Positions 1 to 64,000 of a stretch of DNA of 64,000 nt are shown here, one piece after another. The stretch is taken from positions 744,001-808,000 of the forward strand of contig JAHXIO010000005.1 in the NCBI GenBank assembly GCA_025655595.1, read 5' to 3'. The position numbers and the translations under genes are program-made. This DNA is from Candidatus Thiodiazotropha sp. (ex Monitilora ramsayi) (lineage in GTDB: Bacteria > Pseudomonadota > Gammaproteobacteria > Chromatiales > Chromatiaceae). Under the pieces are notes generated by a model. It was not told the DNA's origin. It made no database searches and worked only from the letters and a program-made list of their open reading frames with translations. How positions within the stretch are numbered: the first letter of the stretch is position 1; every line of letters begins with the position of its first letter.

Positions 1-267
1 CGGTTCGTGATTTTCGAATGCCTGGTGGGTGCAGGCTTTATGGCAATCGCCGCAGAAAGTGCAGGCACCCAGAGAAAAATCGACAACAGGAAAACCGCCG
101 GAACCTCTTTTCAGAATCCGTTCGGGACAGGCCTTGATGCAATCATCGCAGCGTTCGCAGTTTTCAGTGAATTCAGCTTCTGTTTTCGCCCAGGGTGGGC
201 GTATACCCTGGCGGCTGCCTCGCAGGTCACCACGGAGAAACTGGACTCTGTCTATGGGTCTCTTCAA
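1..267 (-). CDS. napF: Ferredoxin-type protein NapF, 5' part (runs off the left edge)
   Basis: Partial gene, first 89 codons visible. NapF is a cytoplasmic iron-sulfur protein linked to maturation of periplasmic nitrate reductase NapA. The frame shows a Cys cluster CERCDDCIKACP (CxxCxxxCxxxCP type) and a second one CTFCGDCHKACT, the spacing of 4Fe-4S ferredoxin domains, after a basic N-terminus with RPPWAK, typical of NapF. No ATG exists in frame; TTG at 267 is preceded by GAGGTGA five bases upstream and is chosen as start. The reading frame upstream closes at a TGA. It lies downstream of narX-narL on the same strand and behind an FNR box and NarL sites, so it is probably the first gene of a nap operon to the left. 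Confidence 0.85.
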   Translation of the reverse strand, partial: MKRPIDRVQFLRGDLRGSRQGIRPPWAKTEAEFTENCERCDDCIKACPERILKRGSGGFPVVDFSLGACTFCGDCHKACTHQAFENHEP

Positions 268-317
268 CTGTTCACCTCGATCGGTGTGCAGTGTTTCACC
301 AGACGGGCTCGTTCGCT

Positions 318-331
318 TTGATGCCGATCAA
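318..331 (-). promoter_or_regulatory. FNR/Anr box upstream of napF
   Basis: TTGATGCCGATCAA is a perfect match to the FNR consensus TTGAT-N4-ATCAA. It is centred about 57 bases upstream of the napF TTG start. If it sits at -41.5 (class II), transcription would start near 283 with a leader of about 16 nt. This predicts anaerobic activation of napF. Confidence 0.8.
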
Positions 332-377
332 GTTCGGGCCCGAAAAAATGAAGAATTTCTTAAGAAAATCATAAAGT

Positions 378-438
378 TACCAAGTTATTGGTAGTGTATT
401 ATACCCTATAATGGGTAGGTGTTATGCCCTCCAGGGTA
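378..438 (-). promoter_or_regulatory. Tandem NarL/NarP 7-2-7 binding sites
   Basis: Two inverted heptamer pairs with 2-bp spacers stand in tandem: TACCAAG-TT-ATTGGTA (378-393) and TACCCTA-TA-ATGGGTA (402-417), centres 24 bp apart. A weaker third, TATGCCC-TC-CAGGGTA, covers 423-438. The heptamers fit the TACYNMT consensus, and the 7-2-7 arrangement is the one bound by NarL and NarP. They lie between narL and napF and upstream of the FNR box, so nitrate control of the nap operon by the adjacent NarX-NarL pair is the likely function. Confidence 0.75.
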
Positions 439-477
439 GAGCGCTGCTATAAGTTGAGATGTTTTCGAAAATTTTAA

Positions 478-1125
478 TCAAAGTCGCCTCAAGGCCCATA
501 CCGCGGCCTCAGTACGGGAGTGAAGGTTGAGCTTCTTCAGCAGATGTTTGACATGGACCTTGACCGTGCCTTCCGAAATGCTAAGCGTCTTTGCGATCAG
601 CTTGTTACTCATGCCGTTTGAGATATGTTCCAGTATCTCCTGTTCGCGTGAGGTTAGGGGAGTCGGTGATTTGTCTTCGACCAGCTTGTCTTCGTCGCGC
701 AGGGCCTTCGCCAGGAGCTGGGTCAGGTGGTCGCTGATGACTACCGTACCCTCCATCGCTTTGCGGATCGAGCCCAGGATATCCTCGGGTTCCATGTCTT
801 TCAGGAGATACCCATCAGCGCCTATCCTAAGGGCCGTCAACACATCCTCTTCGTTATCGGATACGGTGAGCATCAATATCAGTGAATCGATATCCTCCTG
901 CTTCATCGCTTTGAGGGTGTCGATACCGCTCATTCCCTTCATATTGATATCCAGGAGAATGAGATCGGGTTGCAGCGATTTCGCCAATTCGAGACCGTCC
1001 TGCCCATTGGCTGCTTCACCAACCATCTCCAGAGTGTCGTCCATGTCAATAAGATCTGCGACGCCCTTGCGGAACAGCGGATGGTCATCGATGGCGAGAA
1101 TGGTGTGTCTACTGGTCTCATGCAT
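478..1125 (-). CDS. narL: Nitrate/nitrite response regulator NarL
   Basis: 215-residue NarL/FixJ-type regulator. The receiver domain (about 8-125) has the acidic pair D13-D14, phosphoacceptor D59 in LILLDI, T87 and K109, matching the residue numbering of E. coli NarL. The LuxR-type helix-turn-helix covers about 152-215 (LTSREQEILEHISNGMSNK, then SEGTVKVHVKHLLKKL). The start overlaps the narX stop by 8 bases, so the two are translationally coupled. Partner is the sensor NarX encoded just upstream; likely targets are the 7-2-7 sites at 378-417 before napF. NarP-like activity cannot be separated from NarL by sequence alone. Confidence 0.9.
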   Translation of the reverse strand: MHETSRHTILAIDDHPLFRKGVADLIDMDDTLEMVGEAANGQDGLELAKSLQPDLILLDINMKGMSGIDTLKAMKQEDIDSLILMLTVSDNEEDVLTALRIGADGYLLKDMEPEDILGSIRKAMEGTVVISDHLTQLLAKALRDEDKLVEDKSPTPLTSREQEILEHISNGMSNKLIAKTLSISEGTVKVHVKHLLKKLNLHSRTEAAVWALRRL

Positions 1126-3052
1126 GGTTCAGTTTCTCGATCAGGGATTGCTTCGGTTTCTTTATAGCTGAATCGTTAATATCGAATGTCAATTTTATCC
1201 GGGTGCCTCCCATGCCCGACTCCACCACCTGCAGGTCGCCCCCCAGCCAGTCCGCACGCTCCTTCATAATGGGGAGTCCGTAGTGCTGCATCATATCACT
1301 TTGATCACCGATGCCTACGCCGTCGTCTTCAACGGTGACGGTGACGATACCATCCTGGTTGCATTTCAGGACCACGGCGGCGCGTGTGGCGTCTGCGTGG
1401 CGGATGATGTTGGAGAGGGCCTCCCTGACAATCTGGATGACATGGATCTCTGCATTGGGTGTGAACTGGCAGTTGCCGATCTGATTGACATACTCGATGG
1501 AAATACCGGAGCGCTCGGAAAACTCATTCACTGTGGTTTTAATCGCTTCGCCCAACTCGGTTTCGCTGATGCGCAGGCGGAAGGTGGTCAGCAGCTCCCT
1601 CAGTTGTCGATAAGCCCCGTTGAGTGCGGATCTCAATACGCCAGTCAAATGGAGCAGATGCGGGGTCTCCGCATCATCACTGACCGCCTTCTCCAACAAG
1701 CTGACCTGAATCTTCAGGTAAGAGAGTGATTGAGCAATGGAGTCATGCAGCTCTCGGGCGATGACGCTACGCTCCTCAAGCAGAGATAACCTGCGGCTTT
1801 CCGATACCTGCTGGGCCACATTGATAGCCAATGCGATATGGCTGGCAACAGTCTCAAGCAGACGCTCCTGCCAGGGTTCAAGTTGCATGTCGGTAGAGAA
1901 TTCCACCAGCAGTACCCCATACTGCTGATTCTTGTCCCGGATCGGCGTCGAGAAGATGTTCACCGGTTTTCCGCTCACCCGACTCTCGATCTGAAAGGTG
2001 TGTGTACTGCCCTCTCCGAGGCAGATGGCGCACTGGTTGTCCTGAGACTGTTTGATGACAAGGTCTTTGGAGCTGGTGGAGGCATATCGATAGGCCTGGT
2101 CGTCGCCGGGATGTCCCAGACAGATGGTGCCGCTGTTCACGCCCATGAGGTCTTCGATATCGTGAATCACCGCCTCCAGAACATCGGCACTGAGGGTCGA
2201 GTCGCTCAAGCGCTTGGTGGCGGAATAGAGCAATTCCAGCGTTCTGTTACTTCTTTCCAGATCCTGTGTCTTCTCCCGGACCCTGGCTTCAAGGTCAGCG
2301 TAGATGACCGACAGATCCTCCGCCATAACATTGAAGGCCTGCCCCAGTTGACCCAGTTCGTCTTCGCTGAGGAAATGGCTTCTGACAGAGAAGTTGCCGT
2401 GACGTGCCGCATTGGCGCAGGCCAGCAGGTCGCTGAGCGGCGCCAGTACATAACGCTTGGTCAGGTAGAGACTGATAAGTGCCACGAGGAAGGTCAGGGA
2501 GAGTAAGACTATCTGGATGAGTCTCAGCTGCTCGTTCTTTCTTTCGGCATCGGTTTCCAGGGCCTCGACAAAACGGTGAATATCTTCAACAAAATCATCT
2601 ACCACCGATAAATGCTGTTTCTGGTAGCTGGTGATCCGCTGCGGTTCCTGGATGTTATGGGATGCCGCCCGCTGATAGGTCAAATAGTTTTTAAGGTTGG
2701 GTAAAATTATGTCGTTCCATTGCGACTTGACCTTATGGTAGGTCTCCGTCACATCCTGACTGGGTCCTTTTGATAGTACATTGTGGATACGCGGGCTGAA
2801 GAGTCTCTGGTTGTATTCCTCGACCAGACTGTCGGTGCGGTTGGCGGAAAATTCATTCTCATAGGCGGTGCCGTGCACCAGGCTGGTGGTAATGCGATAG
2901 GACTGCATGCGCAGTGTACCCGCCTGATTGATCGCTGCGGCATAGCCTTCCGCCGTTTCAGCAATGATGACTGAACTCAACATGCCGGAGACCGCAAGAA
3001 TGAAAAGAATGGTGATTACAGTGCCAAATCTGAGTAGCAGTGAACGTTTCAA
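1118..3052 (-). CDS. narX: Nitrate/nitrite sensor histidine kinase NarX
   Basis: 644 residues, inner-membrane sensor. TM1 is about 11-31, followed at about 41-56 by the P-box (INQAGTLRMQSYRI), the nitrate-binding signature of NarX/NarQ. A periplasmic four-helix region leads to TM2 near 173-195, then HAMP (about 196-250), a GAF-like central module with the Cys pair of NQCAICLGEG, and a HisKA_3 dimerisation domain with the phosphoacceptor in RELHDSIAQSLS, then HATPase_c with DDGVGIG. Length is slightly above E. coli NarX (598). Forms an operon with narL, overlapping by 8 bases. NarQ would be the alternative name; the linked narL and Cys-containing central module favour NarX. Confidence 0.9.
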   Translation of the reverse strand: MKRSLLLRFGTVITILFILAVSGMLSSVIIAETAEGYAAAINQAGTLRMQSYRITTSLVHGTAYENEFSANRTDSLVEEYNQRLFSPRIHNVLSKGPSQDVTETYHKVKSQWNDIILPNLKNYLTYQRAASHNIQEPQRITSYQKQHLSVVDDFVEDIHRFVEALETDAERKNEQLRLIQIVLLSLTFLVALISLYLTKRYVLAPLSDLLACANAARHGNFSVRSHFLSEDELGQLGQAFNVMAEDLSVIYADLEARVREKTQDLERSNRTLELLYSATKRLSDSTLSADVLEAVIHDIEDLMGVNSGTICLGHPGDDQAYRYASTSSKDLVIKQSQDNQCAICLGEGSTHTFQIESRVSGKPVNIFSTPIRDKNQQYGVLLVEFSTDMQLEPWQERLLETVASHIALAINVAQQVSESRRLSLLEERSVIARELHDSIAQSLSYLKIQVSLLEKAVSDDAETPHLLHLTGVLRSALNGAYRQLRELLTTFRLRISETELGEAIKTTVNEFSERSGISIEYVNQIGNCQFTPNAEIHVIQIVREALSNIIRHADATRAAVVLKCNQDGIVTVTVEDDGVGIGDQSDMMQHYGLPIMKERADWLGGDLQVVESGMGGTRIKLTFDINDSAIKKPKQSLIEKLNHA

Positions 3053-3354
3053 ATTACGCTCCAGTGTTCTCTGGCCGGGGTGTGGTCAGTGAACGGTCAG
3101 AGAGATAGATCATCGGCCATTATAGGTCAGAGTCTGTGCTCCAGTCTTGTGTATGAGACTGAAAGTCGTGGAGATTATTGATCGTAATCAACGTTGGAAA
3201 TTGACTACACCCAGCAGTATACGCCAGTCCGGGTGGAAGCGAGGGGTCCAGTATCGCTTAGGGCAATTGGTTAGAACATCTGCTAGCCTGTGACGAGGGA
3301 CGCTCAAGGCCCCAACCCATTCGGCGACAGCAGTATCAGGCCAGGAGGCACAGT
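3053..3354. other. Intergenic region between narX and the NYN gene
   Basis: About 300 bases between divergent genes, so it must hold both promoters. A good Shine-Dalgarno (AGGAGG) precedes the NYN gene start. No clear operator, repeat or small gene was found. Confidence 0.4.
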
Positions 3355-4173
3355 ATGGCGCAATCTTCAGATACCAAGATCATGGCTCTCTTCTGTGACT
3401 TCGAGAATGTGGCACTCGGTGTGAGAGATGCGGACTATGCACAGTTCGATGTTTTAAAAGTCCTCGAGAGGCTTCTGCTCAAGGGGAATATCGTGGTCAA
3501 AAAGGCCTATGCCGACTGGTCCCGATACAAGGAGTTCAGGCCGGCGATGCATGAGGCGTCATTCGAGCTCATCGAGATTCCGCATGTCAGGCAGTCGGGT
3601 AAAAACTCCGCGGATATCCGCCTCGTGGTTGATGCGCTCGATCTTTGCTACACAAAGGAGCATGTGGACACCTTTGTCGTGATCAGCGGTGATTCCGATT
3701 TCTCCCCGCTCGTGAGCAAGCTGCGTGAAAACAATAAGACAGTGATCGGGCTAGGGGTTAAGAATTCGACATCCGATCTCCTGATCGCCAACTGTGATGA
3801 GTTCATCTACTACGACGACCTGGTTCAGAGGCAAAAACCTCAAAAAAAGCGTTCGACGAAAATCAATAAAAAATCTGCCAAGACAACAACGAAAAAGGGG
3901 GCGGAGAAATCTGTCGAATCAAAAAAACAGGATGCCTGGAACCTGATTGTCGCCACATACGAGGCCTTGGTGGAGGAGCGGGGCGAAGGAGAAAAGATCT
4001 GGGGATCCATGATCAAGCAGACCCTGAAACGCCGCAAGCCGGGTTTCAGTGAGTCTTATTACGGATTTCGCTCCTTCGGTGACCTGCTGGAAGAGGCAGA
4101 GAGTCACGGCATTCTGGAACTGGAACGGGATGAGCGTTCAGGTGGCTATATCATCAGGCGCTGTCTGGAGTAG
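3355..4173 (+). CDS. NYN-domain / OST-HTH (LOTUS) protein, LabA-like
   Basis: 272 residues. The N-terminal NYN (PIN-like) domain, about 9-150, has the acidic residues of this nuclease fold: CDFENV at the start, KNSADIRLVVDAL in the middle and VVISGDSDFSPLV at the end. A Lys/Thr-rich linker (about 160-190) leads to a C-terminal OST-HTH/LOTUS domain (about 193-270) ending in ERDERSGGYIIR. Proteins of this type are predicted RNA-binding or RNA-cleaving; the substrate is unknown. AGGAGG lies about 7 bases before the ATG. It stands alone and is followed by a strong intrinsic terminator. Confidence 0.85.
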   Translation: MAQSSDTKIMALFCDFENVALGVRDADYAQFDVLKVLERLLLKGNIVVKKAYADWSRYKEFRPAMHEASFELIEIPHVRQSGKNSADIRLVVDALDLCYTKEHVDTFVVISGDSDFSPLVSKLRENNKTVIGLGVKNSTSDLLIANCDEFIYYDDLVQRQKPQKKRSTKINKKSAKTTTKKGAEKSVESKKQDAWNLIVATYEALVEERGEGEKIWGSMIKQTLKRRKPGFSESYYGFRSFGDLLEEAESHGILELERDERSGGYIIRRCLE

Positions 4174-4247
4174 CGCGTCACCGCTGATCAAGAGGTATTG
4201 ATTCAGGATTAATCCAGGCATTACGTTCAGCGCAGTGCCAAACATGG

Positions 4248-4276
4248 AAAAGCCACCCGTCTCCGGGTGGCTTTTT
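4248..4276 (+). terminator. Intrinsic terminator after the NYN gene
   Basis: Stem AGCCACCCG/CGGGTGGCT with a four-base TCTC loop, followed by TTTTT and preceded by AAAA, so it may work in both directions. Confidence 0.85.
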
Positions 4277-4280
4277 GTGC

Positions 4281-4338
4281 TAGGGCCTGTTAACACTAAT
4301 CCCAGCAGGGCCGACTGGATTAGTGTTAACAGGCCCTA
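4281..4338. repeat. Perfect 22-bp-arm palindrome, copy 1
   Basis: Arms at 4281-4302 (TAGGGCCTGTTAACACTAAT plus CC) and 4317-4338 are exact reverse complements, with a 14-base loop containing CAGCAGGGC. A near-identical element lies at 35705-35760 and a half-element at 32453-32465. All three sit at the 3' end of a minus-strand gene. There is no T-tract, so it looks like a dispersed REP/MITE-type element rather than a simple terminator. Confidence 0.8.
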
Positions 4339-4361
4339 AGCGAATGCGCATCGGTATTTGC

Positions 4362-5648
4362 CTAGAGGTCTTTGCAGTTGGCGTAGTAAGTGACAGTCGC
4401 CGGCCAATCGGAGAAGATTCCTTTGATGCCCACATCCTGGGCCAGTACATCCAACAGGACCATCATGTCGCCATCGTTGTCGATGACATCAGTGGTTGTC
4501 TGGTAGTACCAGCCGCCACCGCCAGCCAGGAGACCTGAACGCTCCAGGGTCCAGGTGATCAGGTTGAACCCGTTGGCCTTGGCGGCAATGGCATATTCGG
4601 AAGGCACGATCTCGCCGTTCACCACGGTCACCAGCGCCCACATGGCAGGAGCCAGGTAGTTGACACCTTTGTCAGCCAGCTCCGACATCATATCGATAGT
4701 GGCTTCCAGGTTGTCGTAGTTACCATCGATATAGACTGCCTGTTTACCGAAGCGGGGTTCCTGTTCGATCCAGTAGAGAACATCGTTCAGGTTGAAGGAT
4801 TGGGCAAAGACATGCTTGGGTTTAACGCCAGCCGCTTTGTACTCGTCGATCATCTGCTGGGCGTAGTCCTGTTGCGTGTAGTCGCCTTGAAACGGCATCG
4901 CTACACTGGGGGATTTCAGCTCAGGTGTCATCTTTGCGTCGAGTTGCTTGAACAGTTCGATACTCTCGGCGTGGGTCATTAATGTGCCAGTGCCGGTATA
5001 GAGATCGGTACGCCAGCTCGGGGTGGCGTCCAAATACTCCTCGACAGAGGTTGCGTTGGCATTGGCTGCATCCATCTTGCCTTTCAGGGTTTTGAACTCC
5101 TCCAGTGTGATGTCGCTGGTACAGCATTTAGCGGATGCCTTCACCCAATTGCCGTCTGCGTCATAGTGCGCGGGGACAAACGGCTGGGAACATTTCTCGG
5201 CCAGAGGGGTTGCCAGGATATTGGTGGTGGTATGCAGATCGCACTGTGAATGGCGGCAGACCAACTCCCGGTCTTTGGTGAAGGTGACATCGCACTCCAG
5301 TATGCCTGCGCCCATTCGGGCAGCAGCAACATAGGACTCCTTGGTGTGCTCAGGGAACTGCATGGCCGCGCCGCGGTGACCGATAGAGAAGTCGCTCTTT
5401 TCGAAATCCTCTTTATCGCAGGCGAGGAGCTCTCGCTTCAGCTCGCTGTCGTCCATGTCGTTGATCAGGTAGGAGGGACGGGGGCCGAGTTGCACACCGT
5501 TATCTTCGCTCTCTTCCCAGTGGCGGTGCCGGTCTCTTTTGTTGTGCTCATGGTCATTGTCTTGATGATTGCCGGCGATGCAACCGGCAGTGAGCAGGAT
5601 AGCGGTGACGAAGGTGATGGATTGAATAGACATTCTTCTCGATAGCAT
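4362..5648 (-). CDS. Glycerophosphodiester phosphodiesterase family lipoprotein
   Basis: 428 residues from the chosen ATG at 5648, which has GAGGGAA upstream; the frame stays open to 5711 but without a better ribosome site. The signal sequence ends in the lipobox LTAGC. A His/Asp-rich linker is followed by the GDPD barrel with IGHRGA, then E-x-D in LECDVTF and a later CRHSQCDL, the usual HR/ExD/H catalytic set. It probably hydrolyses glycerophosphodiesters to glycerol-3-phosphate and an alcohol in the periplasm. Stands alone between two repeat elements. The Asp/His-rich N-terminal linker is unusual. Confidence 0.85.
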
Positions 5649-5855
5649 AGGTCTTCCCTCGGTGGTGCGCATTGGTTGTCGCTGAACTGGTTGGGTCGAG
5701 TGCGCAACCATAAAGGGAATTTATTTCCAGATGATGCCTGTCGAGTGACATTTGGAAGAAGTGATCATGGCAGTTTGGCGTCAGGTTTGTAGAGATCTTC
5801 CTCCACACTTTAGTGTGTTCTTGCGACGAGATTCCAGGGGTGCAAAGTGGGGATC

Positions 5856-5912
5856 GGTGCGGCAGGGTCGCACCCTACCTCGTGGACATTGTAGGGTGCG
5901 GCTTGCCGCACC
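5856..5912. repeat. GC-rich inverted repeat (GTAGGGTGCGGC family), locus 1
   Basis: Unit GGTGCGGCAGGGTCGCACCC (5856-5875, on to TAC at 5878) faces GTAGGGTGCGGCTTGCCGCA (5891-5910, on to CC at 5912). Each unit can fold by itself, and the two pair with each other. Related units occur at 13685-13815 and 32315-32375. Confidence 0.75.
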
Positions 5913-5968
5913 TTTCCAGAATCCAGTCAGGCTTAATTGGACTCACGAGGCAAATCGGATTCGGACAT

Positions 5969-6002
5969 AAAAAACCCCACAAGCCCAAAAGGGCTCGCGG
6001 GA
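5969..6002 (-). terminator. Intrinsic terminator of sodB
   Basis: Read on the minus strand: CCCGCGAGCCC, loop TTTT, GGGCTTGTGGGG, then a run of six T. It lies about 70 bases past the sodB stop. Confidence 0.85.
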
Positions 6003-6071
6003 TTTCAATGACTGCGTCCATTCCATCCTCTATTGAGGAGATATCTGAAATGAATCAGCGTACCGGGAAGT

Positions 6072-6653
6072 TTAGCTCATGTTGCCGGCGACAAAGTCCC
6101 AATTGACCACTTTCCAGAAGGCATCCAGATAAGCGGGACGTGCGTTGCGATAGTCGATGTAGTAGGCGTGCTCCCACACATCGGCGGTCAACAGCGCCTT
6201 CTTGCCCGAGGTCATCGGGGTGCCGGCGTTGGAGGTGTTGAAGATCTCTAGGCTGCCGTCTTCGTTTTGTACCAGCCAGGTCCAGCCGGAGCCGAAGTTG
6301 GTGGCGCCGGAGGTGGCGAACTGCTTCTTGAATTCATCGAAGGAACCGAAAGTGCTGTTGATGGCGTCGGCAAGCGCACCGGTAGGCGCGTTGTTATCGC
6401 TCGGGCTGCGCATGCAGTTCCAGTAGAAGGTGTGGTTCCAGACCTGGGCCGCATTGTTGAAGATACCCCCGGAGGATTTCATGATGATCTCTTCCAGAGT
6501 GGCGTTCTCGAACTCGGTGCCCGGTACCAGGTTGTTCAGGTTGGTCACATAGGTGTTGTGGTGTTTGCCGTGGTGGAACTCCAGGGTCTCTTTCGAGATG
6601 ACCGGCTCCAGTGCATCGATGGCATAGGGCAGGGCGGGAAGTTCATGTGCCAT
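6072..6653 (-). CDS. sodB: Superoxide dismutase [Fe]
   Basis: 193 residues, full length for SodB. Cytoplasmic enzyme that converts superoxide to oxygen and hydrogen peroxide. Metal ligands are H27, H74 (VWNHTFYW), D158 and H162 ([13 protein letters not shown]). Gln70 in NNAAQVWNH is the active-site Gln of iron-type enzymes, so Fe rather than Mn is the likely cofactor. Ribosome site AAAGGAG precedes the ATG. Monocistronic, with its own terminator, divergent from hyuB. Confidence 0.97.
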
Positions 6654-6794
6654 GGTGAAATACTCCTTTCGTTAAAATGGGAAATTATTCTTGGGATCCG
6701 TAATTCAGTAGTGATCTGAAATAAACCTAGTAGAATGGTCGGCTATTCTAGCGGTGCCGCTACGGGGATGCAACAGGGTACATTGTGGGGGAGA

Positions 6795-8372
6795 ATGATA
6801 ACCCTTTCCCGATTACGCCAGGATGAAAATTTGGACCCGATTGAGCTGAATATATTCTCTTCACGATTGGAGGCAGTCTGCGACGAGATGGGAGCAGTGC
6901 TGCGTAACGCGGCGTTCTCGCCGAATATTCGGGATCGCCTCGATTTTTCCTGTGCCGTCTTCGATGCGGATGGGCTGCTCTGTGCCCAGGCTGCTCATAT
7001 TCCAGTGCATCTGGGCAGTATGGCCTATGCCATGGCCGATATCGTCTCCCGGATCGAGTGGCACGAAGGGGACATGGTGGTACTTAACGATCCCTTTCTC
7101 GGCGGCACCCATCTGCCGGATGTGACTCTTATTGCACCGCTCTTTTTTAAGCGGCAACTGACCGCTTTTCTGGTCAATCGTGCGCATCATGCCGATATCG
7201 GCGCCGCTTCCCCGGGATCGATGCCGGTCTCCCATTCCCTTGATCAGGAGGGCAGGGTGATTCCGCCGGGCAAGTTGATCCGGCGTGGTGAGCTGGATCG
7301 TGACTTTCTGCAGCAACTCTGCGGTGGGAATCGAAATCCAAGGGAGTCCGAGGGGGATTTCGCTGCCCAGATGAGTGCCAACCGAAGTGGATTGCACCGC
7401 CTTCACGAGTTGATCGAGGCGTGGGGGAAGGCGGGTTTCAGAGAGGGGCTTGAGGCTCTCAACGATTATGGTGAGCGGTTGGCTAGAGAGTCGATGGCGC
7501 GTCTGCCTGAGGGTACCTATCGATTCGAGGACTACATGGATGATGACGGTCAGGGACATTCGAATATCCCTATCCGGGCGGAACTGAACATTAGCGCCAA
7601 GGGTGTGGTGATCGATTTTACCGGGAGTGCGGACCAGGTGGCAGGGAACATTAACTGCCCCCTCTCGGTGGCTGCGGCTGCCGTCTACTATGTTTTCCGC
7701 TGTCTGATGCCGCCCCAGACGCCGGCCTGCGCCGGAAGCTTCCGTCCGATTACTATTACTGCACCGGAGGGCTGCCTGCTGAATGCGAAAAGGCCTGCGG
7801 CGGTAGCGGCAGGTAATGTGGAGACCAGCACCCGGGTGGTTGACGTAGTACTTGGCGCCCTGACTCAAGCATTGCCCGATGAGATGCCGGCAGCCAGTCA
7901 TGGCAGTATGAACAATCTTGCCATGGGCAGTGACAGTGAAGAGCATCGTTGGGATTACTATGAGACCATCGGCGGCGGAATGGGAGCCGGCCGGCACGGT
8001 GGCGGTCTGCATGGTGTACAGACCCATATGACCAATACCCTCAACACGCCCATTGAAGTGATCGAGAGCCGTTTTCCCTTACGGGTCAGACGTTATGCCC
8101 TGCGACAGGGATCGGGGGGGGACGGACAACATCGCGGTGGCGATGGTCTGGTCCGGGAGTTTGAGTTTCTCGCGCCGACCCAGGTGACGCTGTTGACCGA
8201 ACGTCGCACTCATCAACCCTGGGGGGTGCAAGGCGGCGAAGCCGGGCAAGCCGGTGTCAATCGTTACAATGACAAGCTGTTGCCGCCGAAGATCAGTCTG
8301 CAGATAGAAAACGGCGGGACACTCTGTATCGAAACGCCGGGTGGGGGCGGATGGGGATTGGTACACGAGTAA
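6795..8372 (+). CDS. hyuB: Hydantoinase B / 5-oxoprolinase family protein
   Basis: 525 residues from ATG 6795. HyuB is the B subunit of ATP-dependent hydantoinase/oxoprolinase enzymes, which open a cyclic amide with ATP; the exact substrate here is unknown. Family signatures are the N-terminal DPIELNIFSSRLEAVCDEMG, LNDPFLGGTHLPDVTL, the HHADIGAASPGSMP segment and a Gly-rich C-terminus ending TPGGGGWG. The frame is open further up to 6735, but homologues start near the DPIELN motif; a TTG at 6831 is an alternative start. Its usual partner HyuA is not adjacent: a hyuA begins at 62574. A small membrane protein gene follows. Confidence 0.88.
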   Translation: MITLSRLRQDENLDPIELNIFSSRLEAVCDEMGAVLRNAAFSPNIRDRLDFSCAVFDADGLLCAQAAHIPVHLGSMAYAMADIVSRIEWHEGDMVVLNDPFLGGTHLPDVTLIAPLFFKRQLTAFLVNRAHHADIGAASPGSMPVSHSLDQEGRVIPPGKLIRRGELDRDFLQQLCGGNRNPRESEGDFAAQMSANRSGLHRLHELIEAWGKAGFREGLEALNDYGERLARESMARLPEGTYRFEDYMDDDGQGHSNIPIRAELNISAKGVVIDFTGSADQVAGNINCPLSVAAAAVYYVFRCLMPPQTPACAGSFRPITITAPEGCLLNAKRPAAVAAGNVETSTRVVDVVLGALTQALPDEMPAASHGSMNNLAMGSDSEEHRWDYYETIGGGMGAGRHGGGLHGVQTHMTNTLNTPIEVIESRFPLRVRRYALRQGSGGDGQHRGGDGLVREFEFLAPTQVTLLTERRTHQPWGVQGGEAGQAGVNRYNDKLLPPKISLQIENGGTLCIETPGGGGWGLVHE

Positions 8373-8421
8373 TTCTTGTGTGCAGGATCAATCAATATCG
8401 CTGTATTTGACAAGAGAAGCT

Positions 8422-8676
8422 ATGGATAACAAGGCTTTCATGGATAGATTGGCCATCGGATTTCTGAATTTAGTTGTCGGATTGCTCACCGGATCTCTGC
8501 TCTGGCTTGTCTTAAACGGGTTTCCAGTGGCGCTTGAGCCGTGGTTGCCTGCACATTCAATTCTATGGTTTACCGGGGTGATGGTCGTGCTGGGGATACT
8601 CAGGCAAGAGGTGATTTTTTTGGGTATCTACAGCGCATGCTGGCGATTCGTCTATAACTGGTTTCGGTGGTACTGA
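8422..8676 (+). CDS. Small membrane protein, unknown function
   Basis: 84 residues from ATG 8422, which has AGAGAAG upstream; the frame is open earlier but inside the end of hyuB. Two hydrophobic helices are visible (about 11-32 and 46-66) with an aromatic C-terminus (FVYNWFRWY). No family is recognised. It follows hyuB by 49 bases on the same strand and may be cotranscribed. Confidence 0.55.
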   Translation: MDNKAFMDRLAIGFLNLVVGLLTGSLLWLVLNGFPVALEPWLPAHSILWFTGVMVVLGILRQEVIFLGIYSACWRFVYNWFRWY

Positions 8677-8755
8677 GCAACGGACGAGGCAGGTTTTTTC
8701 GTGCCTTGAGTGCTATGTACTGTAAGGCCTGATGGGATCCGTCACGAACTGATCG

Positions 8756-9289
8756 TCAGGCGTTGACCAGGCTTCCTTCAATATTATTCGACAATAGCGC
8801 CAACTGACCGCCCCATAGGCGATAGATCAGCAGCTGGCTGTTCTGGCAGAGGTCGTCGACGAATGCCGGAATCCAGTGCAGCAAGTGATCGCGCCAAAGA
8901 CGAATCTGCCATTGGTGCGCACGCGGGTCTGTCGATTCCGCAAGATGGGCGGCAACCTCCAGCTGAGTGCCGAGATAGTCCGCGGGCGTGGATTCCACAT
9001 TGAGACCGGCGTCGCGATAGAGCGCATTGAGTCTATCCACAACCGGATCGGTGTCGGTCTGACGGCGGTAAACCGACTCATAGGGGGGTGCGGCAGTGGG
9101 GTGTTGTTGTTCGACAAAGAGTCTTCTGTACTCATGCTGCCACTGTGAAAGCGGGGTTTCCGCCAGTTCGTACAGTCCGATTTGCATCCAGGGCTGGTCG
9201 TTTGCCAGCTTTTCCAGCAGAGGCAGAGACTCCTCGTCCGGAATTCTGAGCATTAGACTGAGCAGGCGTAGGTGATTTGCGTCGTTCAT
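8756..9289 (-). CDS. TorD/DmsD-family molecular chaperone
   Basis: 177 residues, all-helical TorD-like protein. It shows the family core EYRRLFV...PPYESVYR followed by DYLGTQLEVAAHL and WRDHLLHWIPAFVDDL. Such chaperones bind the Tat signal or apo-form of molybdopterin oxidoreductases during cofactor insertion. No molybdoenzyme gene is beside it; the nearest related system is the nap operon at the left edge, whose own chaperone would be NapD. Start ATG has GAGAAG close upstream. Partner enzyme cannot be named. Confidence 0.8.
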   Translation of the reverse strand: MNDANHLRLLSLMLRIPDEESLPLLEKLANDQPWMQIGLYELAETPLSQWQHEYRRLFVEQQHPTAAPPYESVYRRQTDTDPVVDRLNALYRDAGLNVESTPADYLGTQLEVAAHLAESTDPRAHQWQIRLWRDHLLHWIPAFVDDLCQNSQLLIYRLWGGQLALLSNNIEGSLVNA

Positions 9290-9596
9290 CTCTTCTCACC
9301 CCGATTGATACCGGTGGTTGAATTGACGCGAACAGGAATTGGTAAACCTCGAAATCTCCAAACCATGGCAACTCTCCTTTTGACCCTGATGCGGGTCCGT
9401 CGGCAGTCAGTGCCGGGACCTTTGTTTCGTTTTATATCTGCATCGAATAGGTGTGGGGGAGCAATATCCGTATTGAGGGATCGGGTGTCTACCGATTTAT
9501 GTCAGAGTTTTGATGTGTGTCAACGGAATCGTTTTTCGCCGAACTCGATCGAGTTCGGTCTTGCAGGTGGTTAACCTGTAAAAAAACCAAAGCCGC
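9290..9596. other. Intergenic region with a 20-bp perfect palindrome
   Basis: No convincing gene. It contains the perfect palindrome CCGAACTCGATCGAGTTCGG at 9539-9558 and a short hairpin CAGGT-GGTTA-ACCTG at 9564-9578. The palindrome lies just past the stop of the Cys-rich gene on its downstream side, but neither hairpin has a proper T-tract. Confidence 0.5.
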
Positions 9597-10058
9597 TCAG
9601 TGCTTTTTCGGGCCCCGCTGCCGACCCTGATAGGCCGCCACCTGCTGGATCAGCAGTTGATAGGGCAGGTTATCCAGGCCGTCGAACTGCGCTTTGGCCT
9701 GGTTGATCAATCCATGAATATCCTCCACGCATTGAGGCGGTGTTTCGTCTTCGTCATGAACGGCAAGGTAGAGCCCACGCAGACCGCCAACCTGCAGCCG
9801 CATCGCCTTGCCGTGGGGAAGCACCTCCTTGTCGTTGTTCGATTTCAGGGCGAAGCGGGCCTGCTTGCGCAGATTCTCCAACAACTCGATACACTGCTCC
9901 TGGGCTTCATCCGACAGGCAGTGGATGCCTTCGCGTTCGGCGATACAGACCTTCTTGGCTTGTGAGCAGCCGCAGTGACGGGAGAGCAGGCTCTTCTCAA
10001 AGACGCATTCCCGCTCGTTGATTTCACGATAGGTTTTACGAAAGGCGTCCTGGTCCAT
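9597..10058 (-). CDS. Cysteine-rich conserved hypothetical protein
   Basis: 153 residues, no family recognised. The N-terminal third carries five Cys in a compact pattern: C18, then C29-G-C31, C38 and C47, in ECVFEKSLLSRHCGCSQ and onward, consistent with a metal or Fe-S site. A further Cys occurs near 109 (PPQCVED). The rest is helical and soluble with a basic tail. It is last in a three-gene minus-strand operon, grxC-hslR-this gene, 9 bases after hslR, suggesting a role in redox or stress physiology. Confidence 0.7.
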   Translation of the reverse strand: MDQDAFRKTYREINERECVFEKSLLSRHCGCSQAKKVCIAEREGIHCLSDEAQEQCIELLENLRKQARFALKSNNDKEVLPHGKAMRLQVGGLRGLYLAVHDEDETPPQCVEDIHGLINQAKAQFDGLDNLPYQLLIQQVAAYQGRQRGPKKH

Positions 10059-10067
10059 CTCTATGTC

Positions 10068-10472
10068 CTACTCACCCTTGCCGGTAAAACGGTGGATCAT
10101 GCGGCGGTCCCTTTTGTTCATCTTGCTCCGGATCGGTCTCGGGGAATGGAGGCGCTCCAGCCGACGAGTCTCCCGCATCTGCTCGCGTCGCTCCAGGCTC
10201 TCCGGCGTCTCTTCGTAGAAGGTGCGTGCCTCCGAGGCGGGCCTTCTCTTCGAGGCGAGTACGCGGACCTCCACATCGTACTCCTCCGTCGGGGTATGGA
10301 TGCGCAGATGGGAACCGACCTTGACCTCTTTGCCGGGCTTGGTGCGCTGTCCGTTGAGATGCACCTTGCCGCCGTTGATGGCCTCGGTGGCTATCTGGCG
10401 GGTCTTGAAGAAACGGGCCGCCCACAGCCATTTGTCGAGCCTGACCTTCTCTCCTTCCACTGTCGTCTCCAC
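10068..10472 (-). CDS. hslR: Ribosome-associated heat shock protein Hsp15
   Basis: 134 residues, matching E. coli Hsp15 (133). The N-terminal S4 RNA-binding domain is clear: VRLDKWLWAARFFKTR, then GGKVHLNGQRTKPGKEVKVG. Hsp15 binds free 50S subunits carrying a blocked nascent chain and helps recycle them after heat shock. The C-terminus is strongly basic. It starts 3 bases after the grxC stop, so the two are cotranscribed. Confidence 0.93.
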   Translation of the reverse strand: METTVEGEKVRLDKWLWAARFFKTRQIATEAINGGKVHLNGQRTKPGKEVKVGSHLRIHTPTEEYDVEVRVLASKRRPASEARTFYEETPESLERREQMRETRRLERLHSPRPIRSKMNKRDRRMIHRFTGKGE

Positions 10473-10475
10473 CGC

Positions 10476-10739
10476 TTACTCGGTTTCGATCCCCAGCAGT
10501 TCATCCAGTCGGCCCGACATCTCCAGGGATGCCAGGTCGTCGTAACCGCCTACATGGAAATCGTCAATAAAGATCTGGGGCACGGTATGGCGGTTACTCC
10601 GCTGCATCATCTCCTGCATGATCTCCTGGTTATGGTCGATGCGGATCTCCTCGAAACTGATCCCCTTATTGTCGAGCAGATATTTTGCGCGTACACAGTA
10701 GGGACAGATGGCGGTGGTGTACATAACCACGTTTGGCAT
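10476..10739 (-). CDS. grxC: Glutaredoxin 3
   Basis: 87 residues, full-length class I glutaredoxin. Active site CPYC (residues 12-15) in TTAICPYCVRAK, the cis-Pro segment HTVPQIFID and the glutathione-binding GGYDDL. It reduces disulfides and mixed glutathione disulfides in the cytoplasm, using glutathione. First gene of grxC-hslR-Cys-rich protein. Confidence 0.95.
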   Translation of the reverse strand: MPNVVMYTTAICPYCVRAKYLLDNKGISFEEIRIDHNQEIMQEMMQRSNRHTVPQIFIDDFHVGGYDDLASLEMSGRLDELLGIETE

Positions 10740-10993
10740 AAAAGATTCCTTAAAAGATTTGTGACAGTCGACTTCATGCCTTTCAGGTCAGGAAGTAACT
10801 GCTTGTAAATGATGAAAAAACTATTATTAGATTGTGAACTATCCTAGCAGCAGTATGGCCGGAGTTCCATGTTGTCACGGGTAAAACCGGCATATCTCAT
10901 GTCAACTGGAGGGTTGATTGCGTCACCGGTGGTCGCACCATTAGACTTGTGCCGGATTTTTTTCAGTCTCTCTCAAATCACCAGGGTATGCCG

Positions 10994-13651
10994 ATGCGAA
11001 CAGACAGTGCCAAGACCATCTATCTTAAGGACTATCGTCCCCCCGACTATCTGGTCGACAGCGTCGAGCTTGCGTTCGATCTGCGCGACGAGGTGACGGA
11101 GGTGACCTGCTCCCTGCAGATCCACAAGAACCCGGCCAGCGAGAGGGCCCATCCGCCGCTGAAGCTCGACGGAGAGGGGCTGAAGCTCATCGAGTTGAAG
11201 CTGGACAATACTCCCCTGTCGGCGGATGACTATCGTTATGATGCATCGCGCCTGACCATCGAATCGGTTCCCGAGCGCTTCACTCTCACCAGCCGGGTGG
11301 AGATCCGGCCACAGGACAACACCGCACTCGAGGGACTCTATCGATCTGGCAGTCTCTACTGTACCCAGTGCGAGGCGGAGGGCTTCCGTCGTATCACCTT
11401 CTTCCCCGACAGGCCCGACGTGATGTCGGCCTTCACCACGACCATCACCGCAGACAAACAGCGCTATCCGGTGTTGCTCTCGAACGGCAACTGCACCGAG
11501 GAGACCGATCTGTCCGACGGCCGTCACCGGGTGACCTGGCAGGACCCCTTTCCCAAACCCTGCTACCTCTTCGCCCTGGTGGCGGGGGATCTGCGCTATC
11601 AGCAGGACAGCTACACCACCCAGTCGGGCCGTGAGGTCGACCTGCGCATCTATGTTGAGCCGGAGAACATCGACAAGTGCGACCACGCCATGCGCTCCCT
11701 CAAATACGCCATGGCCTGGGACGAGGCACACTATGGCCGTGAATACGATCTCGACATCTTCATGATCGTGGCGGTCAACGACTTCAACATGGGGGCGATG
11801 GAGAACAAGGGGCTCAACATCTTCAATTCCAAATATGTACTGGCCCGCCCCGACACCGCCACCGACCGTGACTTCCAGGGCATCGAAGGGGTCATCGCCC
11901 ACGAGTACTTCCACAACTGGACCGGCAACCGAATCACCTGCCGGGACTGGTTCCAGTTGAGCCTGAAGGAGGGGCTGACCGTCTTCCGCGACCAGGAGTT
12001 TTCCGCCGACATGGGCTCCCGCGGGGTCAAGCGCATCGAGGATGTGCGCCTGCTGCGCAGTCATCAGTTCGGTGAGGACGCCGGGCCCATGGCCCATCCG
12101 GTCAGACCCGACAGCTACATGGAGATCAACAACTTCTACACCGTGACCGTCTATGAGAAGGGGGCGGAGGTGGTCCGCATGCAGGCCAACCTGCTTGGTC
12201 CCAAGGACTACCGTAAAGCCACCGATCTCTATTTCGAGCGCCACGACGGCCAGGCGGTCACCACCGAGGATTTCGTCAAATGCATGGAGGACGCCAGCGA
12301 CCGCGACCTGAGTCAGTTCAGGCGTTGGTATGAGCAGGCGGGCACTCCTGAAATAAAGGTCGAGGCGGAATTCGACGCTTTATCCAACAGCTATCACCTC
12401 GATTTCCATCAAAGCTGCCCACCCACGCCGGGGCAGCCAGAGAAGCAGCCCTTCCATATCCCCGTGGCCATCGCCCTGCTCGATGAGGCGGGGAATGAAC
12501 TGCCGCTGCAACTGCAAGATGGGATGGTACCCGGTCCCACCCTGCGCGTGTTGGAACTGTCTGCGCCGGAACAGCGCTTCACCTTCACGGGTATGACTAA
12601 GCCGCCAGTTCCGTCACTGCTGCGGGGCTTCTCCGCGCCGGTCAAGCTCGATTTTGACTACAGCGACCGGGAGCTGATGTTCCTCATGGCCAGGGACTCG
12701 GACGACTTCAACCGCTGGGATGCGGCGCATACCCTCTCCCAGCGTACCCTGCTGGATCTGGTTGCCAATATCCAGGCAGGCAAGCCGCTCAGTATCGATA
12801 TGGGTTATGTGGAAGCCTTCGCCAAGGCGTTGAACGATGAGCAGGCGGACAAGGCCCTGCTCGCAGAGGTGCTGAGCCTGCCTTCGGAATCGACCATCGG
12901 TGATAAGATGGATGTGGTGGACGTTGAGGCGATCCACAATGCCCGGGAGTGGCTCAAACATGAGCTTGCCACGCGTCTTCGGGAGGATCTGTTGCGGATC
13001 TACAGCACCCATTGCCAACCCGGTGATTACGATATCGAACACGCCTCCATGGCCAGGCGCAGCCTCAAGAACCTGGCGCTCAATCTGCTGATGCAGCTCA
13101 ACGAGCCGGAGGTCAACGAACTCTGTATGAATCAGTTCCAGGCAGCGAACAATATGACCGATGTGATGGCCGCCCTCAGCGCGCTGGTGAATACCGACTG
13201 TCCACAACGGGATGAAGCCCTGGCCGCCTTTGAGACCAAATGGCATGACGACCCCCTGGTCATGGACAAGTGGTTCTCGGTGCAGGCGAATGCCAAACTT
13301 CCCGGCACCCTGCAGCAGGTAAAATCCCTGATGACCCACCCGGCATTCTCCCTGCGCAACCCGAACAAGGTACGCAGTCTGGTGGGGGTCTTCTGCAGCG
13401 CCAACCTGATCCACTTCCACGCGGCAGACGGTTCCGGTTACGAATTTCTCACCGATCATGTACTGGCCCTCGACAGTCTCAACCCGCAGATCGCCGCGCG
13501 CATGCTGCGCATCATGAGCCGCTGGCGTCGTTACGATGTGCACCGGCAGGCGTTGATGAAGGCTCAGTTCGAACGGGTGTTGGCGAAATCCGACGTCTCC
13601 AAGGATGTATTCGAGATCGCCAGCAAGAGCCTGGCGGAAGCCGAGGGATGA
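10994..13651 (+). CDS. pepN: Aminopeptidase N
   Basis: 885 residues from ATG 10994 (AGGG seven bases upstream). A second ATG two codons earlier (10988) and a GTG at 10949 are in frame; the chosen start matches E. coli PepN, whose sequence begins just before the KDYRPPDY segment. M1-family zinc aminopeptidase: exopeptidase motif GAMEN, zinc motif HEYFHNWTGN followed 18 residues later by the third ligand in LKEGLTVF. Releases N-terminal amino acids from peptides in the cytoplasm. Monocistronic; the downstream gap is filled with GC-rich repeats. Confidence 0.95.
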   Translation: MRTDSAKTIYLKDYRPPDYLVDSVELAFDLRDEVTEVTCSLQIHKNPASERAHPPLKLDGEGLKLIELKLDNTPLSADDYRYDASRLTIESVPERFTLTSRVEIRPQDNTALEGLYRSGSLYCTQCEAEGFRRITFFPDRPDVMSAFTTTITADKQRYPVLLSNGNCTEETDLSDGRHRVTWQDPFPKPCYLFALVAGDLRYQQDSYTTQSGREVDLRIYVEPENIDKCDHAMRSLKYAMAWDEAHYGREYDLDIFMIVAVNDFNMGAMENKGLNIFNSKYVLARPDTATDRDFQGIEGVIAHEYFHNWTGNRITCRDWFQLSLKEGLTVFRDQEFSADMGSRGVKRIEDVRLLRSHQFGEDAGPMAHPVRPDSYMEINNFYTVTVYEKGAEVVRMQANLLGPKDYRKATDLYFERHDGQAVTTEDFVKCMEDASDRDLSQFRRWYEQAGTPEIKVEAEFDALSNSYHLDFHQSCPPTPGQPEKQPFHIPVAIALLDEAGNELPLQLQDGMVPGPTLRVLELSAPEQRFTFTGMTKPPVPSLLRGFSAPVKLDFDYSDRELMFLMARDSDDFNRWDAAHTLSQRTLLDLVANIQAGKPLSIDMGYVEAFAKALNDEQADKALLAEVLSLPSESTIGDKMDVVDVEAIHNAREWLKHELATRLREDLLRIYSTHCQPGDYDIEHASMARRSLKNLALNLLMQLNEPEVNELCMNQFQAANNMTDVMAALSALVNTDCPQRDEALAAFETKWHDDPLVMDKWFSVQANAKLPGTLQQVKSLMTHPAFSLRNPNKVRSLVGVFCSANLIHFHAADGSGYEFLTDHVLALDSLNPQIAARMLRIMSRWRRYDVHRQALMKAQFERVLAKSDVSKDVFEIASKSLAEAEG

Positions 13652-13684
13652 TGATTGTACCGGTAGCGGGAAAACTGTCCTTCG

Positions 13685-13815
13685 GTGGGGCAGGGCCCCA
13701 CCCTACATGTTTGCTCAGGCCGTAGGGTGCGGCTCTGCCGCACCAAAACCCATTGAGCATTGAATCGAATGGGGATGGCTTAATCGTACAGTAGGGCGGG
13801 GGCCCCTGCCCCACC
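13685..13815. repeat. GC-rich inverted repeats (GTAGGGTGCGGC family), locus 2
   Basis: Three units: GGTGGGGCAGGGCCCCACCC (13685-13704), GTAGGGTGCGGCTCTGCCGC (13722-13741) and GTAGGGCGGGGGCCCCTGCC (13791-13810), each continuing a few bases. The first two face each other, as at locus 1. They fill the 340-base gap between pepN and the CHAD gene; no gene is seen there. Confidence 0.75.
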
Positions 13816-13990
13816 AACCCTCCCACAACTCGCACAACACCTTCTATACTGATCTTTTGAAGCCTCTCCTGGAACCCATCCGGCACCGGCTAAAACAACA
13901 AATCAAAAACCAAAACTTCAGGAACTTCATGGATTTGTCACAGTCACCCCTGTCGGTTAACCTTCTTGTCTTGGCAGAAGCGAGAAGTTA

Positions 13991-15544
13991 ATGACACCAC
14001 AAGCGATCTCCTATCTTTTACCGGACGCACTCGATCTGGAGAGTCTCAAGGCACACCTGTCCGAAAACAATGCTCTGCAGGAAGATCCCGCGGTGGAAGC
14101 CGCCCAAATCTTCTACGACAGTTTCGACTGGCGGGTCTGGCAGGCGGGTGGTGAACTGGTGGTGGAAGAGAACCCGCAGAAGCGACTCTGCTGGATCAAC
14201 CGCAAGACCAGCGAACACGAGCTCTGTCAGGAGACTGATGAGGTGCCGGGTTTTCCAGCCAGTCTTCCGGAAGGCGAACTGCAAAACCGCCTCGCCGAGG
14301 CCCTGGAGATGCGGGTGCTGCTGCCCCAGGTCAAGATCCGGCAGAAGCAGCGCACCTTGCGCATCCTCGACGACGAAGAGAAAACCGTGGTGCGTATCGT
14401 CCTCACGGAGAACCGCTACGCCTCCCTCGATGGCAAGCAGACCGGCGAACTGGACGGCCGCGTGCTGCTGAAACCTCTCAAGGGTTACAATGGCGACTTC
14501 GAGCGTCTGCGCACACAGCTAGAGACCATGAAGCTGATCGCAGCGGAACAGAGTCTCTACGAATATGCTCTCATTGGCATCGGTCGCAAGCCGGGGGACT
14601 ACAGCTCCAAGCTCAACTACCGCCTCGATCCGGACGCCCGTTCCGACGCCACCGCCAAGAAGATCATGCTCAGTCTGCTGGATACACTGGAGATCAACAT
14701 CCCGGGTACCAAGGCCAATCTCGACAGCGAATTTCTGCACGACCTGCGGGTCTCTACCCGGCGCACACGCTCCGCCATGAGTCAGATCAAAGCGGTCTTT
14801 GAGCCGGAAGAGCTGGAGCCCTTCAAGCAGGGGCTCGCCTGGATCGGTCAGGTCACCGGTCCCACCCGGGATATGGACGTCTACCTGCTGGAGTTCGATG
14901 ACTACCAGGCCAGCCTGCCCGAGACCATGCGCGGTGATCTCGAGCCCTTCCGCACTTTCCTCGTCGAGCATCACAAACAGGCGCAGAAGGATCTGGTGAA
15001 AAAGCTCAACTCGCCCCACTTCCGCAAGGTGGTCAAGTCCTGGCGCGCCTGGCTCAACGAACCGTTACCGAGGAAACCCAAGGCCCCCAACGCCACCCGT
15101 CCTATCGCCAGCCTGGCCGATCAGCGCATCCACAAGCTCTACGACAAGGTGCTGAAGGATGGCGGCAAGATCAAGGCTGATTCGAAACCCGAGCTGCTGC
15201 ACGACCTGCGCAAGGACTGCAAAAAACTGCGCTACCTGATGGAGTTTTTCCAGAGCCTCTATCCCAAGCCGCAGGTTCGGGCACTGATCAAAGAGCTGAA
15301 GATCATCCTCGATAACCTTGGTGCCTTTCAGGACCTGCAGGTGCAGGCCGAATCCCTCGAGGCCCTCGGCCAGCAGATGATGGAGGAGGGCGCACCCGCC
15401 AGCGCATTGATGGCCATGGGTATCCTCGTCGGTCAGTTACTGGAGCGCCAGGTGCAGGCGAGAGAAGAGTTCGCCGGCCTCTACGCCGCCTTCAGCAGTG
15501 AAGAAAACCGGCTGGCATTCAAGAAGTTGTTCGGGGGTGCCTAA
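13991..15544 (+). CDS. CHAD domain-containing protein
   Basis: 517 residues. The N-terminal part (about 1-220) resembles a degenerate CYTH-like region. The C-terminal part (about 225-510) is a CHAD domain, an all-helical module with conserved His and basic residues: HDLRVSTRRTRSAM and the repeat HDLRKDCKKLRYLMEFF. CHAD domains bind polyphosphate and localise to polyP granules in other bacteria; that role is inferred here. The stop codon shares a base with the start of the next ParA-type gene (TAATG), so the two are translationally coupled. Confidence 0.85.
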   Translation: MTPQAISYLLPDALDLESLKAHLSENNALQEDPAVEAAQIFYDSFDWRVWQAGGELVVEENPQKRLCWINRKTSEHELCQETDEVPGFPASLPEGELQNRLAEALEMRVLLPQVKIRQKQRTLRILDDEEKTVVRIVLTENRYASLDGKQTGELDGRVLLKPLKGYNGDFERLRTQLETMKLIAAEQSLYEYALIGIGRKPGDYSSKLNYRLDPDARSDATAKKIMLSLLDTLEINIPGTKANLDSEFLHDLRVSTRRTRSAMSQIKAVFEPEELEPFKQGLAWIGQVTGPTRDMDVYLLEFDDYQASLPETMRGDLEPFRTFLVEHHKQAQKDLVKKLNSPHFRKVVKSWRAWLNEPLPRKPKAPNATRPIASLADQRIHKLYDKVLKDGGKIKADSKPELLHDLRKDCKKLRYLMEFFQSLYPKPQVRALIKELKIILDNLGAFQDLQVQAESLEALGQQMMEEGAPASALMAMGILVGQLLERQVQAREEFAGLYAAFSSEENRLAFKKLFGGA

Positions 15545-16293
15545 TGCATATCATCGGGGTCTACAACATCAAAGGGGGCGTCGGTAAAACCGCCACTGCG
15601 GTCAATCTCGCCTTCCTCGCCGCCCGCCAGGGCTACCGCACCCTGATCTGGGATCTCGATCCCCAGGCTGCGGCCACCTTTTACTTCCGTATCAAGCCCA
15701 AGGTCAAAGGGGGCAGCAGAAAGCTCATCGCCGGTCAGGTTGAACTCGACGAAGTGGTCAAGGCCACTGATTTCGAAAACCTCGACATGCTCCCGGCTGA
15801 TTTCTCCTACCGCAACATGGACCTGCGGTTGGAAGATACCAAGAAGCCGACCAAGCAACTGCTCAAACTGCTGCGGCCTCTATCGAAGGCCTACGATTAC
15901 GTTTTCCTCGACTGTCCGCCGAGCATCTCCCTGGTCTCGGAAAACATCTTCCGCGCCGCCGAAGGCCTGCTGTTACCGCTGATCCCCACCACGCTCTCCC
16001 TGCGTACCTATCAGCAACTGCTCGACTTCCTCGAAGGCCATCGCATTACCGGTCTCGAGTTGATGCCCTTCTTCTCCATGGTCGACCGCCGCAAGAAGAT
16101 GCACCTGGATGTCATGCGCGACCTGCCCGACCAGCGTGGCGAACTGCTCAGGGCGCAGATCCCCTATGCAAGCGACGTGGAAAAGATGGGTATCCACCGC
16201 ATGCCGGTGGAAGGGTTTGCTCCGAACAGTTTCGCCGCCAGTGCCTATCAGGCTTTATGGATGGATGTGCAGGAAAGGCTGAGGAACGCTTAA
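15544..16293 (+). CDS. ParA-family ATPase coupled to a CHAD protein
   Basis: 249 residues. Deviant Walker A KGGVGKTATAVNL (from residue 10), Walker A' LIWDLDPQAAATFYF and Walker B YVFLDCPPSISL place it in the ParA/MinD/Soj group. No ParB-like partner or parS site is visible, so it is not an ordinary chromosome partition gene. It overlaps the CHAD gene by one base. One plausible role, inferred from the pairing, is positioning of the structure to which the CHAD protein binds, such as a polyphosphate granule. Confidence 0.88.
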   Translation: MHIIGVYNIKGGVGKTATAVNLAFLAARQGYRTLIWDLDPQAAATFYFRIKPKVKGGSRKLIAGQVELDEVVKATDFENLDMLPADFSYRNMDLRLEDTKKPTKQLLKLLRPLSKAYDYVFLDCPPSISLVSENIFRAAEGLLLPLIPTTLSLRTYQQLLDFLEGHRITGLELMPFFSMVDRRKKMHLDVMRDLPDQRGELLRAQIPYASDVEKMGIHRMPVEGFAPNSFAASAYQALWMDVQERLRNA

Positions 16294-16427
16294 AAAATCA
16301 CTCAAAGGGAGAAACTGACAGGGATGTGTAGCTACTTAGCGAACTACCGAGATACCAGGCTTGATCCGGGGTGTAGAAAGCGTCACGGGTCTGTGGCGGT
16401 ATTGTTGAGAACTTTTTGCAGCATAGT

Positions 16428-16477
16428 TCATTACTTGTGCCAGCGACATAACTCATTATGTGTGCCAGCAATATAAG
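16428..16477 (+). repeat. Two 25-bp tandem direct repeats before the first cassette
   Basis: TCATTACTTGTGCCAGCGAC (from 16428) and TCATTATGTGTGCCAGCAAT (from 16453) repeat with a 25-base period. They end eight bases before a GTTAAGT core (16484-16490) that fits the integron recombination consensus GTTRRRY. Integron attI sites have direct repeats beside the core, so this could be an attI-like remnant; no integrase gene is nearby. Confidence 0.4.
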
Positions 16478-16493
16478 TAACTGTTAAGTGACT

Positions 16494-17003
16494 ATGAATA
16501 TTCGAATTTACCCTGAATATTTCCAAGGCCAGCTATGTTCGAGAGACGTTGAAATATACGGGGATAGTACCGATGGATTCAGTCGAATGAAACTTCAGCT
16601 TCACGGCGAAATTCAGTGTTATTACGATAAGATAAATTCAGATGGGAATAACACTCCTTCTGAAAATACATTTGAGCCCTGTATATTTGAAATAGAATCA
16701 GTTGCCGTTGGGCTTATCTGTTGTATGGATATTAATGACCCCCAAGTGTATGTACCAGTCATAGATGACTTGATGGAATTCAAGTGTGAAAATAAAGTTC
16801 TGGCAATCTCTGCTTTTATGACTGACAGGTCGTGGTTTAGTGGAGATTCAGTAGCATCATATCTTAGTGGGCTCTATGTTGTTTTAGCAAATGGATGTGG
16901 CCTAGGTCCAAAATCCTTTATCACAGATGCTAAAGGCAACAAATTATCCAGCTCGGATATAACTTTGGGTAACGTAAGCATTATAAACTATGGCGTCACT
17001 TAA
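16494..17003 (+). CDS. Hypothetical protein of integron cassette 1
   Basis: 169 residues from ATG 16494 (a GTG two codons upstream is also possible). No family recognised. Soluble, acidic, beta-rich looking, with Cys-Cys at VGLICCMD and no signal peptide or membrane helix. Base composition is clearly AT-richer than the CHAD-ParA genes before it. The stop codon lies inside the attC element that follows, a normal arrangement for a gene cassette. Together with the GTTAAGT core just upstream this fits a mobile cassette of about 590 bases. Confidence 0.6.
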   Translation: MNIRIYPEYFQGQLCSRDVEIYGDSTDGFSRMKLQLHGEIQCYYDKINSDGNNTPSENTFEPCIFEIESVAVGLICCMDINDPQVYVPVIDDLMEFKCENKVLAISAFMTDRSWFSGDSVASYLSGLYVVLANGCGLGPKSFITDAKGNKLSSSDITLGNVSIINYGVT

Positions 17004-17075
17004 CAAGGCCAGCCAGAGGGACCAAAAAACCGCCGCTTCGCTCTGGTTTTTCGGCCCCTGCTGGCGGCGTTAGGC
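16998..17075 (+). mobile_element. attC: attC recombination site 1
   Basis: 78 bp with outer cores ACTTAAC (16998-17004, fits RYYYAAC) and GTTAGGC (17069-17075, fits GTTRRRY). Inside, GCCAGC pairs with GCTGGC, AGGG with CCCT, and CCAAAAAACC with GGTTTTTCGG, giving the long imperfect hairpin used by integron integrases. It starts at the end of the preceding gene, as attC sites do. Confidence 0.85.
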
Positions 17076-17081
17076 TTCAAA

Positions 17082-17531
17082 ATGAACTCGTGGATTCGAC
17101 GCCATTGGCCAATATTACTCGTGTTAGGTGTTCTGGCATCGACATTGGGGTTCTTGAATTATGCCTTCCAGGGTATTTTCAGTGGGGCAACAGAATGTGA
17201 TGAGGATTCAAGAGCAGTGCGTTATGTTCGTTCTCTTCCGGAGGATCGGTTTGCCAGGCTATACAAAGATATGGAGAGTTACTCTGAAAAGGATATCTTT
17301 GAATATGAGAATTTCGGAAGTAACACATTCCCGGATGAATTCAATGATCTAGAAGTTGTGAGAATACGGCCAAAAGATGGAAATATCATGGTAAATGGAT
17401 GCTTTGACCATTATGTCTATTTAGAATTTCATGGGCTTGGTCGCGGCCATAAAAGACAAATGAAACCAGCTATACAGTTGCGTTGGGGAGAAGGCCCGAC
17501 AAGCGGTACCGAAATTGTGTGGCAAGAATGA
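17082..17531 (+). CDS. Hypothetical membrane-anchored protein of integron cassette 2
   Basis: 149 residues, start ATG seven bases after attC 1. One N-terminal hydrophobic segment (about 9-31, PILLVLGVLASTLGFLNYAF) after a basic start suggests an inner-membrane anchor with a periplasmic remainder. The rest shows no known motif; Cys residues occur in GATECDED and NGCFDHY. AT-richer than flanking core genes. Flanked by attC sites on both sides, so it is a complete cassette of about 534 bases. Confidence 0.6.
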   Translation: MNSWIRRHWPILLVLGVLASTLGFLNYAFQGIFSGATECDEDSRAVRYVRSLPEDRFARLYKDMESYSEKDIFEYENFGSNTFPDEFNDLEVVRIRPKDGNIMVNGCFDHYVYLEFHGLGRGHKRQMKPAIQLRWGEGPTSGTEIVWQE

Positions 17532-17535
17532 AAAA

Positions 17536-17609
17536 GCCTAACCATACAATCAACTTTGCGCCTTCGGCGCCGGACGCGCTAAAGCGCGCCGGTTATTGGT
17601 GCGTTAGAA
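17536..17609 (+). mobile_element. attC: attC recombination site 2
   Basis: 74 bp with outer cores GCCTAAC (17536-17542) and GTTAGAA (17603-17609; one mismatch to GTTRRRY). Inner parts CAATCAACTTTGCGCC and GCGCGCCGGTTATTG can pair imperfectly, with a secondary GCGCCTTCGGCGC hairpin. It begins four bases after the cassette 2 stop codon. Confidence 0.75.
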
Positions 17610-17627
17610 TTCATATGAATAACTTTC

Positions 17628-18425
17628 ATGAAACAAACACCTAGGGCACTATTCATTTCCCATGGTGGAGGACCTATGCCGTTGCTTAGAGATCCAGGTC
17701 ATAAGGAAATGGTCTCATGTCTCGAAGATATCGCTTCAAGTGCTCCTGTACCCAACGCGATCATAGTGATAAGCGCGCATTGGGAAGAGCAAGTTCCTAC
17801 AATCACTGCTGGGAAGATTCCTCCCTTGATTTATGACTACTATGGGTTTCCCGACGATTCATACAAAATTCAATACCCCTGTCGGGGGGATCCAGACTTG
17901 GCTGATGAAGTCCATAGATTATTGATCAGTTCGGAGATTGGTGCCGCGCTTGATGACTCGAGAGGATTTGATCACGGCCTTTTTGTACCGCTCAAAATTA
18001 TGTATCCCGAGGCAAATATTCCTTGTATTCAGTTATCTCTGGTAAATACGCTTGATCCGAATCAACATATAGCAATAGGCCGTGCGCTCCGGAAACTCTG
18101 TCGTGAGAATATACTTGTAATCGGTTCTGGCTTTTCATTCCATAATCTGGAAGCGTTTTTCGCGGTTGACACTTCCGAATCACGTCGGCTCAATCACGCC
18201 TTTGAAAAGTGGTTGATGAAAGTTTGCTCAAGTCGAGATTATTCGGAAGAAGAGAGAACGGAGATGTTAGTTCACTGGAGCAAAGCAGAGGGAGCTCATT
18301 ATTGCCATCCCAGGGAAGAGCATTTGTTACCGCTCCACGTATGCTATGGAGTTGCGGAAAGTCCTTGCTCTGAGAGTTTCAGAGTCACCATCATGAACAA
18401 AGAATCGAGCATGTATGTATGGTGA
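17628..18425 (+). CDS. DODA-type (LigB) extradiol ring-opening dioxygenase
   Basis: 265 residues, full length for the YgiD/DODA family. Visible signatures: LFISHGGGPMPLL with the first metal His, IVISAHWEEQ with the second, the conserved GFDHGLFVPLKIMYPEA segment and IGSGFSFHNL. These enzymes use non-haem iron (or zinc-bound forms) and open catechol-type rings; substrate unknown. Start ATG 17628. It begins 19 bases after attC 2 and so occupies the third cassette position, but no attC was found after it. Base composition is closer to the chromosome than cassettes 1 and 2. Confidence 0.88.
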   Translation: MKQTPRALFISHGGGPMPLLRDPGHKEMVSCLEDIASSAPVPNAIIVISAHWEEQVPTITAGKIPPLIYDYYGFPDDSYKIQYPCRGDPDLADEVHRLLISSEIGAALDDSRGFDHGLFVPLKIMYPEANIPCIQLSLVNTLDPNQHIAIGRALRKLCRENILVIGSGFSFHNLEAFFAVDTSESRRLNHAFEKWLMKVCSSRDYSEEERTEMLVHWSKAEGAHYCHPREEHLLPLHVCYGVAESPCSESFRVTIMNKESSMYVW

Positions 18426-19302
18426 ATTGTAAATAAAAGAGGCTGGTGACGAAAGTTGATCACTAACATTTGCCATCGGCCCCTAAAACCATGCAGGGTC
18501 AGAGAAAACTTAATCTGGTTCCGTTTGTCTCAGGAAGGGATTGACCTAAGAAAAACAAGCATCACGATAAGTATTCTGAACCAGTCTGACCAAATAGAAA
18601 AGCTAGAGTAAAGAATTAGGGGGTGCTCGATCTTTTTTTTTGGTAACTTCCCCCTGAGATAATCAATCCGGCTCTACTTTTTTGTTACTTGGCAGGCCGA
18701 GTAATTAACCCAGATAGGGAAATTCAGGACTGCACGAAACCTTTTCGGAACCTGACTACAGAAATAATGAAACTGATTCCAGTTTTCGGAATTTCACTGC
18801 AAAAATAAATGAACTCACGACAATATCTTCTGAACTGTTGAGATTATTTCGCACGTTCACGAGAAAAAAAGCGCCGTGATTGACTCAATTTTAATCAATC
18901 GCGAGTGAAATCGCATCGTGAGTTCAATTGTTTTTGTCGTTAAGTTCCAAAATCATCCAAAGCAGTCAAAAAAAGGCTTCATGAGTTCGATTATTTTCTT
19001 CCGACGGGTCAAAGATTCGTGCCAAACAGTCTATTATTCGAGTGGCAAGGTACCAAATGAGGACACTCACCGGGCTCGTAACCCTGCCAATGATGCTTAT
19101 ATCCAGCTTCAGCCGGGTCTGTCCCCTATTAACTACAGTAATCGACACATTACATGCCATGGTTGAATACAAAAAACGAGTTGGTGAAATATTTCGAGAG
19201 CTCGGTATAGCGAGATTATTGGGGTCAGAGCCCTTTAATCCAAACGTATCTGAAGGCCGCAAGATGCCTCTTGAATTAATCAAATGGAGTAGATAATAAG
19301 AA
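18426..19302. other. 877-base region without a convincing gene
   Basis: AT-rich and low in coding signal. Two near-copies of GTGAGTTCAATTGTTTTTGT (18918 and 18981, 63 bases apart, in the same frame) are present. Arms TGAACTCACG (about 18810) and CGTGAGTTCA (about 18917) form an inverted pair. A GTG-initiated frame of 84 codons (19042-19296) ends six bases before the next gene and looks weakly protein-like but matches nothing known. Probably decayed insertion material. Confidence 0.4.
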
Positions 19303-19593
19303 ATGTCCGCTTACGTTATCATCCGTATCAAAGTTACTGATGCTGAGAAATTGAAAGAGTATCAGAAAGTGGTGCCATCGATTATTGAGCAGTACGAGGG
19401 AAGGATTCTGGCGCGAGGCAGTGAGCTGGTATCGCTGGAAGGACCGCAAGAAACGCGAAGAGTTGTTATGATTGAATTTCCTGACCTTACAAGGGAAAAA
19501 GACTTCTACTGTTCTGAAGTGTATACCAGTGCTATTGCCTTACGTGAAAATGCAGCCGTCTTTGAGTCGATTGCCATTGATGGATTGAGTTAG
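19303..19593 (+). CDS. DUF1330 domain protein
   Basis: 96 residues. Dimeric alpha-beta barrel fold of the DUF1330/NIPSNAP kind: starts MSAYVIIRIKVTDAEKLKEY, then a central YEGRILARG and RRVVMIEFPD, with the family's typical length of about 95. Function unknown; related proteins are often linked to small-molecule metabolism. First of several small soluble proteins on the plus strand in the island. Confidence 0.8.
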   Translation: MSAYVIIRIKVTDAEKLKEYQKVVPSIIEQYEGRILARGSELVSLEGPQETRRVVMIEFPDLTREKDFYCSEVYTSAIALRENAAVFESIAIDGLS

Positions 19594-19677
19594 CTGTTAT
19601 CTATACCGATCATCCGAGAACGTCTTATTTTAAATATAAAGAAGTTGTCTCTGAAAGGACAATATATGGAGGAAGTC

Positions 19678-20358
19678 ATGGATCCGATTTCAGTTGCGTT
19701 CCCCCTCACAGGAGAGTGGTGTGCTGTCAATACGCCGGGTCATAAAGTGCCAAGCCATGGTACTGACCAGCTTGGGCAGAGATACGCATACGATTTTATC
19801 AAAATAGATTGGCGAAAGGAGAAAGGGTACAAGTTTTACACTACACCTCTCATCCGCAGCATATTATTCGGCGTAGCGTTAGAAGATACATACTGTTGGT
19901 CGCAGCCGATATTGGCACCATTCGATGGAGAGGTCATCGTGGCGCAGGACGGGTTAAAGGAGAGAAATCCGGTTCATTTCGTCAGAGACATGGCGGTCGT
20001 TTTAAAAAACAGCATCTTCTTCCGTGCCAAGAGTAACGAAGAGTTACATCCATTGCTCGGGAATTACCTGATTCTGAAAAAGGATGACGGAATTTATTCT
20101 CTGATAGCGCATGCGAAGAACGGGTCACTGAAGGTGTCGAATGGCCAGAGGATCTCGGAAGGTCAGTTTTTGGCCGAGGTTGGCCATTCCGGTAACTCGA
20201 CAGCGCCGCACCTTCATTTTCAGCTCATGGACAGGCCGGAGTTGCTGGAAGCTGAGGGACTGCCTTGCTGCTTCAAGCACTATCAACGACATGATGATCG
20301 TCGTTGGTTGCAGGTAACAGACGGGGTGCCAGGAAGGAGAGAGCGAATAATGACATGA
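19678..20358 (+). CDS. M23-like metallopeptidase family protein, no signal peptide
   Basis: 226 residues from ATG 19678, chosen because GGAGG lies seven bases upstream; an earlier ATG at 19666 and a TTG at 19645 are in frame. A duplicated-hybrid-motif (M23) fold is indicated by APFDGEVIVAQDG, GNYLILKKDDGIYSLIAHAK and GHSGNSTAPHLHFQLMD, the last with the HxH zinc ligand pair. The N-terminal ligand region reads SHGTDQLGQRYAYDF (H27, D30 or D39). Unlike classic M23 hydrolases it shows no signal peptide, so periplasmic peptidoglycan cleavage is not assured. Confidence 0.8.
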   Translation: MDPISVAFPLTGEWCAVNTPGHKVPSHGTDQLGQRYAYDFIKIDWRKEKGYKFYTTPLIRSILFGVALEDTYCWSQPILAPFDGEVIVAQDGLKERNPVHFVRDMAVVLKNSIFFRAKSNEELHPLLGNYLILKKDDGIYSLIAHAKNGSLKVSNGQRISEGQFLAEVGHSGNSTAPHLHFQLMDRPELLEAEGLPCCFKHYQRHDDRRWLQVTDGVPGRRERIMT

Positions 20359-20617
20359 AGTCCGAAGTCACAGAGCATCAGAGGGAAGATAATAAGAGAA
20401 TGGACAGGGAAATAGAGGCCATTGATGGAAAACCCTATCCGGTCTGTAAGTCGAAACAACCGGCCAATCAATCACATTTATAATGGAAATCGCAGGACTC
20501 CGCGTATAGCCCCAGCCGTTACGAGTGGACTATGCTTCCTATCACGAATCCCGGTGTCTAACTGTAAGCGTGAGGCGCTGTTTCAGTTAAGGCATATCGA
20601 AGATAAGGAGGCAATCT

Positions 20618-20989
20618 ATGAGCAACAATCCTGTAGGGTGGTTTGAGATCTATGTCCAGGACATTAGGCGTGCCAAGTCTTTCTATGAAAGTGTTTTTAA
20701 AGTACAGCTTCAGGATCTTCAGATGCCGGACATGGAGATGCATGCATTTCCTATGGTGGATGAGGCGATGGGTGCGCCGGGTGCGATTGTTAAGATGGAG
20801 GGGATCCCGTCAGGTGGAAACAGTACCAGGGTCTACTTCTCATGCGAGGATTGTGCCGATGAGGAGAGCCGGGTGTCGGATAGTGGAGGGAGTGTTGTCA
20901 AGGAGAAGTTCTCTATTGGTGAGTATGGTTTCGTATCACTGGTGACGGACCCTGATGGAAATATGATTGGTCTGCATTCGCTTAAATGA
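20618..20989 (+). CDS. VOC family (glyoxalase-like) protein
   Basis: 123 residues, single vicinal-oxygen-chelate unit. Begins NPVGWFEIYVQDIRRAKSFYE, the usual first beta-alpha of these proteins, and ends GFVSLVTDPDGNMIGLHS, with the C-terminal Glu replaced by Leu-His. Strong ribosome site AGGAGG eight bases before the ATG. Substrate unknown; similar proteins range from lyases to antibiotic-binding proteins. Confidence 0.85.
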   Translation: MSNNPVGWFEIYVQDIRRAKSFYESVFKVQLQDLQMPDMEMHAFPMVDEAMGAPGAIVKMEGIPSGGNSTRVYFSCEDCADEESRVSDSGGSVVKEKFSIGEYGFVSLVTDPDGNMIGLHSLK

Positions 20990-21137
20990 TACAAACCTGA
21001 AAGGCGGTCGGTGTCGGATGCGAAACACTATTTTCCGTCACCGATGCCTTTATTTCCATAAGATAGAATAAAGCATTATCAATGCAGAACGCACCTGTTC
21101 CGCTAATTCGACAAAGAAAAACAGTAAGGAGACATCG

Positions 21138-22094
21138 ATGTTGATTGTCACGAATCGCAATATTGTCAAGAGCAACTTCAAGGATGGTGTCGGTGATGAG
21201 GGGGCATTCGGTGACGACGTCAACTCCAAGGGTCCCAATGAAGTGCGGTTGGCTTATGCAGAGAAAAAACAAGGGAAGTGGAGGGTCGAATTAGTTAAAG
21301 AGCCCTCAAGAATTACAGCGAGAAACATACCCTCGAGAAAAGAGTTTTCCATATTGCGGGATAAGTTGACGCAATCGAAGAAGAACTGTGTTTTTTTCGT
21401 TCACGGCTTCAATCAGGATCTTTTGAAAAATCTAGAGAAGAGTCTGGCCATAGAAAAACAGCATGGTGTTGAGGTGGTTGCGTTTTCCTGGCCTTCCAAT
21501 CCGGGTGGTTTCAAAACGAATGAATACCGCCACGCAAAGAGAACTGCCAAGGCATCGGTCGGGGCGCTGGATGCCACGCTTGAAAAGTTGGGGCGATATC
21601 TGCAGGAGCCATTTAACCGAGAAGCACTTGAGGCTTGCGAGACAAAATTCAGTTTTTTGTCGCATAGCCTGGGTGGTTTTCTGTTCCAAAACTATGTGCG
21701 TGATTCGTCTTACGATGATGAAACCAATATTTTTGAGAACGTCATACTGTGTCAGGCCGATGTTGACAGCCCGGGGCATGAAGCGTGGGTCGATCAAATC
21801 GAAGCAGGTAAGCGCACCTATGTCACCATTAATGAAAACGACTGGGTGTTGAAGTGGTCGGATGCCAACTTTCAGAAAGATCGCCTGGGGAGAACGGCTC
21901 GTGATCTTGTTTCCAGGAGTGCGGGTTATTTCGACTTTACCGACGGCCCCAACGTTGGCACGACGCATGGACTCTTCTACAAGAAAACCAATGACGTGGT
22001 GAAAGCCTTTTTTACCGAGGTGCTCAACGGCAGGCGGGGGGAATCGGTCGCCGGGCTCAACTACGATGCAAGATCTAACGCTTACAGATTTTGA
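21138..22094 (+). CDS. Alpha/beta hydrolase, DUF900 family
   Basis: 318 residues. The oxyanion strand CVFFVHGFNQDL and the nucleophile elbow FLSHSLGGFLFQN (GxSxG variant with His for the first Gly) identify an alpha/beta hydrolase of the DUF900 type. Acid and His are probably in VDSPGHE and GTTHGLFY. The ATG has AAGGAGACATCG before it. No signal peptide. It converges with the membrane-GGCT gene, 81 bases apart. Confidence 0.82.
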   Translation: MLIVTNRNIVKSNFKDGVGDEGAFGDDVNSKGPNEVRLAYAEKKQGKWRVELVKEPSRITARNIPSRKEFSILRDKLTQSKKNCVFFVHGFNQDLLKNLEKSLAIEKQHGVEVVAFSWPSNPGGFKTNEYRHAKRTAKASVGALDATLEKLGRYLQEPFNREALEACETKFSFLSHSLGGFLFQNYVRDSSYDDETNIFENVILCQADVDSPGHEAWVDQIEAGKRTYVTINENDWVLKWSDANFQKDRLGRTARDLVSRSAGYFDFTDGPNVGTTHGLFYKKTNDVVKAFFTEVLNGRRGESVAGLNYDARSNAYRF

Positions 22095-22175
22095 CTAAAA
22101 GAACATTGAGTAACGTTTTGGCATTCGCTGAGATGGCGCTGGCTTTCTATCGGTGTATTTGTCGTGACGTGTGGG

Positions 22176-23705
22176 TCACGGTAAATCACACTTTTGCAGT
22201 TGCTGTAGCTTGTAATGAGCAGCGACCTGAATATTCAATTGCTTTTTTTCTGACAGTTTTTCATCGATACGCTGACACGCCAACTCGAAGTCATTGAAAT
22301 ATCTCTCTGCGACGATGCAAGTCTCTTTTGTCCCGTCGAATCGCCCGCGTGCAGCAGCAGAGGCAGTGTAAGTCCAGATCGTATAGGGTCGCTTTGGCAG
22401 TGTCCCGGTATTTTGTAATAGAAATTCCACCTGATCGGTGATGTCGATCCTGAGATAGTTGCGTTCCCGCCGGTCGAGGTTGGCCAGTGCGTTTAGACTG
22501 TGCTTTCTGACGACGCCGGTGACGAAGGCATCCTTTCCGGAACATGTACTGACATTCAGAAAAGAGACCCGCTTGGGTGTTGTCTCTCCGCTGGGTGCCT
22601 TGTAGATCTTATAACCAGGCACCTCAATTTCATTGTTCATGGTGGCTTGCCAGTCTCTCTCATAGCCTCTCAGATTGGCGATAAAACAGTCATCGCAGTC
22701 CAACCACTCTCCCATCAGAGAGCCGTATCCAAAAACGTAGTTGTCGATAGTGCCGTCTTCAAAATGCTCCCAGCCTTTCCAGGTTTTGGGTTTGCTGCCG
22801 GTTTTGAGCGGTTCCGCGCCGGGGCGAACGTTAATCGGCCACTCTCGTCCCTGGCTGTACCAATCATGTGCGTCATTGATCGTCCACCAGAGAGATTCCA
22901 TCAGGTGTCCGTCAGAGTCGTCGATGGTGCCCTCGATGTTGATGACCAAAAAAGATTTTGCGTCTGCAGTCTCTTCGGTGAATTGTGGCTGGAAGTCGTG
23001 ACCTTGAATTGTGCTTAGTCGTAGTTTGCCTTGATCGCTGTTATTACGGTCCAGGTCATCCTTCTGCAGAGGGATGCGTATGGAGAGGGGAACGAACGGC
23101 AGGGCGATGGCCCAGGTCTTGGTGGTGAGATCGATGGTGCTATTGATCACCGACCAGTCCCCCTCGCGGATTTTCGGGCGGCGAAGCTTGGCAATGAAGT
23201 TGAGATTCAACAGCGTCAGTTGCGTCCCGTTGTAGAGGCGGCAGCGAAGTTCCCATCCGCCGCCCTTTTCCCAGAATTCCTTATCGTTTGGTTTTTCCAG
23301 GTCAGCTTCATTAGCCGGGGCAAGACAGAGTGTTGGTCTTCGTACGAACAGGTCCTTGTGAGAGAGCAGTTTGACAACAATCACCGACAACAGCAGGGCG
23401 ATGGCGATGGTTCTGGCAACGTAGAGTAACAACAAGGGCAGCTCCCTCGATACCTCTTCATAGAGGCCCTTACACTCATCGGTGCCTAAGGAGAAGAATT
23501 GATAGATGTTGCAGCGTGTAAGTTCGCCGACTTGTTGTAAACCGACCATGGAGACATGTGTAGGCTTGAAGTTCTGCAGCAGGGCGATAGCGAAACAGAA
23601 CAGAATTATCGCAGCCACAGCGATGAGGGCTATAAAGTAACCATTGCTGGAGACTATCCGCGTACTCAACTTTCTTTTGCTTGTTATGTGCCTATTACCG
23701 AGCAA
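22176..23705 (-). CDS. Membrane protein with C-terminal gamma-glutamylcyclotransferase-like domain
   Basis: 509 residues. Two membrane helices (about 23-43 and 91-113) enclose a Cys-containing loop. A beta-rich region follows (about 150-265: WELRCRLYNGTQLTLLNLNF, FVPLSIRIPL, SFLVINIEGTIDD). It resembles in order and spacing the cytoplasmic sandwich of inward-rectifier K+ channels, but no TxGYG selectivity filter is present, so it is not a channel. Residues about 322-470 form a GGCT/AIG2-like domain with the signature YVFGYGSLMGEW and LDRRERNYLRI (E414 is the likely catalytic acid). The fusion itself is not one I recognise. Single gene, convergent with the DUF900 hydrolase. Confidence 0.72.
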   Translation of the reverse strand: MLGNRHITSKRKLSTRIVSSNGYFIALIAVAAIILFCFAIALLQNFKPTHVSMVGLQQVGELTRCNIYQFFSLGTDECKGLYEEVSRELPLLLLYVARTIAIALLLSVIVVKLLSHKDLFVRRPTLCLAPANEADLEKPNDKEFWEKGGGWELRCRLYNGTQLTLLNLNFIAKLRRPKIREGDWSVINSTIDLTTKTWAIALPFVPLSIRIPLQKDDLDRNNSDQGKLRLSTIQGHDFQPQFTEETADAKSFLVINIEGTIDDSDGHLMESLWWTINDAHDWYSQGREWPINVRPGAEPLKTGSKPKTWKGWEHFEDGTIDNYVFGYGSLMGEWLDCDDCFIANLRGYERDWQATMNNEIEVPGYKIYKAPSGETTPKRVSFLNVSTCSGKDAFVTGVVRKHSLNALANLDRRERNYLRIDITDQVEFLLQNTGTLPKRPYTIWTYTASAAARGRFDGTKETCIVAERYFNDFELACQRIDEKLSEKKQLNIQVAAHYKLQQLQKCDLP

Positions 23706-24411
23706 TGAATTGGATCTCTGTTATGGGTAAGGCGTACAATTTAATTGATCATATTAGGTGTCATGTATGAAAAATTCCACGAATATCAATGAACCGTTAG
23801 AGACAATATCCCTGTACTGTGGTTCTTGATCTTGGTGGGTGATCAATGTTCAGCGTCGATATCTCGTATGCGTAGGCCTTATTCCAGGAGTGATTTCATA
23901 AAATACTCCTGGGTTATCATTTCTGCATGAGTTGCCTCTATCAGTTTGTCTTCTGGCTAGACGTTTAAGCGATATTGGAGGACTTACAGTTTCCCTAGCT
24001 AAATAGTACTTGTAAAAAGTGCTTACTGAATCGATCCCGTATACACCAACAGTCAGTTCTATCGACATATTCGGGTTCTCGCAGTTAATACCGAAGGCTT
24101 CGTATCTCGCGATCCGATTTCGTGAGCTTCCAGTGGTTCAGATTCTCTGCGAGTTTGAAAAGGAAAATCTGGGCATTCGGTTCATGTCGATTGATTATTG
24201 GATGAAACGAGTAAAGTAGGTGAAAGTGGAGTTGAGTGTGTGACTTTGTGGCAAGTTTTGTATCTATTGGTATTTAGCAATTCAAGCCATTAAAGATCGG
24301 GAGTGGTGGAAAAGCAGATATCCACATAAAACGTGTCGGAATAATTTACGGAACAATCACATTTATAACGCACAGTTTAAAAAATATTATAATAAACAAC
24401 AATATATATTA
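23706..24411. other. 700-base region without a convincing gene
   Basis: AT-rich, no frame with coding character. Contains a hairpin CCAGGAGT (23884-23891) with ACTCCTGG (23905-23912). The last part is the upstream region of the PEP-CTERM gene. Confidence 0.4.
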
Positions 24412-24428
24412 TTGGCATAAAATATGCC
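24412..24428 (+). promoter_or_regulatory. Sigma-54-like promoter of the PEP-CTERM gene
   Basis: TTGGCATAAAATATGCC has GG (24414-24415) and GC (24426-24427) exactly ten bases apart, as in the -24/-12 RpoN consensus TTGGCACG-N4-TTGC. It would start transcription near 24439, about 38 bases before the start codon. Other PEP-CTERM genes are known to be RpoN-dependent. Confidence 0.5.
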
Positions 24429-24476
24429 TATTGCTAACTCGAGTTTGAAGCCAATTGTTTTTCTGAAGGAATGAAG

Positions 24477-25001
24477 ATGAAAAAAGTCGTTTTTTTACTT
24501 ATTTGCTTATTTGCAGCATCAGCAAATGCAACGCTAATCGGTGATACGGTTCATATTGCTCAAAATTATCCAGTACTGGGCAGTGAACACTATCCAACTG
24601 ACGTTACCATTGGTGCCGGTCTGGAGTTCGATTGGGTGTATGATATTGATATTAGTGCTGATGCTATTGATATCGTTCTGAATGGCGGTTTTGTAAATGT
24701 GCCTGACGCGCTGCCAAGTTTTAATGGCCCTGTGATTTCTGGATTAGATGATTCTTCTGGAAACCCACTGATTGGGTTCAGCAATTTCAGCACTACCATT
24801 TCCGGTTTTCTCGCGAGCGACATTCATATCTTCGATAACAACACAATTGGCTTCAATCTTGATGGTCTGAGTGGTTACAATGCAACGCTGCATGTGGATC
24901 TGGATTTTGGCTCTACATCTGTACCTGAGCCAGCCTCAATCGCATTGCTCGGTCTTGGCTTGATTGGAATCGGCTATTCCAAGAAAAGGAAATTCGTTTA
25001 A
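24477..25001 (+). CDS. PEP-CTERM sorting domain-containing protein
   Basis: 174 residues from ATG 24477, which has AAGGA six bases upstream; the ATG two codons earlier abuts that site. Signal peptide MKKVVFLLICLFAASANA, then a secreted Asp/Gly/Asn-rich beta-type domain, and a C-terminal sorting tail: VPEPASIALLGLGLIGIGYS followed by KKRK. Such tails are cut by exosortase and the protein is exported to the surface or exopolysaccharide matrix. No exosortase or EPS locus is in this window. Followed by an intrinsic terminator. Confidence 0.9.
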   Translation: MKKVVFLLICLFAASANATLIGDTVHIAQNYPVLGSEHYPTDVTIGAGLEFDWVYDIDISADAIDIVLNGGFVNVPDALPSFNGPVISGLDDSSGNPLIGFSNFSTTISGFLASDIHIFDNNTIGFNLDGLSGYNATLHVDLDFGSTSVPEPASIALLGLGLIGIGYSKKRKFV

Positions 25002-25025
25002 CTGCCGAATTTCAGCAATAGTGTC

Positions 25026-25055
25026 AAAAGCCCCGGTTATCCGGGGCTTTTTTTG
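25026..25055 (+). terminator. Intrinsic terminator of the PEP-CTERM gene
   Basis: AAAAGCCCCGG, loop TTAT, CCGGGGCTTTTTTT: an eight-to-ten pair GC stem followed by seven T. Confidence 0.9.
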
Positions 25056-25165
25056 TCTACATAAGGATACATCAATAAATTCGTTAGACTCCCGATAAGT
25101 ATGTTTATCTCCAGTCGCGTGATTTTCATGCTAAGGCTTATCGGTTCAGTGACTCAGTGGGCTAT

Positions 25166-25519
25166 CTACTCTGCCGCTTTCATGGAGGTGATGCGGAAGC
25201 GGTTGTCGCGTCCCTTCTTCAAGGTGAAGTGCACCTTATCTCCAGACTTGAAGGAAGAGAGGTCCACACGCTTGGTCACCGGCAGGTCCATGGTCATCTC
25301 CGGCCAGCTGAGTGAGGGGATCGGTTCGTGGGTCAGGTTGACCATCTGCTTCCCGGCATCCACCTGATGCAGCGTGCCCATGCCCATAGCCTGATTGGCA
25401 CTGCCACCCATCATGGAGTGGTCGTGCATACTGTGGTCTTCATGGCTTGCAGCGAATATGAATGTTTGGAACGTCATGCCGAGTATCAGAATCAGCAGGG
25501 TGGCAATGTGGTGTTTCAT
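25166..25519 (-). CDS. cusF: Periplasmic copper chaperone CusF-like protein
   Basis: 117 residues from ATG 25519 (GAGGT six bases upstream). Signal peptide of about 23 residues, then a Met/His-rich stretch (HEDHSMHDHSMMGG). The CusF domain has the Cu(I) site: His in LTHEPIPSL, followed by WPEMTM, equivalent to E. coli CusF H36, W44, M47 and M49. CusF hands periplasmic Cu(I)/Ag(I) to the CusCBA pump. Its start lies 2 bases after the cusA stop, so it is the last gene of cusC-cusB-cusA-cusF. The frame remains open upstream into cusA, but that part is not coding. Confidence 0.92.
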   Translation of the reverse strand: MKHHIATLLILILGMTFQTFIFAASHEDHSMHDHSMMGGSANQAMGMGTLHQVDAGKQMVNLTHEPIPSLSWPEMTMDLPVTKRVDLSSFKSGDKVHFTLKKGRDNRFRITSMKAAE

Positions 25520-25521
25520 AC

Positions 25522-28500
25522 TTATACCTCTTGCGGTTGTTGGGATGCATCTGCATCGGGAAGTGAAGCGGGAGCGGAGGCGGGCAGACGCCGCGACTCC
25601 CAGATCAGATAGATGACCGGTATCACGATCAGCGTCATGACGGTGGTGCTCACCATACCGCCCACCATGGGCAGGGCGATGCGGCGCATGACGTCCGATC
25701 CCGGTCCTTCGGTGAAGAAGATGGGCAGCAACCCGGCGATGATCACCGAGACAGTCATCAGCTTGGGCCGCACGCGCAGGGCGGCACCAGTCATGATGGC
25801 AGCGAAGAGCGTTTTGCGGTCCACAGGCGGCAGATTGCGCACCTGCTGATCGATATAGATCAGCATCACCACGGCGGTCTCCACCGCGATACCGCCCAGG
25901 GCGATGAAGCCCACCGCCACGGCGACGGAGAGGTTGTAGCCGGCGAGATAGACCGCCCACATGCCGCCCACCAGTCCGAAGGGAAGGGCTGTCATCACTA
26001 TCACCGTGCGGTCAGTACGCCCGAAATGAATCATCAACAGCACCAGGATGATGGCGGCTGCCGCGGGGATGGCGATCTTGAGGCGTGCGCGTGCCTCCAG
26101 CATCTGCTCATACTGTCCGGACCAGGTGACGGCATAGCCCGACGGCAGGTTGACCTGCTCGGCGACCCGCTGGCGGGCCTCGTCCACATAGCCGCCGATA
26201 TCCCGGCCATCGATATCGACGAAGACCCAGCCGGTGAGGCGGGCGTCCTCGGACTTGATCATGGGTGGTCCCGGTGCGTACTCGATGGTCGCCACCTCGC
26301 CTAGGGGGATGTGCATGCCATTCGGTGTCGGTACCAGGATGTCGGTGAGCTGGTGAACCGACTCGCGGAAGGGGCGGTCGTAGCGGAGCATGATGTTGTA
26401 GCGCTCGCGTCCCTGCACACTCTCGGCAACCCTCATGCCACCGAGGGCAGTCTGAATGATCGACTGAAAGACCCCCAGATCGATATTACGCCGCGCCAGT
26501 TCGTCCCGGTTGGGGACGATCTCGAGATACTTGCCGCCGGTCACCCGGTCTGCGAAGGCGCTGCGGGTGCCCGGCACCTCTTTCACCGCACCCTCCACGT
26601 CGAGGGCGATGCGCCCGATCTCGTCCAGGTCGGGGCCGGAGATCTTGATCCCGACCGGGGTGCGGATGCCGGTGGAGATCATGTCCATACGGATCTTGAT
26701 CGGGTAGCCCCAGCTGTTGACCAGGCCCGGCAGCTTCACCCGCTCATCGAGGGTTTTGATCAGCCCGTCGATATCCATGCCCTCGCGCCAGCTCTCCCTC
26801 GGTTTGAGCCGCACCCAGGTCTCGATCATCGAGATGGGCGCCGGGTCGGTTGCCGTGTCAGCCCGGCCCACCTTGCCGAAGACCTGGTCCACCTCGGGCA
26901 CAGTGAGGATCAGCCGGTTGGTCTGGGCCAGCACCTCCTTCGCTTTGGTGATGGAGACCCCGGGAAGTGTGGTGGGCATGTAGAGCAACTCGCCCTCATA
27001 GAGCGCCGGCATGAACTCGGTGCCCAGCTTGGTGTAGGGGTACCAGAGGCTGCCGATACCGGCGGTGGCGATCAGCAGGGTGAGCCAGCGCTGTTTCATA
27101 GAGAAGCTCAGAATCGGTTTATAGAGTGCGACGAAGAGCCGGTTGAGAGGATTGACCTCTTCACGCCGGATTCTGCCCCGGATCAGCCACAGCATCAGGA
27201 TCGGCACGATAGTGACCGAGAGGATGGAGGCGAAGGCCATGGCATAGGTCTTGGTATAGGCAAGGGGTGAGAAGAGCCGGAAACTCTCGCCGGTGAGTGC
27301 AAAGACCGGCAGAAAGGAGACGGTGATGATCAGCAGGCTGAAGAAGAGTCCCGGCCCCACCTCTTTGGCCGACTGCAATAGCGCGGCGTTGTAGGCCTTG
27401 CGGCCCACGGAGTCGGGCATGTCGCTCAGCTTGCGATGGGCGTTCTCCACCATCACGATGGAGGCGTCCACCATTGCCCCGATGGCGATGGCGATCCCCC
27501 CCAGGGACATGATGTTGGCGGTGATGCCCTGGGCCGCCATGACGGTGAAGGCGCCCAACACCCCCAGGGGCAGGGTGATGATAGCAACGAAGGCGGAGCG
27601 GACATGGAGCAGGAAGATAAAGCAGACCAGGGCCACGACGATGCCCTCTTCGAGCAGCTTGTGGTTGAGATAGTCCACCGCGCCGCGGATCAGGGGCGCG
27701 CGGTCGTAGACGGTCTGGATCTCCACGCCGTCGGGCAGGCCTTGCCGCAGGGTGTCGAGCTTCTTCTCCAGCGCCTCGATCACGTTGAGGGCGTTCTCGC
27801 CGGAGCGCATTACCACGATGCCGCCGACCACCTCGCCCTCGCCGTTGAGCTCCACCACGCCGCGCCGCAGTTCAGGGCCCTCGATGACCCGCGCAACATC
27901 GGTCAGCAGCACCGGGGTGCCGTTTCTCGCCTGCACCACCACCCGCTGCAGATCCTGCAGGGAAGTGATGTAGCCCCGGGAGCGGATCATCAGCTCGGTC
28001 TCGGCGCGCTCCAGCACCCGGCCGCCCACCTCCATGCTGGCAGCCTTTACCGCTTCCCTCACTCTCACCAGGGGGATATCGAAGGCGCGCAGCCGGTTGG
28101 GGTCGATCAGCACCTGATACTCCCGCACGAAGCCGCCTACCGAGGCGACTTCCGAGACGCCGGGCACGGTGGCGAGCTCGAAGCGCAGGAACCAGTCCTG
28201 CAGGGCGCGCAGTTCGGCGAGATCGTGCCGGCCGCTTCTGTCGAGCAGGGCGTACTGGTAGACCCATCCCACCCCGGTGGCGTCCGGTCCGAGGCGGGGA
28301 GTGGCGTTTTGCGGCAGATCCTTCTGTACCGTGGCGAGCGCTTCCGCTACCCGGCTCCTGGCCCAGTAGTCGTCGACCCCGTCCTGGAATATTACGTAGA
28401 CGAAACTGGTGCCGAACATGGAGAACCCCCGTACCGCCTCGGTCTTGGGCAGGCCCAAGAGGGTGGCGGAGAGGGGGTAGGTCACCAGATCCTCCACGAT

Positions 28501-28722
28501 CTGCGGCGCCTGGCCGGCGAAATCGGTGCGGATGATCACCTGGGTGTCCGAGAGGTCGGGAATGGCGTCGAGGGGGGTGCGGTCCAGGGCGAGTATCCCC
28601 GCCACCGCCAGGGCAGCTGTGAAGATAAGCACGATCAGCTGGTTTTTCACCGACCAGCCGATCACCTTGGCGACAAAGGATCGGGAGGGATCGTCGCCGA
28701 CGATATCGTGGATATCATGCAT
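25522..28722 (-). CDS. cusA: Copper/silver efflux RND permease CusA
   Basis: 1066 residues, inner-membrane HME-RND pump. Twelve membrane helices, with the first just after IGWSVKNQLIVLIFTAAL. The Met residues of the CusA Cu(I) relay appear in the expected segments: GELLYMPTTLPG, DPAPISMIETWVRL and RMDMISTGIRTPVG, which argues for Cu/Ag rather than Co/Zn/Cd. The proton-relay helix segment GGIAIAIGAMVDASIVMVENAHRKL is present. It forms a trimer spanning to CusB and CusC. Between cusB (30-base gap) and cusF (2-base gap). Confidence 0.95.
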   Translation of the reverse strand: MHDIHDIVGDDPSRSFVAKVIGWSVKNQLIVLIFTAALAVAGILALDRTPLDAIPDLSDTQVIIRTDFAGQAPQIVEDLVTYPLSATLLGLPKTEAVRGFSMFGTSFVYVIFQDGVDDYWARSRVAEALATVQKDLPQNATPRLGPDATGVGWVYQYALLDRSGRHDLAELRALQDWFLRFELATVPGVSEVASVGGFVREYQVLIDPNRLRAFDIPLVRVREAVKAASMEVGGRVLERAETELMIRSRGYITSLQDLQRVVVQARNGTPVLLTDVARVIEGPELRRGVVELNGEGEVVGGIVVMRSGENALNVIEALEKKLDTLRQGLPDGVEIQTVYDRAPLIRGAVDYLNHKLLEEGIVVALVCFIFLLHVRSAFVAIITLPLGVLGAFTVMAAQGITANIMSLGGIAIAIGAMVDASIVMVENAHRKLSDMPDSVGRKAYNAALLQSAKEVGPGLFFSLLIITVSFLPVFALTGESFRLFSPLAYTKTYAMAFASILSVTIVPILMLWLIRGRIRREEVNPLNRLFVALYKPILSFSMKQRWLTLLIATAGIGSLWYPYTKLGTEFMPALYEGELLYMPTTLPGVSITKAKEVLAQTNRLILTVPEVDQVFGKVGRADTATDPAPISMIETWVRLKPRESWREGMDIDGLIKTLDERVKLPGLVNSWGYPIKIRMDMISTGIRTPVGIKISGPDLDEIGRIALDVEGAVKEVPGTRSAFADRVTGGKYLEIVPNRDELARRNIDLGVFQSIIQTALGGMRVAESVQGRERYNIMLRYDRPFRESVHQLTDILVPTPNGMHIPLGEVATIEYAPGPPMIKSEDARLTGWVFVDIDGRDIGGYVDEARQRVAEQVNLPSGYAVTWSGQYEQMLEARARLKIAIPAAAAIILVLLMIHFGRTDRTVIVMTALPFGLVGGMWAVYLAGYNLSVAVAVGFIALGGIAVETAVVMLIYIDQQVRNLPPVDRKTLFAAIMTGAALRVRPKLMTVSVIIAGLLPIFFTEGPGSDVMRRIALPMVGGMVSTTVMTLIVIPVIYLIWESRRLPASAPASLPDADASQQPQEV

Positions 28723-28752
28723 GGCGAATCCCCCGGGATGGGATGAGCGACT

Positions 28753-30366
28753 TCACTGGACCAATACCCCCGCTGCTTTGCTGTACGGATTGAAGGCCTC
28801 TCCGGCCATCTGCAACCAGAGCCGGTCATCGGTGCTGTCCCGGTAGAGCTGTACCCCCTTCTGTTGGTAGTGGTCGCGCCGTCCCGATACGACCCAGGGT
28901 TCCAGTTCGGTGACCAACAGGTGCAGTGCGGCCTGCAGAGCACTTTCGGTACGGGCCTGTTGCGCCGTCTCAATAGCTTCTGCCGCTCCCGTCAGGATCG
29001 GCCCCAGCCGGGTGTCGCCGAAACTGGACCACAGCATGTCCCGGATCTCCCTGGCCGGTTGCAGTTGATCGGGGGAGACGTCATAACCGTCCACCAGCGC
29101 CTCGTGCAGATAGAGCGCCGCATCGATCATGTGGTCGACCATGGCCATCTGATTCTTGCTCAGAGGCAGCGCCTCCAGTTCCAGCTTGAGGCGCTGGAGC
29201 TTTTGGAAGGATTCCCGCAGGGTGCTCTCGGAGTCGATGAGAAATTGGCCCGAGACTACGATCCGGTCACTGCCGTCGATCCCCTCCACCACTTCTGTGA
29301 AACCGCCGCTGCTGAGTCCGGTACGCACACTGCGCGGCTGGAAGCGTCCTTCGCCCAGGGCGACTACCAGATAGGGTCCGTCTTCACCGATCAGCAGCGC
29401 GTTGTCGGGTACCGAGAGACGTCGGTCCATGTCCACCTCGAACAGTACGTCGGCATAGGCCCCGGGCCGGAGCTGGCCGTCTTTGTTCTCCAACGCCAGT
29501 CTGACGGTACCGGTACGGCTGGCGGGATCCACCGTGGGATGGATATAGTCGATCCGGCTGTCGATCACCCGACCCGGCAGATTGGGCAGGATGACCTGCA
29601 CCCGGGTCTCCATCGTCACCTCCGCCAGATCTTTCTCGGCGACTGCGGCATTGATCCAGACGGTGCCGTAGTCCTGGATTACCGCCAGGGTTTCGCCGGG
29701 CCGCACGTAGGCGCCCTCCCGCACCCGCAGGTCGCTCAGTGTGCCGTCGGTGACGGCGTAGAAGGGGACCTGCTCCACCAGTTTTCTCTGTTTGCGCAGG
29801 TGTTTGATGAAGGATGCGGAGACGCCGAGGGCCTCGAGGCGCACGGCGGCGGAGCGTATGCGCTGGTCGCTCTGTCGCTCAAGCGCGCTGAGATAGTCCC
29901 GTTGCGCCGCCACCAGGTCGGGGCTGAAGAGCCGGTATAGCAGGTCGCCCCGCTTCACCTGGTCACCCACCGCGGTGACCCCGAGGGTTTCGACCCATCC
30001 CGACACCCGGCTCGAGACTTCGCTGCGCAGTCGTTCGTTCTCCGCCACTACGCCATAGGCACGGATGCGGCTGCCGAACCGGGTCATCTCGGCACGGCCG
30101 TAGCGCACGCCCATGTTCTGGATCGTTTCCGGCGGGATGGTGACCATCGTCCGTCCGCTCGGTTCCTCTCCAGCCGCATCCATGGCCGGTCCGGTCTCCA
30201 GCGCTACGAGGTCCATGCCGCAGATGGGACAGCTGCCCATCTCATCGGCGATATAGTGGGGGTGCATGGGACAGGTGTATTGGTTGCCTTCCCCCGAGTG
30301 GATCGTACCGGTGAAGAGCAGCATCAGAACCAGCACGGCGCCGGCGATTGACAGAGTAGGTTTCAT
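28753..30366 (-). CDS. cusB: Efflux RND periplasmic adaptor CusB with heavy-metal-binding domain
   Basis: 537 residues. After a signal peptide comes a small metal-binding domain, YTCPMHPHYIADEMGSCPIC (about 30-50) and then GMDL, found at the front of many CusB-like adaptors. The membrane-fusion core follows (about 80-370), including VSGWVETLGVTAVGDQVKRG and the beta-barrel GTVRLALENKDGQLRPGAYADVLF. The C-terminal 140 residues form an extra helical region (from DSESTLRESFQKLQRL to the end, with AFNPYSKAAG) that resembles DUF3347-type extensions. The ATG overlaps the cusC stop by four bases. Confidence 0.92.
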   Translation of the reverse strand: MKPTLSIAGAVLVLMLLFTGTIHSGEGNQYTCPMHPHYIADEMGSCPICGMDLVALETGPAMDAAGEEPSGRTMVTIPPETIQNMGVRYGRAEMTRFGSRIRAYGVVAENERLRSEVSSRVSGWVETLGVTAVGDQVKRGDLLYRLFSPDLVAAQRDYLSALERQSDQRIRSAAVRLEALGVSASFIKHLRKQRKLVEQVPFYAVTDGTLSDLRVREGAYVRPGETLAVIQDYGTVWINAAVAEKDLAEVTMETRVQVILPNLPGRVIDSRIDYIHPTVDPASRTGTVRLALENKDGQLRPGAYADVLFEVDMDRRLSVPDNALLIGEDGPYLVVALGEGRFQPRSVRTGLSSGGFTEVVEGIDGSDRIVVSGQFLIDSESTLRESFQKLQRLKLELEALPLSKNQMAMVDHMIDAALYLHEALVDGYDVSPDQLQPAREIRDMLWSSFGDTRLGPILTGAAEAIETAQQARTESALQAALHLLVTELEPWVVSGRRDHYQQKGVQLYRDSTDDRLWLQMAGEAFNPYSKAAGVLVQ

Positions 30367-31667
30367 CGATTTTCCTCCACCAGCAGGGCGTTGGCACGGG
30401 CCGCGGCAATGGTGCGTTTGGCCTCCGTTTCGGCGATGTCCATATCGACGTCGGCAAGTTGGATGGCGGGGCGGATGACCGCCTCCAGGTCGATATCCCC
30501 CGCTTCGTAGCGGCGGCGGTTGGACGCCTCCAGCGCCTGCAGACGTATCTGCCGCTGCGCCATGGCCGCCAGCAAGCTGTCCGCGGTGTGGTAGTCGGCC
30601 AGCGCCGTTTCATAGTCGCTTTTTTCTTCACGCAGTTGCCGCTCCTGTTGTGCCATCACCTTGGTGACGTTGGCTTCCGCCGCTTGCAGCTTGGGGGTCT
30701 GGTTGGTGCCTGACCAGAGGGGGACGCTGGCGGTGAATTTGAGGGTGAACCAGTCATCCCCGTCGAAGGTCTCTCCCGCTTCCCGCTGTTGCCAGGCGGC
30801 ACCGAAGGCGAGGTCGGGACTGAAGGCCGATTCACGCTCCTTCACTTTTGCTCGGGCCACAGCCAGCTTGCCCAGTTCAATCCTGATCTTGAGCAACGTT
30901 TCCGGGGCGCCAGACCAGTTAGCCGGTGTGATTGGTGGCAGTGCTGCTGTCGACGGTACATGATCGACCAACTCCCTGAGCTCGGCCTGCCAGCGTCTCT
31001 CTTCACCGGCCAGGGTCAGCTTCTTCTCTTCGATCTTGGCCCGCCGTACATCCAGTTCATCGAAGCGGCTGTAGACAGCTTCGCCGCCCGCCATCTCGCC
31101 ACGCAGCCAGCGTTCCAGCTCGGAGAGCAGGGCCAGCTTCTGGTCCAGCGCAGCCGTTGAGTCCTCAATTCTGCGTCTCTCGGCCAGGGCGGTGATCAGC
31201 CGTCGGTGCAGTCCCGCCCATACCGCCTCTCTTTCCAGATCGGCCAGTGAGGCGCGGGCGAGGTGGGTGCCGCGCAGGGCTTCTCTGCCTTTGATGTTGG
31301 GGATCGTCTGTTTGAACTCCAGGCTGCGGTTGCTGGGGAGATAGCGGTCGAAGCTGGTGGGTTCGTTCACCGGGACATTGTTGATCCCTAGGGTGATATT
31401 CGGATTGGGCAGTCCAAGTGCCCCTTCCGCGCTGGCCTCCCACTGCCGTCGTTCGGACGCGTTGACAGAGAGGGCGGGGTGCTGCTGCAGGCGTACCAGC
31501 AGGTCCTGAAATACGGTGTGGTCGGCCGTGTTGGCCGCGATGGTCTGGCCGGTCGCCAACAGGGGGATCAGCAATAAGGGTGGATGCAATCGATGATTGC
31601 AGACACGGAGACAGCGGTGAATCCGTGCACCGGTGTGTGACAGCGTCGTCATGAAACGGCTCATCAT
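30363..31667 (-). CDS. cusC: TolC-family outer membrane efflux protein CusC
   Basis: 434 residues. Long helical TolC-type protein with a hydrophobic signal segment (about 28-45, PPLLLIPLLATGQTIAA). Later segments such as ITLGINNVPV and SLEFKQTIPNIKGREA are typical of the metal-efflux OEP branch. It is the outer-membrane channel of the CusCBA pump. First gene of the operon; overlaps cusB by four bases. An alternative start is the Met at residue 6. Confidence 0.88.
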   Translation of the reverse strand: MMSRFMTTLSHTGARIHRCLRVCNHRLHPPLLLIPLLATGQTIAANTADHTVFQDLLVRLQQHPALSVNASERRQWEASAEGALGLPNPNITLGINNVPVNEPTSFDRYLPSNRSLEFKQTIPNIKGREALRGTHLARASLADLEREAVWAGLHRRLITALAERRRIEDSTAALDQKLALLSELERWLRGEMAGGEAVYSRFDELDVRRAKIEEKKLTLAGEERRWQAELRELVDHVPSTAALPPITPANWSGAPETLLKIRIELGKLAVARAKVKERESAFSPDLAFGAAWQQREAGETFDGDDWFTLKFTASVPLWSGTNQTPKLQAAEANVTKVMAQQERQLREEKSDYETALADYHTADSLLAAMAQRQIRLQALEASNRRRYEAGDIDLEAVIRPAIQLADVDMDIAETEAKRTIAAARANALLVEENR

Positions 31668-31745
31668 GGAGAGACTCCCAAACAGAAACCATCGGCCAGT
31701 CGCTGGCCGAAGCGAACATATTCGACAGATCAGGCCGGATTGGGC

Positions 31746-32096
31746 CTAAGCGTTGAACGAGGGTTTGGGAGGTCGAAGCTCTACTGGCTGTTCGGGCCGG
31801 GGAGGTGCCGGGATGCGGGTCTCGGCGACAAAGATGATGTGGGAGACTGTGTGCGTGACGGAAGGTACCTGGAACTGGACGGTAATGCCGCAGAAGACGC
31901 AGCTCATCCCCTCGCAGTCGGAGAGCTCGGTGCCTTTGTCGACCTCATGGCAGGCGTGGTGTGCCTGGTCGACCATCTGAATCATGATCGGATCGTCGTC
32001 CATGCTGCAAGCGGGAGACCAGGCCATCAGGATGGGGGCCTGCATCAGCAGCAGCGACAGGAGCAGGACGCTGATTCTGTGTCTTTTCAGAGTCAT
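31746..32096 (-). CDS. Small exported Cys/His-rich protein upstream of cusC (DUF2946-like)
   Basis: 116 residues from ATG 32096, the first ATG of a longer frame; no strong ribosome site is visible. Signal segment MTLKRHRISVLLLSLLLMQA, then Cys/His groups SPACSMDD, QAHHACHEVD and SDCEGMSCVFC, a pattern like that of small exported proteins found beside copper efflux genes. A Pro-rich C-terminus (IPAPPRPEQPVELRPPKP) ends it. It precedes cusC by 78 bases on the same strand and is probably the leader gene of the copper operon. Assignment to DUF2946 is tentative. Confidence 0.65.
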   Translation of the reverse strand: MTLKRHRISVLLLSLLLMQAPILMAWSPACSMDDDPIMIQMVDQAHHACHEVDKGTELSDCEGMSCVFCGITVQFQVPSVTHTVSHIIFVAETRIPAPPRPEQPVELRPPKPSFNA

Positions 32097-32314
32097 GACA
32101 AAGGATGATGAATCAAGTCCGTGGTGGTCGTCAATCGGTAATCCTGCGAAATTCGGTTGCAGAGATCTCAAAATGCAGCTGTCAGACACTGCTACGGTTT
32201 GATTTATCTGTCTGTCTCAACCCATATCGACAGCAGAGCCCAGTCAAGATTGGCGTTTACTTAAGGGGGGGTGATCTGCAATAAGAGAATTCGTGTGGGT
32301 TTCCAACCTATTTC

Positions 32315-32375
32315 GGTGGGGCAGGGCCCCACCCTACGCTCTGTCCCATTGGGTGGGGTGGGGCCTTGCCCAACC
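32315..32375. repeat. GC-rich inverted repeat (GTAGGGTGCGGC family), locus 3
   Basis: GGTGGGGCAGGGCCCCACCC (32315-32334), identical to the first unit of locus 2, faces GGGTGGGGTGGGGCCTTGCC (32351-32370). It lies in the 370-base gap before the DUF4405 gene, where no gene is seen. Confidence 0.7.
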
Positions 32376-32452
32376 ATTGTGAACAAGGGAATCAGAGAAA
32401 AATCCTCTGATCAGTCGATTTCTGTAGTCCCTCAGCCTTAGAGGGACATTCG

Positions 32453-32465
32453 TCAACAGGCCCTA
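32453..32465. repeat. Half copy of the 22-bp palindrome
   Basis: TCAACAGGCCCTA matches one arm end of the elements at 4281-4338 and 35705-35760 (one mismatch to TTAACAGGCCCTA). Here its last three bases supply the TAG stop codon of the DUF4405 gene. Confidence 0.5.
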
Positions 32466-32951
32466 GTTAAACAGGATTCGCATCAAAGCTTTCGGGTCGG
32501 CGTTGTTGGCCGTCGCAATTTGTGCTATCGACATATCCGTATCCTCGACAGTGAAACCCGCGGCCTCGAATCGCGCCATCACACCGTCGGCCGGTTCATC
32601 GAGCAGTGGTGCCACTTCGGTTAGCGGGGAGCTTTCATAGCTTCGAATCATGCTCATCATCAGATTGCTTCCCGCCTGGGTCATCGACGAGCCGATAAAA
32701 ACAGAGGTCGCAATCGCGACAGCACCGACGATCGAGACAGCATGTCGTTGCGTAAAATAGTTTTTAAACGCAGGCCAGTGGTTGAGTATGTGCAGAATAA
32801 TAGCGAAGGCAAAGGCCAGGCCGATCCATTCATGGGCCAGCTCAATGGGATTGTGCACACCGAGAAACATCAAGACACCCGAAATGGCGACAAAAGTGCC
32901 GCTGCCGATAATGATGGGTGTTGACCATTTGCGTGTATTGATTCTGTTCAT
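32463..32951 (-). CDS. DUF4405 domain membrane protein
   Basis: 162 residues. The N-terminal half is a cytochrome-b-like two-to-three helix unit with His residues in VHNPIELAHEWIGL and IILHILNHWPAFKNYF, the DUF4405 pattern, which could bind haem b. A third helix (about 72-92) leads to a soluble C-terminal part (DEPADGVMARFEAAGFTVED and so on) that may lie in the periplasm. It follows the Met-rich secreted protein gene on the same strand, with a GC hairpin (32993-33014) between. Function unknown; possibly electron transfer. Confidence 0.78.
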   Translation of the reverse strand: MNRINTRKWSTPIIIGSGTFVAISGVLMFLGVHNPIELAHEWIGLAFAFAIILHILNHWPAFKNYFTQRHAVSIVGAVAIATSVFIGSSMTQAGSNLMMSMIRSYESSPLTEVAPLLDEPADGVMARFEAAGFTVEDTDMSIAQIATANNADPKALMRILFN

Positions 32952-32992
32952 TGTGTTTCCAAAATATTTTAAGTCTACTTTCTTGACTGCTG

Positions 32993-33014
32993 ACGACCCG
33001 CCGGGGCGGGTCGT
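32993..33014. other. GC-rich hairpin between two operon genes
   Basis: ACGACCCGCC, loop GG or CC, GGCGGGTCGT: a perfect ten-pair stem without a T-tract, between the secreted-protein stop and the DUF4405 start. It could stabilise or attenuate the shared transcript. Confidence 0.5.
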
Positions 33015-33037
33015 GCCTGTTGTGGTGTGAGAGAGAA

Positions 33038-33430
33038 TTAGCGCTTGGGCCCGAAAGGTCCGCGCGGCAGGCCGTTATCCCGGTCAACCTCTATCTGGCG
33101 TACCAGTGAGTCGTCGACAGTAACGATATCGACCAGGTATGTCTCATCGTCTTTCTCGCTGATCTGGCCTACCTTGAGTCGTTCGTTGCCGCGCATGATC
33201 AGTCGCGCCTCAATCAGCGTCCTTGCCTCGTCAGAGGTCAGGTTCAGATCGCGATCGGCCATCAGCCCACCCTTTTTCATCCGCTTCATCATCATGCCGT
33301 GTCTGTCACCCATGTCTGTGCGGTCACAGTTGCCGCGATAGTCTCCCCAGCCGGCGGAAGCGCCAAGGGCAGTCAGGCCGGTAGCGGCAACGATGATGGA
33401 AATGCTGGAATACTTTGCAATTTTGTTCAT
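33038..33430 (-). CDS. Secreted Met/Asp-rich small protein
   Basis: 130 residues from ATG 33430 (GAGGATATATTC before it). Signal peptide about 1-26 ending LGASAGWG. Mature part contains HGMMMKRMKKGG, LTSDEARTLIEARLIMRGNERLKVG and a beta segment ETYLVDIVTVDDSLVRQIEV, somewhat like PepSY-type domains. No firm family. Divergent from the two-component system at 33613, sharing a palindromic promoter region with it, so it is probably a target of that system. Confidence 0.7.
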   Translation of the reverse strand: MNKIAKYSSISIIVAATGLTALGASAGWGDYRGNCDRTDMGDRHGMMMKRMKKGGLMADRDLNLTSDEARTLIEARLIMRGNERLKVGQISEKDDETYLVDIVTVDDSLVRQIEVDRDNGLPRGPFGPKR

Positions 33431-33521
33431 GAATATATCCTCATGTTGTAGTGGATGTGTCTCTTCGACGATTGCTATTTCACGCCTGAAATGTGTTTGG
33501 ACGTTGTCAGAAAACGGCCTT

Positions 33522-33570
33522 TTTGTGACGGCATGTGACAAGTCGTCTGGTTGACATAATCCGTCACAAA
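33522..33570. promoter_or_regulatory. Palindromic operator candidate between divergent genes
   Basis: TTTGTGACGG (33522-33531) and CCGTCACAAA (33561-33570) are perfect inverted arms 29 bases apart. An extra half-site, TGTGACA, lies at 33534-33540. The position between the secreted-protein gene and the response regulator suits binding by that regulator and control of both directions. Confidence 0.55.
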
Positions 33571-33612
33571 GTTCCATGCAGTGCTGTATTTATATGGGGT
33601 AGACTGTTTGCC

Positions 33613-34347
33613 ATGGACAAACAGCCGCACATCCTGGTCGTTGACGATCACTCGGAGATCCGCGAGTTGGTAGAACGTTTTCTCGGCGATCACGGCTATC
33701 GCGTTACAACGGCGGCTGACGGTGCCATCATGAAACGGGTATTGGCAGATGCCGCCATCGACCTGATCGTGCTGGATCTCATGATGCCGGGTGAAGACGG
33801 TCTGACGCTTTGCCGGAATCTGCGCGCGGAATCGGACATTCCGGTGATCATGCTGACGGCCATGGGTGAGGAGACCGACCGTATCGTCGGTCTTGAGATG
33901 GGCGCCGATGACTACCTGGCCAAGCCATTCAATCCGAGGGAGTTGCTGGCCCGCATCAAGGCCATTCTGCGCCGTGCCGGCGGTGCCCAGGAGCGGGTGC
34001 CACAGGAGGCACCCGAGCAGATTGAGTTTCTGGGTTGGACTCTATTGCCGAGAGCCCGGGAATTGATTGACCCTGAACAGACGCTGGTACCGATCAGTAC
34101 AGCTGAGTTTGCCCTGCTGATGGCCTTCGTCGCTCGGTCGGGGCGGGTGCTCAGTCGCGACCAACTGCTCGACCTGGCGCGGGGACGCGATTCGCGGGCG
34201 TTTGACCGCTCCATCGACACCCTGGTCAGCCGTTTGCGGCGTAAGCTCGGCGATCCGCCCAGGAATCCCCAGATTATCAAGACCGTGCGCGGCGGCGGTT
34301 ATCTATTCGTACCCAAGGTGAAACATCGTCATGCGCCTGTGGCCTGA
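33613..34347 (+). CDS. OmpR-family response regulator
   Basis: 244 residues from ATG 33613, where homologues begin (MDKQPHILVVDDHSEIREL). Receiver has the DD pair, phosphoacceptor Asp in LIVLDLMMPGEDG, and Lys in DYLAKPFNPRELLARI. The C-terminal winged helix ends KTVRGGGYLFVPKV. Overlaps the sensor kinase gene by 17 bases. Closest overall to OmpR-type regulators paired with EnvZ-like kinases. Likely controls itself and the divergent 130-residue secreted protein. Confidence 0.92.
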   Translation: MDKQPHILVVDDHSEIRELVERFLGDHGYRVTTAADGAIMKRVLADAAIDLIVLDLMMPGEDGLTLCRNLRAESDIPVIMLTAMGEETDRIVGLEMGADDYLAKPFNPRELLARIKAILRRAGGAQERVPQEAPEQIEFLGWTLLPRARELIDPEQTLVPISTAEFALLMAFVARSGRVLSRDQLLDLARGRDSRAFDRSIDTLVSRLRRKLGDPPRNPQIIKTVRGGGYLFVPKVKHRHAPVA

Positions 34348-35695
34348 TACCCTTGCCGGGCGTACGCTGTCGCTCCTGATCGGCATGACGTTGATATTGA
34401 TTATCGGCAGTGCCTGGCTGCTGCACGATGAACGCCGGGAACGATTCGATGAACGTTCCCGTTTTCAGTTGCTGGACCGTGTGGCGACATTGGCGCGTCT
34501 GCTGGGGGATGCGGATGATGAGGAGCGGTTGCGTATCATCGAACGGGTTGCCGACAGGGGTGATGATATCGAGTTGAGTGACAAGCCGAGTGTGACTACA
34601 CCACCCAGTCATCCTTTAGAACGTATGATCGGTCACAAATTGAAGCGCCGCCTGCATCTCACCGATCAATCGTCTGTTCGGGTGCGTATCGAGTTTGATG
34701 CGCATGACGATGGTTCCCGTTATGGGCGTAAAGAACGGCATGAGCATGGACCCTTAGGCGATTTCGAGGGTATCCATCTGTCCATCCGATTGTGGGACGG
34801 CGTCTGGCTCAATATACGCACGAATAAGTTTGAGGGACCGCCGCCCTGGGCCGGCAAGACGCTGCAATTGTTGGCGTTGTTGCTGATATTGGTAATCTCC
34901 AGCGGTCTCTTTATTGCCAGGCGGATGGCCCGTCCGATGTCACAGCTCGCCGATGCGGCAAACCGTTTCGGCCTCGGCCAGTCCCAACCTCCTCTCTCGG
35001 AAAAGGGATCGCGCGAAGTCCGCAATACCATACGTGCTTTCAACCAAATGCAAGAGCGTCTGCACAAGCATATTTCCGACCGATCGCAAATGTTGGCTGC
35101 GGTCTCGCATGACCTGCGAACACCCATCACCACCCTGCGGCTCAGAGCTGAATACATCGAAGACAGTGAGATGCGTGAGAAGACGCTCGCCACGTTGGCC
35201 GAGATGGAAGCGATTCTCTCCGCCACCCTCGGCTTCGCAAGGGACGAAGCGGCAGACGAGGCGACGCGTTCCACCGACCTGGCTGCGCTGCTGACAAGTT
35301 TAGTGGACGATCATGCCGATCTGGGGGGGAATGTGGATTATAAAGGCCCTGACAGATCGATTTTTATGTGCCGACCGATTGCGCTGAAGCGAGCGTTGAA
35401 TAACCTGATCGATAACGCGCTGAAATATGGCGGATCAGCTAGTGTGAGGCTTGTTGAAAAGAATGAGGGTGTCGAAGTTGTCATCGATGACGCCGGCCCC
35501 GGTATCCCGGAAGAGAGCCTGGAAGAGGTCTTTACTCCCTTCTTTCGTCTGGAAGCGTCACGTAATCGTGAGACCGGGGGGACCGGACTCGGACTCGCGG
35601 TGGCAAGAACCATTGTCCATGCCCACGGCGGACAACTGAGTCTGGTGAATCGTTCGGAAGGCGGACTGCGAGCCGCGGTTTGGTTGCCTCGCTGA
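34331..35695 (+). CDS. EnvZ-like sensor histidine kinase
   Basis: 454 residues. TM1 about 12-30 and TM2 about 175-195 enclose a periplasmic domain with many charged residues and a His-rich spot (RKERHEHGP). HAMP follows (ARRMARPMSQLADAANRF), then HisKA with AAVSHDLRTPITTLRLRAEY and HATPase_c with NLIDNALKYG, DDAGPGIP and GGTGLGLAVARTIV. The signal is unknown; the neighbouring copper block makes metal sensing conceivable but nothing in the sensor domain proves it. Partner is the overlapping response regulator. Confidence 0.92.
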   Translation: MRLWPDTLAGRTLSLLIGMTLILIIGSAWLLHDERRERFDERSRFQLLDRVATLARLLGDADDEERLRIIERVADRGDDIELSDKPSVTTPPSHPLERMIGHKLKRRLHLTDQSSVRVRIEFDAHDDGSRYGRKERHEHGPLGDFEGIHLSIRLWDGVWLNIRTNKFEGPPPWAGKTLQLLALLLILVISSGLFIARRMARPMSQLADAANRFGLGQSQPPLSEKGSREVRNTIRAFNQMQERLHKHISDRSQMLAAVSHDLRTPITTLRLRAEYIEDSEMREKTLATLAEMEAILSATLGFARDEAADEATRSTDLAALLTSLVDDHADLGGNVDYKGPDRSIFMCRPIALKRALNNLIDNALKYGGSASVRLVEKNEGVEVVIDDAGPGIPEESLEEVFTPFFRLEASRNRETGGTGLGLAVARTIVHAHGGQLSLVNRSEGGLRAAVWLPR

Positions 35696-35704
35696 GATCG
35701 GGCC

Positions 35705-35760
35705 AGGGTCTGTTAACACTAATCCCAGCAGGGACGATGGGATTAGTGTTAACAGGCCCT
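35705..35760. repeat. Palindrome, copy 2 (22-bp-arm family)
   Basis: Arms 35705-35727 and 35738-35760, one mismatch, almost identical in sequence to 4281-4338, including the CAGCAGGG loop start. It lies between the kinase stop and the xseA stop (convergent genes), where it may end transcription in both directions. Confidence 0.8.
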
Positions 35761-35764
35761 AAGG

Positions 35765-37117
35765 CTATTCCTCGGTATCCAGAACCCGACAAGTCAGACT
35801 ACCCTGAGAGAGTCTGGCCGTCACATTCTCACCGGGTTTCACCTCGGTGTAAGACCGGACAATGCCGCCATCCTCTTGTCGGCTGACAATGGCGTATCCT
35901 CGGCTGAGTGTATTGAGGGGACTGAGTGTGTGCAGGTCCCGGACGACCTGACCCAGTCTGCTTTTAGCCTGCTCAAGCCGCTGCGTCATGGTGCGTTTAA
36001 GCCGCTCATCGAGTGTTTGGTAGTTGTGTGCCAGCTTCTCCAGGCGATGCGTCGGTGATTGAGCGGTGAGACGGGTCTGTAGTTGCTCCAGTCCGCGTGC
36101 GCGTTGTAACAGGTTCAGATGCATTCCCCGTCGCAGGCGTACCCCCAGTTCATCGAGACGTTGTGCATGCTGCTGCAACCGTTGCATGGGGTGCTGTTTG
36201 CTCAGACGCCTCTCCAATCCGTTGACGCTCTCCTTCAGCTGCTGGAGTTTTCGTTGCTGATAGCGGCTGAGTCGTTGTGACAACCCGACCAATCCTTGAC
36301 GCCACACCTGCTGGTCGGGGGTCACCAGCTCGGCTGCAGCCGAGGGGGTGGGTGCCCGGTGGTCGGCGACGAAGTCGGCAATGGTAAAATCGATCTCATG
36401 GCCTACGCCGCTGACGATCGGAATCTGAGAATGGTGTATCGCCCGGGCAACAGATTCGTCGTTGAAGGCCTGCAGGTCCTCCAGTGATCCGCCGCCGCGA
36501 CTGAGGATAAGTACGTCGCATTCCTTTCTCTGATTGGCCAGCTGTAGCATCTTTACGATCTGCACAGGGGCCTCGTCACCCTGGACCTGCACCGGATAGA
36601 TGACCACCGGCAGGGCTGGGAAACGTCGCCGTAGTACGGTCAGCAGGTCCCTGATTGCCGCACCGCTGGGTGAGGTGATGATGCCCACCTGTTTCGGTAG
36701 GGATGGCAGGCCGATTTTGTTTTCGGCATCGAACAGCCCCTCGTCTGACAGTTTGGCCTTGAGCTGCTCGAAGGCGAGTCGGAGCGCCCCCTCGCCGGAG
36801 GGCTCCATCTGCTCCACGATGAGTTGAAACTCGCCCCTTGCCTCGTAGAGGCTGACGCGGGCGCGGATCAGTACCTGCTGGCCGTTCTGCGGTTGAAAGC
36901 GCAGCCGTTGCCGTTTCATACGGAACATGGCGCAGCGCACCTGGGCCGCCTCATCTTTGAGACTGAAGTAGATATGGCCAGAGGCGGGCTGGGCCAGATT
37001 GGAGATCTCACCGCTGATCCAGAGCAGGGGGAAACTTCCCTCCAATACGGCCCGGGTTTCGCGCACCAGACGTGAAACACTAAAGATATCCCGTTCGGGA
37101 GTTGAGGGAAGACTCAT
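35765..37117 (-). CDS. xseA: Exodeoxyribonuclease VII large subunit
   Basis: 450 residues, full length. N-terminal OB-fold ([41 protein letters not shown]), catalytic core with [34 protein letters not shown] and [29 protein letters not shown], then a long coiled coil and a C-terminal segment [13 protein letters not shown]. With XseB it degrades single-stranded DNA to acid-insoluble oligonucleotides. It starts 5 bases after the stop of the large sensor gene and is likely cotranscribed with it; xseB is not in this window. Confidence 0.96.
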
Positions 37118-37122
37118 GGTAT

Positions 37123-40100
37123 TCAGATGTTGCTCTTCAGCGTGTCGGTGAATTGTTCTGCCGGTTGCGGATGCGAGAAATAGTAACCTTGGAATAGTCG
37201 GCAGCCGTTGTCACGTAAAAAATCAAACTGCGCCTCATCCTCGACACCCACGGCAACCACATCGATCTCCATCTTCTGCGCCAATGAGATCAGGGTCTGC
37301 ACCAGCTTGCGTTCCTCCGGGGCCGAGGGGATACGGTTCACCAGTGTCTGGTCGATTTTAAATCTGTCCAGGGTGAATTTCCTGAGAAAGTTAATGGCTG
37401 CATAGTCGGTGCCGAATCGGTCTACGCAGAAGCGTACCCCCAGTTGGCGCAATTGGTCTATTTTGGTGGCGGCCTCTTCCAGGTTTGTGGCCAGAGTGGT
37501 CTCGTGGATCTCTAATGTCAGGGAGTGCGGATCGCTGTTTGTCTCTTCGAGGATATTTTGGATGTTCTCGACAAAACTGGCCTGGTGGAAGTGGGCGGAG
37601 TGGATATTGACGGAGACGTTCTCCAGTCCGATGAGATCGTTGACCCAATTGTTGCGCTGTATAAGCGACTGAGTCAGTGTCCAGTGACAAAGATCGAGTA
37701 TCAGTCCGGAGGATTCCGCGACAGGTAGGAACTCCGCCGGCAGTATGATTCCCCGTGTCGGGTGGCGCCACCTGAGTAATGCCTCTGCACTAAGGATGGA
37801 TCCTGTTGTGTCGACTGTAGGTTGATAGAAAAGTGTCAGCTCGCGGTTCTCAGCCGCGTGTCGGAGATCGTTTTCCAGTTGCAACTGCACCTCTGCCGAC
37901 TGTTGCATCACAGGCAGGAAGAAGCGGACAGTGTTCCGTCCCGCCTCTTTGGCCCGGTACATCGCGCTGTCTGCGTATTTCAGAATGTCATCGGCACTCT
38001 CGTCGTCCATGGGAAAGATGACGATGCCCAGACTCGGTGTGATGTGCAGTTCGTTACCCCGGATGGTGTAGGGTGCAGAGAGCGCCGACTGTATCTTATT
38101 GGCTCCCTGGCTGGCCTGCTGTGCGGCGACCTGAGGGTCGTTGCTCAGTTCTGAAAAGAGTACGACAAATTCATCACCGCCCAATCTGGATGCAGTGTCT
38201 TCATCGCGTATCTGTGACTGCAGTCGTTTGGCAACCTCGATCAACAGTAGATCCCCCACTGTATGGCCCAACGAATCGTTAATGGTCTTGAAACGATCCA
38301 GGTCCAGGAAGATCACCGCGCCTTTGTGTTCATGCCGTCGACAGTTCGCTTGTGCTTGCGTGAGCCGATCGAGCAAGAGGCGCCGGTTCGGAAGATCGGT
38401 GAGGGAGTCATAGGTGGCCTGGTGTTCCAGTTTCTCGTTTGCCCGCTTGCGTTCGATCTCCGCGCTGATGCGGGCGGCGATGATCTCCATCACGTCCTCC
38501 CAATCGGACTCCATGCGCAAGGGGTTGCGTGAGACGACCCAGACAACACCGATTACCTCTCCCTTTATATTGCGGATCGGCACACCGGCATAGCCTTCGA
38601 TGTCGAGTACGGTCAGGTCCTCATCAGTGGGAAAGAGGTCCTGCACCCCTTCGGGATAGAGGTGGGGGCCCTGCATGACCACCTGATTGCAGGGCGTGCC
38701 TGTCAGATGATACTGAAAGTCCTCCACCATTTTTCCGTCGACGATGGTTGATAGCGCAACGATGCGGTTATTGTCGACCAACTCGCCGATATTGGCGCCG
38801 TCGGCGTGGAACCAGTGGCAAAGCTCCCGTGCCGCCCGATCAAAAAAATCCTCTCCGGTGATGCCCACCATGCTCCGCATCAGGGTGTGAAGTGTCTCCT
38901 CGGCATGTTTGCGTTTGGTGATGTCTTCATGCGTGCCGCAAGCGCGGATCGGCTGGTGGGTGGAGGGGTCGTATTCAACTGCGGCACCGGATCCCTGGAT
39001 CCAGACCCAATGGCCATCCGCGTGACGCATACGAAATTCCAGGGAGTAGGGATTGCCTGTTTGAATATGGTCGCGGATAACAGGCATCGTCAACGGTTCG
39101 TCATCGGGATGTAATCGGTCTGCAAAATCTGATATTCGATTGTGAAGCTCGGATCGTTGAAGGCCGAGCATACCTATCCAGCGATCGTTTACGATATGTT
39201 CGTCGGTCACCAGATTCCAATCCCAAAAACCGAGGGATGCCCCTTTGATGACCTGGGATAGCTGCTTTTCGGTCTGGCGCTGATGGGTGACATCGAGCAT
39301 GGAGACCGGTACCCGTTGAGACTCCTCAAGCGAATAGGAGATTGGAAAGGAAATAATGACCCTGATCGGTTTGCGGTTGAAAGCGAGCAGATCCATTTCG
39401 CCGGTGAAGACGCGCTTCTTTTGACTTGCCGCTACCAGGGTTTTCTGTAAGGCACGATAGGCGGAAGGTGTAAAGGTGTGTGGGACCCAGCTCTGCAGCT
39501 CTTGCACGGTATTGACACCGAACAGGCGGCGTGTGGCCGGATTTGCGCTCACGATGCGGATCTGTTTGACCCAGGTTTTGAGCTCATCAGGATTCGCGTT
39601 GAAATAGGCTTCGATATCGGTTTCACCATTGGATATCAGCTCACGCAGTCTGACTAAAATACGGGAACTGTCGCCTTCCCAAAGGGAGATCGCGACACCG
39701 TCGAAAAAGCGTTTGTATCTTGTCTCTCCCTGCGACAATTGCCGGCTCTGCTGTCGCATACGCCAGCGCATGAATTGCATCAGTGTAAAAAGACTAACTG
39801 CCACCAGTAGAGAGAGAACGAATGCTCTGAAATACCAGGATGGTTCCTCTTGTTTCGTATGCTTGCTGTTGAACAGCTTATTTAACTCTTCGTGATAGAT
39901 GGAGAGTTCGTCTGTTTTCATCTGCTTGAGATGGTGGTCGATCCGTGTTTTGAGGATTTCGCCGTATTGGGATTTTCTCGAGACAGCCATACGGATATCC
40001 GTCGGCATCAATACGATCGGGCTGGGTAGGGGGGTGAATCTGAGGCCTTCTGTCGCACCGTAAAGGCGATTGACCAGACCGGCATCCACCTTTCCCCTGG

Positions 40101-40647
40101 CAACGGCCAGCAAGACCGATTCGTAGGAGGGGTAGGGCTCCAGCTCACAATCGATATCGAAAGCGTGGCAGATCGATTCAATGCCGGGTTCGCCGATATA
40201 GTAGATATCGTCCTGCAGCACGGCAATGACCTGGCTGTCGAGATCCGGTAAGGATTGAATTCCGGAGTCCTCCGGTACGAAAATCTGTCCCCAGTTGGCG
40301 ATCACGGTCTCCTCGTTGTAGAGAAACCGCTTCTCTCTGGTGTCATCAATGGCGATGGCCGGGAGTAGATCGATCTGGCCCGCCTGCAGACGTGACAGTT
40401 GTTCACTCCAGGTGCCTCGAAAATATTGCAGATGCCAGTTCTCATGCCGGGCAATCGCGCTCAAAATTTCGATGAAAATGCCACGTGGCGCACCGGTGGA
40501 GCTGATGGAGACCAGAGGCGGGTTGTGATAAACGCCGACCCGGACGGTGAGTTGATTAGGGGCGGCAGAGAGTCTGCCCAGGTTGGATAGGAGCAGGAGA
40601 AAAAGCAGCAGATTCCGGAGGTTAATATATTTTGTCTTTGTTTTCAT
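37123..40647 (-). CDS. Sensor protein: periplasmic SBP3 domain, PAS, GAF, GGDEF and degenerate EAL
   Basis: 1174 residues. Signal/anchor about 10-28, extracellular solute-binding family 3 domain (about 34-255, [14 protein letters not shown]), TM near 272-292, two PAS regions (second with [11 protein letters not shown]), a GAF domain, GGDEF (about 745-915) and EAL (about 925-1165). GGDEF is intact with an RxxD I-site five residues ahead ([14 protein letters not shown]). In EAL the motif DDFGTG reads DRFGTD and VAEGVE reads VAVGVE, so a metal ligand and the catalytic Glu are missing. Likely a cyclic-di-GMP synthase or receptor responding to a periplasmic ligand. Confidence 0.9.
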
Positions 40648-40857
40648 GCATATCCATGCCGGTACATTACTCTCCCCCTACTCAGTATCATAGCCTTAAG
40701 ATCGCAGGATGGATGGTCATTTTTTAGGGTTTTTTGAGAATTCCGAGGGTGACTTCCTGTGATCTGTCAATGTGTCAGAATCAATATCACCAGCGTCTTT
40801 TTTCGGTAACCTGGGTCGGGAGTCGGTTTGTTGTGGAAGGAATACCTGTTCTGCCGG

Positions 40858-42386
<1,529 letters not shown>

Positions 42387-42414
42387 TCTTCATGTCGGTC
42401 ATTCTGATCGCTGT

Positions 42415-42456
42415 AAGGGGGCGTAGCGAAGATCTCGCTCGCCCCTTCTGTTTTTT
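42415..42456 (+). terminator. Hairpin with T-tract between guaB and guaA
   Basis: GGGGCG-T-AGCGA, loop AGATC, TCGCT-CGCCCC then CTTCTGTTTTTT. A strong stem with one bulge and six T, so it may end or attenuate guaB transcription before guaA, only 22 bases ahead of the guaA start. Confidence 0.65.
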
Positions 42457-42477
42457 ATGACGGGAAGTAACTAGAAC

Positions 42478-44055
42478 ATGTCAACCGATATCCATGCCCA
42501 CAGAATTCTGATCCTCGATTTCGGCTCCCAGTACACCCAGTTGATTGCGCGCAGGGTACGAGAGGCGGGGGTCTATTGTGAGATCTTTCCTTACGACAAT
42601 GCCGATCAGGGTTTTGAGGGAGAGAAACCGGCAGGCATTATTCTTTCCGGTGGTCCTGAGACAGTCACAGATGATGAGGCGCCCTCGGCGCCGGCCCGGG
42701 TGTTTGAGTTGGGAGTCCCGGTGTTGGGTATTTGTTACGGTATGCAGACCATGGCGGCGCAGTTGGGTGGCACTGTGACGCCGGCGGACAAACACGAGTA
42801 CGGCTATGCGCAGGTCAGAGCAAGAGGTCACTCTCGCCTACTGCGGGATATTGAGGACCACACGAGTCCTGAAGGCTATGGCCTGCTGGACGTCTGGATG
42901 AGCCATGGTGACCGTGTTGATACGCTGCCACCCGGCTTCCAGGTGATGTGTGAGACGGAAAATGCGCCCCTGGCAGGGATGGCGGACGATAGCCGTGGTT
43001 ATTACGGTGTTCAGTTCCATCCTGAGGTGACCCACACTCGTCAGGGTAAACGGATTATCGACAGGTTTCTGTTCGATATTTGTGGCTGTGAAGCGGTGTG
43101 GACACCAGGCAAGATAATCGAGGACAGTATCAACCATGTAAGAGAACAGGTGGGTGAGGACAAGGTGGTTCTGGGTCTCTCCGGTGGTGTCGACTCATCT
43201 GTCGTGGCGGCACTGCTGCATCGGGCGATTGGTGATCAACTGACCTGTGTTTTCGTAGACAATGGTTTGCTGCGGTTGCATGAGGGTGACCAGGTGATGG
43301 CCACCTTTGCCGAACACATGGGCGTCAAGGTGGTTCGTGTCAATGCGGAAGACCGCTTCCTCAAGGCCCTCAAGGGGGTATCCGATCCGGAGCAGAAACG
43401 TAAGATTATCGGTAATCTCTTCATCGATATTTTTGAGGAAGAAGCCGGTAAGCTGGAAGGGGTATCCTACCTTGCGCAGGGCACAATCTACCCCGATGTG
43501 ATTGAGTCGGCAGGTGCCAAATCCGGGAAGGCCCATGTGATCAAATCTCACCACAATGTAGGGGGTCTGCCCGATTATATGAGGCTTCGCCTGGTGGAGC
43601 CTTTGCGGGAACTGTTCAAGGACGAGGTGCGGAAGATCGGCGTGGAGCTGGGGCTGCCCTACGAAATGGTCTATCGCCACCCCTTTCCCGGTCCCGGGCT
43701 CGGTGTGCGCATTCTTGGTGAGGTGAAGAAGACCTATGCGGATCTGCTGCGAGAGGCGGATCACATCTATATCGAAGAGCTGCGTAAACACAATCTCTAC
43801 GACGAGGTGAGTCAGGCCTTTGCTGTCTTCCTGCCGGTAAAATCCGTCGGGGTTGTGGGTGATGCCCGCCGCTATGAGTATGTTGTCACGCTGAGGGCGG
43901 TGAAAACCGTGGATTTCATGACCGCAAAATTCGCCCATCTGCCTTTCGAGTTTCTTGAAGAAGTCTCACGCAGAATCATCAATGAGGTGCAGGGTATCTC
44001 TCGGGTAGCCTATGACATCTCGAGCAAACCGCCCGCCACGATCGAGTGGGAATAG
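42478..44055 (+). CDS. guaA: GMP synthase (glutamine-hydrolysing)
   Basis: 525 residues, same length as E. coli GuaA. N-terminal class I glutamine amidotransferase with C86 in GICYGMQTM and the His-Glu pair of [11 protein letters not shown]. The ATP-pyrophosphatase domain carries [19 protein letters not shown], and the C-terminal dimerisation domain ends PPATIEWE. Converts XMP to GMP with ATP and glutamine. Directly downstream of guaB, the usual gua operon. Confidence 0.97.
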
Positions 44056-44273
44056 GATGAGTTTATAATATATTGAAATATAACAATAAAAAAGACAATG
44101 GAAATAATATAATCTACATCATCAATGGTATTTTTCATGGTGTTTGTTGCGTGTGGCAAGGCAGCAGACATCGATACCATGAAAGAAAAATTGATGCTGG
44201 CATGGTATCAGCAATCCAGATACCGGCTATCTATTTCCAGAACCAGAGGCCTGGATTTTGCGGCTCTACAGAA

Positions 44274-44576
44274 TCAGAGGTGTTTCACTGGATCCATGTA
44301 CTGATGGAGTACTCGTAAAATCACGATGCCGCGTGCCTGTTTTTTGTAGTACAGAATATGGCTTTCGTAAGGGAAGCTGAGCAGCCCTTCAAAGAGTGAT
44401 TCGCGTGCCGTTCCAATGTCTGGATTTCCAGCAAGGAGTTGCGCGCGCGTTTCCAGGCCGTCTAGGTTGGAATTGGTTTGAGCAGCTCCCCATTCCCGTG
44501 CGGTATAGTCGATGATACCTTCAAGATCACGTTCCACTTTGTCCGTGAATTGGTAGCTAAGGCTGCGCTTTGCCAC
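44274..44576 (-). CDS. RelE/ParE-family toxin
   Basis: 100 residues from a GTG start. ParE-like fold: FTDKVERDLEGIIDYTAREWG, then a Leu-rich middle and C-terminal ESHILYYKKQARGIVILRVLHQ, ending MDPVKHL. Full length for the family with no visible break. Toxins of this type inhibit gyrase (ParE) or translation (RelE); the Arg-poor C-terminus does not decide. It lies 15 bases after the antitoxin stop. Its last codons and following bases recur at 50023-50060. Confidence 0.85.
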   Translation of the reverse strand: MAKRSLSYQFTDKVERDLEGIIDYTAREWGAAQTNSNLDGLETRAQLLAGNPDIGTARESLFEGLLSFPYESHILYYKKQARGIVILRVLHQYMDPVKHL

Positions 44577-44591
44577 GGCTTAGCCCAGGAT

Positions 44592-44807
44592 TTAACTAGC
44601 TACCCGTTTACGCATTTTGCCGATGATGGATTTACCATCGCTGATTTTTCCGGCCTGCAAGTCGGCGATACCTTCTGCGATGGATTGCTTCAGATGTGCC
44701 TCTTTTAGTACCTCAAGCTGCGCATATTCAGACGCCGAGATCACCACGGCAACAGGTTTACCATTGCGGTTGATGCCAACCGGACCGTGCTGTGCGTTGA
44801 TAAGCAT
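44592..44807 (-). CDS. Phd/YefM-family antitoxin with lost normal start codon
   Basis: 71 residues from internal ATG 44807 are readable. The homologous protein continues upstream in frame as KILNASDAKREFGE, but the expected ATG at 44852 is ATA, and no ATG, GTG or TTG replaces it before the in-frame stop. The remaining part keeps the Phd core NRNGKPVAVVISASEYAQLE and a C-terminal toxin-binding helix. Initiation at ATG 44807 would remove the first 15 residues, part of the DNA-binding N-terminus. Either the gene is decaying, or ATA is used weakly. Confidence 0.7.
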   Translation of the reverse strand: MLINAQHGPVGINRNGKPVAVVISASEYAQLEVLKEAHLKQSIAEGIADLQAGKISDGKSIIGKMRKRVAS

Positions 44808-44852
44808 CTCACCGAATTCGCGTTTGGCATCGCTGGCGTTGAGTATTTTTAT

Positions 44853-45174
44853 ACGTACTTGTTTTAATTAAATAATCAAGATGACTAAATTCCAGTCATT
44901 ACAGCATGTCGTGTCCAGAAATATGTGTTGATTGAATACGCGGGCGACCGCGGACTGTTGCGGGTTAGCATCACCGACTGAGTGCTTCAAGATCCCGCAA
45001 ACTGGCGTAGACTCACTAGAGTTACAGTAACGCAAGGACGCGGATCATGCCCCATGTGGCGGCCAGGATGGCCAGCCGGGAAGAGGATGCAAGTCGTTAC
45101 CAGCGTCACCGGCCCGAGCAGACACTTCATAGGCTATATTTATTTAATCAACATACGATAGCGCTCACACAGAG
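44853..45174. other. Intergenic region with a possible transposase remnant
   Basis: No intact gene. From 45047 a frame reads MPHVAARMASREEDASRYQR, then HRPEQTLHRL, before losing sense. The (Y/P)-x-x-RxPEQTLLY-type segment resembles the N-terminus of IS91-family transposases. About 80 bases remain, directly before gnnA. Tentative. Confidence 0.3.
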
Positions 45175-46110
45175 ATGGATAAAATAAGAACCGCTGTAAT
45201 CGGTGTTGGTTATCTCGGCCGATACCACGCCCAAAAATATGCCGCACTTGGCGATTCGGAACTGGTCGCAGTGGTCGATATCGATCCTGATGCTGCCGCC
45301 AATGTTGCCAAGGAGTGCAACACAGAGGCGTTATCCGACTATCACGATCTTATGGACAAGGTGGACGCCGTCAGCATCGTGGTACCTACTCAGCTTCACC
45401 ATCAGGTTGCAAAAGAGTTTCTCGGCAGCGGTATCCACGTGCTGTTGGAAAAACCAATAACCGTTACCGTTGCAGAAGCAGATGCACTGATTGAAATCGC
45501 CCGACACAAGCAGCGAGTACTTCAGGTGGGGCATCTGGAACGCTTCAACTCCGCGGTACTGGCACTTGAAGGTGTTCTCAAGGATCCACAATTTATTGAA
45601 TCGCATCGTCTCGCCCCCTTTAATCTACGTGGCGCCGACGTCAATGTAGTGCTGGATCTGATGATCCATGATATTGATATCATCCAAAAAATGGTGGGCT
45701 CTCCCATCGCGTCAATAGATGCCAAAGGGGGGGCGGTACTGACCCAGGAGTATGACATCGCAAACGCTAGGATCAGATTCGAGAATGGCTGCGTGGCTAA
45801 CGTTACCGCCAGCCGGGTGAGTATGAAACCACAGCGCAAAATGCGCATCTTTCAACCTGATGCCTATATCTCGATCGATTTCCAGAACAAGATCCTTAGT
45901 ATTCATCGCAAGGGAGAAAAGGAGATATTCCCTGGTATTCCTGAAATAACCAGTGAAGAGAGTGTTTTTGAGAATTCAGATGCCATCATGGCTGAGTTAC
46001 GCGCTTTTCTCGATGCTATCCGGAATGACACCTTACCGCTGGTTACCGGCGAGGATGGACGAGAGGCCCTAAAGACGGCAATTGATATTAGCGAACAACT
46101 GGGTGGTTGA
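45175..46110 (+). CDS. gnnA: Gfo/Idh/MocA oxidoreductase, GnnA-like (UDP-GlcNAc 3-dehydrogenase)
   Basis: 311 residues. Rossmann start IRTAVIGVGYLGRYHAQKYAAL, dinucleotide motif and ELVAVVDID, catalytic EKPITVT lysine, C-terminal Gfo/Idh domain with NVVLDLMIHDIDIIQKM. In bacteria with 3-amino lipid A, GnnA oxidises the 3-OH of UDP-GlcNAc to a ketone with NAD+. The name rests on context: the next gene is a DegT-type aminotransferase and the facing gene is lpxA, the arrangement known in Acidithiobacillus. WlbA/WbpB-type enzymes are the alternative. Confidence 0.82.
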   Translation: MDKIRTAVIGVGYLGRYHAQKYAALGDSELVAVVDIDPDAAANVAKECNTEALSDYHDLMDKVDAVSIVVPTQLHHQVAKEFLGSGIHVLLEKPITVTVAEADALIEIARHKQRVLQVGHLERFNSAVLALEGVLKDPQFIESHRLAPFNLRGADVNVVLDLMIHDIDIIQKMVGSPIASIDAKGGAVLTQEYDIANARIRFENGCVANVTASRVSMKPQRKMRIFQPDAYISIDFQNKILSIHRKGEKEIFPGIPEITSEESVFENSDAIMAELRAFLDAIRNDTLPLVTGEDGREALKTAIDISEQLGG

Positions 46111-46128
46111 CGCTGCCAGGTGAAGATC

Positions 46129-47229
46129 ATGATCCCGATGGTAGACCTCAAGAAGCAATATCTCGATCTCAAGGAGGAGATCGATAATGGTCTCCTGGCA
46201 GGACTGGAAGAAACTAAGTTTATACTCGGACCTAATGTGCGCGTCTTTGAAGAGGAGTGTGCAGAATACTTGGGCGTAGAGCACACTGTTGGCGTCGCCT
46301 CCGGTACCGAAGCTCTTCATCTGGCATTGATTGCCGCCGGAGTCGAGGAAGGTGACGAGGTAATTACCACTCCCTTCACCTTCATCGCAACTGCCGAGGC
46401 GATCCGTTACCTAGGTGCTACGCCGGTTTTTGTCGATATCGATCCACAAACCTACAACATGGATCTCAACCAGATAGAGGACGCCATCACCAAAAGGACC
46501 CGGGTAATATTGCCCGTTCACATTTTCGGACAACCTGTCGACATGGCCACTGTCCTGTTACTCGCCGAGAGACACGATCTCCTGGTGATTGAAGATTGTG
46601 CGCAGTCATTTGGCGCGCATATTGACGGCAGGCAGACTGGCGACTTCGGCCTGGCAGGCTGCTTCAGTTTCTTTCCCAGTAAAAATCTTGGGGGATACGG
46701 GGACGGCGGTTTAGTATCCACCAACTCCGCCGATCTGGCTGAGCGCCTAAGAGTATTGCGTAACCATGGCAGCTGGAAACAGTTCCATCACTCCGAGATT
46801 GGCTTTAACAGCCGCCTTGATGAACTGCAGGCGATAATTTTACGAGTGAAGTTGAAGCGTATCGACAACTACAACGAGAATAGACGCCGCGTTGCCCACC
46901 GTTACAGCGCAGCGCTGGCAGAGATACGAGGGATTACGCCTCCCTATGAGGATGGGATCGGCCATCACGTCTATCATCAGTACACCCTGCTGGCGGAAAA
47001 TCGAGATACCATACAGCAGGCTCTACGCGACAACGAGATCGCCTGTGCCATCTACTATCCCATCCCACTTCACCAGCAGCAGGCCTTCGCCAATGCGTGC
47101 CAGGGGCTCTCACTTCCGGTCAGTGAGCTGATTTCTCAGCAGTGCCTGTCACTGCCGGTATTTCCCGAGTTGAAGGATGCGCAGGTCGATCGGATTCTGG
47201 ATGTTATAAGTAAAGTGGCGAATGGCTAA
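46129..47229 (+). CDS. gnnB: DegT/DnrJ/EryC1 aminotransferase, GnnB-like
   Basis: 366 residues from ATG 46129 (AGGTGA five bases upstream; a GTG three codons earlier is less likely). PLP-dependent sugar aminotransferase: IPMVDLKKQYLDLKEE, VGVASGTEALHLAL, IEDCAQSFGAH and the Schiff-base Lys in CFSFFPSKNLGGYGDGG. GnnB transfers an amino group from glutamate to the 3-keto sugar to give UDP-GlcNAc3N, the donor for amide-linked lipid A. Eighteen bases after gnnA, tail to tail with lpxA. Confidence 0.83.
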   Translation: MIPMVDLKKQYLDLKEEIDNGLLAGLEETKFILGPNVRVFEEECAEYLGVEHTVGVASGTEALHLALIAAGVEEGDEVITTPFTFIATAEAIRYLGATPVFVDIDPQTYNMDLNQIEDAITKRTRVILPVHIFGQPVDMATVLLLAERHDLLVIEDCAQSFGAHIDGRQTGDFGLAGCFSFFPSKNLGGYGDGGLVSTNSADLAERLRVLRNHGSWKQFHHSEIGFNSRLDELQAIILRVKLKRIDNYNENRRRVAHRYSAALAEIRGITPPYEDGIGHHVYHQYTLLAENRDTIQQALRDNEIACAIYYPIPLHQQQAFANACQGLSLPVSELISQQCLSLPVFPELKDAQVDRILDVISKVANG

Positions 47230-47267
47230 AAGGATCTATTTTTCAATTCCACAGTGCGTGTACATCA

Positions 47268-48041
47268 CTATCGAATAATACTGCGCTGGGATTGCCCCAG
47301 AAAGCGGGAAAATATGGTCAACTCCATGACATCCTCGGCCATGGCCGCGATCTCCTGCTTCGCCTTTTCCAATGACAGTCCGGATCGGTAGAGTATCTTG
47401 TAAGCACGCTTGATCGCCCTGATGGCTTCCGGACTGAAGCCTCGCCGTTCAAGCCCCTTACTGTTGATGCCGTGAGGGTGACCAGGATTTCCTGACACCA
47501 TCAGATAGGGTGGCACATCCTTTGAGATGGCGCTCCCCATTCCCGTAAATGCGTGATCACTGACAGAGCAGAACTGATGAACCAGGGTGAAACCACCCAA
47601 TATCACCTGGTTTCCGATGTCAACATGGCCCGCCAGTGAAGCGTTGTTAGCGAAAACAGTCCTGTTCCCGACAGTGCAATCATGGGCAATATGAATATAG
47701 GCCATGAGTAGATTGTCATCCCCCACTCGGGTAATCCCGCCGCCATTGACCGTGCCACGGTTAATCGTGGCACACTCACGAATGGTGTTGCGATCGCCAA
47801 TTTCCAGCTGCGTCGGCTCTCCCGCATATTTCAAATCCTGAGGTGCCTCGCCGATTGAGGCAAATTGATAAATGCGATTCTTTGTTCCGATCCTGGTTGG
47901 TCCATTGATGACAACGTGCGGCCCAATCCAGGATTCATCACCTATGATCACATGGGGTCCGATTATTGAGTGGGGTCCAACGGAAACATTGCGACCCAGT
48001 TCAGCGCCGCTATCAACAATGGCGGTGGGGTGTATGCTCAT
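47268..48041 (-). CDS. lpxA: UDP-N-acetylglucosamine (or GlcNAc3N) acyltransferase LpxA
   Basis: 257 residues from ATG 48041; the frame is open to 48062. Left-handed beta-helix of hexapeptide repeats. Catalytic H120 in YIHIAHDCTVGN equals E. coli H125. M168 (HAFTGMGS) stands where E. coli LpxA has G173, the acyl-chain ruler; a Met there selects about C10 chains, as in Pseudomonas. First step of lipid A synthesis. No lpxD, fabZ or lpxB is adjacent; instead it faces gnnA-gnnB, so its sugar substrate may be the 3-amino one. Confidence 0.93.
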   Translation of the reverse strand: MSIHPTAIVDSGAELGRNVSVGPHSIIGPHVIIGDESWIGPHVVINGPTRIGTKNRIYQFASIGEAPQDLKYAGEPTQLEIGDRNTIRECATINRGTVNGGGITRVGDDNLLMAYIHIAHDCTVGNRTVFANNASLAGHVDIGNQVILGGFTLVHQFCSVSDHAFTGMGSAISKDVPPYLMVSGNPGHPHGINSKGLERRGFSPEAIRAIKRAYKILYRSGLSLEKAKQEIAAMAEDVMELTIFSRFLGQSQRSIIR

Positions 48042-48249
48042 ACTATTGCCTGCTCCATACAATCAGAACTGTATTGGCTACAAAATCAACATGTCCTTTT
48101 CTTGCTTATCTGCACTCCCCGACATTTTTCTTGTTATATTTCAGGGGTTAACCGATGGAGAGGTCAAACCACTAAACCAGCAGGGTGATGAAGAATCAGG
48201 TCGCTACCTTGAGGCAACCCGAAACGTTGGCAAGGTAATCAGGGCCAAA

Positions 48250-48318
48250 TGGAGCGGGCGATCGGAATCGAACCTACGTGTTCGGCAGCCGAGGTAAGAA
48301 CCATCATTCGGTGCCCGC
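48250..48318 (-). tRNA. tRNA-Gly-like pseudogene lacking its anticodon loop
   Basis: 69 bases with acceptor GCGGGCA/CGCCCGC, discriminator T and encoded CCA, and T-loop TTCGATT, closely resembling tRNA-Gly. The anticodon stem TCGGC/GCCGA is present, but its loop is one base (T) instead of seven: about six bases including the anticodon are missing. The T stem (GTAGG/CCGAT) and acceptor pair 7 also have mismatches. It cannot decode as is and is probably a degenerate gene. Confidence 0.75.
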
Positions 48319-48554
48319 TAACGGATCGAATTCTAGGATAGGCTGGCTGTGTTATGCAAGTCTGGTCAAGCCTTGGGCGACGATGCTGGCATACTGCTTT
48401 CCGTACCCTTAAGGCTGCATCTTGATCTGGGGTATTGGGTTAGTGACGAAGGGTACGTGTCATTTAACGGGTGCCCCGAATTTCGTGCCGAATTTTCGGC
48501 GGTCGGCGCGACCTCTACGAGGTAGCCCCAGAGCGTTGCAGACAGGAGTGTAAC

Positions 48555-49040
48555 CTATCCTGTGGCGGCACTGCCCTGACAGTTGCTAAGAACAAGACGG
48601 GGTGGGTCGAGGGAGAAAATAAATGGCGCGGCCTTTTGCAGTGCGCTGAGTCCCAGGATGTAGCGTGTATTTCCGGGAAACACAGCCGCCTCCACATCAT
48701 GCAACAGGCAGTCCCCTCCAATGTTAACTGCACTCAGGGAGTAGACAGGGACCCGCAGCTTGGAACCGTTTGCCAGAATGCCCTTCAGGTCTTTGACGTA
48801 GCGGGCTTGGTTCTTCTGCTTGAGAATCGTGAGGGCCTCCTCGTTGATTGTAAGGTAGCCTGATCCGGTATCCACCATCAGCTCCACCGCACCGATCCCC
48901 CCGAGATATCCCGGAACATAGTAGGTGACAGCACCTTTGTCGCGCATCGGGACAGTGGTATCAAACTGGCCGGCGGAAACGGAGTGCACGGCGGCACATA
49001 ACCCTACAAAATATACGAATTTCTTTACAAGTTGTTTCAA
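48555..49040 (-). CDS. Secreted retropepsin-like aspartic protease
   Basis: 161 residues from TTG 49040 (AAGG eight bases upstream); TTG 49055 is the other option, no ATG is available. A signal segment (about VYFVGLCAAVHSVSA) is followed by a retropepsin domain with the active-site ELMVDTGSGYLTINEEA, flap-like ILANGSKLRVPVYSL, and ILGLSALQKAAPFIFSL near the end. Such proteins are single-domain, dimeric, and secreted or membrane-bound; targets unknown. Stands alone in a low-density stretch. Confidence 0.72.
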   Translation of the reverse strand: MKQLVKKFVYFVGLCAAVHSVSAGQFDTTVPMRDKGAVTYYVPGYLGGIGAVELMVDTGSGYLTINEEALTILKQKNQARYVKDLKGILANGSKLRVPVYSLSAVNIGGDCLLHDVEAAVFPGNTRYILGLSALQKAAPFIFSLDPPRLVLSNCQGSAATG

Positions 49041-49487
49041 TTCACTGACCTTCAATCACCATGTCCACAGTGTGTAGTCGCCGGCCTGGTCCATGGGGTC
49101 TCAGGTCTTTTCCTTAAGTCCGTCTCGTAGGATAGCGCCTTATGCTGTCAGAGAGCCTTGAGCTGCGTCAAAAAGCCACTTGTCCAGGCTCTTCTCAAGA
49201 CCAATGGTAGATGTGTGGGACCGGCTTCTGAGTGAGGTTCCTTGTGGCTGTTGCTCCGTGCATCGGAGTTGGTTGCACCCCCATGGGTCTCCAGATGTTC
49301 CTCAATGCAGGAAATGAGGAACCTCAGATCGGTTCACGACAGGAAGGATATTGGGAAGGTTAAAATGGTCTCCCCCAATATTGTATTAAGCCGCGGCAAA
49401 GCCGCACCATGATGGCTCTCCTTCGGAAGCGGTTCGCCCTGGCGCGACTCACTGATTCGCCCGCGGCTCTTGATATTCCCTCAATGC
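49041..49487. other. 450-base region without a gene
   Basis: No coding frame, RNA gene or strong repeat was seen. It contains short GC-rich inverted pieces near 49390 (AAGCCGCGGCAAAGCCGCAC). Confidence 0.4.
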
Positions 49488-49766
49488 TTATTTCGCTTCA
49501 TCAGCTTCCTCTTTAATCTCTAGCTCGAAGGCGCTGAACTCTGACTGGTCCACGACCCCGTCCATGTTGAAGTCAATATCCCGCCAGTACTCTTTCACGT
49601 CCTCGCGCGCCATCCCTTCCTCCCGATTGAGGGTACCGCTCTTGTCCATATCCAACTGCTCAAAGCCCTTGTGCATCATGCCACCGGCCTCCTTCATGCC
49701 ACCAGCGAACGCTGTTGCAGACGCACAGACAAAGGCTATGGCACCCGCCATCAAGTATCTCTTCAT
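49488..49766 (-). CDS. Secreted EF-hand protein
   Basis: 92 residues from ATG 49766 (GAGGG eight bases upstream). Signal peptide MKRYLMAGAIAFVCASATAF, then two EF-hand loops: DMDKSGTLNREE and DFNMDGVVDQSEF, the second with a full DxNxDGxxxxxE calcium site. Acidic tail. Calcium binding in the periplasm is likely; partner unknown. Confidence 0.8.
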   Translation of the reverse strand: MKRYLMAGAIAFVCASATAFAGGMKEAGGMMHKGFEQLDMDKSGTLNREEGMAREDVKEYWRDIDFNMDGVVDQSEFSAFELEIKEEADEAK

Positions 49767-50136
49767 GACACTGCCCTCTTGTGAGTCATTTTCCTCCGCG
49801 CGGATGGGACGCCGATCTCCGGGAGTGGCCATCCGCGCTTTCTTCAGCAGAGAGCGAAACAGCCTTTGCTCTACTTGGCTTGACTAGAAACGGAACCTTT
49901 ACTTCGCCCTCACTGATTCATAGAGTTGGACTGCCCCTCCAGGGCTGAGTTGCCACTTTCGCCGCGGTCGGCAGGAAAGCAGCAATGTACAGCCGTTTCC
50001 TCCCAGAAGTTTGGCTGACTGGAAGAATCAGAGGTGCTTCACCGGATCCATATGCTGAAGCCGGGGAACGCATTGGCTCGCCGCAACAGCACTATAAGGC
50101 AGCGCTGAAGAAGCCGGCCTTTAGTATTTGCCGATT
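49767..50136. other. 370-base region with a ParE 3' remnant
   Basis: No intact gene. It carries the remnant at 50028-50060 described separately; the rest shows no recognisable signal. Confidence 0.4.
50028..50060 (-). pseudogene. Remnant of a ParE toxin gene 3' end
   Basis: Reads LQHMDPVKHL then TGA, nearly the same as the last codons of the toxin at 44274-44576 (HQYMDPVKHL). DNA identity extends past the stop (AGAATCAGAGGTG in both). Upstream codons no longer match, so only the end of a second copy is left. Confidence 0.6.
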
Positions 50137-52044
50137 TTATTTTTTTGCCTGGTACCAGATCGGTGAGGTGTAAGCGCGCTCCTGAATAGAATCGGGTATA
50201 TTCTCAGGCACTTCAACACCAAACACTTTTCGGTCATAGGTGGTCCAGCGTGGCGTGGGGATTTCGAGCACCCGGATGTAATAGAAGGCCGATTGTTTAG
50301 GGTCAAAATCCGGATCCTGCCAATAGCCCGCCAGTGTGGCGGCGCCAATGCTATTGCTCCAACTGGCAGCTTCGACATCGACGGTATTACCCACAGCGGG
50401 TAGCTTACCGCCCTTGCCCGGCTTGCGATCACCGGACCAGGCGATGTTATAAACCTTCTCGGCTGTTTCGCCATTGGCCTTGAGCCAGCCTTTCACAACC
50501 TGTACCCGATCGAGATTGGCGCCGTCCGGGTCGCGCAGGGCCCGAATCAGCAAGGCCGGGGCGCGGCCCTTCGGATCAGCGGGCAGATCAGCTCCCATAG
50601 GCACACCGTGGGCATAGCCGTGGGCGGCAAAATCGGCTCGCGGCAAATCCTCCTCGACAAAGTCGTAACCGGCGAACACCCGCACCCGGATACGCGTGCC
50701 GGTAGTGGCGTAGACTTCGCGCCGGTTCATGGCATCCCAGATCGCCTCGCGGGTATTCTCCCGCGCCCATACCGCCGCCAGACCGGACGCCGCACCATCG
50801 GCGCTGAGCAGGTCATCGCTAGGGTCATCGGGGGTCAGCACCCCTGTGACAGCTTCGAGTAAGCGGGTCTCATCATTGGTGGGCTCCATGGCCGAGACCT
50901 TGCCGAAGAAATTATTTTCCTCGAAGGTGGCCAGTCCGGTGTGGCTGTCGGTCGAGCCGAGCATGCCAAACTTGAAAGGATTAACGCCGAGTTTTTGCTC
51001 GTAGGCCAGGCCGCGCTGCAGGGCCGCACGGGCGTACTCCCTCGGTAACATGTCCGGGGTCTTGCGCTGCGCGCCAAAGCTGCCCTTGTCCCAGGTGACG
51101 AAGTCCGCAAATTCATCGTCGGGGGACAGGGCCGGATGGGTCTCGCCATCGCCCTTGATCTGGGTGACTTCATAGATAGGCTCCCAACGCTGTCGGCGTG
51201 CGGCGTAGTCAGCGCTCAGCGGTTTACCCGACAGGGTGACATCATCAAACATCAAACCATTGGAAAGATTGCCATTGTGCGCCAGCGCCAGCACCTTGCC
51301 GCCGGTTTTGCTTTCGTAGCTTTGCAGCCAGTCCCAGAGCGCCTCCGGGTCTTCCGTGTCGTAGGCGGATAGCGGCACGATCTGGTCGGCCCGGTCTTTG
51401 CCATCGCGGAACACAACAATACGGTGTAGGTTGTTTCCGCTGGGACCGGAGGTCCACTCGTAGCCGATCAGGGCGGTAAACTGGCCGGGCTGGTTGTGCT
51501 GCTCAGCGGCTTCAGTGGTCATCTTCCAATAGGTTTCCATCATCCCGGTGCCGGCCATCGGGTCGACTGCATCCGGGGTATTCACCGTCCCGAACCACCA
51601 GCTGTAGGCGGCGACAACCTCCTCCATCGACGGACCGTTGAGTTCCACCAGCTTTTTGCCCCAATCATTTTTCTGCAGGACCGGGTCATTATTTCTCAGC
51701 GCCACCGGCACGCCGAGGTTTTCTGCGTGATCCGCCACCACCAGAAAGTCCAGGGGCCGTTGCAGTCGTGCCGGTATACCGAGCGATGAGACAACTTTCT
51801 CCCCCTTGGCAAAACGATAGGCATCATCGGGGGTCAGGGTGGCCAGCGCGAGACCGGCATCAGCCGAGAACGTCGTATGCAGGTGGGTATCGCCAAAGAG
51901 AACCTGATTGGGGAAGTCCTGCTCAAGATACGGGGAATAAGTCGTGCTTTCGGGCGGGACCGTGATGGGAGAATCGGACGCCAGTGTGTATCCGGTTAAG
52001 GTTGACGCAAGAACAACGAATACTGCAAGCCTGAAATGGGTCAT
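50137..52044 (-). CDS. Secreted DUF3604 protein
   Basis: 635 residues from ATG 52044 (GAGGACATATACC before it). Signal peptide about 1-22. DUF3604 is a PHP-like metal-dependent fold: FGDTHLHTTFSADAGLA, FLVVADHAENLG, LIGYEWTSG, LALAHNGNLSNG and LGSTDSHTG carry the His/Asp sites. C-terminal beta segment with IRALRDPDGANLDRVQVVKGWL. Enzymatic activity of the family is not established; phosphoesterase- or hydrolase-like action is inferred. Single gene. Confidence 0.87.
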   Translation of the reverse strand: MTHFRLAVFVVLASTLTGYTLASDSPITVPPESTTYSPYLEQDFPNQVLFGDTHLHTTFSADAGLALATLTPDDAYRFAKGEKVVSSLGIPARLQRPLDFLVVADHAENLGVPVALRNNDPVLQKNDWGKKLVELNGPSMEEVVAAYSWWFGTVNTPDAVDPMAGTGMMETYWKMTTEAAEQHNQPGQFTALIGYEWTSGPSGNNLHRIVVFRDGKDRADQIVPLSAYDTEDPEALWDWLQSYESKTGGKVLALAHNGNLSNGLMFDDVTLSGKPLSADYAARRQRWEPIYEVTQIKGDGETHPALSPDDEFADFVTWDKGSFGAQRKTPDMLPREYARAALQRGLAYEQKLGVNPFKFGMLGSTDSHTGLATFEENNFFGKVSAMEPTNDETRLLEAVTGVLTPDDPSDDLLSADGAASGLAAVWARENTREAIWDAMNRREVYATTGTRIRVRVFAGYDFVEEDLPRADFAAHGYAHGVPMGADLPADPKGRAPALLIRALRDPDGANLDRVQVVKGWLKANGETAEKVYNIAWSGDRKPGKGGKLPAVGNTVDVEAASWSNSIGAATLAGYWQDPDFDPKQSAFYYIRVLEIPTPRWTTYDRKVFGVEVPENIPDSIQERAYTSPIWYQAKK

Positions 52045-52294
52045 GGTATATGTCCTCAATTCAATATGTCGTATCGACCACGTCATGCACCCTGGCAACC
52101 AAGGCTTACACAAACAGTTTTCTACGATAATCACTAAAAAGCTTCAGTACAAAGTCCAGTATGTAGACTAGGTAAGACTATAAATAGGCATTATTCAACC
52201 TGCACAGCTATGATGGAAATCAGACAGGCTAAATACCAGGGTACCTCTGAATGATGATTTTGCATTATTCAGAGGTATCCTCTCGACAAAGGGA

Positions 52295-52666
52295 TTAAGG
52301 CTTATCCTGAAAAGTCTTTAAATACTCAATCAAGTCCGCTCTATCCTGTGGATCAGGCACACCCGGGGACATCATGGTTGCATCAGGAAACGTCACGGTG
52401 TAAGGGTTACTGAGCCAATTATCCAACAACTCGGACGACCATATGAATTCAGCTTTTTTAAATGTCACGGAATAATAAGGAAAGCCGGGTTGTCTGCCGG
52501 TGGTTTTTCCGAAGATACTGTTGATGTTGGGCCCGTTGTTATGCTTGATAATTTTTTCGGGGTAATGGCAGGTGCGGTACTGGCCAAACGCCAGGTTGCC
52601 GTTTTTTGCATCTCCCTTGATGGGGGGGTCAGCAGCAACCGTTACTGCGGAGGCAAGCATTAACAT
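52295..52666 (-). CDS. Class I cytochrome c-like protein with degenerate haem motif
   Basis: 123 residues. Fold and length fit a small cytochrome c (NGNLAFGQY...NNGPNINSIFGKTTGRQPGFPYYS...DNWLSNP...DATMMSPGVPDPQDRADLIEYLKTF) with the axial Met near the end. The haem site reads YRTCH (Y30, C33, H34), so the first Cys of CxxCH is Tyr. The N-terminus is only MLMLASAVTVAADPP, a short signal peptide, with an in-frame TAG two codons before the ATG. Either a one-Cys cytochrome or a decaying gene. Confidence 0.65.
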   Translation of the reverse strand: MLMLASAVTVAADPPIKGDAKNGNLAFGQYRTCHYPEKIIKHNNGPNINSIFGKTTGRQPGFPYYSVTFKKAEFIWSSELLDNWLSNPYTVTFPDATMMSPGVPDPQDRADLIEYLKTFQDKP

Positions 52667-53224
52667 CGCGCCCTAACACAAAACTCTCAGCTTAAACATG
52701 TGATGCCACCCCACCAAAAAGCTGGCCTGTCTTGCGGTCGAAGAAAGTGCTATCGCCAACCGACAAACCACTGGCGAGATAAGGCGCACTGTGAATTCCT
52801 GAAGCCGTTCACCCCACGGCAGACAAACCCGGAATACTTTCGCCCCAGGGATTCTGAGCCTACCCCTGGATAGTAGTATGCAAACCGCCAGAGGTGTGCA
52901 CGGGAAAAATGCCCTGTCGATGGAAAGGTCGTAAGCGGTAAAGGGTGGTTTAAGCGCTGGGGCGAGATATTCTTTCGCTTTGCCAAACAGCGGCGGTGAA
53001 CCATTGCCTGCAGGAGCAGAAACGTCTGGAATTCAAAGCCCGGAAGGTGGCCTAGAGAGTTGCTGTGTGGTAGCGTTCAGTCGGCAGTTTTTCCAAGTAT
53101 GGTATTTTTTATGGTATTACTTCCTCCGTCAACAAGTAAGTCATTGATATTAAGAAGTAAAAATGACTCATTTGCAATCGAATGGGAGTAAGGGACGGCG
53201 CGCTGACGATTAGTGGAATAGGTT
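52667..53224. other. 560-base region without a convincing gene
   Basis: Frames are short and lack coding character. Segments such as FRFAKQRR and QEQKRLEFKARKVA can be read in parts, which could be leftovers of an insertion element; no family could be named. tadA begins just after. Confidence 0.4.
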
Positions 53225-53725
53225 GTGAATCAGCTTGAACCTGATCAAGCCGACGTGAGATTCATGCGGCGTGCACTTGAGCTTGCCCAATGTGCCTGGG
53301 AGGAGGGCGAGGTACCCGTGGGTGCCGTGATTGTCCTGGACGGAGAGATCGTCGGCGAGGGATGGAACCGGCCGATCATAAGTCAGGATCCAACTGCCCA
53401 TGCCGAGGTTGTGGCATTGCGTGATGCTGCCGCCAGAGTGGGTAACTATCGGCTTTGTCGGACCACCCTCTATGTCACCCTGGAACCCTGCCCAATGTGT
53501 GCCGGCGCCATTGTCCATGCCAGGGTCGACCGGGTGGTTTTCGCAGCGCATGATCCCAAAGGCGGTGCCGCCGGCAGCGTGTTCGATTTGCTCCCTACAG
53601 ATGAACGGTTTAACCACAAAGTTCGGGTGGAGCATGGTCCCCTGAGCGAAGAGAGCAGTGGGCTGTTGAAAGATTTTTTTCGCCATCGTCGCCAGCAACA
53701 AAGAGAGGAAAGGCAAACATCGTGA
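53225..53725 (+). CDS. tadA: tRNA-specific adenosine-34 deaminase
   Basis: 166 residues from GTG 53225. Zinc deaminase motifs H59-A-E61 in TAHAEVVALRDAA and C89/C92 in LEPCPMCAGAIVHAR. Converts A34 to inosine in tRNA-Arg(ACG), needed to read CGN codons. The C-terminal SVFDLLPTDERFNHKVRVEHG is typical of TadA. Overlaps the next gene, pldA, by four bases. Confidence 0.95.
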   Translation: MNQLEPDQADVRFMRRALELAQCAWEEGEVPVGAVIVLDGEIVGEGWNRPIISQDPTAHAEVVALRDAAARVGNYRLCRTTLYVTLEPCPMCAGAIVHARVDRVVFAAHDPKGGAAGSVFDLLPTDERFNHKVRVEHGPLSEESSGLLKDFFRHRRQQQREERQTS

Positions 53726-54768
53726 TAATGATTACCAGATGGCTTGGTCCGTTTCTGACCGTTTTTCTGCTTGTTGTATCAGCTGGTCAGTCTGTTGCGG
53801 CTGATAGTCTGTCTCGGATGGATGCCTGTTTACTGGAACAGATCAAGATTGCTGATCCCAATATGAGCCTGGCTGAGCTGAAAACCCAATGTGAAGTGGT
53901 GATCAGCGTCAAAGAGCCTGTAGTGACGGATGAGGCAGATCCGAAACCGATGGTTGAGGCTACTCCCGCGGAACCGGTTCCGCTGGATGAGTCACTGATC
54001 AGTCGGCGGATACAGGCAGAAAAATCTACCCGATTTAATCCCTTCGTACTGTCGCCGCATAAACGTAACTACGTTCTACTGGCGTCCTATAACGATACGC
54101 CCAACTATGAGATCTATAATACCCCAGCATCCGATTTTGACCAGGTTGAGATAAAGTTTCAGCTCAGTTTTAAAATACCTGTCATAGAAAGAGTGATGGG
54201 AACGGATGCGGACCTCTACGTGGCTTATAGCAATCTCTCTTTCTGGCAGGCCTACAATCGAAAGATATCCTCCCCTTTTCGGGAAACCATCCATGAGCCA
54301 GAGATGTTTCTTATTGTGCCGAATGATTGGGAGATCGGAGGGTGGCGAAACTCTCTTTTTCAGGTAGGGGTTGTTCATCAGTCGAATGGACAGGGCGGAT
54401 TTCTTTCTCGTAGTTGGAATCGTCTGTACGCTAATTTCATCTTTGAAAAAGACAGGTTTCTTGTCGGACTCAAGCCCTGGCGTCGTATCAATGAGAGCGA
54501 CGACGACAATCCGGATATCACCGATTTTCTCGGTCACTATGAACTGACCGGCATCTATAAAAAAGGCGAGCACACTTTCAGTCTGATGTTGCGTAACCTA
54601 TTCGACGGTGAGGGCAGGGATACTTTTCAGGTTGATTGGAGCTTTCCGCTACACAAACGCTGGCGTGGATATGTTCAATACTTCAACGGTTATGGCGAGA
54701 GCCTGATTGACTACAATGCCGATACCAATCGTATTGGCTTCGGTGTGCAATTGACCGATTGGCTGTAA
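53722..54768 (+). CDS. pldA: Outer membrane phospholipase A
   Basis: 348 residues from GTG 53722 (AAAGG eight bases upstream; ATG 53728 is next in frame). Signal peptide about 1-27, a periplasmic N-terminal extension (about 28-110) not found in E. coli PldA, then the 12-strand barrel. The catalytic triad is in VVHQSNGQGGFLSRSWNRLY, with His, Ser and Asn as in OMPLA. Calcium-dependent hydrolysis of phospholipids in the outer leaflet. Coupled to tadA and convergent with mltF. Confidence 0.93.
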   Translation: MIMITRWLGPFLTVFLLVVSAGQSVAADSLSRMDACLLEQIKIADPNMSLAELKTQCEVVISVKEPVVTDEADPKPMVEATPAEPVPLDESLISRRIQAEKSTRFNPFVLSPHKRNYVLLASYNDTPNYEIYNTPASDFDQVEIKFQLSFKIPVIERVMGTDADLYVAYSNLSFWQAYNRKISSPFRETIHEPEMFLIVPNDWEIGGWRNSLFQVGVVHQSNGQGGFLSRSWNRLYANFIFEKDRFLVGLKPWRRINESDDDNPDITDFLGHYELTGIYKKGEHTFSLMLRNLFDGEGRDTFQVDWSFPLHKRWRGYVQYFNGYGESLIDYNADTNRIGFGVQLTDWL

Positions 54769-54784
54769 AGAAATTCAGTGCGCC

Positions 54785-56218
54785 TCACAGGGCATCCGGA
54801 ATAATCGATAGCGCATGAGTCTTCTCGTCATTGTCGGTATCTTCGTTCAGCATCGCCTGTTTGCGTAGTTGCCATCTCAATAGTTCTGAATAGGCTCTGA
54901 TGTTGTCCACGTAGTTCACAGGTTCATTGCCGCGTGCATAGCCATGTTTGAGACTGGAGTACCACTTTTTCAGGCTGAGTTTCGGCAAGTGTTTTTTAAC
55001 ATCCGCCCATTTATCGGGGTCTTCACCAAGATGTTCCGTTAGGATTCTTGCATCCTCAAGGTGGCCAAATCCCACATTGTATCCGGCCAGCGTTAGCCAC
55101 AGGCGGTCAGGTTCCTGAATTCGATCCGGTAATTTCTTTTCAATGTAACGTAGATATTTGCCGCCGCCGATGATGCTTTGCCGGGGATCCAGCCGGCTTT
55201 CTATTTTCATCTGTTTGGCGGTGGTCAGTGTGAGCATCATGATACCTCTGACACCAGTGGGTGATTTGGCCTTAGGATTCCAATGAGACTCCTGGTATCC
55301 GATGGCCGCAAGTAATCGCCAATCGATGCCGGTATCTTCGGCAGCCTCTTTGAAAAAGGGCTCGTACTTGGGCAGGCGATTATTGAAGTGCTTGACGAAG
55401 GTCTGAAGCTCGACGAAATTGAGGCGACCGATATGGCCGTAGTAGCGTTCGATCAGTTGATCGAGTGTGCCATCCTCGGTGATACGGTCAAAAAAGTCCT
55501 TCATGGCGTTGAACAGGCTCGCATCCTCTGCATGCGCCATGGCCCATGCCAGAGGTTGGGGATCCGTCAGATCAAAGGCGACACCAAGGTTTGGCATGAA
55601 ACGCCTGCTGACTGCAAACTCATTGGAATCGGCGACGGTGTAATCGATCTCCCGGTTATGCACCATCTGCATCAATTCGGCACTTTCCAGGTCAGAGCGG
55701 CTTTCCCAGGTCAGGTCCGGATGAGATGCCTTCAGTCGCAATAACTCCTCTTCATGGCTGCTACCGGCGAGAACCACGAGTTTGCCTCCAATCAGATCTT
55801 TAATCTTGCGCGGTCGTCGGTTGCCTTGGCGATATATGACCTGCTGTGTAATCTCCTGGTAGGGAGGGCCGAACCGTATCTCGGACACGCGGTCGGGTGT
55901 AACAGTCAGTCCGGCAGCGGCAAGATGCGCATCCCCGTTTATTACACGGGGTAACAGGTCATCAAAGCGTTTGGGAATAATGAAGTGTGGTTTGACATCG
56001 AGCGTTTTGGCAAAGAGTTGTACCAGGTCGTACTCGAATCCGGTAAGACCCTCGGGTCCTTCGTAGAGTGTGGTGCCACTGTTGCGGGTAATGACGACCA
56101 ACTCCCCAGCCGCCTTGATGCGTTCTACTAATGGCGGGGGAATGCTACAGCCGATCAGCAGTACTAATCCGAAAGTGATTAGTGATCTCGCAGGTATTAT
56201 TGGTGAACGTCGTCCCAT
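54785..56218 (-). CDS. mltF: Membrane-bound lytic murein transglycosylase F
   Basis: 477 residues, usual length for MltF. Signal/lipobox LIGCSIPP, an SBP3-like regulatory domain (about 35-270, GLTGFEYDLVQLFAKTLDV), then a lytic transglycosylase (SLT) domain with catalytic Glu in IGYQESHWNPKAKSPTGVRG and IMMLT, and LTLAGYNVGFGHLEDAR. Cleaves peptidoglycan with formation of 1,6-anhydromuramic acid at the outer membrane. Ends 17 bases from the pldA end. Confidence 0.95.
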   Translation of the reverse strand: MGRRSPIIPARSLITFGLVLLIGCSIPPPLVERIKAAGELVVITRNSGTTLYEGPEGLTGFEYDLVQLFAKTLDVKPHFIIPKRFDDLLPRVINGDAHLAAAGLTVTPDRVSEIRFGPPYQEITQQVIYRQGNRRPRKIKDLIGGKLVVLAGSSHEEELLRLKASHPDLTWESRSDLESAELMQMVHNREIDYTVADSNEFAVSRRFMPNLGVAFDLTDPQPLAWAMAHAEDASLFNAMKDFFDRITEDGTLDQLIERYYGHIGRLNFVELQTFVKHFNNRLPKYEPFFKEAAEDTGIDWRLLAAIGYQESHWNPKAKSPTGVRGIMMLTLTTAKQMKIESRLDPRQSIIGGGKYLRYIEKKLPDRIQEPDRLWLTLAGYNVGFGHLEDARILTEHLGEDPDKWADVKKHLPKLSLKKWYSSLKHGYARGNEPVNYVDNIRAYSELLRWQLRKQAMLNEDTDNDEKTHALSIIPDAL

Positions 56219-56548
56219 CTTGGTCGATTTTCGGCCCTGTCTATTTCTTCTTGTTAAGACATTTATCCGCTACTCCGATTCCCGAAAGCACGAAAGAATG
56301 TATATTGTTGTTTCATGATTGGTATCGTTTCGTGTCAAATGATTGCGCTAGATGAAAGAGCCATACACTAGAGAATATATGGGTAATGGCATTGATTTTA
56401 GACAATCAGGCTATGATTTGTCTGGATCGACTGCCATGCATGATGCAAAATGCTCCCTCCGATCTCAATCATCTGATATTCGCATGCCAGAGACTGCCTG
56501 TCTCCGAGAAGTTTGAGTTGAGTGATAATGTCGGTATGTTTACAGAAT
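56219..56548. other. 330-base leader region between mltF and tRNA-Ser
   Basis: No gene seen. It should hold the mltF and tRNA-Ser promoters; no hexamers stand out. Confidence 0.35.
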
Positions 56549-56638
56549 GGAGAGGTGCCGGAGTGGCCGAACGGGCCTGACTCGAAATCAGGTGATCCCT
56601 TAGGGGGTCCGAGGGTTCGAATCCCTCCTTCTCCGCCA
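56549..56638 (+). tRNA. tRNA-Ser(CGA)
   Basis: 90 bases including CCA. Acceptor GGAGAGG/CTTCTCC, D arm GCCGGAGTGGCCGAACGGGC, anticodon loop CTCGAAA (anticodon CGA, codon UCG), long class II variable arm GATCCCTTAGGGGGTC and T loop TTCGAAT. Confidence 0.95.
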
Positions 56639-56975
56639 TTCCAGTTGAACAGTCCTGATTGAGTGGACAAGAAAATTTTTCCGTCACTGTCCATCGGTCC
56701 GGATTCCTAAATTAAGATGGCCTGTCGAGCCGGACTGAAACATTCTCTCGTGCATGGCCGATCATCATGTCGTACCGTTTGTTCGAGGGTGAACAAAGCA
56801 GACTGATTGCTTCAGGTGATATCGAATTCAAACAAGAAAGGCTCTTTTATCGCGCTGTATTATAACTTATGAATCTTAGTGTTCAGGAGATTTAGTTTGG
56901 TGGATATTTTGTAGAGTTCAGGGTCGAGCGAGGATAGTCGTGGAAACGCGCTGATTGACCATCATCCAGAGTTAT
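56639..56975. other. 340-base spacer between two tRNA genes
   Basis: No gene or clear repeat. The two tRNA genes converge across it. Confidence 0.35.
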
Positions 56976-57052
56976 TGGTCGGGGTGAGAGGATTCGAACC
57001 TCCGGCCCCTGCCTCCCGAAGACAGTGCTCTACCAGGCTGAGCTACACCCCG
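56976..57052 (-). tRNA. tRNA-Pro(CGG)
   Basis: 77 bases including CCA. Acceptor CGGGGTG/CACCCCG, D arm AGCTCAGCCTGGTAGAGC, anticodon stem CTGTC/GGCAG with loop TTCGGGA (anticodon CGG, codon CCG), T arm GGAGGTTCGAATCCTC. Confidence 0.95.
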
Positions 57053-57118
57053 AATTGGCGCTGAATCGGCCTGATGCCGGCAGCGAGCGACAGATGGTAA
57101 TGGAATTGTTGCAGCGAT

Positions 57119-58087
57119 TCAATTGGTTCTGGCAACGGAGAAGTCTGCCAAGTCGGCCAGGGCCTGTCGATATGGGCTCTCAGGCAGGTGGGATAATGCC
57201 TCTTTGGCCAGTTCGGCCTCATCGCGTGCAATCTTTTGGGTGTAGGCGATGGCGTCGGTCTCTTGAATGGTTTGCATCACAAAGTCTATCTGGTCAAGAC
57301 CTCCATTTTCAACGATCTCCATCAAGCGTTGACGGTCTCTCTCACTACTTCTCTTCATGGCCTGTATGAGGGGCAGCGTGGGTTTGCCTTCCGCAAGATC
57401 ATCCCCAATATTTTTACCGATCTCTGTGTTGCTGGCGTCGTAGTCGAGGGCGTCATCCACCAATTGAAATGCGATGCCAAGATGCAGCCCATAATCGGCA
57501 AGTGCCTGCTGCTGATTCTCAGGAACGCCGGCGATAATACCTCCCAGTCTTGCGCCTGCCTCGAACAGGGTGGCTGTTTTTCGCTTGATAACCTCCATGT
57601 AGTCCGATTCACTCGTTTCGGGGTTGTGTACGTTCAGTAGTTGCAGAACCTCTCCCTCAGCGATTCGGTTGGTGGCGTGAGAGAGAATCTCCATAACCTT
57701 CATCTCACCCACGTCCACCATCATTTCGAAGGAGCGGGAATAGAGAAAGTCGCCCACCAGGACGCTGGCCTCATTGCCCCAAACCGCATTGGCGGTCTCG
57801 CGATTTCTGCGCAATTCGGAGCCGTCCACCACATCATCGTGCAGCAGGGTCGCGGTATGGATGAATTCAATGATGGCGGCCAGGTCGATGTGGTGTCCTC
57901 CCTCATAGCCACTGGCCCGGGCAGCCAGCAGCACAATCATCGGACGCAGCCGTTTACCCCCGCTGTGCACGATATAGGCGCCAATCTGGTTAATCAGCAC
58001 GACATCAGATTTCAGACATTGAATGATGAGTTTGTCGACAGACGCCATGTCGTCTGCAATGAGTTGGCGAATCGTTGTTATATCCAT
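57119..58087 (-). CDS. ispB: Octaprenyl diphosphate synthase
   Basis: 322 residues from ATG 58087, matching E. coli IspB (323); a Met at 58120 is in frame but sits in a G/C run with no ribosome site. Trans-prenyltransferase with the first Asp-rich motif LLHDDVVDGSELRR, second motif LVDDALDYD, and GGKRLRPM at the IPP site. Makes the isoprenoid side chain of ubiquinone. Transcribed away from mutM's operon, monocistronic. Confidence 0.95.
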   Translation of the reverse strand: MDITTIRQLIADDMASVDKLIIQCLKSDVVLINQIGAYIVHSGGKRLRPMIVLLAARASGYEGGHHIDLAAIIEFIHTATLLHDDVVDGSELRRNRETANAVWGNEASVLVGDFLYSRSFEMMVDVGEMKVMEILSHATNRIAEGEVLQLLNVHNPETSESDYMEVIKRKTATLFEAGARLGGIIAGVPENQQQALADYGLHLGIAFQLVDDALDYDASNTEIGKNIGDDLAEGKPTLPLIQAMKRSSERDRQRLMEIVENGGLDQIDFVMQTIQETDAIAYTQKIARDEAELAKEALSHLPESPYRQALADLADFSVARTN

Positions 58088-58194
58088 GAATTTGGTATGC
58101 CCGATAAAAAACTCCCGCATGCTAGGAGGGGGGGAGGGGGGGTGTCAAGGGATTCGGTCAGTTGGGCGCTCTTTGAAAACGCCTGTAGGGGCCC

Positions 58195-59010
58195 TCAATG
58201 CTGGCACTGGGGGCAATAGAAACTGTTGCGTTGGCCAATAACCAGGCTGCAGATGTTGTCTCCACACGCAGGGCAGGGCTCTCCCGAGCGACCATAAACC
58301 TTGAGCTCCTGGGCAAAATAGCCAGGCTTGCCGTCCTCTTGTTGAAAATCGCGCAGGGTTGTGCCTCCCTGTTCGATGGCAGCGGAGAGGATTGTCCGTA
58401 TGGCGTCTACAAGTGCCTCATATCGGGTGACGGAGATGCGATTACAGGCGCGTTTGGGATGAATGCCCGCTCGGAACAGCGCTTCACTGGCATAGATGTT
58501 ACCCACGCCGACTACGACCCGGCTGTCCATGATCATGTTTTTAACTGCGGTACGACGACCTCTGCCCTGTCGGTGCAGGTAGGCTCCGCTGAAGCTGCTA
58601 CTTAGAGGTTCAGGGCCCAGTGATTCAAGCAGGGGGTGTAGCTGGGGTCTCTCGCCCGCCCAAAGTACGGCGCCGAATCGCCTCGGGTCCCGCAGGCGCA
58701 GAGATCTGCCTCCGTTTAGTCGTATCTCGAAGTGGTCGTGTTTCTGGGGAGAGGTATCGCTGGCCAGGATGCGCAGGCTGCCAGACATTCCCAGGTGCAG
58801 CAACAGCACACCGTGCCGGAACTGGATCAGCAGATACTTGCCCCGTCGGCTGACGTCGAGGATTTTTTGTCCTTTTAGAAGCTTGGGAAGATCGTCCGGA
58901 ATGGGCCAACGCAACCGTGGCTGGCGGATGATCACCCGATTGACGCAGGCACCCGTCAGGTGGGGCGCAATACCGCGTCGTGTCGTTTCGACTTCGGGCA
59001 GCTCCGGCAT
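58195..59010 (-). CDS. mutM: Formamidopyrimidine-DNA glycosylase
   Basis: 271 residues. N-terminal catalytic PELPEVET (Pro2, Glu3), the H2TH region VVVGVGNIYASEALFRAGI and the C-terminal zinc finger CPACGDNICSLVIGQRNSFY followed by CPQC. Excises 8-oxoguanine and formamidopyrimidines. The start overlaps the stop of the DUF4340 gene (TGATG), so it is the last gene of the Gld-type ABC operon. Confidence 0.96.
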   Translation of the reverse strand: MPELPEVETTRRGIAPHLTGACVNRVIIRQPRLRWPIPDDLPKLLKGQKILDVSRRGKYLLIQFRHGVLLLHLGMSGSLRILASDTSPQKHDHFEIRLNGGRSLRLRDPRRFGAVLWAGERPQLHPLLESLGPEPLSSSFSGAYLHRQGRGRRTAVKNMIMDSRVVVGVGNIYASEALFRAGIHPKRACNRISVTRYEALVDAIRTILSAAIEQGGTTLRDFQQEDGKPGYFAQELKVYGRSGEPCPACGDNICSLVIGQRNSFYCPQCQH

Positions 59011-59489
59011 CAGCGGGATTCCTCCCAAACTTCGGGCGGGGCGCTCAGGTGATGGTAGAAGCCATCGGCAATGAGATGGACCTGACCGGCGAAGCGGACA
59101 TAACGCCAACCGTTAATCGGGTCGGTATTTCCGAAAGCAAGGGTCTCACTATTCAGTTTCAGTTCGAATACCGGAGCCTCCAGTCCGAAGGGTCGCAGGT
59201 CTGCAGGCAGGTCGAAATTTTCCAGGCTTGGCGTTTTGCAGAGCCCTAGCAGTTGCGCGATACGGTTGGCGTCAGCACGCTTATCACCTATACGCCAGAC
59301 GCTTCCCTCTCTTTCAAGCAGTATTTGCCTACCCGACAGGTCATCGATTTCGATTCGGATGATTCCATCCGGGTCCAGTTGTGTCAGTGCGGTTCTTTTG
59401 TCTGCTTGCTGAATTTGCCAGACCTGCAGACCAAGGAGACAGACTACCGAGAGCAGCAGCAGATTGATTCCTGCACGTCTGTCCAGCAT
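59010..59489 (-). CDS. DUF4340-type membrane-anchored protein
   Basis: 159 residues. One N-terminal helix (about 8-25, INLLLLSVVCLLGLQVWQIQ), then a periplasmic domain with REGSVWRIGDKRADANRIAQ and LAFGNTDPINGWRYVRFAG, the DUF4340 pattern. It is usually found downstream of GldG-like proteins and probably belongs to the same membrane complex. One base separates it from the gldG-like stop; its stop overlaps the mutM start. Confidence 0.82.
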   Translation of the reverse strand: MLDRRAGINLLLLSVVCLLGLQVWQIQQADKRTALTQLDPDGIIRIEIDDLSGRQILLEREGSVWRIGDKRADANRIAQLLGLCKTPSLENFDLPADLRPFGLEAPVFELKLNSETLAFGNTDPINGWRYVRFAGQVHLIADGFYHHLSAPPEVWEESR

Positions 59490-59490
59490 C

Positions 59491-60822
59491 TCAGGCCCTG
59501 TTTCTTCGCCAGCCCATCAGAAGGCCGGTAAGGAGCAGTGTAAGGGGGAGTACGATCAGCGAACCCAGGCCTATGACGGCAGTTGCGGTTTTGGAGAGGT
59601 GCAGTTCACGATCGTCAGCGGGTGCTGATGGGATACCGATCATCTTGTCATCGCCGGTCAGCCACCTGATTAGAGCAAGGCCCAGATCGAGATTGCCCGC
59701 ATTGCCGATGAAACTGTTGGAGATGAAGTCACTGTCGCCGATTACGAGAATCCTTTGCTCCGCACCCTCTCGCTGTCGGGTCAATGCGTATCCAAGGGTC
59801 AGCGGACCGGGCTCCTCCCCCTGTAGTGGGCTACGCTCGATCTCCCCGGTCAGGGCGCCGGTCTCATTCCAGCTGCGCTCAAGGGTTTTCAGTATCGCAG
59901 TCTCCCGCCACTGGGTTCCCTCGGAGACGGTCAGGGCGGCGGCCTGGGGAAAGAGGGTCAGCAATTTGAATGCTTCGACGGCGGGATGGTCGGGGTAGGT
60001 GGGGACCAGGGCGACGGCCGGGTTGTCGATTCCCAGCTCGCTGACATTGGCGTCAACGATCGTACCGGGCAGCTGTCTGATACCGGTCAGTGTCTCTATC
60101 AGGGAAGCAGCCACTGAGTTGCCGGGGTCGCTCATCAGCAGGAGATTGCCCCCCTCAGCCAGATATTCCTGCAGACGTTCCAGCTCACCCTCGAGAAAAG
60201 GCCGAATTGGCGCAGCGATTACCAACAAAGTTGTGTTGTCTGGCGGTGTTGGAGTGGTGGCCAGGTCAAGACCGACAGCCTTGTAGCCCTGCTGGTTGAG
60301 AGACTTACCGAATTCCCCAAGATCATCGTTCGCCTTACCCATCAGATCACGCTCACCGTGACCGCTCAGGTTGGCAACCCAGCGTGTATGGGATTGACTC
60401 AATCGTAAAATGGCGTTGCTGAAGCGCTCTTCATCGAGTTGTTGCAGACGCTCCTCCCGGTCCTGGTACTGCAGCGCGATTTCACCGGTCAGGCTGATGC
60501 CTTGGCGGCGGGCCTCGTCAGGTTGCCGCAGGGGATCAACAAAGCTGAGGGTAATATCGCGTTTCTCATGCTGGTATCGGGCAATAAAACGGCGGATGCG
60601 ATCTCTCAGATCGGCATTCTCCGGCGTATAGGCAGTCACCGCGATGGGCCCCGGTGTACGGGAGAGGATCTCAATGCTGAGTGGATTGAGGCTGTTGACA
60701 TCATGTCGGGTCCAGTCCCACTGAACAGCGAATCGCCCGCTCAACCATGCCAACAGCAGCAGCAGAATCAGCATCAGGAGATGAAATAAAAGTTCGTGAA
60801 GTCGTTTCGATCCCAGTCCCAC
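59491..60822 (-). CDS. GldG-family ABC auxiliary protein
   Basis: 443 residues. Helix near the N-terminus (about 10-30), a large periplasmic ABC_transp_aux region (about 35-400: LNPLSIEILSRTPGPIAVTAY, LSGHGERDL, LAEGGNLLLMSDPG) and a C-terminal helix (about 415-437) before RRNRA. This is the GldG part of GldAFG-type transporters. Cargo in non-gliding proteobacteria is unknown. Overlaps the permease gene by one base. Confidence 0.85.
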   Translation of the reverse strand: MGLGSKRLHELLFHLLMLILLLLLAWLSGRFAVQWDWTRHDVNSLNPLSIEILSRTPGPIAVTAYTPENADLRDRIRRFIARYQHEKRDITLSFVDPLRQPDEARRQGISLTGEIALQYQDREERLQQLDEERFSNAILRLSQSHTRWVANLSGHGERDLMGKANDDLGEFGKSLNQQGYKAVGLDLATTPTPPDNTTLLVIAAPIRPFLEGELERLQEYLAEGGNLLLMSDPGNSVAASLIETLTGIRQLPGTIVDANVSELGIDNPAVALVPTYPDHPAVEAFKLLTLFPQAAALTVSEGTQWRETAILKTLERSWNETGALTGEIERSPLQGEEPGPLTLGYALTRQREGAEQRILVIGDSDFISNSFIGNAGNLDLGLALIRWLTGDDKMIGIPSAPADDRELHLSKTATAVIGLGSLIVLPLTLLLTGLLMGWRRNRA

Positions 60823-61547
60823 TACCCGCTCCTCCGCTGCTCGAGCCGATAGTGTGACAGGATGAGAAAAAACAGTGTCATCAGTAGGAAATAGGCGATG
60901 TCACTGCTATCAACAAGGCCCACCTGGAAATTCAGATAGTGAGAGGGCCAGGCGAGCCAGTGCAGGAAACTGTCGCTCTCGGTATGCTGATCCAGGAGAG
61001 AGAGCAACAGCATGAGTCCGTAAGCACCTGCGGCGGCGACTGCGGTGCTCTCACCAAGGATTGAAAAATAGAGTCCGATCGCAGTGTAGAAGGCACTCAA
61101 CAGCAATAGGCCGAGTGTGGCCGCAGCGATCACTCCCAGGTCGAGCGTGGTGCTGCCTGCCAGTGTCAGGCACAAGCTTGCTGGAATGAGAATGAAGAGG
61201 CACTGCAACAGAAGTATGCCGGTGGCTTTTCCCAGCACAATTTTGCCGACCGGGATGGGTGCGCTGCTCAGCAGTGTATAGGTCCCATTGCGGAAGGTCT
61301 CACTGAAGAGGCGCATGGTCAGGAGTGGTGTGATGAAAAACATTACCACTGCTGCCAGACCGAAGAGCTGGAGGCCGAGGTGGTGGGTCAGGCCGAGGGT
61401 GCGGTCACCTGGCTGCATGCCGACGAAGGCTTCCAGGGTGCCGAGAAACTGCCAGCTCAGCAGACAGAGACTGATTGCGAGCGTGATCCAGGCAAGCGGG
61501 GTCCGCATGACTCTTTTCCACTCGACCCAAGCCAGACGCCGGATCAT
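60822..61547 (-). CDS. ABC-2 type permease (GldF-like)
   Basis: 241 residues, about six membrane helices, ABC-2 family. Opens with a cytoplasmic RRLAWVEWKRVMRTPLAWI and contains FFITPLLTMRLFSETFRNGTYTLLSSAPIPVGKIVLGK, the usual GldF/NosY-like segment. Membrane part of the transporter whose ATPase is the overlapping upstream gene (4-base ATGA overlap). Confidence 0.88.
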   Translation of the reverse strand: MIRRLAWVEWKRVMRTPLAWITLAISLCLLSWQFLGTLEAFVGMQPGDRTLGLTHHLGLQLFGLAAVVMFFITPLLTMRLFSETFRNGTYTLLSSAPIPVGKIVLGKATGILLLQCLFILIPASLCLTLAGSTTLDLGVIAAATLGLLLLSAFYTAIGLYFSILGESTAVAAAGAYGLMLLLSLLDQHTESDSFLHWLAWPSHYLNFQVGLVDSSDIAYFLLMTLFFLILSHYRLEQRRSG

Positions 61548-62455
61548 GATCCACCTCCGGTTGTTGCCTCTAGATACCGTTGCTCGAGGGTCAGGGTTTC
61601 CGGTGTCAGCTCAATTAGCTCCCATCCCTGCTCTATGATCATCCGCGACAGTAAGCTCGGGCTGAAGCCGTCTTGCAAGGTCACTCTGAAATAATTGGTG
61701 TGCAGACGCTCGACTGAGGCGACCGATGGGAGTGCTGCGAGCACGTTCTTATCCAGCTCCTTTTCCAGACCCATGCGATAGCATGGAGTTTTCGCTGTTG
61801 AGAGACTGCCCGAGTAGACGGTTCTGCCATCCTGCAGGATCATCACCCGATTACAGGTGGCCTGGATTTCAGACAGTATATGGCTGGAAAGGATTACACC
61901 CCTGGATTCCGCCAGCATCTGTATCAACTCTCTCACCTGGCGGATCTGAGCCGGATCGAGGCCGTCAGTGGGTTCGTCGAGAATCACGACCTGCGGATCA
62001 TGAATAATCGCCTGTGCCAGACCGACCCTCTGTTGATACCCCTTGGAGAGCTTTTTAATCAGACGGGATCCCGCCGATTCCAATCCGCACTGGCGTTTGC
62101 TCAACAATAGGGAGCGCTTGCAATCCGCACGCCCAAGACCCCGCAGGTAGGCGCAGTCGACGAGATATTCATCAACTGTCTGGTCCAGGTGGAGTGGTGG
62201 GCGTTCAGGCAGGAACCCGATCCTGCGTTTACAGGGCAGAGGTTGGTGCAGGAGGTCATCGCCACCGATGTGGACGGTGCCGGAGGATGGGGCCAGGTCA
62301 CCGCATAACATACGCATGACGGTCGATTTACCTGCCCCATTTGGCCCAAGCAATCCCAGGATATCTCCTTGGGACAGTGTCAGGTCGAGTGGCTCAACCA
62401 CGGTTCTGCCATGGAAACTGCGCTGGAGCTGATTTGCAATGAGAAGGGTGGACAT
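61544..62455 (-). CDS. ABC transporter ATP-binding protein (GldA-like)
   Basis: 303 residues from ATG 62455, where homologues begin; the frame stays open to 62497. Walker A GLLGPNGAGKSTVMR, signature LSKGYQQRVGLAQA, Walker B VVILDEPTDGLDP, followed by the H-loop SSHILSEI. First gene of the operon ABC ATPase, permease, GldG-like, DUF4340, mutM. Diverges from hyuA with about 120 bases between. Confidence 0.93.
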   Translation of the reverse strand: MSTLLIANQLQRSFHGRTVVEPLDLTLSQGDILGLLGPNGAGKSTVMRMLCGDLAPSSGTVHIGGDDLLHQPLPCKRRIGFLPERPPLHLDQTVDEYLVDCAYLRGLGRADCKRSLLLSKRQCGLESAGSRLIKKLSKGYQQRVGLAQAIIHDPQVVILDEPTDGLDPAQIRQVRELIQMLAESRGVILSSHILSEIQATCNRVMILQDGRTVYSGSLSTAKTPCYRMGLEKELDKNVLAALPSVASVERLHTNYFRVTLQDGFSPSLLSRMIIEQGWELIELTPETLTLEQRYLEATTGGGS

Positions 62456-62573
62456 CGGCTGCAAGATACAGGAAAGCGGTGATATTGAAAAAGCCATTGA
62501 ATCCGGTTGCTAAACATATCACCCTTGCGCACTGGTTCAAGCGATTCATCCTCAATGGGCAGACGATAAATGT

Positions 62574-64000
62574 ATGGCTGAAGAGAATAAAGACCTAATC
62601 GGAATCGATACGGGAGGCACCTTTACCGATTTTGTGCTTTTCCAACCGGAAGGGATCACGATACATAAAGTCCTGTCGACCCCGGCAGCGCCGGAAACGG
62701 CCATTCTGCAGGGTATTCAGGAGTTGGGTCTCGATAGTCGACGCCTGACCGTGATTCATGGCTCCACAGTAGCTACCAATGCGGCATTGGAATCAAAAGG
62801 GGTTCGTACGCTCTATATCGGCAACCGGGGTTTGGGAGATCTGTTGACCATCGGCAGGCAGGCGCGACGGGAACTCTATCAACTGGAGCCGCAACAGGTC
62901 CCGCCACCGGTGCCTCATGCCGACTGCCTTGAAACCGGAGGCAGACTGGGGCCCTCAGGGGAGGTGCTGGAGCCCCTGAGCCGCCAGGCATTGACGGAGC
63001 TCAGTCGCCGTGTGAAGGCGTCGGGGGCCGAAGCCGTGGCAATCAATCTTCTTTACAGTTATCTGGATGATCGCTTCGAGCGCATGATCGAAGCGGCAAT
63101 GCCGAAAGAGGTCTTTACCTCCCGCTCCTCCGCTGTGCTGCCGGCCAGGGGTGAATACGAGCGTGGCATCGCCACCTGGTTGAACAGCTGGGTTGGGCCG
63201 TTGGTGGCCGGTTATATCGAGAGATTGTGTCAGGGTCTGCCCGGAACAAGGGTGTCGATAATGCAGAGCTCCGGTGAGGCGATCGAGGCGGGTCAGGCAT
63301 CCCGCCAGGCAGTACGCATGCTGCTTTCCGGGCCGGCGGGAGGCTTGGCCGGTGCAAGATTCTGTGCAGGCATCTCCGGGCGGAAACAGCTGTTGACCTT
63401 CGATATGGGGGGGACCTCTTCGGATGTGGCGTTGATAGATGGAGCCCCGCGGCTCACCCTGGAAGGCCGTATCGGCCCCTGGCCGGTCGGGGTGCCGATG
63501 GTCGACATGCATACGATCGGTGCGGGTGGAGGTTCCATTGCGAGTCTCGATGGCGGCGGGATGCTGCAAGTAGGACCGGCGTCAGCCGGCGCGGATCCCG
63601 GTCCGGCCTGTTATGGCCGGGGCGGCAGCCAGCCGACCGTTACCGATGCCAATCTGATTCTCGGCCGTTTGAGGTCGGATGCCTTCCTCGGTGGTCGGAT
63701 GCAGTTGGATCCGGGAGCCGCCAAACAGGCTGTGGGTGATCTTGCACAGTCGATGGGGCTGAGTGTCGAGGCCGCTTCGGCAGGCATCATTCGGGTCGCC
63801 AATGAGCATATGGCTCGTGCGTTGCGCGTGATCTCGGTACAGAGAGGCATAGATCCCAGGGGATATACGTTGGTCTCGTTCGGTGGCGCCGGTGGCTTGC
63901 ACGTTTGCGCACTGGCCGAGGCTCTGGGTATGTGTGAGGCTTTGGTTCCAGTCCATGCCGGGGTGCTCTCGGCATTGGGAATGTTGGCCACGCGGCCGGG
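62574..64000 (+). CDS. hyuA: Hydantoinase A / oxoprolinase family protein, 5' part (runs off the right edge)
   Basis: 475 codons visible, open at the edge; full-length HyuA is about 680-700. N-terminal ATPase-like DLIGIDTGGTFTDFVLF, then VIHGSTVATNAALESKG, the second phosphate-binding segment LLTFDMGGTSSDVALI and GAGGGSIASLDGGG; later NEHMARALRVISVQRGIDPR and LVSFGGAGGLHVCALAE. Partner of HyuB in ATP-dependent cleavage of hydantoins or 5-oxoproline. Starts a new transcription unit divergent from the Gld operon. The hyuB at 6735-8372 is far away; another hyuB may follow beyond the edge. Confidence 0.93.
   Translation, partial: MAEENKDLIGIDTGGTFTDFVLFQPEGITIHKVLSTPAAPETAILQGIQELGLDSRRLTVIHGSTVATNAALESKGVRTLYIGNRGLGDLLTIGRQARRELYQLEPQQVPPPVPHADCLETGGRLGPSGEVLEPLSRQALTELSRRVKASGAEAVAINLLYSYLDDRFERMIEAAMPKEVFTSRSSAVLPARGEYERGIATWLNSWVGPLVAGYIERLCQGLPGTRVSIMQSSGEAIEAGQASRQAVRMLLSGPAGGLAGARFCAGISGRKQLLTFDMGGTSSDVALIDGAPRLTLEGRIGPWPVGVPMVDMHTIGAGGGSIASLDGGGMLQVGPASAGADPGPACYGRGGSQPTVTDANLILGRLRSDAFLGGRMQLDPGAAKQAVGDLAQSMGLSVEAASAGIIRVANEHMARALRVISVQRGIDPRGYTLVSFGGAGGLHVCALAEALGMCEALVPVHAGVLSALGMLATRP

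Follow-up and report, generated by a model that had tools for sequence, protein, structure and literature searches.

The fusion gene and its parts

The window analysed here, a stretch of 64,000 nucleotides from Candidatus Thiodiazotropha sp. (ex Monitilora ramsayi), contains a gene for a protein in which two predicted transmembrane (TM) helices and a beta-rich module resembling the cytoplasmic part of inward-rectifier (Kir) channels are joined to a gamma-glutamylcyclotransferase-fold (GGCT) domain. The parts of this gene are:

22176..23705, minus strand: whole gene, 509 aa Kir-like/GGCT fusion (TTG start 23705, stop 22176)
23634..23705, minus strand: basic N-terminus (5 K/R, 0 D/E), predicted to be cytoplasmic from its composition and the positive-inside rule
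23577..23633, minus strand: TM helix 1, residues 25-43 (hydropathy; helix 5-45 in the model)
23469..23513, minus strand: degenerate pore-helix region, residues 65-79, CNIYQFFSLGTDECK (Cys65 and Cys78, no TxGYG)
23373..23429, minus strand: TM helix 2, residues 93-111 (hydropathy; helix 89-121 in the model)
22836..23345, minus strand: beta-rich Kir-cytoplasmic-like module, ~residues 121-290 (alignments, hhalign, homologue model)
22752..22835, minus strand: linker, ~residues 291-318 (low pLDDT)
22251..22751, minus strand: GGCT domain, ~residues 319-485 (model, Foldseek, alignment)

The first-pass annotation had placed this gene at 22176-23705. The reading frame is real, but it lies on the minus strand and runs from 23705 to 22176; the frame from 22176 on the plus strand is interrupted by stops. 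A stop in frame six codons upstream of the TTG at 23705 leaves little room for a start further upstream. Orthologues with 66 and 70% identity are present in two other genomes of the same genus, and pS exceeds pN by far in each of the three main parts (TM, beta and GGCT), so this is a genuine gene and no chance ORF. The window protein has no Pfam match above cut-off and no NCBIfam match.

The GGCT domain is complete-looking

The AlphaFold2 model of the window protein has pLDDT values of 66-94 (mean ~84) in ten-residue blocks from residue 321 on (321-509). Foldseek searches with this model returned five matches with E up to 0.001, namely human ChaC2 (four chains; top match, E 1.6e-5) and B. subtilis YkqA, with human GGACT next at E 0.03. 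The sequence YVFGYGSL is found at residues 323-330, and LDRRERNY at residues 410-417 holds the putative catalytic E414. Over the 13 GGCT domains that we chose for alignment nine columns are invariant, including G328, S329, E414 and Y417; an intact YGSL is seen in 12 of these domains, and E414 is present in all 13. E414 aligns with a glutamate of AIG2-like chains that we take to be the catalytic residue. The earlier description of a complete-looking GGCT domain is thus borne out by the predicted fold, the YGSL signature and the conserved E414, and the fold on which that description had been staked is present in the model. Judged from these residues the domain appears catalytically intact and would presumably be an active enzyme.

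The domain resembles the ChaC and GGACT-AIG2 families (PF04752, PF06094) in predicted fold, YGSL signature and conserved Glu, and differs from them in its fusion to a membrane part. It carries an M(D/N)N..PGYK signature that actinobacterial stand-alone proteins have as well. The Pfam GGACT model gave no match in the window protein or its remote homologues L015 and L018, and scored 19.7 and 22.4 bits in the orthologues relative to a cut-off of 22.8; it passes this cut-off in stand-alone kin (30.8 bits in L014, 38.3 bits in L006). Weak ribosomal-protein matches of the L006 GGCT in a search of solved structures were set aside. Since the host genome contains three further GGACT matches (L046-L048, one of them broken by stops), this enzyme type is not unique to the fusion gene.

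Few proteins have the same order of parts

The middle part of the window model mostly has pLDDT under 50, and for this reason remote homologues were also examined. A genome scan gave 24 loci, which comprise two orthologues, two remote homologues (L015 and L018) and 20 others, in which GGCT stands alone or follows a different N-terminal stretch; the ORF start is uncertain in several of these. A search for other proteins with the same order (two TMs, beta module, GGCT) had been suggested, and it brings the number to five fused proteins in all: the window protein, L012 and L013 of the same genus, L015 (Rhodocyclaceae) and L018 (Chromatiales). L013 is included in these counts despite a frame (5977-7386) that stops ~50 residues short and has an unrelated tail, which may reflect a frameshift or a real truncation.

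In tblastn searches window residues 148-465 matched L015 (E 3e-17) and residues 152-508 matched L018 (E 2e-15), links that are presumably carried mostly by the GGCT domain. When only beta modules were compared, the window protein matched L015 with p 1.4e-4 and L018 with p 1.1e-3, and L012 matched them with p 5.0e-4 and p 2.3e-5, respectively (0/1000 shuffles each). Whole N-terminal parts of the window clade relative to those of L015/L018 gave an hhalign score of 20.4 (shuffle maxima 24.3, 31.1 and 29.6) and a best blastp E of 0.89. Overall, a kinship of the window N-terminal module with those of L015 and L018 is likely from these comparisons. A tree of GGCT domains does not unite the five fused domains, and their union is not rejected (p-AU 0.315), so a single origin of the fusion is neither shown nor rejected by this tree.

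The fusion protein is rare. The gene was found in 3 of 22 genomes of the genus (its own, G005 and G018), and a sample of the class gave a match in 2 of 274 genomes (its own and G069); a search of 76 relatives of G069 gave G069 only. In a sample of the phylum, from which G069 and both orthologue genomes are evidently absent, the N-terminal profile matched one of 398 genomes (its own), and a search with alignment A1 gave seven of 398, namely its own, G474 and five with short partial GGCT matches. No relatives came up in plasmids or phages when the window protein was the tblastn query, in plasmids when L015 or the two-TM protein of L006 was, or in the viral contigs searched. Sequence searches of solved structures with the window protein, L015 and the family alignment A4 gave nothing meaningful; three weak A4 matches, to Rab proteins and a dehydroquinate dehydratase, were discounted as unrelated. 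A role in anti-phage defence was also dropped, as PADLOC gave no match in the six proteins submitted.

The genomic neighbourhood

The gene lies in a region of the window (16-25 kb) with a G+C content of 0.43-0.49, relative to 0.58-0.64 in its direct neighbours. This block (16400-25000) also contains LigB-like, DUF1330, M23 peptidase and glyoxalase-like ORFs. A DUF900 alpha/beta hydrolase (44 bits; 21138-22094, plus strand) is convergent with the fusion gene, and a PEP-CTERM protein is encoded nearby (24471-25001, plus strand; Pfam match). PEP-CTERM proteins are also found near the fusion gene in L013 (8044-8844, Pfam) and L012 (8052-8852, by its near-identical start), and these look unlike that of the window.

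Cus-type efflux genes (AcrB-type, CusB/HlyD-type with a heavy-metal-binding domain, and OEP) occupy 25166-31667 on the minus strand. In L012 and L013 the fusion gene is likewise downstream of a cus-type efflux operon on the same strand, an assignment made from CusF and AcrB-type matches with some genes of each species scanned. The same operon upstream, on the same strand, in both other species points to the fusion gene and cus-type operon being one old locus in the genus. A link to copper was considered from this arrangement in all three genus members and rejected, as the neighbours of L015 and L018 differ; adjacency to cus is therefore not independent evidence.

The first-pass annotation had the gene in a likely transferred island. 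The low-G+C block and the patchy occurrence of the gene (3/22) speak for this, but other parts of the window, at ~44-46 and 52-57 kb, are also low in G+C (near 0.48-0.51), the gene itself has a G+C content of 0.508, and the shared neighbourhood is a sign of an old locus, which leaves the case for an island weak. No obvious integrase or transposase was seen by eye among the ORFs listed for 15-32 kb.

The membrane part lacks a canonical filter

The claim of two TM helices without a pore filter stands, with hydrophobic segments at residues 25-43 and 93-111 and no TxGYG between them (QNFKP...CNIYQFFSLGTDECKG... in the window). TxGYG is found in none of the six family proteins, which comprise the five fused proteins and the two-TM protein of L006, where the two parts are split. 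The letters at the filter position read SLGTD in the window, SLSTP in L012/L013, TLSGGNA in L015, TLGEVDG in L018 and ALITGD in L006. Two Cys residues bracket a short hydrophobic inter-TM stretch in five of five fused proteins and in none of the one split protein. Between the TMs the window model has helices at 53-70 and 76-85 (pLDDT 64-73).

According to the positive-inside rule, basic residues are on the cytoplasmic side. In the window protein the N-terminus and the residues that follow TM2 are both basic, which indicates, at the level of sequence, an N-in, C-in topology. The corresponding residues are not basic in the orthologues, for which the same prediction put TM2 11 residues further on, nor in L006.

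Kinship with Kir channels is supported through homologues

The beta-rich module starts with an RP pair that is invariant over the six aligned family proteins. We compared an alignment of six family N-termini (A8; A4 leaves out L006) with an alignment of six KirBac-type proteins (A7), three from genomes and three from plasmid records. The hhalign score was 44.6 (E 1.9e-5, probability 77%, 215 columns), and the match is colinear over TM1, P, TM2 and the RP pair into the beta part. Shuffled controls (150 each) reached at most 23.7 for columns, 28.7 for blocks of 10 and 32.6 for blocks of 25, and a reversed profile gave 17.1. Alignment A4 scored 37.4 (E 2.2e-4) over a shorter match, which covers the TM part and ends where the beta part begins.

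Further hhalign controls used 100 block-of-10 shuffles each. The family without L006 (38.2; shuffle maximum 22.0), L015 and L018 alone (40.5), the beta part alone (26.2; maximum 24.8; 30 columns, aligned as in the full-length match) and the TM part alone (21.8; maximum 18.9) all scored above every shuffle against KirBac. As a negative control, the beta part against the Kir TM part scored 10.5, with 83 of 100 shuffles as high. L006 alone scored 26.3 (3/100 shuffles as high) and the window clade alone 16.6 (46/100). When the beta parts of single sequences were compared with two KirBac-type proteins, those of the window protein (p 0.2-0.3), L012 and L018 gave no significant match, and those of L015 and L006 gave a marginal one with one of the pair. 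Pfam IRK_C gave no match in the family proteins or anywhere in the host genome, in a search that was positive for 4 of 200 genomes.

Structure prediction points in the same direction. The N-terminus of L015 was modelled template-free from a 6-row alignment without any Kir sequence (mean pLDDT 66; 65-89 in the beta part, residues 131-260). The best 50 of its 1382 Foldseek matches are all Kir channels (best E 1.7e-9, probability 1.00; the untitled match 9ma5_B is a Kir channel), and 151 matches have E up to 0.001. TM-scores of these matches are only ~0.3, so the arrangement of the parts relative to each other is not reproduced in the L015 model. The window model matched channel pores at E 0.88 or worse only.

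The proposed Kir-like beta module is thus supported through homologues, by the L015 fold and the family profile, but gives no direct signal in the window clade. Likewise, the beta-sandwich that the first-pass annotation had expected is seen in L015, whereas for the window protein, where the middle part is mostly under pLDDT 50, it rests on homology. With known KirBac and Kir K+ channels (PF17655, IRK_C) the family shares, via profile and fold of the homologues, the order of TM1, pore helix, TM2, RP junction and beta-sandwich. Unlike them it lacks TxGYG and an IRK_C match, L015 shows an identity of 17-18% with two KirBac-type proteins encoded in other genomes, and there is an additional GGCT domain.

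It could be argued that the beta-rich module is not related to Kir at all and, through convergence or a prediction artefact, only makes a lineage-specific 2TM-beta-GGCT fusion look like one. The missing direct signal in the window clade would fit this, as would the fact that the Foldseek result was obtained with a homologue, whose model is of medium confidence and was built from six aligned rows. However, the profile test, which uses sequence only and is independent of the structure model, beats all 450 shuffles, and its match is colinear from TM1 through P, TM2 and RP into the beta part. We consider an origin unrelated to Kir very improbable.

A split form in G474

In G474 (L006, 218-3122) three overlapping genes code for an ATP-grasp/TTL-like ligase, a GGCT with a C-terminal extension and a two-TM Kir-like protein. 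The GGCT gene (GGACT 38.3 bits) overlaps the upstream ATP-grasp-like gene by 4 bases and the downstream two-TM gene by 7. The upstream gene scores 26.1 bits with TTL, above cut-off, with glutathionylspermidine- and glutathione-synthetase matches far below their cut-offs. The downstream protein has 282 aa and two TMs and is alignable with the family N-terminus. It matched L015 and L018 with 1/1000 shuffles as high in each case, the window module with ~26% of shuffles as high, and A4 with an hhalign E of 0.054. Its link to the family is therefore weak, and much of the argument for including it comes from the gene beside it.

That the Kir-like part and GGCT are fused in some genomes and encoded by overlapping genes in another speaks for joint action of the two. 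An ATP-grasp ligase beside GGCT may suggest the making and breaking of a gamma-glutamyl-type bond. Searches for further split operons with family and KirBac profiles returned only known members among 862 ORFs of the searched loci, and 100 relatives of G474 gave G474 itself only.

The pore module is conserved more than the enzyme

Synonymous sites are saturated between the window gene and L012/L013 (pS 0.75-0.81). In the same comparison dN is 0.22-0.23 for the TM part, 0.17-0.18 for the beta part and 0.26-0.28 for GGCT; between L012 and L013 dN/dS is 0.075, 0.123 and 0.271, respectively. Purifying selection acts on all three parts, more strongly on the Kir-like part than on the enzyme, and the C-terminal tail is poorly conserved. 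Low dN and dN/dS despite saturated synonymous sites indicate that the membrane and beta parts are no decaying baggage. The filter letters vary even among orthologues (SLGTD relative to SLSTP), yet dN of the TM and beta parts is below that of GGCT, so by these sequences the pore module appears to be kept and the filter not.

GGCT is joined to other membrane parts elsewhere. In Sulfuricurvum MAGs (L032 5521-6525 and L033 5521-6525; the scan covered L032) DUF4760 (68.6 bits in L032) is fused to ChaC/GGCT, which is a second, unrelated membrane-GGCT fusion. A 469-aa ORF of a Paceibacterota MAG (L022, 2953-4362) has a GGCT domain that is separated by a long middle stretch from a single predicted TM.

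A proposed Kir-derived scaffold or sensor, or possibly an enzyme-coupled channel

We favour, at about an even chance, a Kir-derived membrane scaffold or sensor that carries GGCT at the membrane and in which the K+ filter has decayed. This is preferred because the pore module is kept and the filter is not, and because GGCT is joined to the unrelated DUF4760 membrane domain elsewhere. The chain would start inside, cross the membrane as TM1, form a degenerate pore helix between the two Cys on the periplasmic side and return through TM2; an RP-marked junction would then lead into a Kir-type beta-sandwich, placed here with the help of homologues, and the cytoplasmic GGCT. A presumed Kir-like tetramer would hold four GGCT domains at the inner membrane face. 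These may release 5-oxoproline from gamma-glutamyl compounds (a gamma-glutamyl amide, glutathione or adducts of the latter). The Kir part would be both scaffold and sensor, of lipid, voltage or, via the Cys pair, periplasmic redox, and what it senses might set the activity or place of the enzyme.

That the Kir-like part is a mere anchor for a constitutive membrane-bound GGCT is improbable. The joining of GGCT to unrelated membrane parts (DUF4760 in Sulfuricurvum L032, the one-TM ORF in L022) would agree with this simpler reading, but an anchor hardly needs a constraint stronger than that of the enzyme over ~300 residues.

The strongest rival of the scaffold or sensor would be an enzyme-coupled non-selective channel, which we regard as possible and clearly less probable. 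More broadly, the protein could be a working channel with an unconventional filter, either non-selective as in NirBacs or K+-conducting as in TbIRK, that is gated by its GGCT domain as a Kir-type channel-enzyme; this we hold just as tentatively. Gating, an equally tentative element of the same reading, could involve GGCT binding gamma-glutamyl compounds or removing a GSH-type inhibitor. NirBac1.1 and NirBac1.2 are reported to lack TxGYG, yet to form tetramer-consistent oligomers and conduct non-selectively (PMC4607889), and the title of a paper on TbIRK calls it a signature-sequence-free K+ channel (PMC5429665). The stronger constraint on the pore module than on the enzyme also favours conduction, as does KefGB, which GSH is reported to keep closed and S-lactoylGSH to activate (PMC3412212). 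On the other hand, the filter stretch is not conserved over the five fused proteins, and the two Cys are only 13 to 18 positions apart, a spacing that may leave the loop no room for a filter.

The NirBacs are a close parallel in this respect. They are reported to be ~35% identical to KirBac1.1, and their P-loop is non-canonical and differs between close relatives, with NirBac2.1 reading TTGTD (PMC4607889). The fusion family, at the level of its profile and of L015, shares this combination of a Kir architecture with a variable non-canonical P-loop, and SLGTD of the window recalls TTGTD. However, the orthologues of the window protein read SLSTP; the family stands at a much greater distance (for L015, 17-18% identity with the two KirBac-type proteins from other genomes); and the accessible text on NirBacs mentions no GGCT fusion (PMC4607889).

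What the fusion may mean

Kir channels are known to have regulatory partners, and TRPM2 and TRPM7 are channel-enzymes with a membrane channel and an enzyme in one chain. The fusion family is like the latter in joining a channel-type membrane part to an enzyme and differs in channel family and enzyme, and conduction is a proposal here. In the portions of the open-access literature that our search reached, we found no report of Kir or KirBac fused to an enzyme or cyclotransferase, and no earlier description of a Kir-like membrane module joined to GGCT.

In its most specific form, which we think somewhat less probable still than the general channel reading, the protein would be the first Kir-type channel-enzyme, a tetrameric, non-selective channel in which four tethered GGCT domains link pore opening to gamma-glutamyl turnover within one chain. 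If true, it would be a one-protein analogue of glutathione-gated Kef efflux, itself a precedent for glutathione control of ion flux (PMC3412212). Whether as the scaffold or sensor that we favour or as such a channel, the Kir fold would seem open to reuse as an enzyme scaffold or an enzyme-gated pore, to judge from the fusion itself, the split operon and the purifying selection on a pore module without filter. The family thus offers a small system for asking if a Kir domain signals to, or is signalled by, glutathione-type metabolism.
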